Assembly: GCF_029855045.1 (NCBI RefSeq)
Contig: NZ_CP123228.1
Coordinates: 2,790,001 to 2,854,000, forward strand
Length of the DNA stretch: 64,000 bases
Origin: Piscinibacter sp. XHJ-5
Lineage (GTDB): Bacteria > Pseudomonadota > Gammaproteobacteria > Burkholderiales > Burkholderiaceae_C
Direction of reading: 5' to 3'
In this document: positions 1 through 64,000 of the stretch, piece by piece
How the letters are laid out: each line of letters opens with the position of its first letter
Numbering within the stretch: position 1 is the stretch's first letter
Notes under the pieces: generated by a model
Databases searched by the model: none
What the model was told of the DNA's origin: nothing
What the model saw: only the letters and a program-made list of their open reading frames with translations
Program-made: the position numbers and the translations under genes

Positions 1-35
1 GATGATCCGCACATCTGGCGATGCGTGAGGTGCGC

Positions 36-878
36 ATGGATGAACTGGCGATCGAGGTGCACACGCTGCGCAAGAGCTTCGGCCCGCACGTCGCGTTGCG
101 CGACGTCTCGCTGAGCTTGCGCCGCGGCGAGATGGTGGCCCTGCTCGGCGCCTCGGGCTCGGGCAAGTCGACCTTGCTTCGCCACGTCAGCGGCCTGCAC
201 CGGGCCGATGCGGGGCACGCGTCGCAGGTGAGCGTGATGGGCCGTGTCGTGCAGCGCGACGGCGAGCTGGCCGGCGACGTGCGCGCCATCCGCTCCGGCG
301 TTGCGACGATCTTCCAGCAGTTCAACCTGGTGGGTCGGCTGCCGGTGATGGTCAACGTGCTGGCCGGCGCGCTGCACCGGCTGCCGATGTGGCGCGCGCT
401 GCTGCGGCGCTTTCCGCGCGTCGAGCTGCAGCGCGCCTTCGAGGCGCTGTCGCGTGTCGGCATCGAGCGCTGCGCCTGGCAGCGCGCGTCGACGCTGTCG
501 GGCGGCCAGCAGCAGCGCGCGGCGATTTCGCGCGCGCTGGTGCAGGGCGCGCAGGTGATCCTGGCCGACGAGCCGATCGCCTCGCTCGACCCGGCGTCGA
601 GCCGGCGCGTGATGGAGCTGCTGGCCGAAGTCAACCGCGAACTCGGGGTGACGGTGCTGGTGTCGCTGCACCAGGTCGAATTCGCCTTCGCCTTCTGCCC
701 TCGCACGATCGCCTTGCGTGCCGGCGAGGTGGTCTACGACGGCCCGACACGTGCGCTGTCCGGCGCACGCTTGCACGAGCTGTACGGCTCGCAGGCCGAG
801 GAGCTGTTCGCCGATGCCGAGGACAAGCTCGACTCTCAACCCTTGCCCCCATCCAGCCACGCCTTGCAAGTGGCGTAG
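36..878 (+). CDS. phnC: Phosphonate ABC transporter ATP-binding protein PhnC
   Basis: Cytoplasmic ATPase of the PhnCDE phosphonate importer, about 280 residues as expected. Walker [10 protein letters not shown] lies near residues 38-46, the ABC signature [15 protein letters not shown] in the middle, and Walker B with [13 protein letters not shown] after it. An ATG at position 21 is also in frame. I prefer 36 because GAGG sits six bases before it and PhnC proteins begin close to this point. It heads the rightward phnC-phnD-phnE-HD run. The left edge of the window is only 35 bases away, so its promoter is barely visible. Confidence 0.93.
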
Positions 879-916
879 CCGATCGCGATCTTGACCCTTT
901 CCTGATTGGATTCCCC

Positions 917-1891
917 ATGAACCGACGTTCCGTTCTCACCGTCCTCGCCACCACCGCCGCGTTGTGGCTGCCCGCCGCGCACGCGCAGATGAAGGAGATC
1001 AGCTTCGGCATCATCTCGACTGAGGCCTCCAACAACCTGAAGGCCGCCTGGCAGCCGATGCTCGACGACATGGCGAAGAGCACCGGCATGAAGGTCAATG
1101 CCTTCTTCGCGTCCGACTACGCCGGCATCATCGAGGCGATGCGCTTTAACAAGGTGCAGGTCGCCTGGTTCGGCAACAAGTCGGGCATCGAGGCGGTGGA
1201 CCGCTCGAACGGCGAGGTGTTCGCGAAGATCGTCGGCAAGGACGGCACCGAGGGCTACTACTCGCTGCTGGTCGTGCACAAGGACAGCCCGCTGAAGAGC
1301 CTGGACGACGTGCTGAAGCAGCGTGCCAACCTGACGCTCGGGTTCGGCGACCCCAATTCGACCAGCGGCACGGCGGTGCCCGGGCTCTATGCGTTCGCGC
1401 AGAACCGCGTCGATCCGCTGAAGGACTTCAAGCGCACCGTGCGCGCCAACCACGAGACCAACCTGCTGGCCGCGGTCAACAAGCAGGTCGACGTCGCGAC
1501 CAACAACACCGAAGCGGTCGCGCGCCTGGTCCATACCCATCCGGAGCAGGCGAAGCAGGTGCGCGAGATCTGGCGCTCGCCGCTGATCGCGAGCGACCCC
1601 ATCGTCTGGCGCAAGGACCTCGACGACGCGACCAAGAAGGCGGTGCGCGACTTCATCCTCTCCTACGGCAAGGAGCCGCGCGAGCAGGCCATCCTGCAGG
1701 TGATCGGCTACAGCGGCTTCCGGCCGTCGACCAACGACCAGCTCGTGCCGACGCGGCAGATCGAGCTGGCGCGCGAGCGCAGCAAGGTCGAGAGCGACGC
1801 CAATCTCGCCGCCGACGACAAGGCGAAGAAGCTGAAGGACATCGACGACCGCCTGGCCGAGCTCGGCCGGCAGCTCGCGAGCGCGAAGTAA
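917..1891 (+). CDS. phnD: Phosphonate ABC transporter substrate-binding protein PhnD
   Basis: Periplasmic phosphonate-binding protein, 324 residues. The first 24 residues form a signal peptide (MNRRS, a hydrophobic stretch, then AHAQ). The mature part begins EISFGIISTEASNNL, the usual PhnD opening, and contains GYYSLLVVHKDSPL and GDPNSTSGT, which match the ligand-loop region of the family. The ATG at 917 is chosen because it gives a clean signal peptide; the open frame extends far upstream but only as a shadow over phnC. It lies 38 bases after phnC and 18 before phnE. Confidence 0.93.
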   Translation: MNRRSVLTVLATTAALWLPAAHAQMKEISFGIISTEASNNLKAAWQPMLDDMAKSTGMKVNAFFASDYAGIIEAMRFNKVQVAWFGNKSGIEAVDRSNGEVFAKIVGKDGTEGYYSLLVVHKDSPLKSLDDVLKQRANLTLGFGDPNSTSGTAVPGLYAFAQNRVDPLKDFKRTVRANHETNLLAAVNKQVDVATNNTEAVARLVHTHPEQAKQVREIWRSPLIASDPIVWRKDLDDATKKAVRDFILSYGKEPREQAILQVIGYSGFRPSTNDQLVPTRQIELARERSKVESDANLAADDKAKKLKDIDDRLAELGRQLASAK

Positions 1892-1909
1892 GGCCGGCAA
1901 CGCGACGCC

Positions 1910-2707
1910 ATGAGTGCCGCCTTGAGCCTCGCACCCGCGCCAATGCCGCCGCCGCGCACGCCGCTCGGCACGCTGCTCGTGTGGGCGCTGTTGCTCGCGC
2001 TGCTGGCGGGCAGCTGGAGGGGCGCCGACATGCGGCCGCTGGACCTGCTGCGCGACGCCGGCAACATGGCGCAGTACGCGAGCGGCTTCTTCCCGCCCGA
2101 CTTCCACGAGTGGCGCCAGTACCTCGCCGAGCTCGTCGTCACGCTGCAGATCGCGCTGTGGGGCACGGCGCTGGCCATCGTCGGCGCCGCGCCGCTCGCG
2201 CTGCTCGCCTCGGCCAACATCACGCCGTGGTGGGTGCACCAGCCGGTGCGTCGCGTGCTCGACGCCTGCCGCTCGATCAACGAGATGGTGTTCGCGCTGC
2301 TGTTCGTCGTCGCGGTCGGGTTGGGGCCGTTCGCCGGCGTGCTTGCGCTGTGGGTGCACACGACCGGCGTGCTGGCCAAGCTGTTCTCGGAAGCGGTGGA
2401 GGCAATCGATCCGCAGCCGGTGGAAGGCATCCGCGCCACCGGCGCCCATGCGGTGCACGAGATCCTCTACGGCGTGATCCCCCAGGTGCTGCCGCTGTGG
2501 GTCTCGTACGCGCTGTACCGCTTCGAGTCGAACGTGCGCTCGGCGTCGGTCGTCGGCATGGTCGGCGCCGGCGGCATCGGCATGGTGCTGTGGGACGTGA
2601 TCCGGGGCTTCCAGTACGCGCAGACGGCGGCGGTCCTGATCCTGTTGGTGATCTCGGTCTCGGCGATCGACCTGGTGTCGGCCCAACTGCGCAAGCGCAT
2701 GATCTGA
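1910..2707 (+). CDS. phnE: Phosphonate ABC transporter permease PhnE
   Basis: Inner-membrane permease of the phosphonate importer, 265 residues, with several hydrophobic helices starting near residue 20. The cytoplasmic coupling (EAA-type) loop is visible as [20 protein letters not shown], followed by [19 protein letters not shown], typical of PhnE. It follows phnD by 18 bases and would pair as a homodimer with PhnC. A single permease gene is present, as in E. coli. Confidence 0.92.
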
Positions 2708-2727
2708 GCTCGTCACAGGCAGCGGAC

Positions 2728-3342
2728 ATGGATCCTTCGACAGAGCTCAGGACAGGCCTCATCGAACGCATCGCGCAGCTGTTCGCCGAACACGGCGCCA
2801 GCGCCTACGAAGGCGCGCGGCGCGAATCGGTGAGCGCGCTGGAGCACGCGCTGCAATGTGCCCAGCTGGCCGAGTGGGCGAACGCCGATGCATCGTTGGT
2901 GGCCGCGGCGCTGTTGCACGACATGGGTCACTTCGTCGCCGTGGATTCGGAAGGCGACGCGATCGACGACGTGCACGAACTGCGTGCCTTGCCGCTGCTC
3001 GCTGAGGGTTTTGGCGCCGCCGTCGTCGAGCCGGTGCGGCTGCACGTGCAGGCCAAGCGCTACCTCGTCGCCACCGAGTGGGCGTACGGGGCGCGGCTGT
3101 CACCGGCGTCGGTGCATTCGCTGCAGCTGCAGGGCGGGCCGATGAGCCCCGACGAGGTGCAGCTGTTCGAGACGCTGCCGTTCGCCCAGGCGGCCGTCAT
3201 GCTGCGACGCTGGGACGACCTGGCCAAGGAGCCGCGCAAGCGCACGCCGCCGCTCGACTACTACCTCGCGCTGCTGGCCGAGCTGCAGCAGCAGCCGTTC
3301 GTCGATTCGAAGATCGGCATCGGCTCGTTGAGCATCGCCTGA
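2728..3342 (+). CDS. Phosphonate-degradation-associated HD-domain protein
   Basis: An HD-superfamily protein of 204 residues, of the type repeatedly found in phosphonate gene clusters. Metal-site residues are visible: SALEHALQCA supplies the first His and LLHDMGHF the HD pair. Characterised relatives (PhnZ) are mixed-valence di-iron oxygenases acting on 2-aminoethylphosphonate derivatives, but this may be the less defined HDIG subfamily, so the reaction is not assigned. The ATG at 2728 lies 20 bases after phnE. Residues 2-11 (DPSTELRTGL) are encoded by a dispersed intergenic repeat, so the true conserved domain starts around IERIAQLF. Confidence 0.82.
   Translation: MDPSTELRTGLIERIAQLFAEHGASAYEGARRESVSALEHALQCAQLAEWANADASLVAAALLHDMGHFVAVDSEGDAIDDVHELRALPLLAEGFGAAVVEPVRLHVQAKRYLVATEWAYGARLSPASVHSLQLQGGPMSPDEVQLFETLPFAQAAVMLRRWDDLAKEPRKRTPPLDYYLALLAELQQQPFVDSKIGIGSLSIA
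2734..2757 (+). repeat. Dispersed CTTCGACAG..CTCAGGACAGG repeat unit inside a gene start
   Basis: A 24-bp match to the dispersed Burkholderiales repeat whose core reads TTCGACA, AGCTCAG, GACAGG. It supplies the first codons of the HD-domain gene. A second copy of the family, as a full inverted repeat, is at 36266-36305. Confidence 0.6.
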
Positions 3343-3351
3343 CAGTGCGGC

Positions 3352-4491
3352 CTAGCAGACGCGTGTGCCATTGACGATCACCTCGCGCACCACCGGCTGA
3401 GCGCCGATCTCGCGCACGCGCACGAGGTCGGCGCGCGCGCCGTCGACGATCGCGCCGCGGTCGTGCAGGCCACAGGCCCGTGCCGGATGCAGGCTGACGA
3501 CGGCGATCGCTTCGCTGAGCGAGAAGCCGGCCTCGCGCGAGAGCAGCCAGGCGGCCATCAGCAGGCTGCCGGGCACATAGTCGGACGACAGTGCGTCCAG
3601 CACGCCTTCGCGCGCGAGCTCCAGCGCCGAGACGTTGCCGGAGTGCGAGCCGCCGCGCACGACGTTCGGCGCGCCGGCCACCGTCGACAAGCCCTTGTGC
3701 TTCGCATGGCGCGCGGCCGCCAGCGTGGTCGGGAACTCGCTCATCGCGGCGCCGAGCGCGCAGGCCTCGTCGACATGGCCGATCGTCGTGTCGTCGTGCG
3801 TCGCGAGCGCCACGCCGTGCTCGCGCGCGAACTCGGCGAACCAGGCGCGGTGCGGTGCGGCGTAGCGCGCCTGGCGTTCGGGCGCGAGGCGCACTTCCTC
3901 GTCGAACTGAGCGTCGCTCCAGCCTTTCTTGCCGGTGTAGTAGGTGCGCGCGTGGCGGATGTCGGTCCATTGGCGCTGGCCGGGCGTGTGGTCCATCAGC
4001 GAGATCAGCCGCAGCCGGCGGTGCGCCCTGAACGGCTCGAACAGCTCGCGCGCGTTCGGCGCCGGCAGCTCGCAGCGCACATGGATGTGGTGGTCGGCGC
4101 GCAGCGAGCCGGCCGCCTCGAGGCGGTCGAGCACCTCGAGCAGCGCGCTCTGGTCGCGCGAGCGGAAGCCGTCGCCGTAGGGGTCGCCGACGCCGATCGC
4201 ATCGAGCACCGTCGTGATGCCGGCGGCGGCGATCTCGGCGTCGTGCGCCTGCACCGCGCCCTGCATCGGAAAACTCACCTTGGGGCGCGGCGTCACGTGC
4301 CGCTCGAGGTTGTCGGTGTGTACCTCCACCAGGCCAGGCAGCAGGTGGTCGCCGTGCAGGTCGTGCGCGCCCGGCACCGACGTGGCGCCGGCGTGCACGG
4401 CGCCGATGCGGCCGTCGCGCACCTGCACGCTGCCGTGCACGACCTCATTCGGCAGCACGATGCGGGCATTGGAGAAGATCTGCTCTTTCAT
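3352..4491 (-). CDS. phnM: Alpha-D-ribose 1-methylphosphonate 5-triphosphate diphosphatase PhnM
   Basis: Amidohydrolase-superfamily enzyme that removes diphosphate from ribose 1-alkylphosphonate 5-triphosphate, making the substrate of PhnJ. 379 residues, as in other PhnM proteins. Metal-binding elements are visible: LPGLVEVHTDNLERH near residue 50, ALATHDDTTIGHVDEA in the middle and LSSDYVPGS near the end. It is the last gene of the leftward C-P lyase operon, overlapping phnL by four bases (ATGA at 4488-4491), and converges on the HD gene with a 9-base gap. Confidence 0.93.
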   Translation of the reverse strand: MKEQIFSNARIVLPNEVVHGSVQVRDGRIGAVHAGATSVPGAHDLHGDHLLPGLVEVHTDNLERHVTPRPKVSFPMQGAVQAHDAEIAAAGITTVLDAIGVGDPYGDGFRSRDQSALLEVLDRLEAAGSLRADHHIHVRCELPAPNARELFEPFRAHRRLRLISLMDHTPGQRQWTDIRHARTYYTGKKGWSDAQFDEEVRLAPERQARYAAPHRAWFAEFAREHGVALATHDDTTIGHVDEACALGAAMSEFPTTLAAARHAKHKGLSTVAGAPNVVRGGSHSGNVSALELAREGVLDALSSDYVPGSLLMAAWLLSREAGFSLSEAIAVVSLHPARACGLHDRGAIVDGARADLVRVREIGAQPVVREVIVNGTRVC

Positions 4492-5246
4492 GGCGTTTTC
4501 CGGTCGAGCTCCACGCAGCGGGTGGCGACGGCGTCGCGCACCTCTTCGTCGTGGAAGATGCCGACCACCGCCGCGCCGCGCGCCTTGGCTTCGTCGATCA
4601 GCTGCATCACGACGCGCCGGTTGGCGGCGTCCAGCGAGGCGGTCGGCTCATCGAGCAGCAGCAGGCGCGCCGGCTGCACGAAGCCGCGCGCGATGTTGAC
4701 GCGCTGCTGCTCGCCGCCGGAGAACGTGGCCGGCGGCAGATCCCACAGCGCACGCGGGAGGTTGAGGCGCATGAACAGTGCGCGCACTGCGTCGCGCGCC
4801 GTCTGGAGGCGCTCGGCGTGGCGTGTGTCGTCGATGTCGGCGGGCAGGGCGTCGCCCTGCGCCACATCGAGCCAGCGTTCGGCCACGACGTCGAGCGCCG
4901 GCACGCGCGGCACCGATCGCAGGAACTGGCTCACGTAGGCGATGTCGCGCCGGCGCAGCGCCAGCATCTGCTGCGGCGAGGCCCGCGCGATGTCGACCGG
5001 GCCGTCGGCCGAGTGCAGCATGACGCGGCCGGCATCGACACCGTAGCTGCCGTACAGGCACTTGATCAGCGTCGACTTGCCGCGGCCCGACGGGCCGACC
5101 AGTGCGACACATTCGCCGGCCGACACCGTCAGCGACACGTCGTGCAGAACCGGCAGCTCGAGTCCGTCGCGCAGGTGCAGCGTGAAGCGCTTGGCCAGGC
5201 CGCCCACCTCGAGCACCGGCCCGAGCGGAAGAGGATCGCGCTTCAT
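4488..5246 (-). CDS. phnL: C-P lyase ABC-type protein PhnL
   Basis: ABC ATPase-like subunit of the C-P lyase system, 252 residues. Walker A is GPSGRGKST and the signature is FSGGEQQRVNIARGF, followed by LLLDEPTASLD. PhnL and PhnK resemble transporter ATPases but bind the PhnGHIJ core in the cytoplasm rather than a membrane permease. The start at 5246 overlaps the phnK stop by four bases, which supports it over longer versions of the open frame. Confidence 0.92.
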   Translation of the reverse strand: MKRDPLPLGPVLEVGGLAKRFTLHLRDGLELPVLHDVSLTVSAGECVALVGPSGRGKSTLIKCLYGSYGVDAGRVMLHSADGPVDIARASPQQMLALRRRDIAYVSQFLRSVPRVPALDVVAERWLDVAQGDALPADIDDTRHAERLQTARDAVRALFMRLNLPRALWDLPPATFSGGEQQRVNIARGFVQPARLLLLDEPTASLDAANRRVVMQLIDEAKARGAAVVGIFHDEEVRDAVATRCVELDRKTP

Positions 5247-6031
5247 GGCATCACCACCGAGGACACGAGCAGCTGCGTGTAGGCGTGCTGCGGATCGTCG
5301 AGCACGCGGTCGGTCAGGCCTTGCTCGACGATGCGGCCATCGCGCATCACCAGCGTGCGATGCGCCAGCAGCCGCGCGACGCCGAGGTCGTGGGTGACGA
5401 TCAGCGCCGACAGGTGCATGCGCGCGACCAGCAGCCGGATCAGGTCGAGCAGGCGCGCCTGCACCGACACGTCGAGGCCCGAGGTCGGTTCGTCCATCAG
5501 CACCAGGCGCGGCCGGGTGACAAGGTTGCGCGCGATCTGCAGCCGCTGGCGCATGCCGCCCGAGAAGGCGCGCGGCGAATCGTCGATGCGACCGGCATCG
5601 AGCTCGACGCGCCGCATCCAGGCGTCGGCGGCCTCGCGCAGGCGCCCGTAGTGGCGCTGCCCCTGGCCCATCAGCCGCTCGCCGATGTTGGCGCCGGCGC
5701 TGACCTCCATGCGCAGGCCGTCGGCCGCGTTCTGCTCGACGAAGCCCCACTCGGTGCGCGACAGCACGCGCCGTTCGCGCTCGGTGATCGCATGCACGTC
5801 GAGCCACCGCTGCTGCGCGTCGCGATAAGCCACCCGGCCCGCGCTCGGCACGATGCGCCCGGCGATGCAGTTGAGCAGCGTCGTCTTGCCGGAGCCCGAC
5901 TCGCCGACGATCGCGACGACTTCACCGGGGAACAGCTCGAGCGCGGCGTCCTGCACCGCGAAGCGACCATCGCGCGCGCCGGCAAAGCGGTGGCTGAGCG
6001 CCTGCACGCGCAGCAAGGGCTCGGCGCTCAT
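5243..6031 (-). CDS. phnK: C-P lyase ABC-type protein PhnK
   Basis: ABC ATPase subunit that docks onto the PhnGHIJ core complex, 262 residues. Walker A GESGSGKTT, signature FSGGMRQRLQIARNL and Walker B VLMDEPTSGLDVSVQ are intact. Overlaps of four bases with the GNAT gene on one side and phnL on the other indicate translational coupling. The start at 6031 is fixed by that overlap. Confidence 0.92.
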   Translation of the reverse strand: MSAEPLLRVQALSHRFAGARDGRFAVQDAALELFPGEVVAIVGESGSGKTTLLNCIAGRIVPSAGRVAYRDAQQRWLDVHAITERERRVLSRTEWGFVEQNAADGLRMEVSAGANIGERLMGQGQRHYGRLREAADAWMRRVELDAGRIDDSPRAFSGGMRQRLQIARNLVTRPRLVLMDEPTSGLDVSVQARLLDLIRLLVARMHLSALIVTHDLGVARLLAHRTLVMRDGRIVEQGLTDRVLDDPQHAYTQLLVSSVVMP

Positions 6032-6495
6032 GGCGCCGCCTCCTGCGGGCAGGCGACGAAGCTGATGCCGTGCCGCTCGTAACCCAGCCGCTCGTAGAAG
6101 GCGTGCGCGCCGTCGCGCTTGCGGTTGGACGACAGCGCGAGCTTGTAGCAGCCGGCGGCGCGTGCCCGCGCCATCGCCTCGTCCATCAGCGCGCGTCCGA
6201 TCCCGCGCCCCTGCGCCTGCGGGTGCACCGCGACGGCCTCGACCAGCGCGGCCGGGCTGCCGCCGTGGCCGAGCGTGGGCAACGGGTAGAAGGTGAGGGT
6301 GCCGAGCGGCCGTCCGCCTTCTTCGGCGAGCAGCACCTGCACGTCGGGCACCGCGCGATGCAGCCGCTCCCAGGCCGCCTGCATGCGCTGCGGCGTGTTG
6401 ACGCCCGGCGCATCGACGCCGGCGGCTTCGAAGATGGCGGCGATCGCCGGCAGGTCGTCGCGTGTCGCTTCGCGCAGCTGCAACATGTCGTTCAT
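6028..6495 (-). CDS. GNAT N-acetyltransferase in the phn operon (PhnO-like position)
   Basis: A 155-residue GNAT acetyltransferase. The acetyl-CoA loop appears as VEAVAVHPQAQGRGIGRALM (motif A, Q-x-x-G-x-G), followed by YKLALSSNRKRDGAHAFYERLGY. In E. coli phnO encodes an aminoalkylphosphonate acetyltransferase, and this gene sits inside the C-P lyase operon between phnJ and phnK, so a similar protective acetylation of aminophosphonates is a reasonable inference. Sequence alone does not prove the substrate. The start at 6495 overlaps the phnJ stop by four bases. Confidence 0.85.
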   Translation of the reverse strand: MNDMLQLREATRDDLPAIAAIFEAAGVDAPGVNTPQRMQAAWERLHRAVPDVQVLLAEEGGRPLGTLTFYPLPTLGHGGSPAALVEAVAVHPQAQGRGIGRALMDEAMARARAAGCYKLALSSNRKRDGAHAFYERLGYERHGISFVACPQEAAP

Positions 6496-7349
6496 CGGGC
6501 CTGGCCTCGTGTAGGTGCTTGCGCCTGCACGCGTTCGCCGCACCAGTCGGTGTCGGAGCAGGTCCACAGGCGCTCGCCGACTTCGCCGATCACCTCGTCG
6601 AGGTAGCTGTCGGTGGCGCCGCACAGCGCGCAGGCATGGCCTTGCGGGTCGACGCGAAACGGATGGTCCTCGAAGTCGAGGCTCACGACGTCGGTGTACG
6701 GCGGGATCGCATACAGGCGCTTCTCGCGCCCCGCGCCGAACAGCTGCAGCGCCGGCATGCGGTGCATCTTCGGATTGTCGAAGCTCGGGATCGGCGACGG
6801 CGACATCACGTAGCGGCCGTCGACGCGCACCGGGTAGTCGTAGGTCGTCTCGACCCGGCCCCAGTGCGCGATGTCCTCGTACAGCTTCACGTTGACGAGG
6901 CCGTACTCCTCGGCCGCATGCAGCTTCAGCGTCTCGGCGCGCCGCGGCTCCAGCTTGTACAGCGGCTCCGGCTGCGGCACCTGGTAGACAAGAAGCTGGC
7001 CTTCGACCAGGGCGGTTTCGGGAATGCGGTGGCGCGTCTGGATGATGGTCGCGTCGACGGTGCGCGTGGTCGTCTCGACGCCGGTCGTGCGCGCGAAGAA
7101 CTGGCGGATGTTGACGGCGTTGGTCGTGTCGTCCGAGCCCTGGTCGATCACCTTCAGCACGTCGTCGGCGCCGATCACCGCCGCGGTGACCTGGATGCCG
7201 CCGGTGCCCCAGCCGTAGGCGAGCGGCATCTCGCGCGAGCCGAACGGCACCTGATGGCCGGGAATGGCGACCGCCTTCAGCAGCGCGCGCCGGATCATGC
7301 GCTTCGTGCGTTCATCCAGGTAGGCGAAGTTGTAGCCGGCAGCGGTCAT
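6492..7349 (-). CDS. phnJ: Alpha-D-ribose 1-methylphosphonate 5-phosphate C-P lyase PhnJ
   Basis: Radical-SAM catalytic subunit that breaks the carbon-phosphorus bond. 285 residues. The four conserved cysteines are at about 240, 243, 264 and 270 (CALCG and then CSDTDWC), the same pattern as E. coli Cys241/244/266/272, so the iron-sulfur site and the radical Cys are intact. The start at 7349 overlaps phnI by four bases; the open frame continues upstream only as a shadow of phnI. Confidence 0.95.
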   Translation of the reverse strand: MTAAGYNFAYLDERTKRMIRRALLKAVAIPGHQVPFGSREMPLAYGWGTGGIQVTAAVIGADDVLKVIDQGSDDTTNAVNIRQFFARTTGVETTTRTVDATIIQTRHRIPETALVEGQLLVYQVPQPEPLYKLEPRRAETLKLHAAEEYGLVNVKLYEDIAHWGRVETTYDYPVRVDGRYVMSPSPIPSFDNPKMHRMPALQLFGAGREKRLYAIPPYTDVVSLDFEDHPFRVDPQGHACALCGATDSYLDEVIGEVGERLWTCSDTDWCGERVQAQAPTRGQAR

Positions 7350-8440
7350 GCGGTCTCCTTCGATGCGGCTTCGATCTCGGCGCGCAGCTGGCGGATCAGC
7401 TGCAGCTCTGATTCGAAGGTCACGTAGTGCGGCAGCTTCAGGTGCTGCACGAAGCCCGACGCCTCGACGCTGTCGCCTTGCGGCAGCACGAACTCCTGCT
7501 GCTGCGCCGGGCTCGTCGGCAGCTCGTCGAACTCGTCGCAGCGCAGCGCGCGGTCCACCAGCGACATCGCCATCGCCTTGCGTTCGCCGTGGCCGAACAC
7601 CAGGCCGTAGCCGCGCGTGAAGGTGGGCGGCGTGCTCGCACTGCCGACGAACTGGTTGACCATCTGGCACTCGGTGAGCTCGATCTCGCCGATCTCGATC
7701 GCGAAGTCGAGCTCGTCCGGCACGATCTCCACCGCCACCGCGCCGAAGCGGATGTCGCCGCCGAACGGATGTGTGTGCGCGTAGCCCCGCTGCGTCGAGT
7801 AGCCCATGCCGAGCACCCAGCCTTCGTCGGCGCGCGCCAGCATCTGCAGCCAGCCGCTGCGCGGCAGCGGATAGGCCGGCGGGTCGCGCGTGATGTCGGG
7901 CGGTTCCGGGTCACCATCGCTCGGCTCGCAGGCTTCGACCAGCCCCTCGGCTGCGAGCTGCGTCAATGCGCCGGGCACCGTGTCCTGCGCCGCTGAGGCA
8001 TCGCCGCTCGGCAGTGGCGTCGGCAACTCCTCGCCCTGCAGCAGCCCGAAGTCGAGCAGCCGCTGCGTGTAGTCGAAGGTCGGGCCGAGCACCTGGCCGC
8101 CCGGCAGGTCCTTGAAGATGGCCGACACGCGACGACGTACACGCATGCGGTCGGTGTCGAGCGGCTCGCTGCTGCCGAAGCGCGGCAAGGTGGTGCGGTA
8201 GGCCCGCAGCAGGAACGCCGCCTCGATCGGATCGCCACAGGCCTGGCGGATCGCCAGCGCCGCGAGCTGCGGGTCGTACAGCGAGGCCTCGGCCATCACG
8301 CGGCCGACCAGCAGTCCGAGCTGTTCCTGGATCTGCTCGACGCCGAGCGCTGGCACCGCCGGATCCCCGCGCCGCGCCGCGGCCAACAGCGCCCGCGACG
8401 CGTCGATCGCCCGTTCGCCGCCCTTGACAGCGATGTACAT
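7346..8440 (-). CDS. phnI: C-P lyase core subunit PhnI
   Basis: Subunit of the PhnGHIJ complex that acts as a nucleosidase and, with PhnG and PhnL, forms ribose 1-alkylphosphonate triphosphate from ATP and phosphonate. 364 residues, beginning MYIAVKGGERAI, the standard PhnI opening. GYSTQRGYAHTHPF and RGYGLVFGHGERKAMAMSL are further family blocks. It overlaps phnJ by four bases and is separated from phnH by one base. Confidence 0.94.
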   Translation of the reverse strand: MYIAVKGGERAIDASRALLAAARRGDPAVPALGVEQIQEQLGLLVGRVMAEASLYDPQLAALAIRQACGDPIEAAFLLRAYRTTLPRFGSSEPLDTDRMRVRRRVSAIFKDLPGGQVLGPTFDYTQRLLDFGLLQGEELPTPLPSGDASAAQDTVPGALTQLAAEGLVEACEPSDGDPEPPDITRDPPAYPLPRSGWLQMLARADEGWVLGMGYSTQRGYAHTHPFGGDIRFGAVAVEIVPDELDFAIEIGEIELTECQMVNQFVGSASTPPTFTRGYGLVFGHGERKAMAMSLVDRALRCDEFDELPTSPAQQQEFVLPQGDSVEASGFVQHLKLPHYVTFESELQLIRQLRAEIEAASKETA

Positions 8441-8441
8441 G

Positions 8442-9083
8442 TCAGAGCCCCAGGGTGATGCGCGTCGAGCGCGGGATGGCTGCGAGGCGCGTGCCGCAGA
8501 CGAGCACGAGGTCGACGCCGCGCGGCAGTTCGGATTGGAGCCGCGTGCGCCAAAGCCAGAAGTCGCGCGACAGCCCGTCTACGTCGAGGCTGCGTTCGGC
8601 CGGGATGCCGGGACCGCGCAGATGCAGCCGCGTGCCGGCGCTGCCGAGCGCGTCGACCTCGACGATCAAAGTGGCCCCGCGCTGCGGGCTCTCGTCGGTG
8701 CCGAGGTCGAGCCGGCTCCACAGCCGGTCGTCGACGTCGGCCGCACGGGCGACATTGAACGGCGCGCGGTCGTCGATCCAGGCCGCGCGCACGCCGGTGT
8801 GAAAGCGCAGGTAGGCGAGGGCCTCGGCGCTCGCCAGCGAGCCGGCGAGCCGCACCATCGTCTCGGCGTCGAGCAAGGTCAGCAGCACCGCCGTCATGCC
8901 CAGGCTCATCGGCCGCTGCCGCGAGCACGAGGCGGGCGGCTCGATGCCGGCGAGCGCCGCGGCCGGCAGCTCGCGTTCGCTGCCGGGATGCGCCATCGCG
9001 TCGAGCAGCGCGCGGAAGCTGCGCTGCGCTCCATCTACCGGGTCGCGAAAAGCGCGCGACATGTCGGCCAGCACGGTGTCCAT
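8442..9083 (-). CDS. phnH: C-P lyase core subunit PhnH
   Basis: Structural subunit of the PhnGHIJ core, 213 residues, slightly longer than E. coli PhnH. The start region RDPVDGAQRSFRALLDAMAHPG is diagnostic. The start codon shares one base with the phnG stop (TGATG on the minus strand), consistent with coupled translation. Confidence 0.92.
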   Translation of the reverse strand: MDTVLADMSRAFRDPVDGAQRSFRALLDAMAHPGSERELPAAALAGIEPPASCSRQRPMSLGMTAVLLTLLDAETMVRLAGSLASAEALAYLRFHTGVRAAWIDDRAPFNVARAADVDDRLWSRLDLGTDESPQRGATLIVEVDALGSAGTRLHLRGPGIPAERSLDVDGLSRDFWLWRTRLQSELPRGVDLVLVCGTRLAAIPRSTRITLGL

Positions 9084-9550
9084 CAGGGTGTCTCCGGCGT
9101 CAGCGTGAAGAATCGGACCTTGCTCGCCGCGGTGCGCGCGGCCTCTTCGCGGCGCAGCGCCTGCGTCGCCTCGCGCAAGGGCGCCACCACGTCGCGCATC
9201 AGCGCGTCGTGGTGCTCAGGCTGCTGCAGCATCGCGTCGAGCTGCGCGACCCAGCCGGCGCGTTCGACGTCGCGCCCGATCACCATGCCGAGCCCGGCGG
9301 CGACCCGGCCGTCGACGCCGCGGTGGCGCACGACGCAGCGGGTCATGGTCGCTTCGCCGAGGTTAAAGCGATCGCCGCTGTTGCCGATGCGCCCGCGCAG
9401 CATCGCGAGGCCAATCTCCGGCTCGCGCAGCCACTCGAAGGACTGCGCGTGCAGGTGCGCCGCGTGCCGGGCCAGCGCGCCGCGCGGGGCCTGCGCCAGC
9501 ACGGCCAGCCAGGCGCGCCGCGCTGCGCTGGTGTCGAGGGTCATGGGCAT
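9083..9550 (-). CDS. phnG: C-P lyase core subunit PhnG
   Basis: First gene of the leftward C-P lyase operon, subunit of the PhnGHIJ core. 155 residues from the ATG at 9550; an alternative in-frame ATG at 9544 would give 153. RRAWLAVLAQAP opens the family domain, and GEATMTRCVVR matches the conserved middle of PhnG. It is divergent from phnF with 94 bases between the starts. Confidence 0.92.
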   Translation of the reverse strand: MPMTLDTSAARRAWLAVLAQAPRGALARHAAHLHAQSFEWLREPEIGLAMLRGRIGNSGDRFNLGEATMTRCVVRHRGVDGRVAAGLGMVIGRDVERAGWVAQLDAMLQQPEHHDALMRDVVAPLREATQALRREEAARTAASKVRFFTLTPETP

Positions 9551-9644
9551 GTCATCTAGACGACTGAAGATGCACGCATTATCGGCAGCGAGAGTGACAC
9601 TTTCTTGAACGTCTCGCGTCAGTTCGCCTTCGGAGCCGTCATCG
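9551..9644. promoter_or_regulatory. Divergent promoter region between phnG and phnF
   Basis: This 94-base spacer must hold the promoters of both the leftward phnGHIJ operon and the rightward phnF-DUF1045-phnN operon. It contains CATCT-N10-AGATG at 9553-9572, a weak dyad that could be a PhnF operator, since GntR-type repressors usually bind dyads in their own divergent promoter. I saw no convincing Pho box. Confidence 0.45.
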
Positions 9645-10403
9645 ATGCTGAAAGACACCACGCCGTTCATTGCCGCCGATGCCACCGACTCGCTGTCGCG
9701 CTGGGAGGCCATCGCGGCCGCGCTGCGCGACGACATCGTGCAGGGTCGTTTCCTGCCGGGCCAGCGCCTGCCCAACGAACTGCTGCTGGCGCAGCGCTTT
9801 CGCGTCAACCGGCACACGCTGCGCCAGGCGATGCAGGCGCTGGCGCGCGAAGGGCACGTGCAGGTGCGCCAGGGGCTCGGCACCTTCGTGCGCGAGCTGG
9901 TGCTCGACTACGCGCTGCAGCGCCGCACGCGGCTGTCGGAGAACCTCGCAAGCGTCGGCGAGCGGGCACAACGCGAGCTGCTGGCCCACGAACAACAGCC
10001 CGCCCACGAGTGGGCCGCGGCACTGCGGGTGTCGGCCAGGTCACGCATCGAATGCGTGCGCACGCGGGCCACGGTGCGCGGTCGGCCGGTCGGCCTGACG
10101 ACGGCGGCCTTTCCGTGCCCGCGCCTGGCCGGCATTGCCGAAACGATCGCGCGCCGCGGCAGCGTGACGGCGGCACTCGCCGAGCGCGGCGTGGCCGACT
10201 ACACGCGCGCACGCAGCGCGGTCTCCGCGCGACTGCCGAGCGCGGCGGAAGCCGACGCGCTCGCGCGGGCGGCGTCGCAGCCGGTGCTGGTCGTGCAGTA
10301 CGTGAACGTCGACGGCGCCGGCGTGCCGGTCGAAGCGGGCATAACCCTGTTCGCCGCCGACGCGGTGCAGCTGACCGTCGAGCCGGAGGGCTTCGCAGCA
10401 TGA
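9645..10403 (+). CDS. phnF: Phosphonate operon GntR-family regulator PhnF
   Basis: GntR/HutC-type regulator, 252 residues. The winged helix is at residues 18-85 (GQRLPNELLLAQRFRVN, then RHTLRQAMQALAREGHV), followed by a UTRA effector domain. Divergent location next to phnG indicates local control of the C-P lyase genes. Its stop overlaps the DUF1045 start by four bases (ATGA at 10400-10403). Confidence 0.9.
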   Translation: MLKDTTPFIAADATDSLSRWEAIAAALRDDIVQGRFLPGQRLPNELLLAQRFRVNRHTLRQAMQALAREGHVQVRQGLGTFVRELVLDYALQRRTRLSENLASVGERAQRELLAHEQQPAHEWAAALRVSARSRIECVRTRATVRGRPVGLTTAAFPCPRLAGIAETIARRGSVTAALAERGVADYTRARSAVSARLPSAAEADALARAASQPVLVVQYVNVDGAGVPVEAGITLFAADAVQLTVEPEGFAA

Positions 10404-11095
10404 ACGCGGCGCCCCGCTACGCGATCTACTGGACGCCGCCGCCGGCGCACCCGTTGTGGCGGGCCGGCTGCGAATGGCTGGGGCGCGACGCGGCCGATGG
10501 ATCACAACATGCGACGCCGCGCGCCGCGACCGCCACGCCGCGCCGCTACGGTTTTCACGCGACGCTGAAGCCGCCGCTGCGGCTGCGCAGTGGCCAGGCG
10601 CCCGACGCGCTGCTCGACGCGGCGCACCGGTTGGCGCGGGAGACGCCGGCGTTCGCGATGCCGCCGCTGTCGGTGCAGACGCTCGCCGACTTCGTCGCGC
10701 TGCGACCGGCCGTGCCGCTCGACGCCGATCACCCGCTGCGCCGCCTCGCCGACGCCTGCGTGCGCGCGCTCGACCCCTGGCGTGCACCACCGGCCGGCGA
10801 CGAGCTGCTGCGGCGCGATGCGCAGCGCGGCCTGTCGCCGGGCCAAGGCGAGCTGCTGCAACGCTGGGGCTACCCGCACGTGTTCGAGCACTGGCGCTTC
10901 CACATGACCCTGTCGGACAGCCTGCCGAGCGACGCGCCGGACGATGCGCTGCGGCAGCAGCTGCTGGTCGAGGCGACGCGCTTCTTCGCCGCGGCGCTCG
11001 AGCTGCCGCTCACGTGCGATGCGCTCTGCGTGTTCGTCGAGGCGACGGCCGGCGCGCCGTTCATGCTGGCCCATCGTTTCATGCTCGAGGGCTGA
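10400..11095 (+). CDS. DUF1045 phosphonate-metabolism protein
   Basis: A 231-residue protein of the DUF1045 family, regularly found in phn operons and probably related to the 2H phosphoesterase fold. The two His-containing strands are visible as YGFHATLKPPLRL and HWRFHMTLSD (H-x-T motifs), typical of ligases or cyclic phosphodiesterases such as PhnPP-like enzymes. A role on cyclic ribose phosphates formed downstream of PhnJ is an inference. The segment LRLRSGQAPDA resembles peptides made when dispersed Burkholderiales repeats enter a gene. Start fixed by the ATGA overlap with phnF. Confidence 0.85.
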   Translation: MNAAPRYAIYWTPPPAHPLWRAGCEWLGRDAADGSQHATPRAATATPRRYGFHATLKPPLRLRSGQAPDALLDAAHRLARETPAFAMPPLSVQTLADFVALRPAVPLDADHPLRRLADACVRALDPWRAPPAGDELLRRDAQRGLSPGQGELLQRWGYPHVFEHWRFHMTLSDSLPSDAPDDALRQQLLVEATRFFAAALELPLTCDALCVFVEATAGAPFMLAHRFMLEG

Positions 11096-11097
11096 CG

Positions 11098-11703
11098 ATG
11101 CGCCCGATTGCCCACAGCGAGCGGCTGATCGTCGTCGTCGGCCCTTCCGGCGCGGGCAAGGACAGCGTGCTCGCCGCCTGGCGCGCGCGGCTGCCGGCGC
11201 GCACACTGCATTTCGCGACGCGCGTCGTCACGCGCCGCGCCGGCGCCAGCGAGGCCCACGAAAGCGTCGACGAGGCGGGCTTCGACGCGCTGCGCGCCGT
11301 CGATGCGCTCGCCACCTGGTGGCAGGCGAACGATCTGCACTACGGCGTGCGCTGGCGCGAGCTGTCGCCGCTCGCCGACGGAGGCTGGGTGGTGCTGAAC
11401 GGCTCGCGCGAACACCTGGCGATCCTGCGCCTGCAGGCGCCGCGGCTGCACGTCGTGCACATCACGGCGCCCGAAGCAGTGCTGGCGCGTCGGCTCGCGG
11501 AGCGCTCGCGCGAAGCGGCGCCCTCAATCGAGCGCCGCCTTGCGCGCCGCCCTGGGGTGTCGGCGGCACTCACGCTCGACAACAGCGGGGCGCTCGCGAG
11601 CACCGTCGATGCGCTGCACCGGTGGTGGTGCCGGCACGCCGCGGCCGGCGGCGTCGCGAGTCGCGGCGACGCTGGGAGGAATACACCAAGGCGAAGCAGG
11701 TGA
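11098..11703 (+). CDS. phnN: Ribose 1,5-bisphosphate phosphokinase PhnN
   Basis: Kinase that converts ribose 1,5-bisphosphate to PRPP, the salvage step after C-P lyase. 201 residues with a P-loop VVVGPSGAGKDSVL at residues 11-24 and guanylate-kinase-like fold blocks (ATRVVTRRAG, HYGVRW). It lies two bases after DUF1045. The last 15 or so residues (from SRGDAGRN onwards) are not native: they are read from a relic of a ppk2 gene in another frame, so the C-terminus has been replaced. The catalytic part is complete. Confidence 0.9.
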   Translation: MRPIAHSERLIVVVGPSGAGKDSVLAAWRARLPARTLHFATRVVTRRAGASEAHESVDEAGFDALRAVDALATWWQANDLHYGVRWRELSPLADGGWVVLNGSREHLAILRLQAPRLHVVHITAPEAVLARRLAERSREAAPSIERRLARRPGVSAALTLDNSGALASTVDALHRWWCRHAAAGGVASRGDAGRNTPRRSR

Positions 11704-11765
11704 TGCTGGAGCGCTGGGTGACGCTTTGTGCAGTCGTGAGGAGTGCCTTCTACTTCGGCGGCTGA
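11658..11765 (+). pseudogene. Relic of a class I ppk2 gene
   Basis: Bases 11658-11713 match 54 of 56 bases of the intact ppk2 gene at 18880-18935. In the ppk2 frame they read SRRRWEEYTKAKQVMLER, then leave homology and stop at 11765. The fragment overlaps the 3' end of phnN in a different frame. It must be a leftover of duplication or recombination. Confidence 0.8.
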
Positions 11766-12235
11766 TCGAGCCTCGACTCCGCCGGGTCGATCGTGCCGAC
11801 GTCCGGCCACTTCGTCGTGTCGAAGCGAAACTCCGCGACCGCGCACGTGACCATGTCGACGATGTCGCTCGACAGCCGATGAGCCAGGTTGGTGAACTCG
11901 GGGTTGTGACCGAACAGCATCACTTGTTCGAACCTCTTGTCGAATGCGCGAACAACGGCGAGCAGGGCGTCCGCACTGCTCTCATACAGCCGATCGTCCA
12001 CGACGATGTCGTTGCGCTCGTAGCCGACCTCTTCGGCAATGAGCTGGGCGGTGGTGAGCGCGCGCAGCGCTGGACTCGACACGAACAGATCGGGCTTCAC
12101 GCCGCGCTCGGCGAGACGCCTGCCCATCTGAAGCGCCTCTTTCAGCCCCCGATCCGCCAATGGCCGATCGCGATCGGCCAAGGTCGGGTCGTCTTTGATT
12201 GACTTGGCATGCCTGACGAGAAGCAAGGTCTTCAT
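11750..12235 (-). CDS. sixA: SixA-type phosphohistidine phosphatase
   Basis: Histidine-phosphatase-superfamily enzyme, 161 residues, the normal SixA length. The catalytic LVRHAKS is at residues 6-12 and the second His is in LFGHNPEFTNL. SixA removes phosphate from phosphohistidine on phosphotransfer proteins. Here it stands alone between a ppk2 relic and a phospholipase, so its partner is not evident. Confidence 0.88.
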   Translation of the reverse strand: MKTLLLVRHAKSIKDDPTLADRDRPLADRGLKEALQMGRRLAERGVKPDLFVSSPALRALTTAQLIAEEVGYERNDIVVDDRLYESSADALLAVVRAFDKRFEQVMLFGHNPEFTNLAHRLSSDIVDMVTCAVAEFRFDTTKWPDVGTIDPAESRLDQPPK

Positions 12236-12371
12236 GGCTGCTCGCTCTTGAAGCTTCGCGTCACTATGCCGGATCCAGCGCGTAACTGTCCCTGCCCTTT
12301 CGGCCGCGAACCGTTACACGCGAGACCCGACGCAGCGCGGCGCTCTCGGCATTTGGAACGCACGGTTTCCG

Positions 12372-14480
12372 TTAGAGACGGCCTATGGCTGGGTCGCTGA
12401 TGCCGTCGCGCCCGTTCTCGATGCGGCCGGCGAGCTCAACACGGAAATCGGCGTCGCCGACGACAGTGATCACGAGGTCGTACCAGCCGCCGTGGCGCAC
12501 CGCAGTCCACACGGCCTGATCAGCATCGCGAGGGTGCAGTTGCTGCCTTCGCGTCTCCCCGCTGTAGCGGTCGGTGACCTGGACCTGAGCCCTCTGGGCC
12601 GACAGGTTGCGGATCGTCAGCACGAGCACCAGCGCGTGCGGCTGCAAGCGCGCCTGTACTTCGAGGTTGGCACGGCTGTTGCCAGCCGACGCACCACGGA
12701 ACGCGCGCAGAAAGCCGTTCGGCCCGTGAACTTCGAGGTCGTAGCGCTGGGTGGCCGACGCGGCGTTCCAGCTGCCGCTGAGCTGCTTGCGCGGCTCGAC
12801 CGTGTAGCAGCGCGGCAGGTCGGCCGGATTGCCCGAGCGGACCTGGAACACGGCGCTCGCCTCGCCGCTGTTCGACATCACGATGCGGAACGTGCCGCTC
12901 GATGTGTCGAGCGCGCCATCCGCCTGCAGCTCGTAGGGCAGTGCACGCGACCAGCGCACGCCCGGCTCCTGCTGTGGCAGCGTCTGCGTGCCGGGGACTG
13001 CGAGCGCCATGTCGGGCTTGTTGGTCTTGTCGACCGGCATGTAGGCCGAGACGTCCGGCGTTGCGGGCCGCGCCGCGTTCGGCGCGCGGAAGTCGAAGCA
13101 CGAGCTCAGATCGCCGCTCACGGCGCGGCGCCATGGCGTGATGTTGGTCTCGACGATGCCGGGGTGCTCGTCGGCGAAGCGCTTCTCGATGAAGCGGATC
13201 ACGGAGGTGTGATCGAACACCTGCGAGTTGACCCAGCCGCCGCGGCTCCACGGCGAGACGACCAGCAGCGGAACGCGCAGCCCGAAGCCATAGGGGCCGG
13301 CCGGATGACCGTTCGCATCGCCGGCGAAGATTTCGTTCGTCGTCGGCACGGTCGAGTCGCCAAGCTCGGCCGATATCGGCGGGGTCGGCGGCACGACGTG
13401 GTCGAAGAAGCCGCCTTCCTCGTCGTAGTTGATGAGCAGGACGGTGCGGCTCCAGACCTCGGGGTTGGCGACCAGCGCGTCGAGCACGCGCGAGATGTAC
13501 CAGGCGCCGAAGTCGGTCGGCCAGTTCGGATGCTCGGTGTACGCCTCGGGCGCGGCGATCCAGCTGACCTGCGGCAGGCGGCCCGCAGCGACGTCGGCGC
13601 GGAAGTCCTCCAGCAGGCGCAGCGGGTCGCGGTTGAGGAGCTTGATCTCGGTGCCGCTCTTCGCACGCTCGGCCAGCGGTGTGCCGGCCTGGGCGTTCTG
13701 GTATTGCTTGAAGAACAGCAGCGAGTTGTCGCCGTAGTTGCCGATGAATGCGTCACCCGTCCAGCCCCACCACACCGTGTCGCTGGCAAACAGGCCGTCG
13801 CCCTTGTCCTGATAGACCTTCCAGCTGATGCCGGCCTCCAGCAGGCGTTCAGGGAAGGTCTTCCACGCGTAGCCGGCCTCTGCGTTCGTGATCACCGGGC
13901 CGCCGCCGCTGCCGTCGTTGCCGGTCCAGCCGGTCCACAGGTGGTAGCGGTTCGGATCGGTCGGTCCCATCAGCGAGCAGTGGTACGCATCGCAGACGGT
14001 GAATGCGTCGGCCAGCGCGAAGTGGAACGGCATGTCGCTGCGCAGGTTGTGCGTCATCGCGACGATGCCCTTGTTGGCAATCCACTGGTCGAAGCGGCCC
14101 TGGTTCCAGGCCGCGTGGCCATCGGTCCAGCCGTGCGGCGGGTCCGGCAGGTAGGAGCCGCCGAGGTGGGGCACCGGCGGCCTGAACGGCAGCACCTCGC
14201 CGTTGGCCGAGGGCTGCATCCACACCGGCCGTCCCGAAGGCAGCTTGGCTGCGCGCGGATCGCCGAAACCGCGCACGCCGCGCAGCGTGCCGAAGCAGTG
14301 GTCGAACGAGCGGTTCTCCTGCGTCAGCACGACGATGTGCTGCACGTCCTTGATCGTTCCGGTGCGCTGGTGCGCGGGGATCGCGAGGGCCTGGGTGATG
14401 CTGTCGGGCAGCGCGCTCAGCGTGCCGACGCTGGCCAGCGCTTTCAGTACATCGCGGCGCGAGCGTGATGGTTTGTCCAT
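12372..14480 (-). CDS. plcC: Tat-exported phospholipase C (phosphocholine-specific type)
   Basis: Phosphoesterase-family phospholipase C of 702 residues. It begins with a twin-arginine signal (RSRRDVLKALASVGTL), has the catalytic block VVLTQENRSFDHCFGTLRG near residue 50, and ends with two C-terminal domains of the DUF756 type (from about residue 500). It would cleave phosphatidylcholine or similar lipids outside the cytoplasm and release phosphocholine, a phosphorus source. ATG at 14480 is chosen because it gives the Tat signal; the frame upstream is the CorA relic. Could equally be the non-hemolytic class; the sequence does not decide. Confidence 0.87.
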   Translation of the reverse strand: MDKPSRSRRDVLKALASVGTLSALPDSITQALAIPAHQRTGTIKDVQHIVVLTQENRSFDHCFGTLRGVRGFGDPRAAKLPSGRPVWMQPSANGEVLPFRPPVPHLGGSYLPDPPHGWTDGHAAWNQGRFDQWIANKGIVAMTHNLRSDMPFHFALADAFTVCDAYHCSLMGPTDPNRYHLWTGWTGNDGSGGGPVITNAEAGYAWKTFPERLLEAGISWKVYQDKGDGLFASDTVWWGWTGDAFIGNYGDNSLLFFKQYQNAQAGTPLAERAKSGTEIKLLNRDPLRLLEDFRADVAAGRLPQVSWIAAPEAYTEHPNWPTDFGAWYISRVLDALVANPEVWSRTVLLINYDEEGGFFDHVVPPTPPISAELGDSTVPTTNEIFAGDANGHPAGPYGFGLRVPLLVVSPWSRGGWVNSQVFDHTSVIRFIEKRFADEHPGIVETNITPWRRAVSGDLSSCFDFRAPNAARPATPDVSAYMPVDKTNKPDMALAVPGTQTLPQQEPGVRWSRALPYELQADGALDTSSGTFRIVMSNSGEASAVFQVRSGNPADLPRCYTVEPRKQLSGSWNAASATQRYDLEVHGPNGFLRAFRGASAGNSRANLEVQARLQPHALVLVLTIRNLSAQRAQVQVTDRYSGETRRQQLHPRDADQAVWTAVRHGGWYDLVITVVGDADFRVELAGRIENGRDGISDPAIGRL

Positions 14481-14588
14481 CGGAGCCTCCTGTCCTGGGG
14501 GTGTGGAGAATGGCGCCGATGCTGAGCGCGCTGGATGACAGGAGTTCGACCGACTTGATGACCGGCCGTGAGCGCGGTGCGCTACTCT

Positions 14589-14740
14589 TTGCCAGCCGGC
14601 CAATCCAGTGAAGGCTCCCACCAGCACGACCATCGTTGCAAAGCCGTGAGGGCTGTCCACCAGAGGCATGCCGCCGACATTCATGCCGGGAAAGCCCGCG
14701 CGCGGCAATGCCAGCGTCAGCAATCTGGTCACCAATGCCG
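14589..14740 (-). pseudogene. Relic of a CorA/ZntB-type metal transporter
   Basis: On the minus strand the codons just upstream of plcC read PGMNVGGMPLVDSPHGF followed by a hydrophobic VVLVGAFTGLAGW. GMN is the signature at the end of the first transmembrane helix of CorA-family Mg/Zn transporters, and the spacing to the second helix is right. Only about 50 codons remain, without the large cytoplasmic domain, so this is a C-terminal remnant. Confidence 0.65.
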
Positions 14741-14765
14741 TCCGGTAAGGTGATCAGGGCGGCAT

Positions 14766-15026
14766 CGTCCGCGTGAACCTGCGCGACGATGACGTACAGG
14801 TTCACCTGTCGGTGGAGCACACGGGGCAGGGGATTCCGAAGGATGAGATGACCTTGCTGTTCGAGCCGCTGCGCCGTCAAGGCGGGAGTCGATTCGCAAG
14901 GCGAACGCGAGAGTCTCGGCCTGTTCATCGTGCGCCAGATTGCGCTCGCGCACGGCGCAAGTGTGAGTTGGATTCGGCAGACGGCAGGACGCGCTTCACG
15001 GTGACACTGCCGAAGAGATGGCCCGC
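14766..15026 (+). pseudogene. Relic of a sensor histidine kinase ATPase domain
   Basis: Three frames must be joined to read the C-terminal part of a histidine kinase. The first gives VHLSVEHTGQGIPKDEMTLL and FEPLRRQ (G1 and F boxes), the second ESLGLFIVRQIALAHGASV (G2 region), the third DGRTRFTVTLPKRW (last strand). Two frameshifts and no N-terminal part make it non-functional. Confidence 0.65.
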
Positions 15027-15144
15027 CGCCGAGCACAGCGGCCGCGTGCGCGTGGCTGACCAGCCTGCCCGGATCGCGGTGCCGTGCCTCGAATTGCCTA
15101 AGCCATCTTTCAAATGTGGACCCAAATCGGGTCACGGACAGGCA

Positions 15145-15160
15145 TAAGGGTTAACCCTTA
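15145..15160. promoter_or_regulatory. Perfect 16-bp palindrome TAAGGGTTAACCCTTA
   Basis: A perfect inverted repeat ending 10 bases before the start codon of the small ORF at 15171. TAGAAT at 15159-15164 overlaps it and could be a -10 box, in which case the mRNA would be nearly leaderless and the palindrome would lie over the promoter. The binding protein is unknown. Confidence 0.55.
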
Positions 15161-15170
15161 GAATACGTCC

Positions 15171-15380
15171 ATGTCCAACACCATCACCGTACCGATCCCC
15201 GCGGCACTTCGCTCGGGTGAACGTAGCCGCTTCATGACCGCCCTGTGGGCGGCCCTTTCTGTGATCGGCCAAGCTCGCGGCCGCAACGCCTTGCGCCAGC
15301 TCGCCGACCGAGTCGAGGGCACGCGGCCCGATTTTGCGGCGCAACTTCGCCGCTCAGCACAACGAGGCTGGAATGATTGA
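15171..15380 (+). CDS. Small protein of unknown function upstream of DUF3563 gene
   Basis: 69 residues beginning MSNTITVPIPAALRSGERSRF, without transmembrane segment or recognised domain. An amphipathic ALWAALSVIGQARGRNALRQL stretch is followed by a basic tail. It overlaps the next gene by eight bases, which suggests a bicistronic unit with the DUF3563 protein under the palindromic promoter at 15145-15160. Function unknown. Confidence 0.6.
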   Translation: MSNTITVPIPAALRSGERSRFMTALWAALSVIGQARGRNALRQLADRVEGTRPDFAAQLRRSAQRGWND

Positions 15381-15573
15381 CCGCATCGCCACCGTGATTC
15401 TTCGCCTGCGTTCCCCGCTCGACGCCGTCCCAACGCGCCATGACGAGGCCTACCTCAGCGAGGCCGTCAGCGTTCACGACCTCGAGCGACGGATTCGCGA
15501 GCTCGACCGCAACGGCAGCACGCTCCCGTACACCAATGCCTACGTGAGCATGGCAACGGGCGCCGGCCGCTGA
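15373..15573 (+). CDS. DUF3563 family protein
   Basis: 66-residue protein with the DUF3563 core EAYLSEAVSVHDLERRIRELDR in its middle. The family is common and uncharacterised in Burkholderiales. ATG at 15373 overlaps the upstream small ORF. A rho-independent terminator follows 45 bases after the stop. Confidence 0.75.
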   Translation: MIDRIATVILRLRSPLDAVPTRHDEAYLSEAVSVHDLERRIRELDRNGSTLPYTNAYVSMATGAGR

Positions 15574-15617
15574 AACACCAGAACCAGTTGTCTCCTCCAC
15601 CTCCGAAGGTGGATTCA

Positions 15618-15649
15618 GGGCCCGCGGCGCAAGCAACGGGCCCATTTTT
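15618..15649 (+). terminator. Rho-independent terminator after the DUF3563 gene
   Basis: GGGCCCG (15618-15624) pairs with CGGGCCC (15637-15643), followed by ATTTTT. It closes the two-gene unit 15171-15573. Confidence 0.75.
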
Positions 15650-15774
15650 CTCACCGGTTCCGCAAGGCTCGAGTGGCGACGCACCGTGAAAAACGCGATG
15701 ACTTCACAGTGGTCGGTGGCGTGCGTTGGGGGCTTGCCTCTTCATCCTGGCGACGCAAATGTGCGGAAGCAGCG

Positions 15775-16485
15775 TCAGGACCCTACGAATCGAACCGCCG
15801 CCGCGACGTGCAATGCGCTGCCCGCCATGACGAACAGATGCCACGCCAAGTGTGCGAAGCGTATGCGCGCGCTCAGCAGGAACAGCGCTGCGCCGAGCGT
15901 GTAGACCACGCCCCCGGCGATGAGCAACCTCATACCACCCGAGGACACGTGTTCGATGGACGGGACTGCCGCGGCCAGGACGGACCAACCCATCGCGACG
16001 TAAAGGCCCGTGGACCACAGCGGATGCGTGAACAGCTCGGACAGCGCGATCAGGGCGCCCGCCAACGCCAGGATCCACACCAGCGCCACTGTGAGCCAGG
16101 CACCGTTGTGTTGCAGTGCGGACACCGCAAACGGCGAATAGCTGCCGGCGATGAAGAGATAGATGGCCGCGTGATCCAGCCTTTCGAAGAAGCGCTTGCC
16201 GCGGCCGGGCGGCAGCCCGTGGAACAGCGCCGAACACAAGTACAGCAGCATCATCGTGGCCGCGAAGATGCTGACCGACACGATGTGCAGTGTCTGGGCG
16301 GTACGCACGACCCCCATCTGCACAAGGATTGGCAGCAAGGCCGCCGCGAGCAGGAAACCGACGCTGTGACTGACACAGTTGGCGATCTCCTCGGCTGCGC
16401 TCTGCTGGCGGCGTTCTGATCGGGAGTTCACGGCGCTTCTTGCGGCGGTCTCGCCGACTTCAGCAGGCGCTCGACAGCCGATCAT
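15775..16485 (-). CDS. Hemolysin III/YqfA-type seven-helix membrane protein
   Basis: Member of the HlyIII/adiponectin-receptor family, 236 residues with seven hydrophobic helices. Family metal-site residues are visible: CSALFHG near residue 90, ERLDHAAIYLFIAGSYSPF, and the C-terminal HLAWHLFVMAGSALH. The ATG at 16485 is chosen because it overlaps the CHAD gene stop as ATGA; a longer frame starts at 16569 but would overlap that gene by 88 bases. The coupling to a polyphosphate-binding CHAD protein is unusual. Function in bacteria is poorly known; hemolysis should not be assumed. Confidence 0.83.
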   Translation of the reverse strand: MIGCRAPAEVGETAARSAVNSRSERRQQSAAEEIANCVSHSVGFLLAAALLPILVQMGVVRTAQTLHIVSVSIFAATMMLLYLCSALFHGLPPGRGKRFFERLDHAAIYLFIAGSYSPFAVSALQHNGAWLTVALVWILALAGALIALSELFTHPLWSTGLYVAMGWSVLAAAVPSIEHVSSGGMRLLIAGGVVYTLGAALFLLSARIRFAHLAWHLFVMAGSALHVAAAVRFVGS

Positions 16486-17945
16486 TTCCAGAACCGGGGC
16501 GCGTCGGCGGCCTTCGCCAGCGCTTTCTTGCACCTTCGCGCGCTCGAGCGGAGATGCGACTGAAGCCACCCCACTGCGAAGAGTGCTTCGCTGTCAGATC
16601 GCGCGGCGTTGCGAAATTTTTCGAGCGCGATGACGGCATCGTTGTGCGCGCCGAGAGCATCCTGCGCGGGACGCAGATGCTCCAGGTATTGCTCAACGCG
16701 CTTGATGCCGAACAAATCGGCGACGAACTCGGACAAATAGCGCAGGCGTTTGAGCTGCTTGCGCACGCGGTGCTGCGCGTCAGTGTCGAGCTTGTCGAAC
16801 CGCCTTCCTTCGCGTGCGACCCTGCGGTGAAGCTTGCGCAAGCGCTCGATCACATACTGGCGTGTGCTGCGGTCGTTCAAGCCGCCCTGCGACTTGTCGT
16901 GAGCAAACCCGATCACGTGGAGCAGCACCGCCTGGAATGCGCTGTTGCGCACGATTGCAGTCGTGTCGACAGCCACGTCCGGCCGCGGCCATTCCACGCT
17001 GGGAGCACCGGCCTCCTCCAGCAACGGCCTGACTGCCCGTGCGACGGTGTCGTCGTCGCGCAACTCGCCAAGTCGGCGGAATGCCTCGACGAGTGGAGCT
17101 TGCCACGCTGCGTCGATGCCGGTGGCCAAGGGCCCCAGTTCGCGCAGCGCGGTGCGCAGGCGCCGAAGCCCGATGCGCAGCTGGTGGATGTGCTCCTCCT
17201 GTGTGCTGCCTGCGGCCACTTCGCTCGCATTGCCGAGCATCTGGTCGAGGCAGGAGCGCACGACGGCGCGCACGAGCGCTTCGCCACCCATTTGCCTTGA
17301 CAAGCGCGGCGTTGCTGCCTTCACAGCAGGGCCATGCTTGGCACCGTCAGCGAGGTGGGTCCCGCGCTGTGCCTTCGCAAGTGTGCTCAGCCATAAGCCT
17401 TGCGGAAGTGCCCACTCGCGCGCGACTTCCCACAGAACTGCGGGCTCGCCCGACTTGAGTTCCAGTTCCAGCTCGCACACGGGCAACTGGCGCCCTCCGG
17501 CGCGTACGGCGCCGGTATCAAGCGCCACTTCCAGCGTGGTGCCGTCACGCTGGCCCGTTACGGCCAGGCGGCTGACATCGGTCGTGATGCGCTCGACCAG
17601 AGCGATCTCGGTGTCCCCAAGGCACTCTCTGAACGCCTTGGCAGCCGGACTGCCGTCATGCAGCGAAGGCTGCAGGGCGGGCAGTTCGCCGTCCACCGAA
17701 GTCCGGGCAACGCTGTGCTCGAAGCGGTCGCCGGCGCCGGCGCCTGGCGACTTCAGCGTCTGGATCCACTGGCCTTCCTCATTGCGTAGCCGCAGCGACA
17801 CGCCGTTCTTCGAGAGCACCCCATCCGGTGTGTCGAAGTACCTCGCCCGCAGGAGAACTGTGCGGGCGCCATGCGTGCGCAATTGCGATGCAAGCGACTC
17901 GCGGTGCTGCGGCGGCACTTCGAATTTGAGCTCGAGTTCAGACAT
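16482..17945 (-). CDS. CYTH-CHAD domain protein
   Basis: 487 residues. The N-terminal CYTH domain (1-200) carries ELELK at residues 3-7, the ExExK signature of inorganic tripolyphosphatases, plus RARYFDTPDG and SLRLRNEEGQW. The C-terminal CHAD domain (about 225-487) has the basic helices IHQLRIGLRRLRTALR and RVRKQLKRLRYLSEF, which bind polyphosphate. Start at 17945 gives ExExK at the N-terminus as in relatives. It is divergent from ppk2, with 277 bases between, and heads an operon with the HlyIII gene. A role in polyphosphate turnover or sensing is likely. Confidence 0.9.
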   Translation of the reverse strand: MSELELKFEVPPQHRESLASQLRTHGARTVLLRARYFDTPDGVLSKNGVSLRLRNEEGQWIQTLKSPGAGAGDRFEHSVARTSVDGELPALQPSLHDGSPAAKAFRECLGDTEIALVERITTDVSRLAVTGQRDGTTLEVALDTGAVRAGGRQLPVCELELELKSGEPAVLWEVAREWALPQGLWLSTLAKAQRGTHLADGAKHGPAVKAATPRLSRQMGGEALVRAVVRSCLDQMLGNASEVAAGSTQEEHIHQLRIGLRRLRTALRELGPLATGIDAAWQAPLVEAFRRLGELRDDDTVARAVRPLLEEAGAPSVEWPRPDVAVDTTAIVRNSAFQAVLLHVIGFAHDKSQGGLNDRSTRQYVIERLRKLHRRVAREGRRFDKLDTDAQHRVRKQLKRLRYLSEFVADLFGIKRVEQYLEHLRPAQDALGAHNDAVIALEKFRNAARSDSEALFAVGWLQSHLRSSARRCKKALAKAADAPRFWK

Positions 17946-18222
17946 GGGAAGCGTGCCTACGGACCATCGGCCGCGTCCTGCGGCATTGGAAAGAGAGGGG
18001 AGGTCGCGTGCATGCTCCAGCATATGCGCTTCGATGTCCCCGACGCCTCCACTGGCATCGGGATGTCACTGGCACGTCGCTCGCAGCGGCGAGACTGGGG
18101 ATGCTCGCCCGGCGGGAACCTGCCCTCTCATCCACCACGCCAGCGTGCGACATTTCTCCACAGGATCTCACAATATGGAGCGAGCTTGGCCTTGGGCCTT
18201 GCGAGCAGGCCAGGAGAGCGAC

Positions 18223-19140
18223 ATGTCCCAAGCAAGCGACCACGATGCGCTCATGGAGCGCATCCGCGCCGACCTTCTCGACGGTTACGACGAGGAACTC
18301 GAGATGGAGATCGAAGACCGCTCGGTCGATGGCGCGCTCGCCGACGTCGACCCCGGCGAAGGCGCTCGCGCGGAGCGGGCGTCATATTTCCGGAACCTGT
18401 TCCGTCTGCAGCGTGAACTGGTCCGCTTGCAGGATTGGATCGCACACACGAAGCAGAAGGTGATCATCCTTTTCGAGGGCCGCGATGCCGCGGGCAAGGG
18501 TGGTGCGATCAAGCGCATCACGCAACGGCTCAATCCGCGCGTGTGCCGCGTCGTCGCCCTGCCGGCACCCAATGACCGGGAGCGCACGCAGTGGTATTTC
18601 CAGCGCTACGTGCCGCACCTGCCGGCAGGCGGCGAGATGGTTCTGTTCGACCGCAGCTGGTACAACCGCGCGGGCGTCGAGCGCGTGATGGGCTTTTGCA
18701 GCGAGGATGAAGTCGAGGAGTTCTTCCGCTCGGTCCCCGAGTTCGAACGGATGCTGGTGCGCTCAGGCATTCGCCTCATCAAGTACTGGTTCTCCATCAC
18801 CGATGAAGAACAGGAGATGCGATTCCTCGGTCGTCTCCACGACCCGCTCAAGCAGTGGAAGCTGAGCCCGATGGACCTCGAGTCGCGGCGGCGCTGGGAG
18901 GAATACACCAAGGCGAAGGAGGTGATGCTGGAGCGTACGCACATCGCAGAGGCGCCCTGGTGGGTTGTGCAGGCGGTGGACAAGAAGCGCGCACGTCTCA
19001 ATTGCATCCAGCACCTGCTCGACCAATTCGACTACAGGGATGTCGAACGGCCGTCCATCGCACTGCCGCTGCGCGAGCGCCACCCCGACTACTCGCGCCG
19101 GCCGGTTCCCGCCGAAATGTTCGTTCCCGAGCGCTACTGA
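18223..19140 (+). CDS. ppk2: Polyphosphate kinase 2, class I
   Basis: 305-residue single-domain PPK2 that transfers phosphate between polyphosphate and nucleoside diphosphates. Walker A GRDAAGKGG at residues 86-94, DRSWYNRAG at 143-151 and the lid/Walker B region with ESRRRWEEYTKAKEV are all intact. ATG at 18223 has AGGAGAG five bases before it; an upstream in-frame ATG at 18175 lacks a site. A 56-bp segment near its end is duplicated at 11658-11713. Divergent from the CYTH-CHAD gene. Confidence 0.93.
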   Translation: MSQASDHDALMERIRADLLDGYDEELEMEIEDRSVDGALADVDPGEGARAERASYFRNLFRLQRELVRLQDWIAHTKQKVIILFEGRDAAGKGGAIKRITQRLNPRVCRVVALPAPNDRERTQWYFQRYVPHLPAGGEMVLFDRSWYNRAGVERVMGFCSEDEVEEFFRSVPEFERMLVRSGIRLIKYWFSITDEEQEMRFLGRLHDPLKQWKLSPMDLESRRRWEEYTKAKEVMLERTHIAEAPWWVVQAVDKKRARLNCIQHLLDQFDYRDVERPSIALPLRERHPDYSRRPVPAEMFVPERY

Positions 19141-19739
19141 GCGCCCCGCAGGGCGCTCTGCACCAGCTGCACCGTGGCTGCGCGTGACCGACCACTCCAG
19201 GAAGGCGCGCACCATCCGAGCCCGACGGGTGTCCCGGGCGCTGGTGATGCCGCAGACGAGGGCGACGATCGGATGGCTGTCGGATCCCGCCATGTCGTGC
19301 AGCCGATGACGGTGCCAATCGGGCACTGGATCGATGACGCGTAGGGATCGGCGTCGTCGAAGTCGAACCACACATCGAACTGCTCACCGCGGGCTCGGGC
19401 TTGCGGCGGGTGGCACCGCCGCGGGCGGTGCGGTTGGCGGATTTGGACGGTGCAGCTTGGCGGGAGTCTTCGCCCTCCGGCGGCCAGGCTCTTTTCGTGG
19501 TCGTGGGCATGGGATGGACCCGTTTGGTATAAACGGTATATACCGTTTATACGGGCTTGTCGGCTCGTCACGCGGCCGCCGCAGGGCGATGCATGTGCAA
19601 ACGCCCGACGGGCGACGATGACTATTCACGGATTCATCGACTCGTCGCTGGACCGGCACTTCCCACGGGCATGTTCATCGCCGAATATGAATGGGCGAAC
19701 GCCCGACGCCGCAGCGTCAGCCGTATCAGAAAGGCCGCC
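19141..19739. other. Spacer with a possible decayed gene and a large palindrome
   Basis: No gene can be assigned. On the minus strand an ATG at 19510 opens a frame, but plausible coding stretches lie in three different frames (an N-terminal basic segment, then EQFDVWFDFDDADPYASS in a second, then RARMVRAFLEWSV in a third), which looks like a decayed gene of unknown family. A GC-rich hairpin without a T run follows ppk2 at about 19138-19158. The palindrome at 19527-19552 is listed separately. Confidence 0.4.
19527..19552. promoter_or_regulatory. Perfect 26-bp palindrome centred on GGTATATACC
   Basis: Left arm GTATAAACGGTAT, right arm its exact complement reversed. It is AT-rich in a GC-rich setting and lies 16 bases upstream of the minus-strand ATG at 19510. 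Such size and symmetry suggest a dimeric or tetrameric repressor operator, for example an autoregulated small gene or toxin-antitoxin unit, but no intact gene flanks it. Confidence 0.55.
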
Positions 19740-19910
19740 ATGTTGTCGATCAGCTGGATCTCATTGCCGCCGGAGACGCTTCAACGCATGGCGTCGCACG
19801 ACCCGGCAGCGTCTCCTTGCGGACGGCGCTGGGAGCGTGCTGTGGCGCTGGCCACCGCCGCTCTGGCCTGCGTGCTGGTCGTGGGGGCCATCGCAGTGGT
19901 GGCCATCTAG
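19740..19910 (+). CDS. Small single-helix membrane protein, hypothetical
   Basis: 56 residues beginning MLSISWISLPPETLQRM, with one C-terminal hydrophobic helix (VALATAALACVLVVGAIAVV). No family recognised and no strong ribosome site, so it may not be a gene. The hydrophobic end with few charges speaks for a real membrane peptide. Confidence 0.35.
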   Translation: MLSISWISLPPETLQRMASHDPAASPCGRRWERAVALATAALACVLVVGAIAVVAI

Positions 19911-19960
19911 CGCAGCACGAGTCGACCGGTCATCAATCGGCGCTTACTCGGCGGCTGGCT

Positions 19961-20185
19961 TCATCGCAAGCGCTTGAACTGCAACCGATCGATCAATTCC
20001 TCGCCGGCAGACGCCGACCGATGCTCGCGAACGATCTCGAGCAGGCCCTGGCCCGCCATGCGCTTGAGGTCTCGCGCGACGGAGTCGAAGACCAGCGGAT
20101 GCTCGAGGGTCGAGCCTGCTCGCGGAAGGTCCTGGACCACACCGAATTCCGAGTCGAGATAGACAGCTTGCGACAACGTTCGCAT
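19961..20185 (-). CDS. Small conserved-type protein of unknown function
   Basis: 74 residues, MRTLSQAVYLDSEFGVVQDL at the start and EELIDRLQFKRLR at the end, soluble, with balanced charge and no domain I can name. GGGAG lies a few bases before the ATG on the minus strand, which supports translation. It is divergent from the PhoX-like gene. Confidence 0.55.
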   Translation of the reverse strand: MRTLSQAVYLDSEFGVVQDLPRAGSTLEHPLVFDSVARDLKRMAGQGLLEIVREHRSASAGEELIDRLQFKRLR

Positions 20186-20427
20186 GAGGGACTCCCGGAA
20201 TCAGACAGGAGGCGACCGCACGGCGTGCGAGCTCCGAGGTTGCTGTCTCGTCCGCATCGCGTCCTGTGCCTGCGCGATCGACTTGCAGCGGCGGTGGCAC
20301 CGGGGTTCGGTGTCCAAGCGACGATTCTATGCACTGCCCGCCGGCCACACGGCGCGCCGGGTTGCACGTGTCACAACGGTTTCAAACTCGCACGCCAACA
20401 TCGAGGGTTGTCGCTTTCCGCTGACCC

Positions 20428-22349
20428 ATGCCCAAAGATCACTCGCAGATGGAGGACAGCAATCGCTCCTCCAACACCTCCATCCATGACGTGTCCGACC
20501 GGCGCGCCGCACCGTCCTGCGCGGCGGCCTGGCGGCGGCTGCGGGCGGGTTCCTGGCGCCGCTCTCGGGCGTGGTCGCGCTGGCCGGCTGTGCCTCGACG
20601 GCCGGAGCAGGCGGCACATTGCTCGGTTTCAAGGGCGTGCCAGTGTCGACGGCCGACAGCGTCGTGGTGCCCGAGGGCTACACCGTGCAGGTAATCGCGG
20701 CATGGGGCGAGCCGGTGGGCCTGTCCGGCGAGAACCCGTCCTTCAAGCCTGACGCCTCCAACACGCCTGCCGATCAGGAGGCGCAAATGGGCATGCACCA
20801 CGACGGCGTCCACTACTTCGCGCAGAACGGCTCGGACGCCGGCCTGCTCGTGATGAACCACGAGTACGTCGACGACGGTCTGCTTCATCCCGATGGCATG
20901 GCGAACTGGTCGGCGCAGAAGGTGCGCAAGGCGCAAGCTGCGCACGGCGTGTCGGTGATCGAGGTGCAACGCAAGGACGGCCGTTGGGAGGTCGTGCGCC
21001 CCTCGCCGTGGGCACGCCGCATCACCGCCTCCACGCCGATGTCGGTCGCAGGTGCAGCCGCCGGACACCCGCTGCTTCGCACGGCTGCCGATCCGCAGGG
21101 CCGGCGCGTGCTGGGAACCCTGAACAACTGCGCCAGCGGCATCACGCCCTGGGGCACCTATCTCACCTGCGAAGAGAACTTCATCAACTACTTCAAGGGT
21201 CCCGACCAGCCGGACGCGCACCAGCAGCGATGGGGCCTGCGCAAGGGCGATCCGTCGGGCTACCGCTGGCACGAGCACGATGAGCGGTTCGACGCCTCGC
21301 GGCACCCCAACGAGCCCAACCGCTTCGGCTGGATCGTCGAGATCGATCCGTTCAACCCCAGCAGCACGCCGGTCAAGCGCACCTCGCTCGGCCGCGCGGC
21401 GCACGAAGGCGCCACCGTGGCCATGACACGGGACGGCCGCGCGGTGGTCTACATGGGCGAGGACGCCCGCTTCGAGTACATCTACAAGTTCGTCAGTCGC
21501 GATCGCGTGCAGCCCGGCGGTGCCGCGGGCAACGCGGGGCTGCTCGACAACGGCACGCTCTACGTCGCCCGCTTCGATGCCGACGGCAAGGGCCGCTGGA
21601 TCGCGCTGATCCACGGCGACGGGCCGCTCACCGCAGCGAACGGCTTCGCGGACCAGGGTGAGGTGCTGGTCAAGGCGCGGCAGGCCAGCGACCAACTGGG
21701 TGCCACCAAGATGGATCGGCCGGAATGGATCGCCGTCGACCGGCAGGGCTGGGTCTACTGCACGCTCACCAACAACAGCAGCCGCGGCGCCAAGGACCAG
21801 CCCGGCGTGGACGCCGCCAATCCTCGCGCCAACAACACGATGGGGCACATCGTGCGCTGGAAGGAGGAGGGCGACTTCGACGGCAGCGCGTTCCATTGGA
21901 ACCACTTCGTGCTCGCAGGTGATCCCGGCAACGAGCGCGCCGAGGCGAAGGGAAACGCCCGTGGGGATGCATTCGGATGCCCCGACGGGCTGTGGGTCGA
22001 CGGCCGGGGCGTGCTGTGGGTGCAGACCGACATGTCGACGTCGGCCATGGGCAAGGGGGACCTGGCCAGGCTGGGCAACAACGCGATGCTCGCCGCTGAT
22101 CCCCGCACCGGTGACGTCCGCCGCTTCCTGGTCGGCCCGGCGGGATGCGAAGTTACCGGCGTCACCGGCACCCCGGACGGGCGCACCTTGTTCGTCAACA
22201 TCCAGCATCCGGGGGAGAGTCCGAGCGAGCGCAGCGATCCCGCAAACCCGCGTCGCTACTCCAACTGGCCCGACCAGCATCCGAACGGGCGACCGCGCTC
22301 GGCGACTGTGGTGGTCCGCCGCTTGGATGGTGGTGTCATCGGAACCTGA
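20428..22349 (+). CDS. PhoX-family (DUF839) phosphatase with an N-terminal frameshift
   Basis: The ATG at 20428 starts MPKDHSQMEDSNRSSN, the standard PhoX opening, but this frame is wrong after about residue 26. The rest of the protein is in another frame: a twin-arginine export signal (RRTVLRGGLAAAAGG) at 20505-20549 and then 592 residues from 20571 to the end. That part contains DUF839 blocks such as GTLNNCASGITPWGTYLTCE, NHEYVDDG and EDARFEYIYKFVS. No start codon in the second frame lies before the Tat signal. One missing base near 20490-20508 explains everything. Unless this is a sequencing error or is bypassed, export would be lost. The family comprises Ca/Fe-dependent alkaline phosphatases. 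Confidence 0.82.
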
Positions 22350-23218
22350 GCGTCCAGCGTGCCACGGTCCGGTCACGCTTGTGCCACGTGCCGTTCGCAG
22401 GCTACTCGATCAGCGTCCGGCCGTCTCGAGGTGCAGCGCATGGACCGATTGCCGACCCCCACCATCACTCCCAATGCCGTGCGCTGACTGGAGAGCCGCG
22501 ATCACCGCCTGAGCGAGGCGACTGGGAGAGGGCGCGCGCCGGAGATCAGAAACGGGTTGCGAAGCCAGCTACCAGCAATCCCAGGTAGGGAGCGGATCCC
22601 CACCGTTCGCTTGAGACCGGACGCGTCACCGGCCGAGCGGGCGACGATGAGGCCGGCGGCCGAGCGGGCCGCTTGAAGGTGAACCGGAATGTCGCTGAGT
22701 GGGTGCGCGACGAAGGCGCGCCATTGATGGGGCAGGGCATAGGCCTCGAGCTGTGATGAAGGTTTGCGCTGGCAGCGACCAACCGCGCGGCCGCTCTCCA
22801 GCGTTTCGACTGGATCGACGGCCACACGGTGAATTGCCGGCAAGCGGGTAGGCCTCTGTTGCCCGATGCATCGGATCGGTTCAAGGCGGAGACGCCAGCG
22901 GGGGATCTCTCGGGCGTCTACCCTGGCTGCGACGCCCGAATCCTCGTTGCAGCCTTCGCCGAGGGTCCCACCGCAATCCGGAAGTCGGCTCAGGGTCGGG
23001 TCTTGCCCCTCGACTCGCACGAGCGAGTGGCCGATGTAGATCCTGGACCTGCCTCACCGGGCGCTTGGCGGGAACGCCAAGTGCTTTTTTCTTGGGCGCT
23101 ACGAAAAAGGGCACGAAAAGTCTTTCCTCGCACGCCTGTTCACCGGACCATTGACTTCATGCCGCCGCAAGGCGTGCAGACCGCGGACGCCACCCGCGAC
23201 TTCCACACTGGAATTGCC
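22350..23218. other. 869-base spacer without a recognisable gene
   Basis: Several frames are open on both strands, as GC-rich DNA allows, but none shows a known domain, good start site or consistent reading frame. The only firm element is the rho-independent terminator at 23061-23090. An undetected small RNA or a decayed gene could occupy the stretch before it. Confidence 0.45.
23061..23090 (+). terminator. Strong rho-independent terminator with GGAA loop
   Basis: Ten base pairs (GCGCTTGGCG with CGCCAAGTGC, one G-U pair) closed by a GGAA loop and followed by six T. It reads rightwards. No gene ends just before it; the PhoX-like gene ends 711 bases upstream. Confidence 0.8.
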
Positions 23219-23446
23219 ATGCACCTTCAAGTACCCATCGCCATTTCGGACGAGCTCGACGAGCACATCGTGGACTCGGTCCCGGCCGCACAGCCCGACT
23301 ACGCCTTCACCAGCGGCAAGCTGTCCCATGCCGGAAAGCACGTGGAGTTCAGCGTGCAGGTCGACCCGTTCAGCGGTCGCTACAGCGTGACGGCCAACGA
23401 GCTGCTCGACATCAAGGTCCGCGCCGTCGCCCGCCTGGAGGAGTGA
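23219..23446 (+). CDS. Small protein of unknown function upstream of mtnA
   Basis: 75 residues, MHLQVPIAISDELDEHIVDS at the start, acidic and soluble, with QVDPFSGRYSVTANELLDIKV near the end. It ends five bases before mtnA, so it is probably co-transcribed. The frame extends upstream through the terminator at 23061, so a start after that hairpin is preferred. No family recognised. Confidence 0.5.
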   Translation: MHLQVPIAISDELDEHIVDSVPAAQPDYAFTSGKLSHAGKHVEFSVQVDPFSGRYSVTANELLDIKVRAVARLEE

Positions 23447-23451
23447 GCCGC

Positions 23452-24528
23452 ATGGCGAGCCGCACCGAATCGCTGGCCGGCGCCCTCCCTGCGACGCTGG
23501 AGTGGCGCGACGACACCTTGTACCTGCTGGACCAGACGCGCCTGCCGCTGCAGATCGTCGTCGAGCGCCAGGCGAGCGTCGAGGAGGTGTGGGAGTCCAT
23601 TCGCGCGCTGAAGGTGCGTGGCGCCCCGGCCATCGGCGTGGCGGGCGCCTACGGCCTCTGCGTCGCGATGCAGGGCAGCCGCAACGCGGGGGTCGCCGCG
23701 TTTCGTGCACGCCTCGCGGAGCAGGCCGCCTACCTCGCGTCCGCCCGACCCACCGCGGTCAACCTGCGATGGGCCGTGCAGCGTCTGCAGGACCGCATCG
23801 CCGGCCATGACGACGCGGGCAGCTCGTCGACGCTCTACGATGTGCTGCTCGACGAGGCCAGGCGCATCCACGACGAGGACCAGGCGCTGTGCGAAGGCAT
23901 CGGCCGCAACGGCCAGGCGCTCATCCGCCCGGGCTGCGGCATCCTCACGCACTGCAACGCCGGCGCGCTCGCGACCACCGGCATCGGCACCGCCACGGCG
24001 CCGATGTACCTCGCGCACCGGTCCGGCACGCCGTTTCGCGTGTACGCCGACGAGACGCGGCCGCTGCTGCAGGGCGCGCGCCTCACGGCCTTCGAACTGC
24101 AGCGCGCGGGCATCGACGTCACGCTGCTCACCGACAGCATGGCCGCTGCCACGATGCAGCGCGGCCTCGTCGATCTGGTCATCGTGGGCACCGACCGCGT
24201 GGCGGCCAACGGCGACTTCGCCAACAAGATCGGCACGCTGGGCGTGGCCATTCTCGCCAAGCACTTCGGCATTCCGATGTACGTCGCGTGCCCTTCTTCC
24301 ACGCTCGACCTCGCGACGCGCGCAGGCGAGGACATCGTGATCGAGGAACGCGCGGGCGACGAGGTGACGAGCTTCGGCGCCCGCCGCACGGCGCCCGAGG
24401 GGGTGGCGGTGCGCAACCCTTCCTTCGACGTCACGCCGCACACGCTGGTCGCCGGATTCATCACCGAGCGCGGCCTCGTCGGGCCGCCATTCGAGCAGAA
24501 CTTGTCGTCGCTCTTCGGGATGGGCTGA
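23452..24528 (+). CDS. mtnA: 5-methylthioribose-1-phosphate isomerase MtnA
   Basis: Isomerises 5-methylthioribose 1-phosphate to the ribulose form. 358 residues. Motifs are intact: RGAPAIGVAGAYG at residues 56-68, the catalytic Cys in THCNAGALATTGIG and the catalytic Asp in GTDRVAANGDFANKIGT. It converges with a class II aldolase gene 6 bases downstream. No mtnB, mtnC, mtnD or masD-type genes of the full salvage pathway lie nearby, which favours the shorter DHAP shunt. Confidence 0.93.
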   Translation: MASRTESLAGALPATLEWRDDTLYLLDQTRLPLQIVVERQASVEEVWESIRALKVRGAPAIGVAGAYGLCVAMQGSRNAGVAAFRARLAEQAAYLASARPTAVNLRWAVQRLQDRIAGHDDAGSSSTLYDVLLDEARRIHDEDQALCEGIGRNGQALIRPGCGILTHCNAGALATTGIGTATAPMYLAHRSGTPFRVYADETRPLLQGARLTAFELQRAGIDVTLLTDSMAAATMQRGLVDLVIVGTDRVAANGDFANKIGTLGVAILAKHFGIPMYVACPSSTLDLATRAGEDIVIEERAGDEVTSFGARRTAPEGVAVRNPSFDVTPHTLVAGFITERGLVGPPFEQNLSSLFGMG

Positions 24529-24534
24529 TTCGCC

Positions 24535-25218
24535 TCAGCGGTCGGGCAGGCGGGTCGCGAGCCGCGTCGACCCGTACGCTCGGAACCGATCGCGAACGAT
24601 GCGCATCTCCTGCGGGTCGAGGAGGACGGGCGGGCCGACCTGCAGGCTCATCCAATACTGCCGCGCCAGGGTCTCCAGCCGGGTCGCTGTCGCGATCGCC
24701 TGCTCGATGTCCGCGCCCCAGCCGATCATGCCGTGATTGGCGAGCAGGCAGGCGCTGCGATCGACGAGTGCATCGGCGGCCAGGCGCGCGAGCGTCTCGG
24801 TGCCGAACGTGGCGTACGGCGCGCATCGCACGTCGTCGCCGCCGAAGGTCGCGATCATGTAATGAAAGGCGGGGATCCCGCTGCGCAGGCACGCCAGCGC
24901 CACGCACGCGTCCGAGTGGGTATGGACGATCGCCTGCGCCTGCGGGTAGCGCCGGTAGATCTCGGTGTGCATGGCCCATTCGCTCGATGGAATGCCCGGG
25001 CCGCGCGTCTCGCCGTCGAGCGTGATCTCCACCAGCGACGCGGCGTCGATCGTCTCGGCGCTCGCGCCGGTCGGGGTCACCAGCGCGCCATCCTCGAGCC
25101 GGCAACTCACGTTGCCGGCGCTGCCGCTGTTCAGGCCCAGCCGCGACAGGTGCCGGTAGGCGGCGGCGAGCCGGTGCCGCAGGTCGGACGCGGGCGAAAA
25201 GGAGTCGTGCTCGCTCAT
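24535..25218 (-). CDS. Class II aldolase/adducin family aldolase (Ald2-like)
   Basis: 227 residues from the ATG at 25218. Zinc and catalytic residues follow the fuculose-phosphate aldolase pattern exactly: E80, H99, H101 and H162 (spacing 19, 2 and 61, as E73/H92/H94/H155). Next to mtnA, the best guess is the DHAP-shunt aldolase that splits 5-methylthioribulose 1-phosphate or 5-deoxyribulose 1-phosphate into DHAP and an aldehyde. MtnB (dehydratase) belongs to the same fold and cannot be fully excluded. An upstream in-frame ATG at 25260 is less likely. Confidence 0.83.
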   Translation of the reverse strand: MSEHDSFSPASDLRHRLAAAYRHLSRLGLNSGSAGNVSCRLEDGALVTPTGASAETIDAASLVEITLDGETRGPGIPSSEWAMHTEIYRRYPQAQAIVHTHSDACVALACLRSGIPAFHYMIATFGGDDVRCAPYATFGTETLARLAADALVDRSACLLANHGMIGWGADIEQAIATATRLETLARQYWMSLQVGPPVLLDPQEMRIVRDRFRAYGSTRLATRLPDR

Positions 25219-25554
25219 CGAGGGACGCCCCAGGCGCGCGCGCGGACCGAGCGGGTCCATGAGACGGACAGGGCAGGGGACGTCATCTGAGCCTCCTCGA
25301 CACGGCTGGACCTGAACGCCAGTCTAGTTCGCACCGTCCGCATCGCAAGCCCACGCGTGGTTCCGATCTCCGGGGCTGCCCACGCGCACATCAGAAGTCG
25401 GCCTTCCGTCACAACTCAGGATGTGAGCCGGAGGGCCCAGCCGTTAGAGTTCTTCGATCTTCAAGGCGATCGCAGTGCCCGAGCGCAGTCGGGGATTCGA
25501 TTTGCTGCTGACGCCGTGTCGCTGCAAAGCAGGTCGCGCCAACCTCTTCACCCC
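25219..25554. other. 336-base spacer between divergent genes
   Basis: Separates the aldolase gene (leftward) from the secreted-protein gene (rightward) and must hold both promoters. I see no repeat, RNA gene or clear operator in it. Confidence 0.4.
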
Positions 25555-26514
25555 ATGATGCGCCTAGCCACCTCGCCCATCGTTCGCTGCCTCGTTGCGC
25601 TGCTCGCGTGCCCCGTCATTCACGTCCGCGCCGCGGACATCGAGTGGAACGCCAACTGGAAGGCCGGTGAGCGAGCCGTGTACGAGGTCGAACGATGCAG
25701 GAGATCGAGCGATCCCGCCAAGCCGACGAACAACTGCGCCAAGGGCAGGCTCGAGATCGCCGTGCTGCGCGCCGACGACAAGGGTTCGCTACAGCAATGG
25801 AAAAGTGACACTGCGTTCCGACAGCTGGCGGAGGGCCGGATGACGCCGGAGGCCATCGCTGCCATGGAGAAGGCGCAGAACCTCGCGGCGGAAATCGAGT
25901 TCGATGCATCCGCCCAGCCCGTGCGTTTGGTCAACGCGAAGGATGTGCGGGCGATGCTCGATTCAGCCATGCATGCGCTCACCGAGCCCTCACCCGGTCG
26001 GAAGGAACTGGATCCGAAGGTCGTCGAGCAGGTTCGTGCAGCCATGTCACAGCTGACGGCCCATGACGAACGTCTTCTTGCGCTCGCGGCCAAGGACGCC
26101 ACCGTTCTGTATTCACCTCTCGGCGGTAGCTTCACGCCGGGCAAGACGGTGCAACTGGAGTCCTCCATCCCCTCGCCGTTCGGCACCGCACCCTTGCAGT
26201 CCACATTGAGCCTGACGACAAGGGTCACGGACGCGAGTCGAAAGACCATGGAGTTGCAACTCGACGAGGAGATCGACCGTCGGGCACTCCTCGAGGCGAT
26301 GGACAGCTTGGTGACGCCGCTGATCGCGAGCGCCGGTGGCGCCGAGAAGGCCAAGGAGGTTCGCGCCGCGATGTCAACGATGACCTTGCGACGCACCACG
26401 ACGTATCAGGTGAACCTGGGCAGCAGTTGGGCGACGAGCGTGCGGACGAGGCAGACGCTGGACATCAGCGGTCGTCAGCGCGTGGACACGGCCGAGTTCA
26501 GGAGAATTCGCTAG
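25555..26514 (+). CDS. Secreted protein of unknown function
   Basis: 319 residues with a clear signal peptide (MMRLATSPIVRCLVALLACP then VRAAD). The mature part begins EWNANWKAGERAVYEVERC and ends in a beta-rich region with LRRTTTYQVNLGSSW. No catalytic motif is visible, and I do not recognise the family. It uses more AT-ending codons than its neighbours, so it may have a different history. It converges on the ABC transporter operon 61 bases away. Confidence 0.65.
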   Translation: MMRLATSPIVRCLVALLACPVIHVRAADIEWNANWKAGERAVYEVERCRRSSDPAKPTNNCAKGRLEIAVLRADDKGSLQQWKSDTAFRQLAEGRMTPEAIAAMEKAQNLAAEIEFDASAQPVRLVNAKDVRAMLDSAMHALTEPSPGRKELDPKVVEQVRAAMSQLTAHDERLLALAAKDATVLYSPLGGSFTPGKTVQLESSIPSPFGTAPLQSTLSLTTRVTDASRKTMELQLDEEIDRRALLEAMDSLVTPLIASAGGAEKAKEVRAAMSTMTLRRTTTYQVNLGSSWATSVRTRQTLDISGRQRVDTAEFRRIR

Positions 26515-26575
26515 GCCTCCGCGTCATGGGCCCCGAGTGGCTCGAGGTCGGGACCCACCGCAGCGCCGTTCCCGA

Positions 26576-27424
26576 TCAAGGCAGCGGCGTGAACTTCAGC
26601 TCGCTCAGCGGCACGACCTTGTCTTCGCGCACCATCTTGAACTCGGTGTTCGGGCCGAGCCACTTGGCCCAGATCTGGTTGATCTCGCCGGCCTTGTCCA
26701 ACTCGAGCAGGGTGGCGTTGATCTTCGCCAGCAGCGCCGGCTCATCCTTCTTCATGCCGATGCCGATGGGCTGCAGCGCCATCGGCTCGGGAATCATCTT
26801 CAGCTCCACGCCGCCGGTCTTCGACTGGTTGACGAGCTTGGTGATCGTCATCGTGTTCGCGACCATGCCGAGCGCCTTGTTCTGCTGCACGGCCATGTAC
26901 GCCGAGCCGGTGTCCTGGAAAGTGACCGGCTCCGAGCCGTTCATCTTGATGGACAGCTCGGAGGTCGAGCCCTTGGTGGAGGCCAGGCGCTTGCCCTTGT
27001 AGTCGGCCTTGCTCTTGCCGGGATCGCTCGCCTTGACGGCGAGCATCTCCTTGGCGAGGTAGTAGGGGTCGCTGAACTGGATCTGCTCCGCCCGGCCCAG
27101 CGTGTAGGCGAGGTTGGCGACCGTGATGTCGACGCGCCCCATCTTGACTTCGGGAACGCGGGCCTCGACCGACAGTGGCGTGATCTTGGCGGTGAGCCCC
27201 AGGCGCTTGGCCAGTGCGTTGCACAGGTCGACGTCGAAGCCGACCATCTCCCGCGTCTTCGGGTCCGGTGCCGCGAACGGCGGGACGTCGGCGAAGGTGC
27301 CGCAGCGCAGCTCCTTGCGCTGCTGGATGTCCTGCCACTGATCGGCGAGTGCGGCCAACGGCAAGGTGCTCAGGGCGAGGGCGGTGATGGCCGCTGGCTT
27401 TGCGGCGCGGATTCGGAAGGACAT
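26576..27424 (-). CDS. Polar amino-acid ABC transporter substrate-binding protein
   Basis: Periplasmic binding protein of the family-3 type, 282 residues with a signal peptide ending near ALAD. RKELRCGTFADVPPFAA and VGFDVDLCNALAKRLG are the typical N-lobe strands. It is the last gene of a leftward operon with two permeases and an ATPase. Since the operon is linked to 5-oxoprolinase genes and shares their Nac-type promoter element, glutamate, aspartate or 5-oxoproline is a plausible ligand, by inference only. Confidence 0.87.
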   Translation of the reverse strand: MSFRIRAAKPAAITALALSTLPLAALADQWQDIQQRKELRCGTFADVPPFAAPDPKTREMVGFDVDLCNALAKRLGLTAKITPLSVEARVPEVKMGRVDITVANLAYTLGRAEQIQFSDPYYLAKEMLAVKASDPGKSKADYKGKRLASTKGSTSELSIKMNGSEPVTFQDTGSAYMAVQQNKALGMVANTMTITKLVNQSKTGGVELKMIPEPMALQPIGIGMKKDEPALLAKINATLLELDKAGEINQIWAKWLGPNTEFKMVREDKVVPLSELKFTPLP

Positions 27425-27447
27425 GGCGGACTCCAGGGTGAGGACGC

Positions 27448-28182
27448 TCAGTGCGAGCGCAGGTCGGACAGGAAGCGTTGCGCGCGCGGGTGCCGCGGGC
27501 TGCGGAAGAAGGTCTCGGGCTCGGCCGATTCGAGGATGCAGCCGGCGTCCATGAACCACACGCGGTCGGCGACCTCGCGGGCGAAGTTCATCTCGTGCGT
27601 CACGCACATCATCGTCATGCCGTCGCCGGCCAGGCTGCGCATCACGGCCAGCACCTCCCCGACCATCTCGGGATCGAGGGCACTGGTCGGTTCGTCGAAC
27701 AGCATCGCGGGCGGCTCCATCGCCAGCGCGCGGGCGATCGCCACGCGTTGCTGCTGGCCGCCGGAGAGCTGGGCCGGGTACGACATGGCCTTGGACGCCA
27801 GGCCCACGCGTTCGAGCAGCTGCATCGCCTTCTCGCGGGCTTCGCCACGCTTGATGCCGCTCACGTGCACGGGCGACAGCATCACGTTGTCGAGGGCCGA
27901 CAGGTGCGGGAACAGGTTGAAGCTCTGGAACACGAACCCGATGCGGCTGCGCAGCTTGTTGAGCTGGGCGCTGCTCATCGGGGCGTGGATGTCGTGGCCG
28001 TCGACCACGACGCGGCCGGACTTGATCTCCTCCAGCCGGTTCACGGTGCGGATCAGCGTCGACTTGCCCGAGCCGGAAGGTCCGCAGACGACCACCACTT
28101 CGCCCTTCTTGACCTCGGCGTTGATGTCGGTGAGCGCGCGGTAGTGGCCGTACCACTTGTTGACGTCGGAGAACGTGATCAT
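27448..28182 (-). CDS. Polar amino-acid ABC transporter ATP-binding protein
   Basis: 244 residues. Walker [11 protein letters not shown]-loop [11 protein letters not shown], signature [15 protein letters not shown] and Walker [16 protein letters not shown] are intact, as in GltL/GlnQ. It lies between the permease and binding-protein genes with 12- and 23-base gaps. Confidence 0.92.
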
Positions 28183-28194
28183 CGGGAAGATCCT

Positions 28195-28953
28195 TCAGGG
28201 CTCGGCGGCGATCGGCTGCGAGACGACGGCGGGCGGCGCCGCCGCGCCGGCGCCGCGCAGGCCGGCCCGCTTGGCCTCGATGTGCCGCTCCAGCGCGGTG
28301 GCCGCGCGGGTCAGGCTCCAGCACACGACGTAATAGATGGTCGCCAGGATGAAGAAGACGTGGAACGGCTTGGTCAGCAGCTGGTTGTTGATCTGGTTGG
28401 CCGCGAAGGTCAGCTCCGGCACGTTGATCACGTAGCCGAGCGTCGTCTCCTTGATCGTCGACACGAACTGGCTCAGCATGCTCGGCAGCATGTTGAACAG
28501 GGCCTGCGGCAGGATCACGAGTCGCATCGCGCCGAGATGGCTGTGCCCGAGGGCGCGCGCGGCTTCCATCTGGCCCTTGGGCAGCGCCTGGATGCCGGCG
28601 CGCACCACCTCGGCGAGGTAGGCGCCTTCATAGAGCACCAGCGTGCACAGCATGGTCACGAAGCCGGACACGTTGTGCCCGATCAGCAGCGGCACCAGGA
28701 AGTAGACCCACAGGATCACCATCAGCAGCGGCACGCCTCGTGCCACGTACACCAGCGCCGTGGCCGGCCAGTTCAGCACGCGCCAGGGCGACAGGCGGGC
28801 GAGCGCCAGCAGCACGCTGAGCGGAAAGGCCAGCGCGATGCCCAGCACCGACAGGATCAGCGTGCAGGCGATGCCGCCCAGGGGCCCGTTCGGGTACTGG
28901 CCGATCAGCAGCAGCAGCCAGTTGTCGCGCAGGATCTCGATGATCGTGTTCAT
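28195..28953 (-). CDS. Polar amino-acid ABC transporter permease (GltK-like)
   Basis: 252-residue HisM/GltK-type permease with about five hydrophobic helices and the coupling loop RAGIQALPKGQMEAARALGH. It pairs with the next gene upstream; together they form the heterodimeric pore. Four bases separate the two permease genes. Confidence 0.9.
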   Translation of the reverse strand: MNTIIEILRDNWLLLLIGQYPNGPLGGIACTLILSVLGIALAFPLSVLLALARLSPWRVLNWPATALVYVARGVPLLMVILWVYFLVPLLIGHNVSGFVTMLCTLVLYEGAYLAEVVRAGIQALPKGQMEAARALGHSHLGAMRLVILPQALFNMLPSMLSQFVSTIKETTLGYVINVPELTFAANQINNQLLTKPFHVFFILATIYYVVCWSLTRAATALERHIEAKRAGLRGAGAAAPPAVVSQPIAAEP

Positions 28954-28957
28954 CGCC

Positions 28958-29659
28958 TCACCTGGCGCCGACGATGCGGCTGCGGCGGTCCAGCCAGGCG
29001 CCGCCGGCCATGATGAGCAGCGAGAAGGCCAGGTACATCACGCTCGCCAGCAGGTAGGTCTCGAAGGCGCGGAAGCTCTGGTTCTCGATCTCCTTGACCG
29101 CGTGCGTGAGCTCGGCCACGCCGATGGCCATCGCCAGGCTGCTGTTCTTGAACAGCGAGACGCTGTGGTTCACCAGCGCCGGCAGCGCGTGGCGCACCGC
29201 CTGCGGCATCAGCACGTGACGCATCGAACCGATGAAGCTGTGGCCGAGCGCTCGCGCCGCTTCGGCCTGGCCGAGCGGGATGGAGCGCAGCCCGGAACGC
29301 AGGTCCTCGCTGAAGTAGGCCGCCTGGCAGAGCCCGAGGCCGATCACCGCGAACAGCGCCTCGCCGTTGTGCTCGCCCAGCCAGCCCTGCACGCTGGCGG
29401 GCAGCAGGCTGGAAATGCCGAAGTACCACAGCATCAGCTGCACCAGCGTGGGCACGTTGCGGTGGTAGGACACGTAGCCTTCGACCGCGCGCCGGGCGAT
29501 GCGGCTCGGCGTGAGGCGCACGACGAGCAGCACGACCGCGAGGCCCATGGCCAGCAGCCAGGAGCCCAGCGCGATGACCAGCGTCATCTGCGCACCGTGC
29601 ACCAGCATCCTGCCGAACTCGGGGTTCAGCAGGATGGCCATGAGGTCGAAGCCTTTCAT
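28958..29659 (-). CDS. Polar amino-acid ABC transporter permease (GltJ-like)
   Basis: 233 residues, permease with coupling loop RSGLRSIPLGQAEAARALGH and hydrophobic helices from residue 20 onward. It is the first transporter gene after the SDR gene, 25 bases downstream of it, so it belongs to the same transcript. Confidence 0.9.
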   Translation of the reverse strand: MKGFDLMAILLNPEFGRMLVHGAQMTLVIALGSWLLAMGLAVVLLVVRLTPSRIARRAVEGYVSYHRNVPTLVQLMLWYFGISSLLPASVQGWLGEHNGEALFAVIGLGLCQAAYFSEDLRSGLRSIPLGQAEAARALGHSFIGSMRHVLMPQAVRHALPALVNHSVSLFKNSSLAMAIGVAELTHAVKEIENQSFRAFETYLLASVMYLAFSLLIMAGGAWLDRRSRIVGAR

Positions 29660-29684
29660 CGTCGCGCTCCCGCGTGTCCCGCCT

Positions 29685-30437
29685 TCAGGCCGGCGGCTGT
29701 TCGGGGCGGGCCGTCGACAGGCCGCCCGGCACCTGCAGCGTCGGCGTGATTTCCATGTGGCCGATGTTCACGGCCACCGGCGCGGCGATCGCGAAGGCGA
29801 TCGCGTTGGCGATGTCGGCCGCCTGCGGCAGCTCGAAGCCCTTGACGAAGCGCTCGTAGGTTTCGGCGGAGTCCCCGTGCACATGCGCGAAGATCTCGGT
29901 GGCCACGCGCCCCGGGCAGATCTCGGTGACGCGCACGCGCTTGCCGAAAGCATCGATGCGCAGCTGGCGCGACAGCATGCTGATCGCCGCCTTCGTCGCG
30001 TGGTAGGTGGAGTTGCCGCCGAAGTTGTAGGCCCCGGCGATCGAGCTGATGTTGACGACGTGGCCGCGATCGCGCGCCACCATGCCCGGTACGACCAGGC
30101 GGCACAGGTGCAGCACGGCGCGCAGGTTCACGTCGACGAGCAGGTCGACGTCCTCTTCGCTCGCCTTGAGGAGGGAGTTCGGCCGGTCGACACCGGCGTT
30201 GTTCACGAGCACGTCGAACTCCACTTCCCCGGCGAGCCGCGCGATGCCGCCGACATCGGTCACGTCGAGCACGTGCGCGATGCAGCCCGTGCGCGCCGCC
30301 AGCACCTCCAGGTTCGGCGCGCTGCGCGCGATGGCATGCACCTGCAGGCCTTCGCGCGACAGGCGCTCCACGACCGCGGCGCCGATGCCGGACGAGGCGC
30401 CGGTGACCAGGGCTGTCTTGTAGTCGGAGAACGGCAT
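29685..30437 (-). CDS. Short-chain dehydrogenase/reductase
   Basis: 250-residue classical SDR. Cofactor motif TGASSGIG near residue 12, NNAG near 87, catalytic Ser in NISSIAG and YHATK. It most resembles YdfG-type serine/3-hydroxy acid dehydrogenases (LSRQLRIDAFGKRVRVTEICPG), so an amino-acid or hydroxyacid substrate is possible. It leads the transcript that contains the ABC transporter and lies 78 bases after a Nac-type site. Confidence 0.87.
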   Translation of the reverse strand: MPFSDYKTALVTGASSGIGAAVVERLSREGLQVHAIARSAPNLEVLAARTGCIAHVLDVTDVGGIARLAGEVEFDVLVNNAGVDRPNSLLKASEEDVDLLVDVNLRAVLHLCRLVVPGMVARDRGHVVNISSIAGAYNFGGNSTYHATKAAISMLSRQLRIDAFGKRVRVTEICPGRVATEIFAHVHGDSAETYERFVKGFELPQAADIANAIAFAIAAPVAVNIGHMEITPTLQVPGGLSTARPEQPPA

Positions 30438-30489
30438 GGGGTGAGTTCCTTGTGGCGTGAAACCAATCTATCGAGTGCCGGGCGAATAG

Positions 30490-30530
30490 GCCAAGACGGA
30501 ATGGATGTGGAGCGATAAGGGGACCTTATG
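30490..30530 (-). promoter_or_regulatory. Nac-type operator element before the SDR-transporter operon
   Basis: A 41-bp block matching 32 of 41 bases of the block at 35189-35229. It contains ATAAGGGGACCTTAT (30515-30529), which fits the ATA-N9-TAT consensus of the nitrogen regulator Nac and is also a near-perfect dyad. It overlaps the pxpA stop codon and precedes the SDR start by 78 bases. Confidence 0.7.
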
Positions 30531-31296
30531 CGTGGACCTGGCGCGAGATCGGCACGATGCGGTGGCCCGCGGCTTCGACCTCGTTGCGGATCGTTCGCGC
30601 CAGCGCCACGGCGCCCGGCGTGTCGCCGTGCAGCAGGATCGACCGCGCGTTCATCGCCAGCGACTTGCCGGAATAGGTGGTCACCGTCCCGTCGCGCAGC
30701 AGGCGGCGCACGCGCTCCAGCACGGCCGCCTCGTCCTTGATGACCGAATCCGGGAGCTTGCGTGGAACGAGCAGGCCTTGGTCGTCGTAGGCACGGTCGG
30801 CGAGGAAGGTCGTGGCCACGCGCAGCCCGCAGCGCGCGGCGGCGCCCTCGATGGCGCGGCTGGTCGACGAGCTGACGATCAGCGTGGAGTCGAAGTCGGC
30901 CACGGCGCGCACCAGCGGCTCGGCCAGCGACGCATCGGCGGCGGCCATGTTGCCCAGGGCGCCATGAAAGCTCATGTGCGTCATGCGGTGCCCGGCAGCC
31001 CGGGCGATGCCGGCCAGCGCGCCGAGCTGGTAGACGACGAAGCTGGCGAGCTCGGCGGTGTCCATCTGCATCGGCCGCCGGCCGAAGCCCTGGCGGTCCG
31101 GGAAGCCGACATGCGCCCCGACGTCGATGCCGCGTGCCCTCGCCGTGCGGACGGTGCGTTCCATGATCACCGGATCGCCGGCATGGAAGCCGCACGCCAC
31201 GTTGGCCGAGGACACCAGCTCCAGCAGGGCCTCGTCCTCGCCCATGCGCCACGGGCCGTAGCCCTCTCCGAGATCCGCGTTCAGGTCGATGTCCAT
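30526..31296 (-). CDS. pxpA: 5-oxoprolinase subunit PxpA (LamB/YcsF family)
   Basis: 256 residues beginning MDIDLNADLGEGYGPWRMGEDE, the family hallmark. ANVACGFHAGDP and VGAHVGFPDRQGFGRR are the other conserved loops, with the metal-binding His and Asp residues. PxpA opens the ring of 5-oxoproline activated by PxpBC. It is the last gene of the pxp operon, three bases after the carrier-like gene. Confidence 0.92.
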   Translation of the reverse strand: MDIDLNADLGEGYGPWRMGEDEALLELVSSANVACGFHAGDPVIMERTVRTARARGIDVGAHVGFPDRQGFGRRPMQMDTAELASFVVYQLGALAGIARAAGHRMTHMSFHGALGNMAAADASLAEPLVRAVADFDSTLIVSSSTSRAIEGAAARCGLRVATTFLADRAYDDQGLLVPRKLPDSVIKDEAAVLERVRRLLRDGTVTTYSGKSLAMNARSILLHGDTPGAVALARTIRNEVEAAGHRIVPISRQVHA

Positions 31297-31299
31297 GCC

Positions 31300-31719
31300 T
31301 CAGTCCACCATCTCGATCAGGGGATCGCCGTAGCCGACGGCATCGCCGTCCCGCGCGCGCAGGCTTGCGACGACGCCGTTGCGCGGCGCGGCGACGTGCA
31401 CCAGCACCGGCCCGACCTGCAGCAGCGCGAGCACCTGTGCGCAGGAGACGCTGGCGCCGACCGGCGCCAGCGGCGCATCGCGAAGGGGGTGCCTGAGCCG
31501 CACGATGCCGACGCCGGAAGCGGGGACGACCGTTGCGCCGGGGCTCGTCTGCGGCGTCCGTTGCGCCGGCAGGTCGACACCTGCGCCTTGCAGCGCGGCT
31601 TCGCCGCTGGTGCCGCGAACCAGGCGCAGCCGCGTCAGCGGCCCGCTCAGCTCGAGCACCGCGATGTCGGTGTCGGCCAGCCACGCGGCAAGCTGTCGGA
31701 AGCGTTCGAGCGCATCCAC
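31300..31719 (-). CDS. Biotin-carrier-like protein without the biotin lysine
   Basis: 139 residues if the GTG at 31719 is used; GGGAG lies five bases before it. The architecture mirrors AccB (N-terminal helix, LRLVR, linker, then a lipoyl-type domain with VHVAAPRNGVVASLRARDGDAV and YGDPLIEM). Where AccB has EAMKV, this protein reads LLQVG, so no lysine can be biotinylated. An ATG at 31782 is in frame but would overlap pxpC by 60 bases. Either a degraded paralogue or an adaptor for the carboxylase or oxoprolinase subunits. Confidence 0.75.
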   Translation of the reverse strand: MDALERFRQLAAWLADTDIAVLELSGPLTRLRLVRGTSGEAALQGAGVDLPAQRTPQTSPGATVVPASGVGIVRLRHPLRDAPLAPVGASVSCAQVLALLQVGPVLVHVAAPRNGVVASLRARDGDAVGYGDPLIEMVD

Positions 31720-31721
31720 CG

Positions 31722-32711
31722 TCAGCTCCCGAATCGCACGCGCTGGTGAAGGTCGAGCACGCGGCGGGTCTCGTCGAGCCACTCGCGCAACTCATCGAGC
31801 GCCGCCACGGCGTCGTCCCAGGTGGTCCGGATGAAGCGCACGTGGCTGCCGATGGCGGCCTGGCCCAGTCGCCACAGGTCGGCCTCGATGACGGTCCCGA
31901 GCTTGGGATAGCCGCCTGAAGGCTGTGCATCGCGCATCTGCACGATCGGCTGGCCACCGGGCGGCACCTGGATGACGCCCGGGACGATGCCGTGCGAGCG
32001 CATCTCCACCGCGGCGACGGGCTCGAGCGCCTCGCCCGCCAGCCTGTAGCCGTAACGGTCGCTCTGCGGCGTGACCTTCCATGCAGTGCCCCAGAACGCC
32101 TCGCGCGAAGCAGCGGTGTAGTCCTCGTACTCGGCTGCGGGGAGGACGCGCATGGCCGGGCAGCCATCGACCTGCAGCGGCAGCACGAGCGCGGGAGGCA
32201 CGAGCCCGATGCCGGTCGCGCGCGTCGCACGTCCCGGTGCGGCCGCCCGCAGCCTGTCCCCCTTGCGCAGCGCGCGTCCTTCAAGGCCGCCGAACGCGCC
32301 TCGCAGCTGCGTGCTGCGCGAGTCGAGCACGCAAGGCACGTCGACGCCCCCGGCCAGGCACAGATAGGCACGCGCCGCACGCCATGCGGTGCCCTGCGGC
32401 ACGCCGAGGACGAGCACCTGTCCTGCACGGGCCTCGTAGGTCGACCACGGCATCAGCGGACGTGCATCGAGCGTCGCCGCGCAGTCGGCGCCCGTCACCG
32501 CGAAGGCGCAGTCCTCGACGAAGCGCACGCGAAACGGAAACACCGGGATCTCGACCGCGGCAGCGGACGCCTCGTTGCCCAGCAGCAGGTTGCCCGCGGC
32601 GAGCGCCACGGCATCCATCGCGCCCGAAGTGCCGACTCCCCAGCGCAGGCTGCCCGTGCGGCCAAGGTCCTGCACCGTGGCGAGCGCGCTGGACGACACG
32701 ATCTCGATCAT
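31722..32711 (-). CDS. pxpC: 5-oxoprolinase subunit PxpC / biotin-dependent carboxyltransferase family
   Basis: 329 residues of the KipA/urea amidolyase-like family. VQDLGRTGSLRWGVGTSGAMD near the start and GYPKLGTVIEADLWRLGQ near the end are conserved. With PxpB it phosphorylates or otherwise activates 5-oxoproline in the ATP-dependent reaction. The family name refers to homology with the carboxyltransferase part of biotin enzymes, which is notable beside the biotin genes here. Overlaps pxpB by four bases. Confidence 0.9.
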   Translation of the reverse strand: MIEIVSSSALATVQDLGRTGSLRWGVGTSGAMDAVALAAGNLLLGNEASAAAVEIPVFPFRVRFVEDCAFAVTGADCAATLDARPLMPWSTYEARAGQVLVLGVPQGTAWRAARAYLCLAGGVDVPCVLDSRSTQLRGAFGGLEGRALRKGDRLRAAAPGRATRATGIGLVPPALVLPLQVDGCPAMRVLPAAEYEDYTAASREAFWGTAWKVTPQSDRYGYRLAGEALEPVAAVEMRSHGIVPGVIQVPPGGQPIVQMRDAQPSGGYPKLGTVIEADLWRLGQAAIGSHVRFIRTTWDDAVAALDELREWLDETRRVLDLHQRVRFGS

Positions 32712-33367
32712 CGGATCACCTTCTCGACGCGAAAGCGGATGCTGTCTCCCGGCTGCAGCAAGGCCGGCGGATCGCGCATCGGATCGAAGAAGCACATGTC
32801 GGTACTGCCGATCGTGTTCCAGCCGCTGGGTCCGGCCGACGCCGACACGCCGGTCTGGGCGCCGCCGATCGAGACGGCCCCGCCGGGAATGCTCACCACC
32901 GGCACCTTGCGCCGTGGCGTCGCGATGCGCGGGTCCATGCCGCCGAGATAGCAGTAGCCGGGATGGCTGCCGAGCGCGTACACCGGGTACAGCGGGGCGC
33001 TGTGCAGCTCGACGATCTCGTCGATGGTCAGGCCCGTGTGCGCGACCACGTCGGCCATGTGCGGACCGCCGCCGCCGCCGTACGTGACCGGCAGCTCGAT
33101 CACGCGTCCTTCGAGCGACAGCGGCTGGACGAGCTCCCATGCGGTGCGCAGCCGGTCCTCGAGCGCCCGCAGCTGGCGGGGAGGTTGCACGAAGGTGATC
33201 ATCAGGTTGTTCATGCCCGGCACCGCCTCGCGCACTTCGGGCCATGCCTGCGCTTCGCGGGCGAGCGCCCAGATGCGCTGCTGCGCGGCGAGCGTCATCG
33301 GCCCGCCGGACTCGAACAGCGCGGCCGTCGTGCCCAGGACGCTGAAAGTGGCTGCCTGCGTGCTCAT
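32708..33367 (-). CDS. pxpB: 5-oxoprolinase subunit PxpB (KipI family)
   Basis: 219 residues. [40 protein letters not shown] and [11 protein letters not shown] are diagnostic KipI/PxpB blocks. It overlaps accC by four bases (ATGA) and pxpC by four bases, so the order accC-pxpB-pxpC is translationally coupled. Confidence 0.92.
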
Positions 33368-34722
33368 GCCGAGGCTCTGTGCGCCAGCCAGCGCTCGAGG
33401 TGATGGATGTCGACACCGCCGGCCGAGAAGGCGTCATCGCGAACGATGTCCCGGTGCAGCGGCAGGTTGGTCGAGATGCCGCCGACCTTCATTTCCGAGA
33501 GCGCCTGGCGCAGACGGATCAGCGCGTCCTCGCGGCTCGTGCCGTGCACGATCAGCTTCGCGACCATCGAGTCGTAGTACGGCGGCACGCGGTAGCCGAC
33601 GCCGGCATGGCTGTCGACCCTGACGCCCCATCCGCCCGGCAGGCTCCATTCGGTGATGCGGCCGGGCGAGGGGGCAAACGTGCGCGGGTCCTCGGCGTTG
33701 ATGCGGCACTCGAGCGCATGGCCGCGGCAGGCCACGTCGGCCTGTGCGATCGACAGCACCTCGCCGCGCGCGACGCGGATCTGCTGCTGCACGATGTCGA
33801 TGCCCGAGGTCATCTCGGTCACCGGATGCTCGACCTGCAGCCGCGTGTTCATCTCGATGAAGTAGAACGCGTCGTTCTCGTACAGGAATTCGAAAGTGCC
33901 GACGCCGCAATAGCCGATCTGCCGGCACGCGGCGGCGCACCGCTCGCCCACTTGCGCGATCAGCGCGGCAGCGATGTGCGGCGCCGGCGCCTCCTCGAGC
34001 ACCTTCTGGTGCCTGCGCTGCAGCGAGCAGTCGCGGCTGCCCAGCCAGACGGCGTTGCCATGGCTGTCGGCGAGCACCTGGATCTCGACGTGGCGCGGGT
34101 GGAGGAGGAACTTCTCGATGTAGACCTCCGGATTGGCAAAGGCGCGCCGCGCCTCCTCGCGGGTGAGCGCCAGGGCATCGGGAAGACCGGACTCCTCTCG
34201 CACCACACGCATGCCGCGGCCGCCGCCGCCGCCTGCCGCCTTGACGATGACGGGGTAGCCGATCTCGCGTGCGATCGCCTGCACGGCGGCCGGGTCTTCC
34301 GGCAGCGACCGGTCCGGGCCCGGCACGCACGGCACGCCCGCGGCGCGCATCGCGCGCTTGGCGGACACCTTGTCGCCCATCATGCGGATGCACGCGGAGC
34401 TCGGGCCGATGAAGGTCAACCCGGCGCGCTCGACGCTCTCGACGAACCCGGCGTTCTCGGAGAGGAAGCCGTAGCCCGGATGGATGGCCTGCGCGCCGCT
34501 GACCTCGGCGGCCAGCAGGATGGCGGCCTGGTTCAGGTAGCTCTGGCCCGCCGAGGCGGGTCCGATGCACAGTGCCTGGTCCGCCTGCGCGACGTACGAC
34601 GCATCGCGATCGGCCTCGGAGTGAACCGCCACCGTGCGCAGCCCGAGGCCGCGGCACGCGCGCAGGATGCGAAGGGCGATCTCGCCGCGATTGGCAATGA
34701 GGACGGTGTCGAACATGATCAC
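33364..34722 (-). CDS. accC: Biotin carboxylase (AccC-type) in the pxp operon
   Basis: 452 residues, full biotin carboxylase: [20 protein letters not shown] at the N-terminus, [11 protein letters not shown], the ATP-grasp loop [11 protein letters not shown], and [20 protein letters not shown]. It carboxylates biotin on AccB. A housekeeping copy should exist elsewhere; this one is locked between the carrier gene and pxp[14 protein letters not shown] uses the upstream ATG at 34722; the internal ATG two codons later is equally possible. Confidence 0.92.
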
Positions 34723-34740
34723 CTCAGCGGGCGCCGGTCA

Positions 34741-35157
34741 TCACGCGTAGCGAAGCAGGGGCTGGCCGGCTTCGACTTCCTGACCCGATGTCACCAGCAC
34801 GGCAGCGACCGTGCCGTCGTGCTCGGCGACCACTTCGTTGAACACCTTCATCGCCTCGATGACGCACAGCGTCTGGCCCGCCTGGACGGCCTGGCCGACG
34901 CTGACGAAGGGCGGATCGCCGGGGGTCTGCTGGAGGTGGACGACGCCGAAGAGCGGGGCGGTCAGTTCCTTCGCGGGGGCCGCCGCGGGCGGCGCGTCGC
35001 GCCGCGACGGCGCCGGGACCTCGGCGCCGCGCACGGCTTGGACAGCCGCACCGCTGCGCACCAGGCGCAGGGTCCAGCCGTCCTGGCTGAACTCCGCCTC
35101 GGTGAGGTCCGACGCCGCCATGGCGTCGATGAAGGCCTTGATCTGCTGCTGGTCCAC
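34741..35157 (-). CDS. accB: Biotin carboxyl carrier protein (AccB-type) in the pxp operon
   Basis: 138 residues from a GTG start at 35157, which restores the classic opening DQQQIKAFIDAMAASDLTE. The biotin site CVIEAMKVFNEV is intact with K104. The Pro/Ala linker lies at 47-65. First gene of the leftward transcript accB-accC-pxpB-pxpC-carrier-pxpA and 57 bases from the Nac-type element. No good ribosome site precedes the GTG; a TTG farther upstream at 35193 is in frame. Confidence 0.88.
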   Translation of the reverse strand: MDQQQIKAFIDAMAASDLTEAEFSQDGWTLRLVRSGAAVQAVRGAEVPAPSRRDAPPAAAPAKELTAPLFGVVHLQQTPGDPPFVSVGQAVQAGQTLCVIEAMKVFNEVVAEHDGTVAAVLVTSGQEVEAGQPLLRYA

Positions 35158-35188
35158 ACCGCAAAGGTATCGGCGCGCACGCCGAAGC

Positions 35189-35229
35189 GCCAAGACGGAA
35201 TGGGTGTGCCTAGATAAGAGCCGCTTATG
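35189..35229 (-). promoter_or_regulatory. Nac-type operator element before the accB-pxp operon
   Basis: Second copy of the 41-bp block seen at 30490-30530. It contains ATAAGAGCCGCTTAT (35214-35228), again ATA-N9-TAT, overlaps the stop codon of the nac-like gene and precedes accB by 57 bases. Confidence 0.7.
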
Positions 35230-36151
35230 ACGGATCGTCCGGTGTGGCCAGGCTGCCCGGCAAGGTCGCCACCAGCTCCAGGAGGATCTCCTTGACCGCC
35301 TGTGCCGGCTCGGACAGCGGCAGGTGGTCCGACTGGCACAGCGCGAGCGGAGCCTCGATGACCGGATCGATGATGCGCGACAGCCAGGCGTCGCAGGCCT
35401 TCACCACTTCGCGCGCCATCGAGGCGGGCAGGATGCTCATGCCCAGCCCGTCGGCGATGACGGCGGTCAGCGTGCTCGCCGACTCGATCTCGGCCACCAC
35501 GCGCGGAACCATGCCGGCGCTGATGAAGGCTTCGTCGACCAGGCGGCGCACGACGTTGTAGGGCCGCGGCAGGTACAGGTCCGTGTCCGCCAGCACCTTC
35601 AGCGGCACGGTCTCGGGCGGGGCCGGCAGCGACTTCGGGCCGACCAGGTAGAGCGGCTCGCGCAGCAGCGGAATGAACTTCAGTCCGTGCACGGCAACCT
35701 TGCCGCCGTAGAGCACGGCCAGGTCCATGCGTCCGTTCATGATCAGCTCGGACAGCGTGCTGCCGTAGCTCTCGTTGAGATACGGCAGCACGCCGGGGTG
35801 CCGCGCGCGCAGGATGCGCAGCAGCGGCAGCGCCAGCGTGGCGGCCGCGGTTCCGGGCGCCAGCCCCACCGACACCGCGCCCGACACCCCTCGGCTCGCC
35901 GCGACCATGTCCACCTGGGCCTGGTCGCATTGGCGCAGGATCAGCTGGGCATGCCGGTACAGCACCTTGCCCGCCTCGGTGGGCGTGACCCCGCGCTTGG
36001 TGCGCACGAGCAGCTGCTGGCGCACCTCGCCCTCGAGCGTGGCGAGTTGCTGGCTGAGCGCGGGCTGCGCGATGTGCAGGACATCGGCGGCCTGCGTCAG
36101 GCTGCCGATGTCGACGATCTTGACGAAGTATTTCAGTCGTCTCAGGTTCAT
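35225..36151 (-). CDS. nac: Nac-like LysR-family nitrogen assimilation regulator
   Basis: 308 residues, very close to enterobacterial Nac over its length: MNLRRLKYFVKIVDIGSLTQ then AADVLHIAQPALSQQLATLE, TKRGVTPTEAGKVLY, VGLAPGTAAA. The DNA-binding domain is residues 1-60, the effector domain follows. Nac activates or represses nitrogen genes under NtrC control. Its gene stands directly upstream of the accB-pxp operon in the same direction, and ATA-N9-TAT sites precede both that operon and the SDR-transporter operon. Confidence 0.87.
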   Translation of the reverse strand: MNLRRLKYFVKIVDIGSLTQAADVLHIAQPALSQQLATLEGEVRQQLLVRTKRGVTPTEAGKVLYRHAQLILRQCDQAQVDMVAASRGVSGAVSVGLAPGTAAATLALPLLRILRARHPGVLPYLNESYGSTLSELIMNGRMDLAVLYGGKVAVHGLKFIPLLREPLYLVGPKSLPAPPETVPLKVLADTDLYLPRPYNVVRRLVDEAFISAGMVPRVVAEIESASTLTAVIADGLGMSILPASMAREVVKACDAWLSRIIDPVIEAPLALCQSDHLPLSEPAQAVKEILLELVATLPGSLATPDDPS

Positions 36152-36513
36152 GGCAGGAGCGAGCTGGGCGGGACGGCTCGGCGCGAGAAGCTGCTTTCGA
36201 TCACGGAGAACACAGAGAACACACAGCCGAGGGCCACGTGAGAAAGAGAACTCCCGCTCCAGAAACCGTTCGCCCTGAGCCTGTCGAAGGGCTCAAGGCG
36301 AACGGGCCTGGTGCTTCTTCGCAAACGCCGGGCCGGTGACTGCGGCCTGGGATGCTCTGTGGCCTTCGGTGTTTCATCAGGAAGCTTGCCGCTCAACTGG
36401 CCCTCAGTTTGCATCCATAAGCGATGCCTATCAAGGCAGACCGAACTCGTCTTGGCCTTGGCGGCGACGGCGCTCTACCGTTATGCCTGCAGTCACCCGC
36501 CACAAGGAATTTC
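36152..36513. other. 362-base spacer with a dispersed repeat
   Basis: Between the divergent nac-like and aminotransferase genes. It contains the inverted repeat at 36266-36305 and a short run of related ACGGAGAACAC and AGAGAACACAC units at about 36202-36222, a pattern also seen in other beta-proteobacterial spacers. No gene seen. Confidence 0.5.
36266..36305. repeat. Dispersed Burkholderiales inverted repeat (REP-like)
   Basis: CCGTTCGCC at the left end pairs with GGCGAACGG at the right end, with CTGAGCCTGTCGAAGGGCTC between them. This is the well-known intergenic repeat of this order; it forms a hairpin and is usually present in many genome copies. Confidence 0.8.
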
Positions 36514-37722
36514 GTGAGCCCGTCCCGCATCGCTGCTCGTGTACGCCGCATCAAGCCTTCCCCCAGCACCTCGGCCGCCGACCGCGCCAACGAGCTGCGC
36601 CGCCAGGGGAAGTCCATCGTGAACCTGGTGGTGGGCGAGCCCGACTTCGACACGCCCGCGCACATCCGCCAGGCCGCCGCCGCGGCGATCGAGAAAGGGC
36701 AGACGCGCTACACGCTGATGGCGGGCACGGTGGAGCTGCGCCAGGCCATTGCCGCCAAGCTCGAGCGCGAGAACGGCCTCGTCTACGCGCTCAACGAGAT
36801 CATCGCCACCAGCGGCGCCAAGAGCGCCATCTACAGCGCGTTCTCGATCACGCTCGAACCCGGCGACGAGGTGATCATCCCCGCGCCGTACTGGGTTTCC
36901 TATCCCGACATGGTTCTGGCCTGCGACGGTGTGCCTGTGATCGTCGCCTGCCCCGAAGCGAAAGGCTTCAAGCTGACGCCGACCCAGCTCGAGGCGGCCA
37001 TCACGCCCAAGACGCGCTGGCTGCTGATCAATTCGCCGAGCAATCCCACCGGTGCCAGCTATACCGCCGAGGAGTACCGTGCGCTGGCCGACGTGCTGCT
37101 GCGGCATCCGCAGGTGCTCGTGATGACCGACGACATCTACGAGCACATCCGCTTCGACGACCGCCGCACGCCGCACCTGCTGAATGCCGCCCCCGAATTG
37201 CGCGAGCGCACGCTGGCGGTCAACGGCGTCTCCAAGACCTATGCGATGACCGGCTGGCGCATCGGCTGGGTGGCCGGTCCGCGCGACCTGGTGCAGGCGC
37301 TGGACACGCTGCTCTCCCAATCCACCGGCAACTGCTGCTCGGTCAGCCAGGCGGCTGCCGCCGCCGCGCTGAACGGCGACCAGCGCTTCATCGGCGAGAG
37401 CGTGGCCACCTACAAGCAACGGCGCGACCACACGCTGGCGCGCATCAACGCGATCCCGGGCCTGAGCTGCCGCGCACCCGACGGGGCCTTCTACCTGTAC
37501 GTGAATTGCGCCGGGCTGATCGGCAAGACCACGCCCGACGGTAGGCGCCTCGGCGAGGACGGCGATGTCGTGATGCACCTGCTGGAGAGCGTCGGCGTTG
37601 CCGTCGTCGCCGGCACGGCGTACGGGCTGTCGCCGTACTTCCGCCTGTCGATCGCGACCTCCCTCGACATCCTGGACGAAGGCTGTGCGCGCATCGCGCG
37701 GGCCGTTGCCGAACTGCACTGA
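36514..37722 (+). CDS. Aspartate aminotransferase family PLP enzyme
   Basis: 402 residues from a GTG start at 36514, with AAGGAAT seven bases before it; MPIKADRT at 36424 is also in frame but precedes the family start. Fold-type I aminotransferase: INSPSNPTGASY, DDIYEHIRF, the PLP lysine in NGVSKTYAMTGWRIGW and the final R in FRLSIATS. First gene of a five-gene operon with an RraA-like aldolase and a 2-hydroxyacid dehydrogenase, which suggests it feeds a 2-oxoacid into them. Confidence 0.88.
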   Translation: MSPSRIAARVRRIKPSPSTSAADRANELRRQGKSIVNLVVGEPDFDTPAHIRQAAAAAIEKGQTRYTLMAGTVELRQAIAAKLERENGLVYALNEIIATSGAKSAIYSAFSITLEPGDEVIIPAPYWVSYPDMVLACDGVPVIVACPEAKGFKLTPTQLEAAITPKTRWLLINSPSNPTGASYTAEEYRALADVLLRHPQVLVMTDDIYEHIRFDDRRTPHLLNAAPELRERTLAVNGVSKTYAMTGWRIGWVAGPRDLVQALDTLLSQSTGNCCSVSQAAAAAALNGDQRFIGESVATYKQRRDHTLARINAIPGLSCRAPDGAFYLYVNCAGLIGKTTPDGRRLGEDGDVVMHLLESVGVAVVAGTAYGLSPYFRLSIATSLDILDEGCARIARAVAELH

Positions 37723-37727
37723 GCACC

Positions 37728-38402
37728 ATGAGCACCTACAAAGCCCTCCGCAAGAATCCGTCGGCGCCGCAGGTCGGCGAATCGCTGATCGTCGCGCTGC
37801 GCGACATCCCGGTGGCCGCGCTGAGCGACAACATGCACCGCAACACCGGCACGGTGGGCCTGCACCCGTACCACCGGCCCGGCCGTCAGACGATGGCCGG
37901 CACCGCCGTCACGGCGCGCTCGCGCGGCGGCGACAACTTGACTTTCCTGCGCGCGCTGGAGTTCTGCCGGCCCGGCGACGTGCTGGTGATCGACGCCGGC
38001 GGCGACGTCGGCAACGCGGTGATCGGCGGCATCCTGTCGTTCTATGCCGCGACCGCGGGCCTTGCCGGCCTGGTGATCGACGGCGCCATCCGCGACGTGG
38101 CCGAGATCCGCGAGCGCGAGTTCCCGATCTATGCGCGCGGCGTCACCCATCGCGGCCCCTACAAGGATGGCCCCGGGGAAATCAACGTGCCGGTGTCGGT
38201 GGGCGGCATGGTGGTGAATCCGGGCGACATCGTCGTCGGCGATCAGGACGGCCTGCTCGCGATTCCTCCGGCAGAGGCCGACCTCGTCCTGGAGGGCGCG
38301 CGCAGGACGCTCGCCAACGAAGCGAACACCATGCGGGCGATGAAGGAAGGACGCTGGGACCGGTCGTTCATCGATGCGCTGGAAGCGCGCTGCAACAACT
38401 GA
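37728..38402 (+). CDS. RraA family protein (HMG/CHA aldolase-like)
   Basis: 224 residues of the RraA/4-hydroxy-4-methyl-2-oxoglutarate aldolase family. GGDVGNAVIGGILSFYAATAG and the catalytic VIDGAIRDVAEI with Arg and Asp are present, so it is more likely an aldolase/oxaloacetate decarboxylase than the RNase E regulator RraA. It starts five bases after the aminotransferase stop. Confidence 0.85.
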   Translation: MSTYKALRKNPSAPQVGESLIVALRDIPVAALSDNMHRNTGTVGLHPYHRPGRQTMAGTAVTARSRGGDNLTFLRALEFCRPGDVLVIDAGGDVGNAVIGGILSFYAATAGLAGLVIDGAIRDVAEIREREFPIYARGVTHRGPYKDGPGEINVPVSVGGMVVNPGDIVVGDQDGLLAIPPAEADLVLEGARRTLANEANTMRAMKEGRWDRSFIDALEARCNN

Positions 38403-38414
38403 CGGGACACGAGG

Positions 38415-39416
38415 ATGCACTGCGCCGTACTCGCCACCCGCGCGACCTTCCCGGACATCGCCGACCGGCTGCGCCAGCATTTCGACGTCGAGGACAACCC
38501 GGCCGACACGATCTTCAGCCCCGAGGAGCTGCTCCGGCGGCTGCAGGGCAAGCACGGCGTGATGAGCACCGGCAGCGAACGGATCGATGCGGCACTGCTC
38601 GATGCGTGCCCGCAGCTGCGCGCCGTCTGCAACGTCGGCGTCGGCTACAACAACGTCGACGTCGACGCCTGCACGGCGCGCGGCGTCCTGGTCACCAACA
38701 CGCCGGACGTGCTGACCGAGACGACCGCGGACTTCGGCTTCGCGCTCATGATGGCCGCGGCGCGGCGCATCGCCGAAGCCGAGCACTTCCTGCGTCGGGG
38801 CGATTGGACCCGGACCGGCATCTACGACATGTTCCTCGGAAGCGACGTCCATGGTGCGACCCTCGGCATCCTCGGCATGGGCCGCATCGGCCAGGCCATT
38901 GCGCGACGCGGTGCGCTGGGCTTCGGCATGCGGGTGATCTATCACAACCGCACGCGGCTCGCGCCGGCCGTCGAGGCCGGATGCCGCGCCGAATACGTCG
39001 ACAAGGACACCCTGCTCGGTCAGTCGGATCACCTGGTGCTCGTGTTGCCGTACTCGCAGAGCTCGCACCACGCGATCGGCGCGGCCGAGCTCGACCGGAT
39101 GAAGCCGACCGCGACGCTGACCAACATCGCCCGGGGCGGCATCGTCGACGACGCTGCGCTGGCGCGGGCGCTGAGGTCGGGCAGGATCGCTGCGGCAGGC
39201 CTGGACGTGTTCGAAGGCGAGCCGACCCTTCGTCCCGAGCTGCTGGCCCTGCCCAATGTCGTGCTCACGCCCCACATAGGCAGCGCCTCGGTCGGCACGC
39301 GCCGCGCGATGGCCTCGCTCGCCGTCGACAACCTGATTGCTGCGCTGGGCTGCGGCCCGCAGGCCGGCAGGCCGCCCTCGCCGGTGAACCCGGCGGTGCT
39401 GCAGAAACGGCCATGA
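38415..39416 (+). CDS. D-isomer-specific 2-hydroxyacid dehydrogenase (GhrB-like)
   Basis: 333 residues. NAD(P) motif GILGMGRIGQAIARRG, catalytic Arg in NIARGGIVDD, Glu in FEGEPTLRP and His in TPHIGSASVGTR are intact. It reduces a 2-oxoacid (glyoxylate, hydroxypyruvate or 2-ketogluconate in relatives). It sits between the aldolase-like gene and the gluconate dehydrogenase-like SDR. Confidence 0.9.
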   Translation: MHCAVLATRATFPDIADRLRQHFDVEDNPADTIFSPEELLRRLQGKHGVMSTGSERIDAALLDACPQLRAVCNVGVGYNNVDVDACTARGVLVTNTPDVLTETTADFGFALMMAAARRIAEAEHFLRRGDWTRTGIYDMFLGSDVHGATLGILGMGRIGQAIARRGALGFGMRVIYHNRTRLAPAVEAGCRAEYVDKDTLLGQSDHLVLVLPYSQSSHHAIGAAELDRMKPTATLTNIARGGIVDDAALARALRSGRIAAAGLDVFEGEPTLRPELLALPNVVLTPHIGSASVGTRRAMASLAVDNLIAALGCGPQAGRPPSPVNPAVLQKRP

Positions 39417-39432
39417 AGCGAAGGAGTACCGC

Positions 39433-40206
39433 TTGAAGTCCGTCCTGCAGGCTTTCGACCTCCACGGCCGCATCGCGCTGATCACCGGCTCCTCCGCCGG
39501 CATCGGCCTGGCGCTGGCCCGCGGCCTGGCCGGCGCGGGTGCGACGGTGGTGCTCAACGGACGCGACGAAGGGCGACTGGAACGGGCGGCTCGCGCGCTG
39601 CGCAACGAAGGTGCCGACGTGCACGCCGTGGCATTCGACGTGACCTCCGGCGAGGCCGCTACCGCGGCCGTCTCGCGCATCGAGCGCGAGATCGGGGCCA
39701 TCGACATCCTGGTGAACAACGCCGGCATGCAGCGCCGTGCGCCGCTGCAGGACTTTCCCGAGGCGCATTGGCATGAGCTCATGCGGACCAACGTCGACAG
39801 CGTGTTCGTCGTCGGACAGGCAGTGGCGCGCCACATGATCGCGCGCCGGCGCGGGAAGATCATCAACATCTGCTCGGTGCAAAGCGAGCTGGGCCGGCCG
39901 AACATCGCGCCGTACACCGCGAGCAAGGGTGCCGTGAAGATGCTCACCAAAGGCATGGCGATCGACTGGGGGCAGTACGGCATCCAGGTCAACGGCCTGG
40001 GACCCGGCTACTTCAAGACCGAGCTCACGCAGGCGCTGGTCGAGGACGAGCAGTTCACGCAGTGGCTGATCGGCCGCACGCCGTCGCGCCGTTGGGGCGA
40101 CGTCGAGGACCTCGTGGGCGCGGCGGTGTTTCTCGCCAGCGACGCGTCCGGCTTCGTCAACGGCCACATCCTCTACGTGGACGGCGGCGTCACCGCCACG
40201 CTTTGA
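39433..40206 (+). CDS. SDR oxidoreductase, gluconate 5-dehydrogenase-like
   Basis: 257 residues from a TTG at 39433 with AAGGAG six bases before it. TGSSAGIGLALARGLAGAG, NNAGMQRRAPL, catalytic Ser in NICSVQSELGR and YTASKG match IdnO-type gluconate 5-dehydrogenases. Together with the next gene it would interconvert sugar acids such as idonate, 5-ketogluconate and gluconate; the exact substrate is open. Confidence 0.87.
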   Translation: MKSVLQAFDLHGRIALITGSSAGIGLALARGLAGAGATVVLNGRDEGRLERAARALRNEGADVHAVAFDVTSGEAATAAVSRIEREIGAIDILVNNAGMQRRAPLQDFPEAHWHELMRTNVDSVFVVGQAVARHMIARRRGKIINICSVQSELGRPNIAPYTASKGAVKMLTKGMAIDWGQYGIQVNGLGPGYFKTELTQALVEDEQFTQWLIGRTPSRRWGDVEDLVGAAVFLASDASGFVNGHILYVDGGVTATL

Positions 40207-40223
40207 TCGACCGGGAAAGAACC

Positions 40224-41258
40224 ATGGACGCACTCGTCATCCACGCCCCCGGCGATCTGCGCGTCGAAGACGTGCCCACGCCCGAGATCGGGCCGAGCCA
40301 GCTGCGCGTGCGCGTTCGCTGCGGGGGCATCTGCGGCTCGGACCTGCACTATTACCAGCACGGCGGCTTCGGCACCGTGCGCATCCAGGAGCCGATGGTG
40401 CTCGGCCACGAGGTGGCCGGTGTCGTCGAGGAGGTGGGCAGTGCCGTGCGCCAGTACGAGCGCGGCGACCGCATCGCCGTCAGCCCCAGCCGGCCTTGCG
40501 GCGGCTGCCGCTACTGCCAGCAGGGCCTGCAGAACCATTGCCTGGACATGCGCTACTACGGCAGCGCGATGCGCACGCCGCACGTGCAGGGGGCATTTCG
40601 CCAGCAGATCGTCGTCGACCTCGCCCAGGCGCATCGGCTGGCCGACACGGTGAGCGACGGCGAGGGCTCGATGGCCGAACCGCTGTCGGTGGCGCTGCAT
40701 GCCGTGCGCCGGGCCGGCTGCCTGCTGGGCAAGAGCGTGCTGATCACGGGCTGCGGGCCGATCGGCGCGCTGATCGTCATCGCCGCGCGCCGGGCGGGTG
40801 CGACGCACATCGTGGTCACCGACATGGGGGCTGCGCCGCTGAGGAGCGCGGCGAGGGTGGGCGCCGACGAGACGGTCAACGTGGCTGAGCAGCCCGAGGG
40901 CCTGGCGAAGTTCGCCGCCGACAAGGGGCAGTTCGACGTGCTGTTCGAGGCCAGTGGCAACGAGCGCGCGCTGCGCGGCGCCTTCGACGTGCTGCGCCCG
41001 CGCGGGGTCATCGTGCAGGTGGGCCTGGGCGGGGAGATGACGCTGCCGGTCAACGCCATCGTCGCGAAGGAGTTCGACCTGCGCGGTGCGTTCCGTTTCC
41101 ACGAGGAGTTCGCCACCGCGGTCCAACTGCTCAACAAGGGCCTGGTGGACCTGAAGCCGCTCATCTCGGCCACCTTGCCCTTCCGCGATGCCGCCCGTGC
41201 GTTCGCGCTGGCGGCGGATCGCTCGCAGGCGATGAAGGTCCTGCTGAGCTTCGAGTAG
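40224..41258 (+). CDS. Zinc-dependent alcohol dehydrogenase, L-idonate 5-dehydrogenase-like
   Basis: 344 residues. Catalytic zinc ligands in CGGICGSDLHYY and LGHEVAGVV, structural zinc cysteines in RPCGGCRYCQQGLQNHC, cofactor motif TGCGPIGALIV. Closest in layout to IdnD/sorbitol dehydrogenases. Last gene of the operon, 17 bases after the SDR. No hexuronate isomerase or kinase is visible nearby. Confidence 0.88.
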   Translation: MDALVIHAPGDLRVEDVPTPEIGPSQLRVRVRCGGICGSDLHYYQHGGFGTVRIQEPMVLGHEVAGVVEEVGSAVRQYERGDRIAVSPSRPCGGCRYCQQGLQNHCLDMRYYGSAMRTPHVQGAFRQQIVVDLAQAHRLADTVSDGEGSMAEPLSVALHAVRRAGCLLGKSVLITGCGPIGALIVIAARRAGATHIVVTDMGAAPLRSAARVGADETVNVAEQPEGLAKFAADKGQFDVLFEASGNERALRGAFDVLRPRGVIVQVGLGGEMTLPVNAIVAKEFDLRGAFRFHEEFATAVQLLNKGLVDLKPLISATLPFRDAARAFALAADRSQAMKVLLSFE

Positions 41259-41597
41259 CCGGCGCCGCCTTGCGGCAGGGCATCCGCGATCACTCGGCGT
41301 GAGGCCGGGTGGCGAACAGCGCCATCAAGTGGTGTCCGGCCTCCGAGACGAGGTGCGTCGGTCTGCCCCAGGCCGCATTCGGACCGCACACCAGGCGATT
41401 CATCGGACTTGTCTTGGCCGACGGCGCGTGTGCGCCTACCCTGAGCACGGCGCGCTTGACAGCCCGTTCCAAGAGTGCCAAACCCCCCCGACAGCAGCCC
41501 CGGCTTCCTTTGCAGACCGCGTCATGGCCAGTGTCCCGTTCCGACGACATCGGTCCCGGATCGAAACGCTCGGGCGCCTGGTGGCGCTGTGCGTGTC
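41259..41597. other. 339-base spacer before the LytS-like gene
   Basis: A minus-strand open frame of 86 codons (41290-41550) crosses it, but no family or ribosome site supports it. I see no repeat or terminator with a T run. Confidence 0.4.
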
Positions 41598-42725
41598 ATG
41601 AACGCCCTGACACACGAGGTCCTGGCGGCGCCGCACTGGCGCCTGGCAGGCTGGGCGGCACGCGCATGGCAGCGCATGGGATGGCGACACGTCGTCCTGG
41701 CGCTGGGGCTGAAGCTCGTTCGCGAGACGTTCGGGCCGTTGGGCGGAATCTTCTTCTTGCCCTTCGACCCGGTCGGGTTCGACCTCGTCGCGAGCATCCT
41801 GAACGGCAGCTGGGTCGTCCCCAATGTCCTCATCATCTATTGCGTGCTGGTGGCCGACGAGGCGTTCAATGCCGGCGTGCCCGCGTTGCGCGCCTACGGG
41901 CTTGCTGTCGTCGCGATGTCGACGCTCGTCCCGGTGGTGGGCTGGCATCTCGCCGGGCTGATGGGCTGGTGGAGATTGAAGGCGCCATCGATGCTCTTTG
42001 GCGTACTGGCCATGCTGTTCCAGGGTGGCCTTGCCGTCTCGATCTACGCCTACTGGCGCGTCACGCAACGGGCGATGCGCCAGGTCCAGGCCGCCGAAAC
42101 CGAACGGGTGCGCAACGAGCAGCGCGTGCACGCGGCGAGGTTGCTCGCGCTGCAGTCACGCGTCGAGCCGCAGATGCTGTTCGACGCGCTCGGTCGCATC
42201 GGTGAACTGCATGCGCGCGAGCCGCAAGCCGCCGATGCGCTGTTGGCCGACTTGATAGCGCTGCTGCGCGCCATGTTGCCTGGCGCGAGGTCCAGCAACT
42301 CCACGGTCGAGCGGGAGTTCGCGCTCGTCGACGCGTGGCTGCGTGTCACAAGCGAAGTCACTCCCGGCCATGCGCGCGTTCATCTCCGGATCGAACCCGG
42401 TGCGCACAACATCGGCATTGCCGCGATGCTCGTTCTGCCTTTGCTGCGGACGGTGCTGGCAGCGGCGCACACCATGGCCTGCGAATGGTCGCTGACTGCA
42501 CGGTTGGTGGGCGATCGCCTGCGCGTGACGCTGCAGGCCGATCAGGACGTCGGCGTGCGGGCAGCCGGCTGGTCGGAGAGCGCGGACCTGTCGTCATTGC
42601 AGGACCGGCTCATGCAGCTGTTCGGCGAATTCGCGAGCCTGACCGTGTCGCCGATGCCGGCGGCCCTGACGCTCGACCTGCCACGCCTCCAGGAGGATCG
42701 CGATGACGACCGCCTTGATCGCTGA
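41598..42725 (+). CDS. LytS/YehU-type sensor kinase homologue lacking catalytic residues
   Basis: 375 residues with about four hydrophobic helices in the first 155 residues, then a coiled linker and a His_kinase-like domain. The phosphoacceptor motif, normally PHFLFN, reads PQMLFD with Gln192 in place of His. The ATP-binding N box (normally ENAIKHG) is replaced by LLRTVLAAAH and no GxG loop is seen before SLQDRLMQLFG. It therefore looks like a pseudokinase. It overlaps the LytTR regulator gene by 23 bases, so the pair is co-translated. Confidence 0.78.
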   Translation: MNALTHEVLAAPHWRLAGWAARAWQRMGWRHVVLALGLKLVRETFGPLGGIFFLPFDPVGFDLVASILNGSWVVPNVLIIYCVLVADEAFNAGVPALRAYGLAVVAMSTLVPVVGWHLAGLMGWWRLKAPSMLFGVLAMLFQGGLAVSIYAYWRVTQRAMRQVQAAETERVRNEQRVHAARLLALQSRVEPQMLFDALGRIGELHAREPQAADALLADLIALLRAMLPGARSSNSTVEREFALVDAWLRVTSEVTPGHARVHLRIEPGAHNIGIAAMLVLPLLRTVLAAAHTMACEWSLTARLVGDRLRVTLQADQDVGVRAAGWSESADLSSLQDRLMQLFGEFASLTVSPMPAALTLDLPRLQEDRDDDRLDR

Positions 42726-43443
42726 AGACGAACCGCTTCTTGCTGCGGAAATCGGTGAGGAGCTCGGGCGGCTGTGGCCCGAGCTCACGATCTGCGCGAT
42801 CGTGCACGACGGCCACGCGGCCCTGCGCGAGATCGACGAACATCACCCGCAGGTGCTGTTCCTCGACGTGCAGATGCCAGGGCTGACCGGGATCGAGATC
42901 GCGCGCGTGACGGGCACGCGCGCGCACATCATCTTCATCACCGCATTCGACCACTACGCAGTGCAGGCCTTCGAGGAAGGCGCGGTCGACTACCTTCTCA
43001 AGCCGCTCGACCCGGCTCGCCTGGCGCGTGCACTGCGTCGGGTCAAGGAGCGCTTGACACGCCCGCCCGCGGATCTCAGTGGCTTGCTCGAACAACTGCA
43101 GCGAGGTCCGACGACCGACCGCCTGCGCTGGATCACCGTTCTGCAGGGCCGCGACGTCCAGCTCATCACGGTCGAAGACATCTGCTACTTTCGAGCCGAC
43201 AGCAAGTACGTCGCGGTCGTCACGGCAGAAGGCGAAGCGCTGATCACCACACCGCTGAAGGAGCTCATCGAGCGCCTCGACCCGGCCGTGTTCTGGCAGA
43301 TCCATCGCGGCGTGATCGTCAACGTCAACGCCATCAGGAGCGTGCGCCGCACGCTGGCGGGCCATCTCGAGCTGCACCTGAAGCAGCGCAGCGAGACGCT
43401 GCGCGTGAGCGCGGCCAACGCGCATCTGTTCAAGCAGATGTAG
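42703..43443 (+). CDS. LytTR-family response regulator
   Basis: 246 residues. Receiver domain with phosphoacceptor D55 (VLFLDVQMPG), T80 and K100 (YLLKPLD), all intact; C-terminal LytTR DNA-binding domain from about 145 (ICYFRADSKYVAVVT, FWQIHRGVIVNVNAIRSV). It should be phosphorylated, but the adjacent sensor cannot do so, so the phosphate source may be another kinase or a small phosphodonor. Confidence 0.9.
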   Translation: MTTALIAEDEPLLAAEIGEELGRLWPELTICAIVHDGHAALREIDEHHPQVLFLDVQMPGLTGIEIARVTGTRAHIIFITAFDHYAVQAFEEGAVDYLLKPLDPARLARALRRVKERLTRPPADLSGLLEQLQRGPTTDRLRWITVLQGRDVQLITVEDICYFRADSKYVAVVTAEGEALITTPLKELIERLDPAVFWQIHRGVIVNVNAIRSVRRTLAGHLELHLKQRSETLRVSAANAHLFKQM

Positions 43444-43619
43444 CAGGCCGACGGGCCGGGCCTGCACGGCCTCGCGTTTGTCTGCGCACGGGTCGATTCG
43501 CACCACGCTCATCCGCGTCCGTCGGATAGCGCGGGCGCGGCCACGGCGGCTCGACTACCTTGCTTCATACCGGAGCAGGCGCCGGCCACCGGACCCCGAA
43601 CCACTTCCTGGAGATGACC

Positions 43620-43952
43620 ATGTACCGAACCTTCGCCACTTTGATCGCGGTGCCGGCTGCCCTGTGCATCGCGCCGTTCCCGGCACACGCCCAGGACGCC
43701 GAGGCCGCTGCCGTGCGGACCTCGGACGCCGGCTGCGCGAGCGCGGCGACCCTGTCGAATCTGCAAGGCCGCATCGTCGACAAGGCGGTGCAGGGCACCG
43801 TCCCACTGCGGCAGTTCGTGTGGCGCACTCGGATGATTTATCAGCTCGACGTGATGGATACCCTCGCATGGATCGACCAACGGCGAGCGGCATTGGCGGC
43901 ATGCGAGCAGCGCACGGCGCGCGTCGAACCGATTGCAGCAGCTCGCGAGTAG
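43620..43952 (+). CDS. Small secreted protein of unknown function
   Basis: 110 residues with signal peptide MYRTFATLIAVPAALCIAPF and cleavage near AHAQD. The mature part has three Cys and a helical stretch. GGAG lies about eight bases before the ATG at 43620. It sits 176 bases after the LytTR gene in the same direction and might be its target; this is inference. Confidence 0.6.
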   Translation: MYRTFATLIAVPAALCIAPFPAHAQDAEAAAVRTSDAGCASAATLSNLQGRIVDKAVQGTVPLRQFVWRTRMIYQLDVMDTLAWIDQRRAALAACEQRTARVEPIAAARE

Positions 43953-44042
43953 GGTGAGGCGGCCGCCCGACCGGCGGCGCGTATCATGCCTCGCGATGGT
44001 CGGGCGCTGACCGTCGGACGCCGCATCCTCGTGGAAAGCACC

Positions 44043-44912
44043 ATGCCCAACGTCGCTCGCCTGTTCGTGTGCCTGTTGTTCGCGTGGCATGGGATCGGCG
44101 CCGCGGTCGAGGTCGTGCGGTTTCCGCGCCCGGAGTTCGAGGGAGATCGCCGCTTCGACTACGCGCTGCAGCTGCTCAAGCTCGGACTCTCGAAAACCGG
44201 AACGGAGTACCGCGTCGAGCTGGCGCCCATCTCCATGAACCAGGAGCGCCAGGTCGTGGAGCTCGAGGCGGATCGCACGATCGATATCGCCCCGATCCCC
44301 AGCTCCGCCGAACGTGAGCAGCGGCTGCTTCCGATCCGCATCCCGATCCAGAAGGGTGTCCTCGGTTGGCGCCTCGGCCTGATTCGCAAGGGCGACCAGG
44401 GCCGCTTCGCCGGCGTCAACGCATTGGAGGATCTCAAGCGCGTGCGCCTCGCGCAGGGACAGGAATGGCCCGACACGCAGATCCTGCGGGCCAATGGCAT
44501 CGATGTGATCACCGCACCGAAGTACGAGGGCTTGTTCAAGATGCTCGTCAGCGAGCGATTCGACTACTTCCCGCGCAGCGTGAACGAGATATGGGACGAG
44601 CTCGACAACCACGCCGCAACGCTGGAGGTCGAACCCCGCATCGCCTTGCACTATTACTACGACGCCTACTTCATGGTGAACAAGAAGAACACCAGGCTCG
44701 CGGAGAACCTGCGCCAGGGGCTGGAGAAGGCGATCGCCGACGGTTCCTTCGACCGCCTGTTCGACCAGCACCACGGCGAGCGGCTTCGCAAGGCCCGCCT
44801 GGACACACGGACCGTCATCGAGCTGAAGAACCCGCTGCTGACGCCGGGCACCCCGTCCGACCGCCCCGAACTCTGGTATCAGTACCGGCCGGGTCCGCCC
44901 AAATCGAGGTGA
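44043..44912 (+). CDS. Periplasmic solute-binding-type protein
   Basis: 289 residues with a signal peptide (MPNVARLFVCLLFAWH). The rest resembles family-3 binding proteins: RVELAPISMNQERQ, a two-lobe pattern, PKYEGLFKMLVSERFDYFP and YYYDAYFMVNKKN. No permease is next to it. It is convergent with the hybrid kinase gene at 44953, 40 bases away, and may be a sensory binding protein rather than a transport component. Start at 44043 gives the signal peptide. Confidence 0.65.
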   Translation: MPNVARLFVCLLFAWHGIGAAVEVVRFPRPEFEGDRRFDYALQLLKLGLSKTGTEYRVELAPISMNQERQVVELEADRTIDIAPIPSSAEREQRLLPIRIPIQKGVLGWRLGLIRKGDQGRFAGVNALEDLKRVRLAQGQEWPDTQILRANGIDVITAPKYEGLFKMLVSERFDYFPRSVNEIWDELDNHAATLEVEPRIALHYYYDAYFMVNKKNTRLAENLRQGLEKAIADGSFDRLFDQHHGERLRKARLDTRTVIELKNPLLTPGTPSDRPELWYQYRPGPPKSR

Positions 44913-44952
44913 TCCCGCGGCGAAGCGGGTGCGCGCACGGCCTCGCCGCGCG

Positions 44953-47328
44953 TCAGAACGGCCGGTGCGCGTGATCCGCGCCCGGGGTGTCGTCGGCGAC
45001 CATGGAGGCGCCGGACTCGACGCCGGCCGGCCGGATCCAGCGGGCGAGCGTCGCGAACATGTCGTCGATCCGCAGCGGCTTGGAGATGTGGTCGTTCATT
45101 CCCGCGGCCAGCACCTTGTCGCGATCGCTGACCAGCGCGTTGGCGGTCATCGCGATGACCGGCAGCTCGCGCCATTGCGGCTGCTCGCGAATCCGCCGCG
45201 TCGCCTCGTAGCCGTCCATGTCGGGCATCTGGCAGTCCATCAGGACGCCGTCGAAGCGCTCGCGTGCGAGCATGGCCAATGCTTCCCGACCGTCGCAAGC
45301 CGTGCTGACCCGCACGCCGGCGAGAAGCAGCAGTTCGCTAGCGACCTCGCGGTTGATGGGGTTGTCTTCCACCAGGAGCAGATGTGCTCCGCGCAGCCTT
45401 TCCTCGTTCGGGGGGCCCGCGGGCTCGCGCTGCGTGGCACGAGGCGCGGGCAGGGCGGGTGCCGCCTGCGCGGCAGCGAGCATCGGGAACCGCAACTCGA
45501 AGCGGAACCTGCTGCCGGCCCCCGGCGTGCTCTCGACCTCGATGTCGCCGCCCATCATGCGCACGAGATGACGGCAGATCGTCAACCCGAGCCCCGTTCC
45601 CCCGTAGCGTCGGGTGATCGACGAGTCCCCTTGCGAGAACGGCTGGAAGAGCTTGCCTTGCACCTCGGGTGACATGCCCATCCCGGTGTCACGCACCTCG
45701 AAGCGCAGCCGGGCGAATCGCTCGCCGCGCTCGACGAGCCCGACCGTGAACGTGATCTGGCCTCGTTGGGTGAACTTCACCGCATTGCTTCCGAGGTTGA
45801 GCAGGACCTGTCGCAAGCGCGACGGATCGCCCACGAGCGCGCCCGGCAGTTGCGGCGGCATGAGCAGCCTCAGTTCCAGCCCCTTGTTCCGGGCGTCGAT
45901 GTCGACCATGTCGACCACGCTGCTGACGACGTCGTCCAGAACGAACGGGATGGCTTCGATGTCGAGCTTGCCGGCCTCGATCTTCGAGAAGTCGAGGATG
46001 TCGTTGATGATCCCGAGCAGCGATTCGGCCGCGTCGTGGATCTTGCGCACGTGGTCCCGATGCTGCGGGCCGACCCCGTCCTGCAAGGCGAGGTAGGACA
46101 TGCCGAGGATGGCGTTCATCGGCGTGCGGATCTCGTGGCTCATGTGGGCGAGGAACTCGCTCTTGGCTTGGTTGGAGAGTTCGGCCGCCCGCCGTGCTTC
46201 GCGATCCGCCTCGGCCTGCCTGCGTGCGGTGATGTCGCGTGCGATGCCGACCGTGCCGGCGACCTTGCCTTCGCCGTCGAGCAGCGCGGTCTTGATGGTC
46301 TCGATGAGCGAGATGCTGCCGTCGGCGTTGGCGTGCCTCTCCTCGACGCGCTTGGATCCGCGCAAGTCCATCACTTCGGCGTCGTCCCGCACGTAGCCCT
46401 GGCCGAGCTCGGGCGGTGCCGTCTCGAGGTCCGACTTGCCGATCAGCTCGCGAGGGTCCGCAACGCCTTTCGCGCTGGCGAGGGCCCGGTTGACCGCGAT
46501 GAAGCGGCCGCTGGCATCCTTCACCCAGGCAAGGTCCGGCATGTTGTCCAGGATCGCCGCCATGCGCGCGTTGGCGTTGCGCAGCTCGGTGGCGTGCTGG
46601 CGCAGGCGTTCGCGCATCGCATTGAGCGCGTTCGCCAGTTGATCGAGCTCGTCGCCATCGGCGCGTGCGCGGCGCAGCCGCAAGGGCGGCGCATCGGTGT
46701 CCGGCGTGACCCTGGCCACGGAGGCGACGATGTCCAGGATGTGCCGGGTCGCCAGGTGGTGCACGACGAACAGGATGAAGAACGCCACCAGGAAGGTCTT
46801 GGCCGCGTTGCTGAGCAGGATGACAAGCGCCTGCGCCGCCAGTTCGCGATAGATGTCCGTGAGCGTCGCTTCGACGTGCAGGACACCGATGGCCTTCGGA
46901 TGATCGCCGCAGCACACCAGCGGGATGTCCTTGATCAGGGCTCTGCGGGCCTGGCGCTCGCCGCGGAACACCGAAAAGCCACGGCCCGAGGGGCTCAGTT
47001 CGCGGACTTCGACGGCACGGATGGAGGGCAGGCGCAGCATCCCCTCGAGCTGTTCCTCGAGTTGCCGGCTGTCCAGCGCCCACAGCCCTTCGGCGAGGCT
47101 GCGCGAACTGGCCTGTTCGATCTCGGCGAACCGTCCTTCCAGGCGCGCCCGCTCGCTTCGGTAGCTCAGGCTCAGCTGCAGGATCGTCAGGACCAGGGTG
47201 ACCAGGGTGCTGAACAGCACCACGCGCACCAGCAGCGCCACCGCGATGCCCCCCCGCGGCATGCGCCGTACCGTCTCCAGCCAGCTGCGAAGCGGCTGCG
47301 GATCGGAGGCCTGATCGGGAGACGACAT
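44953..47328 (-). CDS. Hybrid sensor histidine kinase with PAS and receiver domains
   Basis: 791 residues. Two transmembrane helices (about 30-55 and 165-190) enclose a periplasmic domain, followed by HAMP, PAS ([20 protein letters not shown]), HisKA with the intact H-box [19 protein letters not shown], ATPase ([25 protein letters not shown]) and a C-terminal receiver ([24 protein letters not shown] in SKPLRIDD). Start at 47328 is preferred over 47433 because the extra N-terminus is Pro/Arg-rich. No phosphotransfer partner or response regulator adjoins it. Confidence 0.88.
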
Positions 47329-47449
47329 GAGTGGAATCTGCAACCCGACCGAGCCCGCTGGTGAAGGCCGCACGGATGCCGGGGAGCATATTCGCAATGG
47401 TCGCGGGTCGGTATCGGGTATTACGCCTGACACCGCCAGCCGCGCTGGC

Positions 47450-48826
47450 CTACGTCACCACGAAGAGCAGCCACACCACCACCGGCGCCAGCAGTGTCAC
47501 CACCGCGCCATAGGTCATCAGTTGCCGGAAGAAGCGATCGCGGTCGATGCCCTTGGCGTTGGCCAGCACCAGCGCGCCGTTGGTCGAGAACGGGCTGACG
47601 TCGACGATCGTCGACGACACCGCCATCGCGGCGATGAAGCCGATGGCGCCGACGCCGGCATCGCCCTGCAGGAAGGGCACGGCCAGCGGGATGAGGCTGC
47701 CCAGCACCGCGGTGGACGAAGCAAACGCCGAGATCACGGCGCCGATGAAGCACAGCAGCAGCGCGGCCAGCAGCGGCGACGTGAGCGCGGCGACGCTGTT
47801 GCCGACGAAAGCGATGGTGCCCATCTTGTCGAGCACGCTCACGTAGGTGCTGACGCCCACGATGAGCATGATCTCCGGCCACGACACCTGGCCGAGCGCG
47901 CGGCGCTGCAGGTTCGGTGCCATGAGGCTGAGCACGAGGCCGATGGTGATGGACATGAAGCCGATGTCCAGCTTGTAGTAAAGCGTCGCGACCGCCAGCG
48001 TGACGATGCCGGCCAGCGTGAACAGCCGGTACGCGTGTGCCCCGATCATGGTGCCCGGCACGGCGGGATCGAGCGCCGAGGCGGCGGCCCCCTGTGCCAG
48101 GATGCGCTGCTCCTCGCGGAAGGACTCGTCTTCGGCGTCGCCAAAGGCCTGCACGCCCGCTTGCGCGTGCACGACGGTCGGCGTTGTGAACGGCGTGCCG
48201 GCGGCTTGAGGTTCGGCGCGGCGCATCAGCCGCAAGCCGCCCATCGCGACGAACAGCAGCAGCGCAACGGCGAGATTCACGCCGAGGCTGGCCAGCATCG
48301 TGGCCATCTCGTTCAGCGGCAGTCCGGCGCGTGCCACGATCTTGTTGGTGATGCCGCCATAGATGCTCATCGGCGAGAAGCCGCCGCCTTGCGCGCCGTG
48401 GATGATCATCAACCCCATCATCAAGGGACTGATGCCGTGCTTGGCGGCGAAGCCGAGCGCGATCGGCGCGAGGATGGCGACGGCCGCCGGGCTGACGGCG
48501 CCCACGCCCGTCAATCCCGCGGCGACGAAGAACATGATCCATGGGATGGCCCAGATGCGGCCGCCCACGGCCCGCACGGCAAGCTGCACGAGCCAGTCGA
48601 TGGTGCCGTTGTTCTGCGCGAGCGCGAACAGGTAGGTGATGCCCACCAAGGTGAGGAAGAGGTCGGCGGGGTAGCCGGCCATGATGGCCTTCACCTCCAT
48701 GCCGGCCACCAGCGTGCCGACGGCGAAGGCGCCGACGAAGGCGAGCACGCCCATGTTCACCGGAAGTGCCGTGGCCACCACGAACATCGCGCCGAGCACG
48801 ACGATCGACCACCAATAACTGTTCAT
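47450..48826 (-). CDS. MatC-like dicarboxylate (malonate) carrier
   Basis: 458-residue membrane protein, about 11 helices, starting [20 protein letters not shown]. MatC-type family with [13 protein letters not shown] and the C-terminal [18 protein letters not shown], which is found in SLC13/MatC carriers. Its position next to mdcH and the shared MdcR-like motif at 48901-48930 point to malonate as substrate. It has its own promoter space of 142 bases. Confidence 0.83.
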
Positions 48827-48900
48827 GAAGTCGTCTCCTGGGGTTGTGGCGGCTGCGCCGCTCTGGACACGGGCCTGACGGTAAGGCGGCGGTACGGTGC

Positions 48901-48930
48901 GATCAATCAACAGCCGCGCGCGACCATTAC
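48901..48930 (-). promoter_or_regulatory. MdcR-type bipartite element before the malonate carrier gene
   Basis: On the minus strand: GTAATGGTC, ten bases, GTTGATTGATC. The same two halves with exactly ten bases between them occur before mdcA at 55161-55190. TTGATT inside it could be a -35 box. Confidence 0.65.
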
Positions 48931-48968
48931 GCTGCGTGAAACGGTGGTCGACGCCGGAGGGCGCAGCT

Positions 48969-49877
48969 TCAGCGGCCGCACTGCCGCCGGACCCACTGCA
49001 CGATGCCCGACGCGCTGCGGAATTCGTCGCACGAGCGAGCGGGGATCTCGGGATGCCGCTCATTCCAGCGACGCGCCAGCGCCTGCCCCGGGCCGAGTTC
49101 GAGCACGCACGCCGGCTGCCGCGCATGGAGGTTGTCCATGCACTCGTCCCAGCGCACGGTGCTCGCGATCTGCGCCGCCAGCGCATGGCGCGCCGCTGTG
49201 GCGTCGTGCACGCGATCGGCGGCATTGCTGAACAGCGTGATGCGCGGCCGGTGCAGCTCGATGCGTTCGAGCGTGCGCGCGAAGTCGCGCGCCGCATCGA
49301 CCATCCACGGCGAGTGCGAGGCGACGCCGATGCACAGCCGCGTCGAGCGCGCACCGCGCTGCTCGACGGCCCGCTCGGCGACGTCGAGCGCCGCCAGTGG
49401 CCCGGCGAGCACTGCGCTCTGCGGACCGTTGCGTATGGCCAGCGCCAGGCCGGCGGCCGCGCACAGCGCGTCCAGCTCGGCCGATGACAGGCCGGAGACG
49501 GCCAGCATGCCGCCCGGCACGCGCTCGCCGCAGCGATCCATCGCCTCGGCTCGCTGCTGCGCCAGTTCGAGCGCCGTGCCGGAATCGAAGACGCCCGCCG
49601 CGCCGAACGCCGCCAGCTCGCCGACGCTGTAGCCGGCGATCGCTGACGGCTCAGGCAGTTCACGGGCCAGTTCGTCCCACGCGGCAAGGGCCAGCCCGGT
49701 CAGCAGCACCTGCGCCTGAGCGTTTCGCGAGGCCCACTCACCGTCGGCCACCGCGGCGCGCCAGTCGGACACGCCCAGGCGCTTCTGCATGGCGCGGACG
49801 ATCACGCCGTCGGCCAGCCACGGCAGCATGCCGGGATGCTGCGTGCCTTGCCCCGAGAAGACGAGCGCCAGGCTCAT
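48969..49877 (-). CDS. mdcH: Malonate decarboxylase malonyl-transferase MdcH
   Basis: 302 residues, acyltransferase fold. VFSGQGTQHPGMLPW at the start and active-site Ser in GYSVGELAAFG. It charges the carrier protein MdcC with malonyl from malonyl-CoA. Last mdc gene; its start codon shares one base with the mdcB stop. Confidence 0.9.
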   Translation of the reverse strand: MSLALVFSGQGTQHPGMLPWLADGVIVRAMQKRLGVSDWRAAVADGEWASRNAQAQVLLTGLALAAWDELARELPEPSAIAGYSVGELAAFGAAGVFDSGTALELAQQRAEAMDRCGERVPGGMLAVSGLSSAELDALCAAAGLALAIRNGPQSAVLAGPLAALDVAERAVEQRGARSTRLCIGVASHSPWMVDAARDFARTLERIELHRPRITLFSNAADRVHDATAARHALAAQIASTVRWDECMDNLHARQPACVLELGPGQALARRWNERHPEIPARSCDEFRSASGIVQWVRRQCGR

Positions 49878-50839
49878 CAGGCATCCCGCTGCCGGGCACG
49901 CCCCAATGCTCGAGCCGGCCGCTCATCGTTTCCAGCAGCAGCCGCCAGCACGCCGACGCGCTGCATCCAGCAGGCAGCGGCCAGCGTGTCCGCGGCGCCA
50001 CCCGGAGACAGTCGGCGGCGAACGAAGTCATCGCCGATGCGCTGCGCCGCCGCGATGCCGTCCGGCCAGGACGCGCCCCCACTCGCCACGAATTCACGGG
50101 CCAACCGCTGCGCGTGTCGCAGGCCGTCGAGTCCACCTCGGTGCGCGAGATTGCTGTCGTCGAGCACCGCCATCACCTGGAACAGCGTGTCCAGCATGAC
50201 GCGGTCGCGCCGACACGCGTGCCTCGCGCCTTGCTCCATGGCCGGTACGGCGGTCTCGAACAGCACCGGAAAGCCCGCCGCGGCTTCGGCCGAGGCGCTG
50301 CGCAATCCGTGGCGTTGCGCGGCCAGGCCGCCCGGCAGGGTGGGCGGTCGTCGCGAGCGCATCGAGAGTGCTTCGCCCCAGTGCGCGAGCAGCGTGGCCC
50401 GCACGACCGCCGGCGTGGGAGGGTGACCGGCGGTGCCCGCGGCACCCGCCGCCGCGCACAGCAGGCCCAGCATGAAGATCGCCCCTCGATGCGTGTTGAT
50501 GCCGCCTGTCGCGGCCAGCATGCGTCCTTCGGCCTCGATGCCGCATCGCTGCAGCGACTCGAACGGCACCCGCTGCGCGCCCAGTTCCGCGATGCGCACG
50601 AAGTAGCCGCGCAATGCGAAGAGGCTGCGCATGAATGTCCGGGCGTCCATGTCGTCGTGGCTGCCGCGATCGACGAGGGTGACGAGCCCGGGCTTCGGCG
50701 AGAGCGCCAGCTCGTCGTAGAGCGCCAGCGTGGCCGCCCGCCCGATGGCCTGCGGCGGCAGCGCGATCGCGCGTGCCACGTGCGCAGAGGAGGCGACGGA
50801 CCCCGTGCCGCTTCGAAGCGGCCGTGCGGCGACGCTCAT
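49877..50839 (-). CDS. mdcB: Triphosphoribosyl-dephospho-CoA synthase MdcB
   Basis: 320 residues of the CitG/MdcB family. LSPKPGLVTLVDRGSHDDMD and GINTHRGAIFMLGLL are hallmarks. Makes the prosthetic-group precursor for MdcC. Overlaps mdcG by four bases (ATGA). Confidence 0.91.
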   Translation of the reverse strand: MSVAARPLRSGTGSVASSAHVARAIALPPQAIGRAATLALYDELALSPKPGLVTLVDRGSHDDMDARTFMRSLFALRGYFVRIAELGAQRVPFESLQRCGIEAEGRMLAATGGINTHRGAIFMLGLLCAAAGAAGTAGHPPTPAVVRATLLAHWGEALSMRSRRPPTLPGGLAAQRHGLRSASAEAAAGFPVLFETAVPAMEQGARHACRRDRVMLDTLFQVMAVLDDSNLAHRGGLDGLRHAQRLAREFVASGGASWPDGIAAAQRIGDDFVRRRLSPGGAADTLAAACWMQRVGVLAAAAGNDERPARALGRARQRDA

Positions 50840-51501
50840 GCCGCGAGCTCCATGCCGACCAGGTCGCCCTGCAGCGAGCAGCCCTCCAGGCGCTTGACCA
50901 GCACGGCGCGGCTCAGGCCGGCGCGCCAGGCGAGCCATTCGCGCCAGGCGACCGCGCCACCGTCCGGGAACACCAGCTCCCCGTCCAGCCGCGGCTGGTG
51001 GTGCGCATGAGCCTCGAGAAGCGCCACCACCTGGTCGGCCTGGTCCGCGTGTTCGACGTGCAGGCAAAGGTCGATGTCGGATCCCGCGTGCAGATGATCG
51101 AGGCCGGTGAGCCGCTGCCAGCCATGGCTGCCGTGCACGCGTGCGAGTGCACCGCGATCGGCGAGGGCCGCGCACAGCTGCGGCCAGTCGCCACGGACTT
51201 TCGCCGGCAGCAAGGTCCGGATCTGCTCGGCGCGCGGGAATTCGTCGAACCAGGACACGTCATGGCGCGACACGACCAGCGCCAGCCGCCGGCGCTCCCA
51301 ACGACCGGGCGCTGGCAGCCCCAGCGCGATGCCACCGGCAGTGCGCACCTCCGGCAACTGCCGGGTCACCACCAAGGGGAGATCGTGCGACGCCCAGTGT
51401 GCAAGGCACGCCGCGCCGGTCGCGTCCCAGGGGCGCTGGCGCACGCGCTGCCATCCCTCGCGGGTCAGCCGCACGAGCTGGTGGCGGTGCAGCGGCGGCA
51501 T
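50836..51501 (-). CDS. mdcG: Phosphoribosyl-dephospho-CoA transferase MdcG
   Basis: 221 residues, nucleotidyltransferase fold with ARVHGSHGWQRLTG and the metal motif GSDIDLCLHV. It attaches the 2'-(5''-phosphoribosyl)-3'-dephospho-CoA group to MdcC. ATG at 51501; 13 bases after mdcE. Confidence 0.9.
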   Translation of the reverse strand: MPPLHRHQLVRLTREGWQRVRQRPWDATGAACLAHWASHDLPLVVTRQLPEVRTAGGIALGLPAPGRWERRRLALVVSRHDVSWFDEFPRAEQIRTLLPAKVRGDWPQLCAALADRGALARVHGSHGWQRLTGLDHLHAGSDIDLCLHVEHADQADQVVALLEAHAHHQPRLDGELVFPDGGAVAWREWLAWRAGLSRAVLVKRLEGCSLQGDLVGMELAA

Positions 51502-51514
51502 GGCCGGGTCGCCT

Positions 51515-52216
51515 TCAGGCCGCGTCGAGCACGCGCTGGGCCACGGACGCGGCGAGCCGACGGCCGCCGCGCGCCGCCCCGTCCTCGGCGCGCCGGTCCT
51601 CGTGAGGGGCCTCGCGCAGCGCCTCTCGCAGCTCGGCCCGCAAGTCGCCGCGCCAGAGCTTGCGAACGCCGCCCATCGCGACGTAGTTGTCGACGCCGGG
51701 CGCGAACACCGGGTTGGCTTGCGACAGCTGCGTGAGAAGCGTCTCGGGCAGCTTGGTGACGCGTGCCATGGCGGGAATGCGCATGACGCGGATCTCGGCT
51801 TCGGGAAGCGCATCGCACGCGTCGGCGATCAGGCCGGAGGTGATGAACCCGCCCGACAGGGCCTGGTCGTACACCAGCCCCAGCACCCGGTGATGGCGCC
51901 GCCGGGCCAGGTCGATCGTCATGCCCAGATGCGCCATGGCGCGATTGATGCCGAGCAGCTCGTCGCGGCGGCGCAGCTGCTGCCCCTGCGTGTCGATCAG
52001 CAGCAGGATGGGCCGGCCGGGGTGCTGCGCCATCGTGTCGAGCACCGCACGCGCCTGGGCCAGCGCGAGACGCACCCCGATGGGCGCGTGGTCGGTGGTG
52101 CCGATGATCGTCAGCGCCTGTCCGTCGAAGGTGGCGGTGCCCGACAGGTAGTCGGCGTCCTGGCGGATGTCGTGATCGGTGCCGAACAGCTCGGTCACGA
52201 GGGAGTTCCAGTTCAT
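51515..52216 (-). CDS. mdcE: Malonate decarboxylase gamma subunit MdcE
   Basis: 233 residues of the MdcE family; crotonase-like core LALAQARAVLDTMAQ, GGFITSGLIADACDALPEAE. With MdcD it forms the malonyl-S-ACP decarboxylase. Overlaps mdcD by four bases. Confidence 0.92.
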   Translation of the reverse strand: MNWNSLVTELFGTDHDIRQDADYLSGTATFDGQALTIIGTTDHAPIGVRLALAQARAVLDTMAQHPGRPILLLIDTQGQQLRRRDELLGINRAMAHLGMTIDLARRRHHRVLGLVYDQALSGGFITSGLIADACDALPEAEIRVMRIPAMARVTKLPETLLTQLSQANPVFAPGVDNYVAMGGVRKLWRGDLRAELREALREAPHEDRRAEDGAARGGRRLAASVAQRVLDAA

Positions 52217-53109
52217 CGTGCTGCCTCCAGGGCGGGACGCAGCGCGCGCACCTCGTCCACGTCGAGGTCGCTCACGCGCGCCGCGTCGGAAATGCCCAGG
52301 CGCGACCACAGCGCCACGGCATCGTCGCCCTCGAATGCCTCGTCGAGCAGCGCGAGCCGGGCGGCGAGCAGCGCATGCTCGGCCTCCAGGCTGGCGAGCG
52401 TCACCGGGGCCGCCGCATCGAGCGAGTCGATCGCCGCCGCGCGAAACGCGGCCACGTCGTCCTCGACCAGCACATCGCAGTCGCCGGTGAGCCAGCGGTG
52501 CTTGCCGCCGGTGGTGCGCCACACGAGGGCGCGGTCGCGAGCGTCGAACTCGTCGACGCCGTGCGAGGCTTCGATCACCTCGGGCCCGGACATGGACAGG
52601 CGGCCGACGTCGCTCATCACGACACAGTCCGCGCAGCGGGCCACGATGCCCATGCCGCCGAAGCAACCGTTGGCGCCGCCGATGAGCACGACGACCGGGA
52701 TGCCGGCGGCCCGCACATCGAGCAGCGCTCGCATCACTTCGGACACGGCGATGAGCCCCGCGTTCGCTTCGTGCAGCCGCACGCCGCCGGACTCGGCCAG
52801 CAGCAGCACCGCATCCGGCCGGTCGCGCAGCGCGCGCCGCAGCAGCCCGACGAGCTTCGCGCCGTGGACCTCGCCGACGCCACCGCCCATGAACTCGCCT
52901 TCCTGCGCGGCCACGTAGATCGGACGGCCCGCCAGCGTGGCGCGGCCGATCGCGACGCCGTCGTCGAATGAAGACGGCACGCCCAGCTGCGCAAGATGCG
53001 GGCTGGTCAGCCGCTCCGCCGGCGGCAGCCACTCGTGGAAGCTCCCCGGGTCGAGCAGGCGCTGCAGGCGCTCGCGCGCCGAGCATTCGGCGTAGGAGAC
53101 GGTCGTCAT
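52213..53109 (-). CDS. mdcD: Malonate decarboxylase beta subunit MdcD
   Basis: 298 residues of the carboxyltransferase-like MdcD family: GEFMGGGVGEVHGAKLVGLL and GGANGCFGGMGIVARCAD oxyanion-hole loops. Decarboxylates malonyl-S-MdcC to acetyl-S-MdcC with MdcE. Overlaps mdcC by four bases. Confidence 0.93.
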   Translation of the reverse strand: MTTVSYAECSARERLQRLLDPGSFHEWLPPAERLTSPHLAQLGVPSSFDDGVAIGRATLAGRPIYVAAQEGEFMGGGVGEVHGAKLVGLLRRALRDRPDAVLLLAESGGVRLHEANAGLIAVSEVMRALLDVRAAGIPVVVLIGGANGCFGGMGIVARCADCVVMSDVGRLSMSGPEVIEASHGVDEFDARDRALVWRTTGGKHRWLTGDCDVLVEDDVAAFRAAAIDSLDAAAPVTLASLEAEHALLAARLALLDEAFEGDDAVALWSRLGISDAARVSDLDVDEVRALRPALEAAR

Positions 53110-53429
53110 GTCGTCAGCTCCGAAATCGCCTGGTCCAGGCGCAGGCTCACCACGGCCGGCGTGGCGCCCATGTCGTTGATCGAGACGCGCACGCCGGCCA
53201 AAGGGTGGCGTGCGTGGAAATCGTGCACCACCGCGGCCCAGATCACGCCGAAGCCGCGCGCGGAGGTCTCGATGCGGACGGTGCAGTCCGGCCCGGGCGC
53301 GGGCTCGACCAGCACTTCGAGATTGCCCGATCCCACGACGCCGACGAGCACCGGCGCGAAGTCGCCGGCAGGCCGCTGTCCGGGAAACACGTATTCGAGG
53401 GTCTCGAGCCCCGGTGCGATGTCTTTCAT
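53106..53429 (-). CDS. mdcC: Malonate decarboxylase acyl carrier protein MdcC
   Basis: 107 residues. GSGNLEVL at residues 33-40 contains Ser34, the likely site for the dephospho-CoA prosthetic group. It is 18 bases after mdcA. Confidence 0.91.
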   Translation of the reverse strand: MKDIAPGLETLEYVFPGQRPAGDFAPVLVGVVGSGNLEVLVEPAPGPDCTVRIETSARGFGVIWAAVVHDFHARHPLAGVRVSINDMGATPAVVSLRLDQAISELTT

Positions 53430-53447
53430 GGGTCTCTTCTCCCGATG

Positions 53448-55130
53448 TCACCAGTGGCGAAAGCGCTTCGGCGGCTGGTAGAGGCCGTGCGAAGCGCGGA
53501 CCAGGTCGCGCATGCTGCGCGCGGCGAGCAGGTTGCGCGTGGCATCCCGCGGATCGATGCCGAGATCGTGCGGGCGCCGGATGATGCCGCGGTCACGCAG
53601 GTTCTCCACCATGCGGCGATCGCGCGCCAGGCCGACGGCGGTGTAGCCGGCGACGCCGCGGATCGCCTGCTCCCGCTCGGCGTCGCTGCGGCACAGCAGC
53701 AGGTTGGCGATGCCTTCTTCCGTGAGCACGTGCGTGACGTCATCGCCGTAGATCATGATCGGCGGCAGGTCCATGCCGGCTTGCTCCTGCAGCGTCCAGG
53801 CGTCGAGCCGCTCGACGAACGCCGGCTGCATGTGCTCGCGAAAGGTCTCGACCATCTGGACGACGAGCTTCTGCCCGCGCGGCGTCCCGGCAGCGCCGCT
53901 GCGCCCGGCACGGGCCTGTTGGCCGGCCTTCAGCCAGGCCGCGCTGGCGTGGCGGCGCCCTCGCGCATCGGCGCCCATGTTGGGCGCCCCGCCGAAGCCG
54001 GCGATGCGGCCCAGGGTGGCCGTGGAGCTGTTGCCGTCCAGATCCATTTGCAGCGTCGAGCCGATGAACAGGTCGCAGGCGTAGTGGCCGGCTGCCTGGC
54101 AGAAGGCACGATTGCTGCGCAAGCTGCCGTCGGCACCGGTGAAGAAGACGTCGGAGCGAGCGCGGATGTAGTCCTCCATGCCGAGCTCCGAGCCGAAGGA
54201 ATGCACCGACTCGACCCACCCCGCCTCGATCGCGGGGATGAGCGCCGGATGCGGGTTCAGCGCCCAGTGCCGGCAGATCTTTCCTTTCAGCCCGAGCGAC
54301 TCGCCGTACGTCGGCAGCAGCAGCTCGATGGCGGCGGTGTCGAAGCCGATGCCGTGGTTGAGACGCTGCACGCCGTACTCGGCGTAGATGCCCTTGATGG
54401 CCATCATCGCCATCAGCACCTGCACCTCGCTGATCTGCGCGGGGTCGCGGGTGAACAGCGGCTCGATGAAGTTGGGCCGCGGGGCACGCACGACGAAGTC
54501 GACCCAGTCGGCGGGCACGTCGACGCGCGGCAGCGTGGTGCTGCGCCCGTCCACCAGCTCGTTGACTTGCGCGATCACGATGCCGCCCGAAAAGGCAGTG
54601 GCTTCGACGATGGCCGGCGTGTCTTCGGTGTTCGGACCGGTGTACAGGTTGCCCTCGGCATCCGCCGCGTGCGCGGCCACCAGCGCCACCTTCGGCGTGA
54701 GGTCGACGAAGTAGCGCGCGAACAGCTCCAGGTAGGTGTGGATGGCGCCGATCTCGATGCGGTTGGCCGAGACCAGCTTCGCCAGGCGCGCGCCCTGCGG
54801 GCCCGAGAAGCTGAAGTCGAGCCGGCGCGCCACGCCGTTCTCGAAGATGTCCAGGTGCTCGGGCAGGGCCAGCACCGACTGCACCATGTGCAGGTCGTGC
54901 ACCCGCTGCGGATCCAGCTGCACCAGCGCCCTGGCGAGGAAGTCGGCCTGCTTCTGGTTGTTGCCTTCCAGGCAGACCCGGTCGCCCGGCTCCAGCGTGG
55001 CCTCGAGCAGTGCGCCGATCCCGTCGGTGGCCACCTGCTTGCCCACCAGCCGCCCGCCGAGTTCCCGCCGTGCCCTTGCCAGCCGGTCGGCACGGTTGAC
55101 GGCCTTGGTGTTCCAGTTGATGCGGTCCAT
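53448..55130 (-). CDS. mdcA: Malonate decarboxylase alpha subunit MdcA
   Basis: 560 residues from the ATG at 55130 (MDRINWNTKAVNRADRLARA). CoA-transferase-type subunit that exchanges acetyl-S-MdcC with malonate. CLEGNNQKQADFLA, RLNHGIGFDTAAIELLLPTY and GSTLQMDLDGNSSTAT are family blocks. First gene of the mdcACDEGBH transcript; promoter with bipartite element at 55161-55190. Confidence 0.94.
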   Translation of the reverse strand: MDRINWNTKAVNRADRLARARRELGGRLVGKQVATDGIGALLEATLEPGDRVCLEGNNQKQADFLARALVQLDPQRVHDLHMVQSVLALPEHLDIFENGVARRLDFSFSGPQGARLAKLVSANRIEIGAIHTYLELFARYFVDLTPKVALVAAHAADAEGNLYTGPNTEDTPAIVEATAFSGGIVIAQVNELVDGRSTTLPRVDVPADWVDFVVRAPRPNFIEPLFTRDPAQISEVQVLMAMMAIKGIYAEYGVQRLNHGIGFDTAAIELLLPTYGESLGLKGKICRHWALNPHPALIPAIEAGWVESVHSFGSELGMEDYIRARSDVFFTGADGSLRSNRAFCQAAGHYACDLFIGSTLQMDLDGNSSTATLGRIAGFGGAPNMGADARGRRHASAAWLKAGQQARAGRSGAAGTPRGQKLVVQMVETFREHMQPAFVERLDAWTLQEQAGMDLPPIMIYGDDVTHVLTEEGIANLLLCRSDAEREQAIRGVAGYTAVGLARDRRMVENLRDRGIIRRPHDLGIDPRDATRNLLAARSMRDLVRASHGLYQPPKRFRHW

Positions 55131-55160
55131 GAGGCGAACGGTATCGGACGCGCCCGACCG

Positions 55161-55190
55161 GATCAATCAACCTGGATCCAGGACCTTTAC
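55161..55190 (-). promoter_or_regulatory. MdcR-type bipartite element before mdcA
   Basis: On the minus strand: GTAAAGGTC, ten bases (CTGGATCCAG, itself a palindrome), GTTGATTGATC. Same arrangement as at 48901-48930. It lies 31 bases before mdcA, with TTGATT as a possible -35 box and GATACC as a weak -10. Confidence 0.65.
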
Positions 55191-55215
55191 GCCGACCGGA
55201 ACGGTCGGCGGCGCA

Positions 55216-56130
55216 TCAGTTGAGCCCGGCCTTGACCTTGCGGCTTGCCGCCAGCAAGGCCAGCAGGTTCGGATCACGCTCGCGCGAGCGCAGGAAGCTC
55301 ACCGCGATCTGCTGGCGGATGCGGTACTTCTCGGACAGCGGCACCAGCTTGACGCCGGCCGGGAGCACGCCCCGCACACGACCCGGCAGCAGCGTGCAGC
55401 CGATGCCGCCGCCCACGAGGTTCATCAGCGAGAAGATGTCGCCGGTGCGCATGACGACCGTCGGAGTGAATCCGGCCATGCGGAAGGCGTCGATGAAGCC
55501 GCTGTAGGTCACGAAGCCTTCGGTGAGGCTGACGAAGCGTTCGTCCGCGCACGTGCCCAGGTCCACTTCCCCTCGTCCCGCGAGCGCCGACGTGGCCGGC
55601 GCCGCGAAGAAGATGTCGTCTTCGAACAGCGGCTGCGACTCGATGTCCGATCCGCCCTCGGGCAGTCCCATGAGACAGGCGTCGATGGCACCGTCGCGCA
55701 GCTTGCGCAGCAGGTCTTCGTTCGAGCCGAGCACGAGCTCGGTCTGGATGTCCGGCTTGCGCAGCTTCAGCTCCATGACGAGCGCCGGCAGGGTACCGCT
55801 GGTCAGCGAATAGAGCGAGCCGATGCGGATGCGGTCGGCGGCGTAGCCGGCCAGCTCGCGCGTGGACCGGATCCCTTCGGCCATCGTGCGCAGCACGTCG
55901 CGCGCGACGTCGGCCAGCGCGTGTGCCGCGTCGTTCGGCTGCAGGTTGCGGCCTTCGAGGCGAAAGAGCTTGCACCGCGTGCCTGTCTCCAGCGAGTGCA
56001 GCGCACGGTGGACGCTCACCGCGCTCACGCCGAGCTGCTCCGCCGCCCGCGTGAGGTTGCCGGTCTCCATGAAGGCGAGCAGGATCTCGAGCTTGCGGAA
56101 CGTGATCTCTTCGTCGATGCGAGGCAGCAT
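55216..56130 (-). CDS. mdcR: LysR-family regulator of malonate utilisation MdcR
   Basis: 304 residues. The N-terminal helix-turn-helix reads RKLEILLAFMETGNLTRAAE followed by VSAVSVHRALHSLE, as in MdcR proteins of this order. It is upstream of mdcA in the same direction, 85 bases away. Expected to activate mdcA and the carrier gene through the bipartite motif; this is inferred from the shared elements. Confidence 0.85.
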   Translation of the reverse strand: MLPRIDEEITFRKLEILLAFMETGNLTRAAEQLGVSAVSVHRALHSLETGTRCKLFRLEGRNLQPNDAAHALADVARDVLRTMAEGIRSTRELAGYAADRIRIGSLYSLTSGTLPALVMELKLRKPDIQTELVLGSNEDLLRKLRDGAIDACLMGLPEGGSDIESQPLFEDDIFFAAPATSALAGRGEVDLGTCADERFVSLTEGFVTYSGFIDAFRMAGFTPTVVMRTGDIFSLMNLVGGGIGCTLLPGRVRGVLPAGVKLVPLSEKYRIRQQIAVSFLRSRERDPNLLALLAASRKVKAGLN

Positions 56131-56205
56131 GGTCGGCCCGTTGGACGGATTGCCGCAGGTTACCTCGTCCCGGGTCGATGGGCGTGCAGGTGCAGGTCCA
56201 TCGCA

Positions 56206-57486
56206 TCAGCCGCGGAACACGTGGCGATCGAGCGACGACTGCTTCATCTCGATCGAATAGCCGGGCCGGCTCGGCGGCATGTACGCCGCCCCGCGCACGA
56301 CGCAGGGGTCGACGAAGTGCTCGTGCAGGTGGTCGACGTACTCGATCACGCGGCCTTCCTTGGTCCCGGCGATGCAGAGGTAGTCGATCATCGACAGGTG
56401 CTGCACGTACTCGCACAGGCCGACGCCGCCGGCGTGCGGGCACACCTTCAGGCCGTGCCGGGCGGCCATGAGCATGACGGCCAGCACCTCGTTGACGCCG
56501 CCGAGCCGGCAGGCGTCGATCTGCACCACATCCACCGCGCCGCGCATGATGAACTGCTTGAACATGATGCGGTTCTGGCACATCTCGCCGGTGGCCACCT
56601 GCATGGCGCCACGCATCGCGTCGCGGATGCGGCGATGACCCTCGACGTCGTCGGGGCTGGTCGGCTCCTCGATGAACCACGGCTTCGCGAAGCGCAGGTC
56701 CTGGAGCCAGTCGATGGCCTGGTCGACGTCCCACACCTGGTTCGCATCGATCATGAGCTGCCGGTCCGGGCCGAGCACCTCGCGCGCGATGCGCAGGCGG
56801 CGCACGTCGTCGGCGCGGTCACGGCCGACCTTGAGCTTGATGTGCGAGAAGCCGGCATCGACCGCTTCCTGCGCAAGTCGGCGCAGCTTCTCGTCGTCGT
56901 AGCCCAGCCAGCCGGCCGACGTCGTGTAGCAGGGATAGCCGTTCGCGAGCAGGTCGGCGAGTCGCTCGGCCTTGCCGTTCGCGCGCTCGTGCAGCAGCGC
57001 CAGCGCCGCATCGGGGGTGATGCAGTCGGTGATGTAGCGGAAGTCGATGCAGCGCACCAGCTGCTCGGGCGACATGTCGGCCACCAGGCGCCAGACGGGC
57101 TTGCCTTCGGCCTTGGCCCACAGGTCCCAGGCCGCGTTCACGACCGCGCCCGTGGCCAGGTGGATCACGCCCTTGTCCGGCCCGATCCAGCGCAGCTGGC
57201 TGTCCGAGGTGACGTGGCGCCAGAAGCGGCCCATGTCCGCGGCGATCCACTCCAGATCGAGGCCGACCAGGAGATGGCGCATCGCCTCGATCGCCGCGCA
57301 GCAGATGTCGTTGCCGCGCCCGATGGTGAAGGTGAGACCGTGCCCCTCGAGGCCGGGTTGATCGGTCTCCAGGACCACATAGGCCGCCGAGTAGTCCGGG
57401 TCCGCGTTCATCGCGTCGGAGCCGTCGAGGTGCTGCGAGGTGGGAAAGCGCACGTCGAGCACGCGCAGGGAGCGGATCGTGGTCAT
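56206..57486 (-). CDS. L-fuconate dehydratase (enolase superfamily)
   Basis: 426 residues. The KxK motif HIKLKVGRDR, metal ligands in MIDANQVWDVD, FIEEPTSPDD and ATGEMCQNR, and His in CPHAGGVGLCEYVQ are as in fuconate dehydratases. Dehydrates L-fuconate to 2-keto-3-deoxyfuconate. The rest of a fucose pathway is not in the window; an exported amidohydrolase and a binding protein lie upstream. Confidence 0.88.
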   Translation of the reverse strand: MTTIRSLRVLDVRFPTSQHLDGSDAMNADPDYSAAYVVLETDQPGLEGHGLTFTIGRGNDICCAAIEAMRHLLVGLDLEWIAADMGRFWRHVTSDSQLRWIGPDKGVIHLATGAVVNAAWDLWAKAEGKPVWRLVADMSPEQLVRCIDFRYITDCITPDAALALLHERANGKAERLADLLANGYPCYTTSAGWLGYDDEKLRRLAQEAVDAGFSHIKLKVGRDRADDVRRLRIAREVLGPDRQLMIDANQVWDVDQAIDWLQDLRFAKPWFIEEPTSPDDVEGHRRIRDAMRGAMQVATGEMCQNRIMFKQFIMRGAVDVVQIDACRLGGVNEVLAVMLMAARHGLKVCPHAGGVGLCEYVQHLSMIDYLCIAGTKEGRVIEYVDHLHEHFVDPCVVRGAAYMPPSRPGYSIEMKQSSLDRHVFRG

Positions 57487-57696
57487 GGTGGTCGTTGTCG
57501 CTGACGCGGGTGGAAGGCGTGCTGCTCAAGCCTGGGCGACACGCTGGCGCCGGACGCCCAGGCCATCGATGATGCACACGAACCTGTCCGCCTGGTCCAC
57601 GCAGGGTCGAAGGCGCGGCTCGATGGCCAGCGCATTGCCGAGCGTGCGGTCGGCGACCGGCGCGCGGTCGTGCCATTGTGGCGCGACCGCCGGCTC

Positions 57697-58743
57697 TCAC
57701 TCGTGGTGGTGACGGTCCGGCCTGTGCCGGCGATAGAACGCGAGGGCGTTCTTGAACATCACCTTGTCGCGCACCTCGGTGCCCATCGGGGCGAGGTATT
57801 CCTCGGCGATGGCGATCTGCGCCTCGAAGGTGCCGTGCAAGCCGATCACCGGCCAGTTGCTGCCCCAGATCAGGCGGTCGGCGCCGAAAGCGGTCATCAG
57901 CACGTCGAAGTGCGCCTTGTACGAGGCGAGGTCGGTCGGGGACGGGAAGACCACGTCGCCTGGGGCGTACATGTCATAGAACGACGAGAACTTCATGTGC
58001 ACGTTCGGGCAGACGTCGGCGAGTCGGCGAATCTCCAGTTCCCACGTGGGATCGACAGGCGGGGGACCCTTGGCGCCACCCAGGTGGTCGATGATGATGC
58101 GCAGGTCGGGCACCGCAGTGCACAGCGCCTGCACCTGATCCTTCGGGTTCTTCGTCCCTCGGCTGATGATGTCGAGCGTCATGCCGCGCCGTGCCAGGTC
58201 GCGCAGGCTGGCCAGCTGTGCCGGGCTGAGCGTGATGCCTTCGGCCGGACCCGTGAGATAGCCGCGGATTCCCACGAAGCGCGGGTCGCGCGCGAAACGC
58301 GCCAGGTCGCGGGCGAAGGTCGATGCGCCGATCTCGAGGTTGCCGACGAAGAACGAATAGAACCTGTCGTGCCGGACCAGGTCGAGGATCCACTGGTTGT
58401 CTTCGACGATGCCGCTCGCTTCCACGATCCCGGCCGTCACGATGCCGTTGGCCCGGGCGATGGCGGTGTACTCCGGCGGCAGCACGTCGCGGAAGATCGG
58501 CCCTTCCGCAGGCGTCGGCCACGGCACGCCGCCGGGTCGCGTGACCTGCCAGAAGTGAATATGGGTCTCGACGATGGGCCGCTTGCCAGGAGGCGCCCGG
58601 CGTTCGGCCTGCTCGACCGCAGCGCGCAGCGCACGGTCATCGGCATCGTCGTGCGCGCCCGCCGTGGGTGCCCAGGTCATGCTCAGCAATGCCGCCGCCG
58701 CGGCGGCCCAGCGCACAAAGCCTTTCCTCACTGTGCCCGTCAT
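57697..58743 (-). CDS. Exported amidohydrolase (lactonase-like)
   Basis: 348 residues with a signal peptide (MTGTVRKGFVRWAAAAAALL, end near AGAHD). TIM-barrel amidohydrolase with THIHFWQ, IIDHLGGAKG and LIWGSNWPVIG, close to L-fuconolactonase-like enzymes. Family members are usually cytoplasmic, so the signal is unusual. It lies next to the fuconate dehydratase gene and may hydrolyse a sugar lactone in the periplasm. Confidence 0.78.
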   Translation of the reverse strand: MTGTVRKGFVRWAAAAAALLSMTWAPTAGAHDDADDRALRAAVEQAERRAPPGKRPIVETHIHFWQVTRPGGVPWPTPAEGPIFRDVLPPEYTAIARANGIVTAGIVEASGIVEDNQWILDLVRHDRFYSFFVGNLEIGASTFARDLARFARDPRFVGIRGYLTGPAEGITLSPAQLASLRDLARRGMTLDIISRGTKNPKDQVQALCTAVPDLRIIIDHLGGAKGPPPVDPTWELEIRRLADVCPNVHMKFSSFYDMYAPGDVVFPSPTDLASYKAHFDVLMTAFGADRLIWGSNWPVIGLHGTFEAQIAIAEEYLAPMGTEVRDKVMFKNALAFYRRHRPDRHHHE

Positions 58744-58886
58744 TTGCGTCTCCTTGTCAGGTGGGTCCGGGTGCTGCTCGAGCGCGAAGGTGAAACGTCC
58801 TCGGTTGCCGTCGACACCGTGAAGATCGGCATGGGACATCCGTGGCGGTGCCTCGAGCACGAACACCGCCGCGAGTCGATCGAGCC

Positions 58887-59648
58887 TCAGCCGTGGAACT
58901 TCTTGTGGATCGCCGCGAGCAGACCGTTGGTGGTGTTCGTCTGGATCCACTCGTTGATCCATCCCTGCAGCTTGGCCTCTCCCTTGCGCATGCCGATGCC
59001 CAGCGGGAAGCCCTTCATGACGAACTTGACCTCGATGTCACGCTGGGGGGCGCTGTCGCGGATCGTCTTGACGAGTGCCGGTGACGTGGCGACAACCTCC
59101 ACCTGGCCGCTGGCGACGGCCGTGATCAGCGTCGCGTCGTCGTCGAAGCGAACGATCTGCGCGCCCTTGGCCCCCTCGGTCGCGAGCTTGTCGTTCGTCG
59201 TGCCGCGCGTGGTCGCCACCCGCTTGCCCGCCAGGTCTTCGAATCCCTTGATGGGGACGTTTTTCGGACCCGCGATCACGGACAGGATCTGCGCGTAAGG
59301 CACGGAGAAGTCGATGACCTTCTCGCGCTCGGGCGTGACCGACAGCGACGAGACCACGATGTCCGCCTTGCCGGTCTGCAGGAAGGGGATGCGGTTGGCG
59401 CCGGTCGTCTGCACGATCTCGAGTTCGACCCCGAGGTCCTTGGCCAGCAGGCGCGCGGTCTCGACGTCGGAGCCGGTGGGGTTCATCTGCCCGTCGGTCA
59501 TGCCGTACGGCGGCACGCCGAGATCGATGGCGATGCGGATCTTCTTCGCGGCCTTGATGTCGTCGAACAGGTCGGCATGCGCGCTGGCCATGGCGGCGAC
59601 GGCGGCGAGCGCCACAGTGCACTTGAGCAACGTGGAACGACGGATCAT
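58887..59648 (-). CDS. Family-3 ABC solute-binding protein
   Basis: 253 residues, signal peptide MIRRSTLLKCTVALAAVAAM with cleavage near AHADL. Mature part IRIAIDLGVPPYGMTDGQ, GSDVETARLLAKDLG and VVSSLSVTPEREKVIDFSVP are classic family-3 strands. No permease or ATPase gene adjoins it, so it may serve a remote transporter. Upstream promoter region has three TTGGTNAGGCCA-type repeats. Confidence 0.85.
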   Translation of the reverse strand: MIRRSTLLKCTVALAAVAAMASAHADLFDDIKAAKKIRIAIDLGVPPYGMTDGQMNPTGSDVETARLLAKDLGVELEIVQTTGANRIPFLQTGKADIVVSSLSVTPEREKVIDFSVPYAQILSVIAGPKNVPIKGFEDLAGKRVATTRGTTNDKLATEGAKGAQIVRFDDDATLITAVASGQVEVVATSPALVKTIRDSAPQRDIEVKFVMKGFPLGIGMRKGEAKLQGWINEWIQTNTTNGLLAAIHKKFHG

Positions 59649-60035
59649 CGTGGGTCTCCTTGCAGTGGTGGACAACGGACACCAGCCTCGCAGGCTGTTG
59701 CCCCGGAACAAGCACAGCTCTTCTTTTTTGTGTGTGCAGCGTCGACGCGGTCGACCTTCGAGCCCTGCGACGGGGGACTCCGGTCGTCGCGTTCGATCGG
59801 GCTTTTTGGTCAGGCCACCTTGGTAAGGCCAATATAGTCACGTCGCAAAGCGGCCTGACCAGTGGAAACCCTCGACGCTGGAATCGCGTCACCCCGTGCA
59901 TGCGGGATGCCGCTCGCAGCCGACTGTCGAGGGGCGGGGGCCGCACGCTTGCGGCGTCCTGTTGCCCAGGGCATTCCCCTGTCCCTGCCCGAGTGCCCCG
60001 AGCGCAGAATGGTCCGACGGCCAAGGGGAACAAGC
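59649..60035. promoter_or_regulatory. Divergent promoter region with three TTGGTNAGGCC repeats
   Basis: 387 bases between two divergent binding-protein genes. TTGGTCAGGCCA at 59806-59817 and TTGGTAAGGCCA at 59820-59831 are direct repeats 14 bases apart; GGCCTGACCA at 59852-59861 is an inverted copy. The core resembles FCD-type GntR operators (TGGTCNGACCA). A TATATT box on the minus strand lies between the second and third copy. No GntR gene is in the window near here. Confidence 0.5.
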
Positions 60036-61631
60036 ATGATGTATGACCGGCTTGCCTTTGCACTCGTGGCGTCGATGACCGCCGGGATTGCAGCCGCACA
60101 GACTGCCGACAGCCCCGACGCCAAGCCGGCGCCCAAGCCGGAAAGCACCACCGTCACGGTGGTCCAGCCGAGCGAGCTGGCCGTTCCGCGCGTGCTGCCG
60201 CCCTGTGTGCCCGGCAAGTGTCCGTTTCCCGATCAGAAGGTCACCGTCATCGCCACGAAGAGCGCCATCAGCCTGGCGCTGCTCGAAGTGAAGGACGAGT
60301 TCGAGGCCGCCACCGGTGCCCAGCTCGAGATTGTCCGGGCGCCGGGCATCGAGCACTTTCCGACCATCATCTCCGACCTCACCAACCGTGTCGGCAAGTA
60401 CGACGCGTCGATCGCCGGCGGCTGGTGGCTGGGCGACATGGTGGCCGGCGGGCACCTCCTGCCCTACGACAAGTTCTACGACGATCCGCGCTTTCCCAAG
60501 TGGAGCATCGACGACGTGCTGCCCGGCCCGCGCAACTTGCTGTCCTATGGCGGCAAGAAATACATGGTCGCCTACGACCACGACGGCCAGGTGATGTACT
60601 ACCGCCGCGACCTGCTCGACGACGCACGTCACCAGGCGGCGTTCAGGCAGAAGTACGGCCGTGCGCTCGCGGTGCCGCAGACCTGGGCGGAGTTTCGCGA
60701 TGCCGTGGAGTACTTCACCGGGCAGGACCTGAACGGCGACGGCACGCCCGACCACGGCATCGTGCTGGCGCTCAAGCCGGGCAGCCAGGGCATGTTCAAC
60801 TACATGTCGCTGTCGGCTTCGTTCCTGATCGGTCCCACCAACGCCCGGCTGTACTGGTTCGATCCGCAGACCATGCAGCCGCTGATCGAAAGCCCCGGCC
60901 ATCTGCGCGCCCTCGAGGTGTTCGTCGACCTCGTGAAGTTCGGTCCGCGCGAGATGCTGGCCTGGGACCACGGCCGCGGCTGGGACCACTTTCTCGCCGG
61001 CCGCGCCGCATTCGCGCTGACCTGGGGCGACCTGGGCGCGCTGGCGCAGCAGTCGGGCAGCCGCGTGAAAGGCAAGACCGGAGCGGCACCCATCCCCGGC
61101 ACCCACGAGTACTACGACATCGCCCAGTCGAAGTGGGTCAAGACCGACGGCGTCAACCGCGTCGGCAACACCACGGGTGCGTCCTGGGCCGGGGTCATCT
61201 CCCGGTACTCCAAGGTCCCCGAAGCGACCTACTTCCTGCTGGCGCTGCTGGCCAACAAGGAGAAGTCGCTGGTGTACGCGGCGCGCGGCTCGGACGGCGT
61301 CGACCCGGGCCGCAGGTTCCACTTCCTGGCGCCCGAAGGCACGGGCAGCGTCGCGCCCTACGTCAAGGCGGGCTGGGACGAGGCGGACGTGCGCGACTAC
61401 CTCAGCGCGTTCCAGCGCGTGTTCAGCGACAAGCAGCAGTTTCCCTACCTTCGCATTCCCGGGACCTACAGCTACTGGCTGGCGCTCGACCTGCACCTGG
61501 TGGAGGCCGCCAGCGGCCAACTGAGTCCCGCCGCGGCGCTCAAGGCCACGGCAGTGGACTTCGAAGAGATCACGATCCGTCTGGGACGCGAGAGGCAACG
61601 CGAGGCTTATCGGACTTCGCTCGGATTCTGA
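60036..61631 (+). CDS. Extracellular solute-binding protein (family 1 type)
   Basis: 531 residues. Signal peptide from [20 protein letters not shown] to AQT, then a linker rich in Pro/Lys and a sugar-type binding fold ([47 protein letters not shown]). AAGGGG precedes the ATG at 60036. It is followed after 6 bases by a hybrid kinase and by no permease, so a sensing role is likely, in the way TorT serves TorS. Confidence 0.75.
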
Positions 61632-61637
61632 GCGCGC

Positions 61638-64000
<2,363 letters not shown>

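Follow-up and report, generated by a model that had tools for sequence, protein, structure and literature searches.

Within the window (the whole 64,000-nt stretch of the Piscinibacter sp. XHJ-5 genome analysed here), six genes run leftward on the minus strand in the order accB, accC, pxpB, pxpC, a second carrier gene and pxpA. Gene content, order and strand are as the first-pass annotation had described them, and the four-base overlaps that it reported at accC/pxpB and pxpB/pxpC are both present. The operon and its surroundings comprise the following features.

26576..27448, minus strand: extracellular solute-binding protein, family 3 (start approximate)
27448..28182, minus strand: ABC ATPase
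28195..28953, minus strand: second ABC permease, assigned from position and conservation
28958..29659, minus strand: ABC permease of the polar amino acid type, from family scans
29685..30437, minus strand: SDR oxidoreductase of the conserved cluster, from family scans and conservation in relatives
30515..30529, no strand assigned: ATA-N9-TAT box before the SDR gene
30526..31296, minus strand: pxpA, LamB/YcsF (LamB_YcsF) family
31300..31719, minus strand: second carrier gene (pseudo-carrier), GTG start, two-base gap after pxpC
31722..32711, minus strand: pxpC, CT_A_B, ATGA overlap with pxpB
32708..33367, minus strand: pxpB, CT_C_D, ATGA overlap with accC
33364..34716, minus strand: accC, biotin carboxylase domains, nine active-site residues intact, separate from the likely housekeeping copy
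34741..35157, minus strand: accB, GTG start, biotin carboxyl carrier of the active type with biotinylation motif EAMK
35214..35228, no strand assigned: ATA-N9-TAT box before accB
35225..36151, minus strand: LysR-type regulator of the NAC family (481.5 bits, above the NF008410 equivalog cut-off of 309)
36417..36431, no strand assigned: ATA-N9-TAT box before the aminotransferase gene
36514..37722, plus strand: aspartate-type aminotransferase (listed ORF start 36424, homology from near 36514)
37728..38402, plus strand: RraA-like aldolase, in 30 of 80 relatives' loci
38415..39416, plus strand: D-2-hydroxyacid dehydrogenase, glyoxylate-reductase-like, in 12 of 80 loci

The identity of accB comes from its in-frame reading together with a profile built for this analysis, and the second carrier gave a weak Biotin_lipoyl match in the family scan. 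Public sources often label this pseudo-carrier "biotin carboxyl carrier". A neighbourhood check of accBC with pxpABC, which the first-pass annotation had proposed, found this gene set side by side repeatedly in Pseudomonadota, so the arrangement is not due to chance. The cluster with this operon was found in alpha-, beta- and gammaproteobacteria; across the 80 named-genome loci, the NAC-like regulator is present in 76, the SDR in 77, the aminotransferase in 73, the ABC permease in 67 and AccC in 69. The ATA-N9-TAT box, which we take to be the NAC binding consensus, has three sites in the 64 kb, compared with a mean of 0.8 in base-shuffled copies, and all three coincide with the three promoter positions. 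A NAC-type box lies ahead of the SDR in 75 of 78 loci (2.6 expected), and boxes before the aminotransferase (34 of 74) and accB (28 of 68) each occur in under half. The cluster is presumably under nitrogen-limitation (NAC) control. The groups indicated for the solute-binding protein (ancestral and glutamine-type amino-acid binders), for the aminotransferase (aspartate aminotransferases) and for the SDR (a YdfG-like group) are hints at class level only. A 4-hydroxyglutamate-type lactam was considered as a substrate because genes for an RraA-like aldolase and a glyoxylate-reductase-like enzyme adjoin, and it is a guess, as these occur in only 30 and 12 of the 80 loci.

PxpA, PxpB and PxpC are all encoded together in the window, and we refer to the window set as PxpABC "type III". 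In window PxpA, the canonical VKPHGALYN reads MSFHGALGN and ICVHGD reads ILLHGD, replacing Lys with Ser and Cys with Leu, as in nearly all type III sequences, whereas both residues are kept throughout the canonical (50/50), type II (11/11) and type IV (5/5) sequences. Exceptions are L166, L176 and L181, which have Gly or Asn rather than Ser; at L161, no pxpA was found within the type III cluster. Likewise, the Phe of GFxPGF in PxpB is present in 57 of 57 canonical rows, whereas the window and 90 of 93 type III rows have Ser; the three remaining rows belong to early branches. Because PxpA and PxpB residues otherwise invariant in the sample have changed, this is probably not a 5-oxoprolinase, and we regard the first-pass label of a 5-oxoprolinase operon as doubtful. 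On these sequence grounds, the substrate of window PxpABC is probably something other than 5-oxoproline. The early branches L044, L071 and L171 retain the canonical PxpA Lys and Cys and have the pseudo-carrier, which can thus occur without the changed active site.

The operon's accBC is not the only set, since the window genome, which has seven biotin carboxylase (BC) frames, carries a separate accB-accC pair, with AccC 67% identical (L003). The first-pass annotation held that the lack of a second accBC elsewhere would mark these as simply the housekeeping genes; the separate pair rules this out. Judged from sequence, AccB appears biotinylatable and AccC of the functional type, the nine active-site residues being intact in 76 type III AccC rows but for one gap at a single position. 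Within the operon, CT folds are confined to PxpB and PxpC, which the conserved accBC module adjoins, and linkage to BC is found again in several distinct PxpBC lineages. We lean towards the view that BC-BCCP acts with PxpBC; that it is strictly required seems improbable. In ten uncut loci from at least two lineages, accC and the active carrier are absent and the rest of the cluster is kept, so the cluster does not strictly depend on a biotin module of its own; one further locus lacks accC alone. In Enterobacterales, the BC-less loci fall into two clades rather than one (p-AU 9e-6 for joining them), and their genomes carry a housekeeping-like stand-alone BC and frames of about 1200 aa, with one exception of 472 aa. 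Stand-alone AccC was present in all ten BC-less genomes examined; as their clusters could draw on housekeeping AccBC, the missing module is no proof that it is dispensable. In a thresholded scan, the only positions tracking BC absence were PxpB Ile/Leu and PxpC Val/Ile, both conservative, which therefore offer no mechanistic marker.

The pseudo-carrier is an AccB paralog reading QVGPVLVHV where AccB has EAMKVFNEV, with Pro at the biotin position and no biotinylatable lysine in the hairpin. The earlier description "carrier-like" is to be amended accordingly, the biotinyl-domain fold being predicted but the biotin lysine missing. Of 90 loci, 89 have one lysine-less carrier each, with a common hairpin consensus, and it is kept where accC and active accB are absent. 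Its median dN/dS (0.26-0.51 in three groups) indicates purifying selection; the values exceed those of PxpA, PxpB, PxpC and AccC in every group tested and, in Variovorax, also that of the active carrier. The predicted structure has a BCCP fold (pLDDT 95-98; TM-score 0.90 by target against 1bdo), including an AccB-like N-terminal helix and hairpin. The tree gives weak support (68) to what may be a single origin of the pseudo-carriers. We consider a structural role likely.

Several other readings of the operon were weighed. An ordinary 5-oxoprolinase operon, with accBC as a bystander or an extra fatty-acid set, would accommodate the NCBIfam naming, in which PxpA and PxpB pass some cut-offs for subunits of 5-oxoprolinase, the closest solved relatives (E. 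coli YbgK for PxpC and YbgJ for PxpB) and the early branch L071, which retains all three canonical residues. It is nevertheless quite improbable given the loss of the PxpA Lys and Cys and the PxpB Phe, a PxpC score of 299.6 bits, under the PxpC_5OPro equivalog cut-off of 500, and the conservation of accBC in the cluster over three classes with a separate pair in the genome. Moreover, a further PxpA is encoded in 18 of the 21 type III genomes, with at least one per such genome retaining the Cys; the window genome, a single contig, has one PxpC, one PxpA and no further PxpA, and a single-chain HyuA-HyuB enzyme is present. Under strict biotin-dependent carboxylation, PxpBC would carboxylate an amide nitrogen (or lactim oxygen) with carboxybiotin supplied by AccB/AccC, and PxpA would hydrolyse the product, with allophanate hydrolase after urea carboxylase as a model for the latter step. 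The CT domains that PxpBC shares with urea carboxylase, the sequence-intact and conserved AccC and AccB, and the BC linkage in several PxpBC lineages are all in its favour, and type IV PxpB retains the general-base lysine of urea carboxylase (KlUA Lys1605; Lys in 6/6 type IV PxpB and 10/10 aligned urea carboxylases). Window PxpB, however, has Arg at this position, as in canonical BC-free PxpB, and in the PxpC tree the window groups with BC-free PxpC, apart from urea carboxylase; on the Lys1605 position and the tree we reject a urea-carboxylase-like CT for the window. The BC-less loci and the two conservative substitutions that track them also weigh against strict carboxylation, which we regard as unlikely. 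Hence, of the biotin-linked reaction variant raised in the first-pass annotation, what stands is a conserved, sequence-intact accBC beside the operon's only CT-fold proteins, with a separate accBC elsewhere; its carboxylation form fares poorly, as PxpB is without the general-base Lys and BC-less lineages keep the cluster. Fungal lamA/lamB are a possible biotin-lactam precedent, which we did not use, as one paper's passage names them as genes for lactam catabolism and no more, and a second paper shows nothing on them. For caprolactamase, a lactamase of another family, the accessible part of the source (PMC8453981) discusses a bicarbonate role and a carboxy-lactim route, which would lend strict carboxylation some plausibility.

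For the pseudo-carrier, a functionless, decaying accB duplicate would explain the missing lysine and the dN/dS above that of PxpA, PxpB, PxpC and AccC in each group. Such decay is highly unlikely for a gene that occurs in 89 of 90 loci, has a median dN/dS far below 1 in each of three groups, shares a hairpin consensus and a confidently predicted BCCP fold, and persists without active accB; on the same grounds it is unlikely to be junk. Alternatively, the pseudo-carrier may be an adaptor bringing AccC/AccB, its own or housekeeping, to PxpBC, with BC-less clusters using housekeeping carboxybiotin. The AccB-like helix and hairpin of the model, the stand-alone AccC of all ten BC-less genomes examined and, in the accessible part of PMC11926652, the binding of plant BADC to BC and BCCP are consistent with this, yet the same conservation fits docking on PxpBC alone, and we give the adaptor role a rather low probability. 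It overlaps our best explanation and is not exclusive of it.

That best explanation, to which we give about an even chance, is a NAC-controlled cluster whose PxpABC has been neofunctionalised into a hydrolase of cyclic amides; its BC-BCCP module would be accessory and dispensable, and the carrier that takes no biotin would serve in assembly. At nitrogen limitation, NAC would turn on the catabolic cluster in its Pseudomonadota hosts, many of them plant- or soil-associated, and the ABC transporter would import a polar, amino-acid-like cyclic amide. The type III PxpABC would activate this amide, most likely not 5-oxoproline, and open its ring, the product then being handled by the aminotransferase and SDR. 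AccC and biotinylated AccB would form an accessory module that most likely supplies carboxybiotin to PxpBC, the one partner with a carboxyltransferase fold encoded there; carboxybiotin would aid the ATP-driven amide activation, and the module would be dispensable. In the PxpABC/BC complex, the pseudo-carrier may be a subunit for assembly or docking. The lines of evidence behind this (cluster conservation, the boxes, the loss of otherwise invariant residues, the lysine loss, the predicted BCCP fold and the absence of accBC in separate lineages) are sequence-based. More tentatively, a bacterial BADC-like subunit may assemble or gate a carboxybiotin-assisted cyclic-amide hydrolase of the PxpABC type whose substrate is a novel nitrogen source from plants, and may remain part of PxpABC in lineages that have lost the biotin module.

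Compared with known systems, the window resembles the PxpABC 5-oxoprolinase (E. coli ybgJ-ybgK-ybgL type) in its three homologous subunits and in the Arg where urea carboxylase has Lys, and differs in the replaced PxpA and PxpB residues, in the added BC, BCCP and pseudo-carrier, and in its NAC, aminotransferase, SDR and ABC context. With urea carboxylase/urea amidolyase it shares BC, BCCP and CT_A_B/CT_C_D followed by a hydrolase and, putatively, a role in nitrogen supply; in contrast, its proteins are separate polypeptides without the CT general-base lysine, LamB/YcsF takes the place of allophanate hydrolase, and the BC module is missing in some lineages. The S. aureus six-gene pxp-acc operon, the Lactiplantibacillus plasmid L118 and types II and IV also have accB/accC beside pxpABC; of these, the annotated type II, type IV and L118 loci showed no pseudo-carrier and have the canonical PxpA Lys and Cys. 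The accBC-pxpABC arrangement itself is therefore not new: the accessible part of PMC11315280 already annotates it in Staphylococcus aureus and files it under fatty acid synthesis, and the literature passages found contain no test of its role. Among the matches listed from the open-licence literature, no paper dealt with this cluster or with a BCCP paralog of bacteria that is not biotinylated. Plant BADC, likewise a BCCP paralog without the biotinylation motif beside a BC-BCCP system, is claimed as an analogue only; the window gene is bacterial and operon-borne and lies beside PxpBC rather than an acetyl-CoA carboxylase CT.

A 2025 paper, in the part accessible, calls BADC proteins unique to plants; with the pseudo-carrier, bacteria would have their own counterpart of this plant-only subunit type. 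Comparing lineages with and without accBC in the same cluster makes bicarbonate and biotin dependence directly testable. The altered PxpA and PxpB residues warn against a 5-oxoprolinase annotation of such genes, and suggest an unrecognised amide substrate in rhizosphere and phyllosphere bacteria.

The six-gene operon proposed in the first-pass annotation was confirmed in content, order, strand and overlaps, and family searches concur.

30526..35157, minus strand: accB, accC, pxpB, pxpC, a second carrier gene and pxpA
31300..31719, minus strand: the second carrier, an AccB paralog without the biotinylatable lysine (pseudo-carrier)

In frame, accB encodes a biotin carboxyl carrier protein (BCCP) carrying the motif CVIEAMKVFNE. 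The host genome, a single contig of 6.65 Mb, holds one PxpC, one PxpA and seven biotin carboxylase (BC) frames by genome-wide search. A BC elsewhere in this genome (L003), 67% identical to the window's AccC, adjoins an AccB with the hairpin EAMKIMNEIEADKSG, and the two are likely the housekeeping accBC pair. The first-pass annotation named the absence of a second accBC set as grounds for refuting its biotin-linked reading; as the L003 pair exists, that reading survives on this point. Elsewhere in the window, an IF-2B family gene (+) beside a class II aldolase gene (-) at 23443-25260 resembles methionine salvage, and some ORF starts at 3352-10403 are reminiscent of a phosphonate (phn) C-P lyase cluster.

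We noticed CT_A_B matches in 81 of 199 Pseudomonadota genomes. Loci with a CT_A_B open frame below 1100 aa were chosen, excluding urea-carboxylase-size frames and a contig-edge fragment (G004), and 76 were taken with about 6 kb on either side where the contig allowed and annotated by profiles from the window genes. BC adjoined PxpBC at 19 of the 76: 11 of type II (fused BC-BCCP, with a PxpB-PxpC fusion in 10), five of type IV (small BCCP with EVMK; L049 is cut by a contig end) and three of type III, the window's lineage (L044, L071 and L081). One locus, L056, has the second carrier alone, and no BC was found by this annotation within the flanks of the remaining 56. On a 96-row PxpC tree, built by a quick method and containing several long branches, the BC label takes six changes, type III groups with BC-free rows (SH-aLRT 99) and type IV sits near urea carboxylase (support 92). 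The closest solved structure to the window's PxpC is E. coli YbgK (228 bits; urea carboxylase, 95 bits). A Lactiplantibacillus plantarum plasmid (L118), typed as conjugative, is annotated with pxpB, pxpC, BCCP, BC, a 'putative hydro-lyase', pxpA and an NRAMP transporter, a context that we take to be similar to the BC-free kip operon of B. subtilis. As S. aureus also has an annotated six-gene operon including pxpB, pxpC, pxpA, accB and accC (PMC11315280), accBC beside pxpABC is an already known arrangement, not a new one.

A profile from nine type III PxpC was searched against named genomes, and the best 80 of at least 574 relatives were kept. PxpA, PxpB and PxpC were each present at all 80 of these loci, accompanied by an SDR (77), a NAC-like regulator (76), an aminotransferase (73), AccC (69), an ABC permease (67), a solute-binding protein (64), an RraA-like protein (30) and a D-2-hydroxyacid dehydrogenase (12). 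Record titles name Variovorax, Rhizobium, Bradyrhizobium, Pseudomonas, Erwinia, Pantoea and acetic acid bacteria among the hosts, groups that are largely plant- or soil-associated. Shinella and Rhizobium plasmid records carry the same gene set in their own annotation, 'nac' included. The motif ATA-N9-TAT, which we take to be the NAC site as in Klebsiella, occurs three times in the 64-kb window (mean 0.8 in base-shuffled copies), preceding the accB, SDR and aminotransferase genes. Across loci it precedes SDR in 75 of 78, the aminotransferase in 34 of 74 and accB in 28 of 68, against an expectation of 2.2-2.6 loci for each gene, from which we infer that the type III cluster is a nitrogen-scavenging regulon. 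Variants of the layout were also seen. In Rhizobium rhizogenes OV677 (L161:10996-20953), pxpA is missing between pxpC and the aminotransferase; its sole PxpA lies outside the cluster, with canonical residues, next to a further BCCP-BC set directly beyond the ABC genes. Five Bradyrhizobium loci (L168, L170, L177, L186 and L190) hold two pxpBC pairs on opposite strands in one cluster.

The PxpA lysine and cysteine are kept in canonical (BC-free, 50/50), type II (11/11), type IV (5/5) and Bacillota (1/1) rows. The main type III loci with BC contribute 75 PxpA rows, two of which, in L161 and L166, come from an adjacent cluster; the two-piece PxpA of L154 is absent from the alignment. Among the 73 counted, the lysine position is Ser in 70 (Gly in L166 and L181, Asn in L176) and the cysteine position Leu in all. 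BC-less loci have Ser and Leu in 11/11 rows. Likewise, the Phe of the PxpB motif GFxPGF is present in canonical (57/57), type II (11/11) and type IV (6/6) rows and replaced by Ser in 90 of 93 type III rows. The pattern is not uniform: L071, an early branch, retains all three canonical residues, and L044 and L171 retain the PxpA pair with Ala in PxpB. Further PxpA genes occur in 18 of 21 type III genomes searched; none was found in the window genome, G107 or G218 (one gene in two pieces). When 30 PxpA loci were scanned for the motif, 12 showed both Lys and Cys, eight only Cys and seven the type III motif; the scan read nothing in the other three, which are S/L in the alignment. The coexistence of at least one Cys-bearing PxpA in each of the 18 genomes (L043 counted for G188) argues that type III PxpABC does something else. 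The window genome itself has a 1249-aa HyuA-HyuB frame, which by its layout we infer to be a single-chain 5-oxoprolinase. While the '5-oxoprolinase operon' of the first-pass annotation stands as an operon, the enzyme label is doubtful given the replaced residues and coexisting PxpA. A Gluconacetobacter genome (G215) with a type III cluster carries, at its second PxpA locus (L213), a further BC-linked PxpABC set with the PxpA motif VKTHGALGN. On a Pseudomonas oryzihabitans plasmid (L121), PxpB matches are split over two open frames next to PxpC.

Whether the window's PxpABC works biotin-dependently, as the first-pass annotation conceived, can be weighed from residues and gene content. Nine AccC active-site positions (E. 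coli numbering) are intact in the 76 AccC sequences that score over 300 bits at type III loci, apart from a gap at K116 in one of them, AccB retains its lysine, and PxpBC is the only CT-fold partner, all of which would favour a functional biotin module. However, Lys1605 of KlUA, put forward as the general base in the CT of urea carboxylase (PMC5770610), maps by PDB alignment to GTK(1605)YNPSR, and this position is Lys in 10/10 aligned urea carboxylases and 6/6 type IV PxpB, against Arg in canonical (56/57), type II (11/11) and type III (93/93) PxpB. The accC and active carrier genes are moreover missing from part of the type III clade, so the biotin-linked reaction is weakened. The type IV loci L045, L046, L049, L052, L055 and L120, whose PxpB keeps this lysine, group near urea carboxylase, and type IV clusters would be likelier to carry out an amide carboxylation that truly depends on biotin.

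The clade comprises 90 loci (the window, four plasmid, 80 named-genome and five first-survey loci; L118 and L120-L122, of other types, are excluded). AccC, active carrier and pseudo-carrier are all present in 74; the active carrier alone is missing in three, all contig-cut (L128, L134 and L147); the pseudo-carrier stands alone in 11 (L151 contig-cut); and L065 lacks all three. AccC alone is missing in L187, where the pseudo-carrier directly follows accB (8370-9297; Agrobacterium vitis CG78 plasmid); the closely related L198 has accC, and L187 is a naturally occurring form of the cluster without it. On a careful 79-row PxpC tree (31 of 110 rows dropped for thinning), Enterobacterales without accBC form two clades, and forcing them into one costs 104 log units (p-AU 9e-6). 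Only two positions in the PxpB/PxpC scan change with BC absence. Both changes are conservative, and the dedicated BC appears dispensable for the cluster. Ten BC-less genomes, searched at E up to 1e-60, each have one stand-alone BC (two in G206), 60-64% identical to the window's, vs 71-82% for AccC from the clusters of three genomes that do have BC there; the BC-less genomes also carry BC frames of about 1200 aa, and G205 and G207 one extra frame each (472 and 502 aa). Housekeeping AccBC may help the BC-less clusters.

Among 167 aligned carriers, lysine is present at the biotin position in 78 and absent in 89. Of the 90 type III-clade loci, 89 contribute exactly one lysine-less carrier each; L161 is the only locus with a second carrier that keeps the lysine, which belongs to its neighbouring BC set. 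The replacing residue is P (43), L (8), S (7), H (7), V (6), D (6), A (5), T (3), N (2) or G (2). In pseudo-carriers, a hairpin resembling (I/V)GPLLLPV takes the place of EAMKVFNEV, and VGYG often occurs close to their end. All of them lie to the same side of one weakly supported branch (68), in a tree with few columns and many long branches. When 5.8 billion proteins were searched with a profile, with scoring confined to the 7998 candidates sharing most words, 186 matched; among the 120 listed, including the window's own protein, 105 lack the lysine, and the 15 that keep it (E-values 3.8e-17 or weaker) look like housekeeping AccB. Many lysine-less carriers among P0005-P0106 are publicly named acetyl-CoA carboxylase biotin carboxyl carrier protein, which looks like misannotation. 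Median pairwise dN/dS (simple Nei-Gojobori counts, pairs with dS 0.05-2) is 0.51 in Variovorax, 0.26 in Enterobacterales and 0.31 in Rhizobium for pseudo-carriers, 0.31 (Variovorax) and 0.34 (Rhizobium) for active BCCP, and 0.05-0.21 for PxpA, PxpB, PxpC and AccC.

In an AlphaFold2 model of the pseudo-carrier (35-row alignment, pTM 0.58), the biotinyl domain is predicted at pLDDT 95-98, together with an N-terminal helix and hairpin; of PDB structures, 1bdo, the biotinyl domain from E. coli, matches the model best. In plants, the assembly of BC-BCCP is aided by BADC proteins, BCCP paralogs lacking the biotinylation motif, which have also been proposed to act as inhibitors and are called unique to plant acetyl-CoA carboxylase (PMC11926652). 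The pseudo-carrier may be likened to BADC in being a BCCP paralog without that motif, an analogy rather than a claim of descent. Overall, we read the cluster as a PxpABC-derived, nitrogen-regulated, amide-opening system that carries a biotin module as an accessory, together with a carrier paralog that is not biotinylated.
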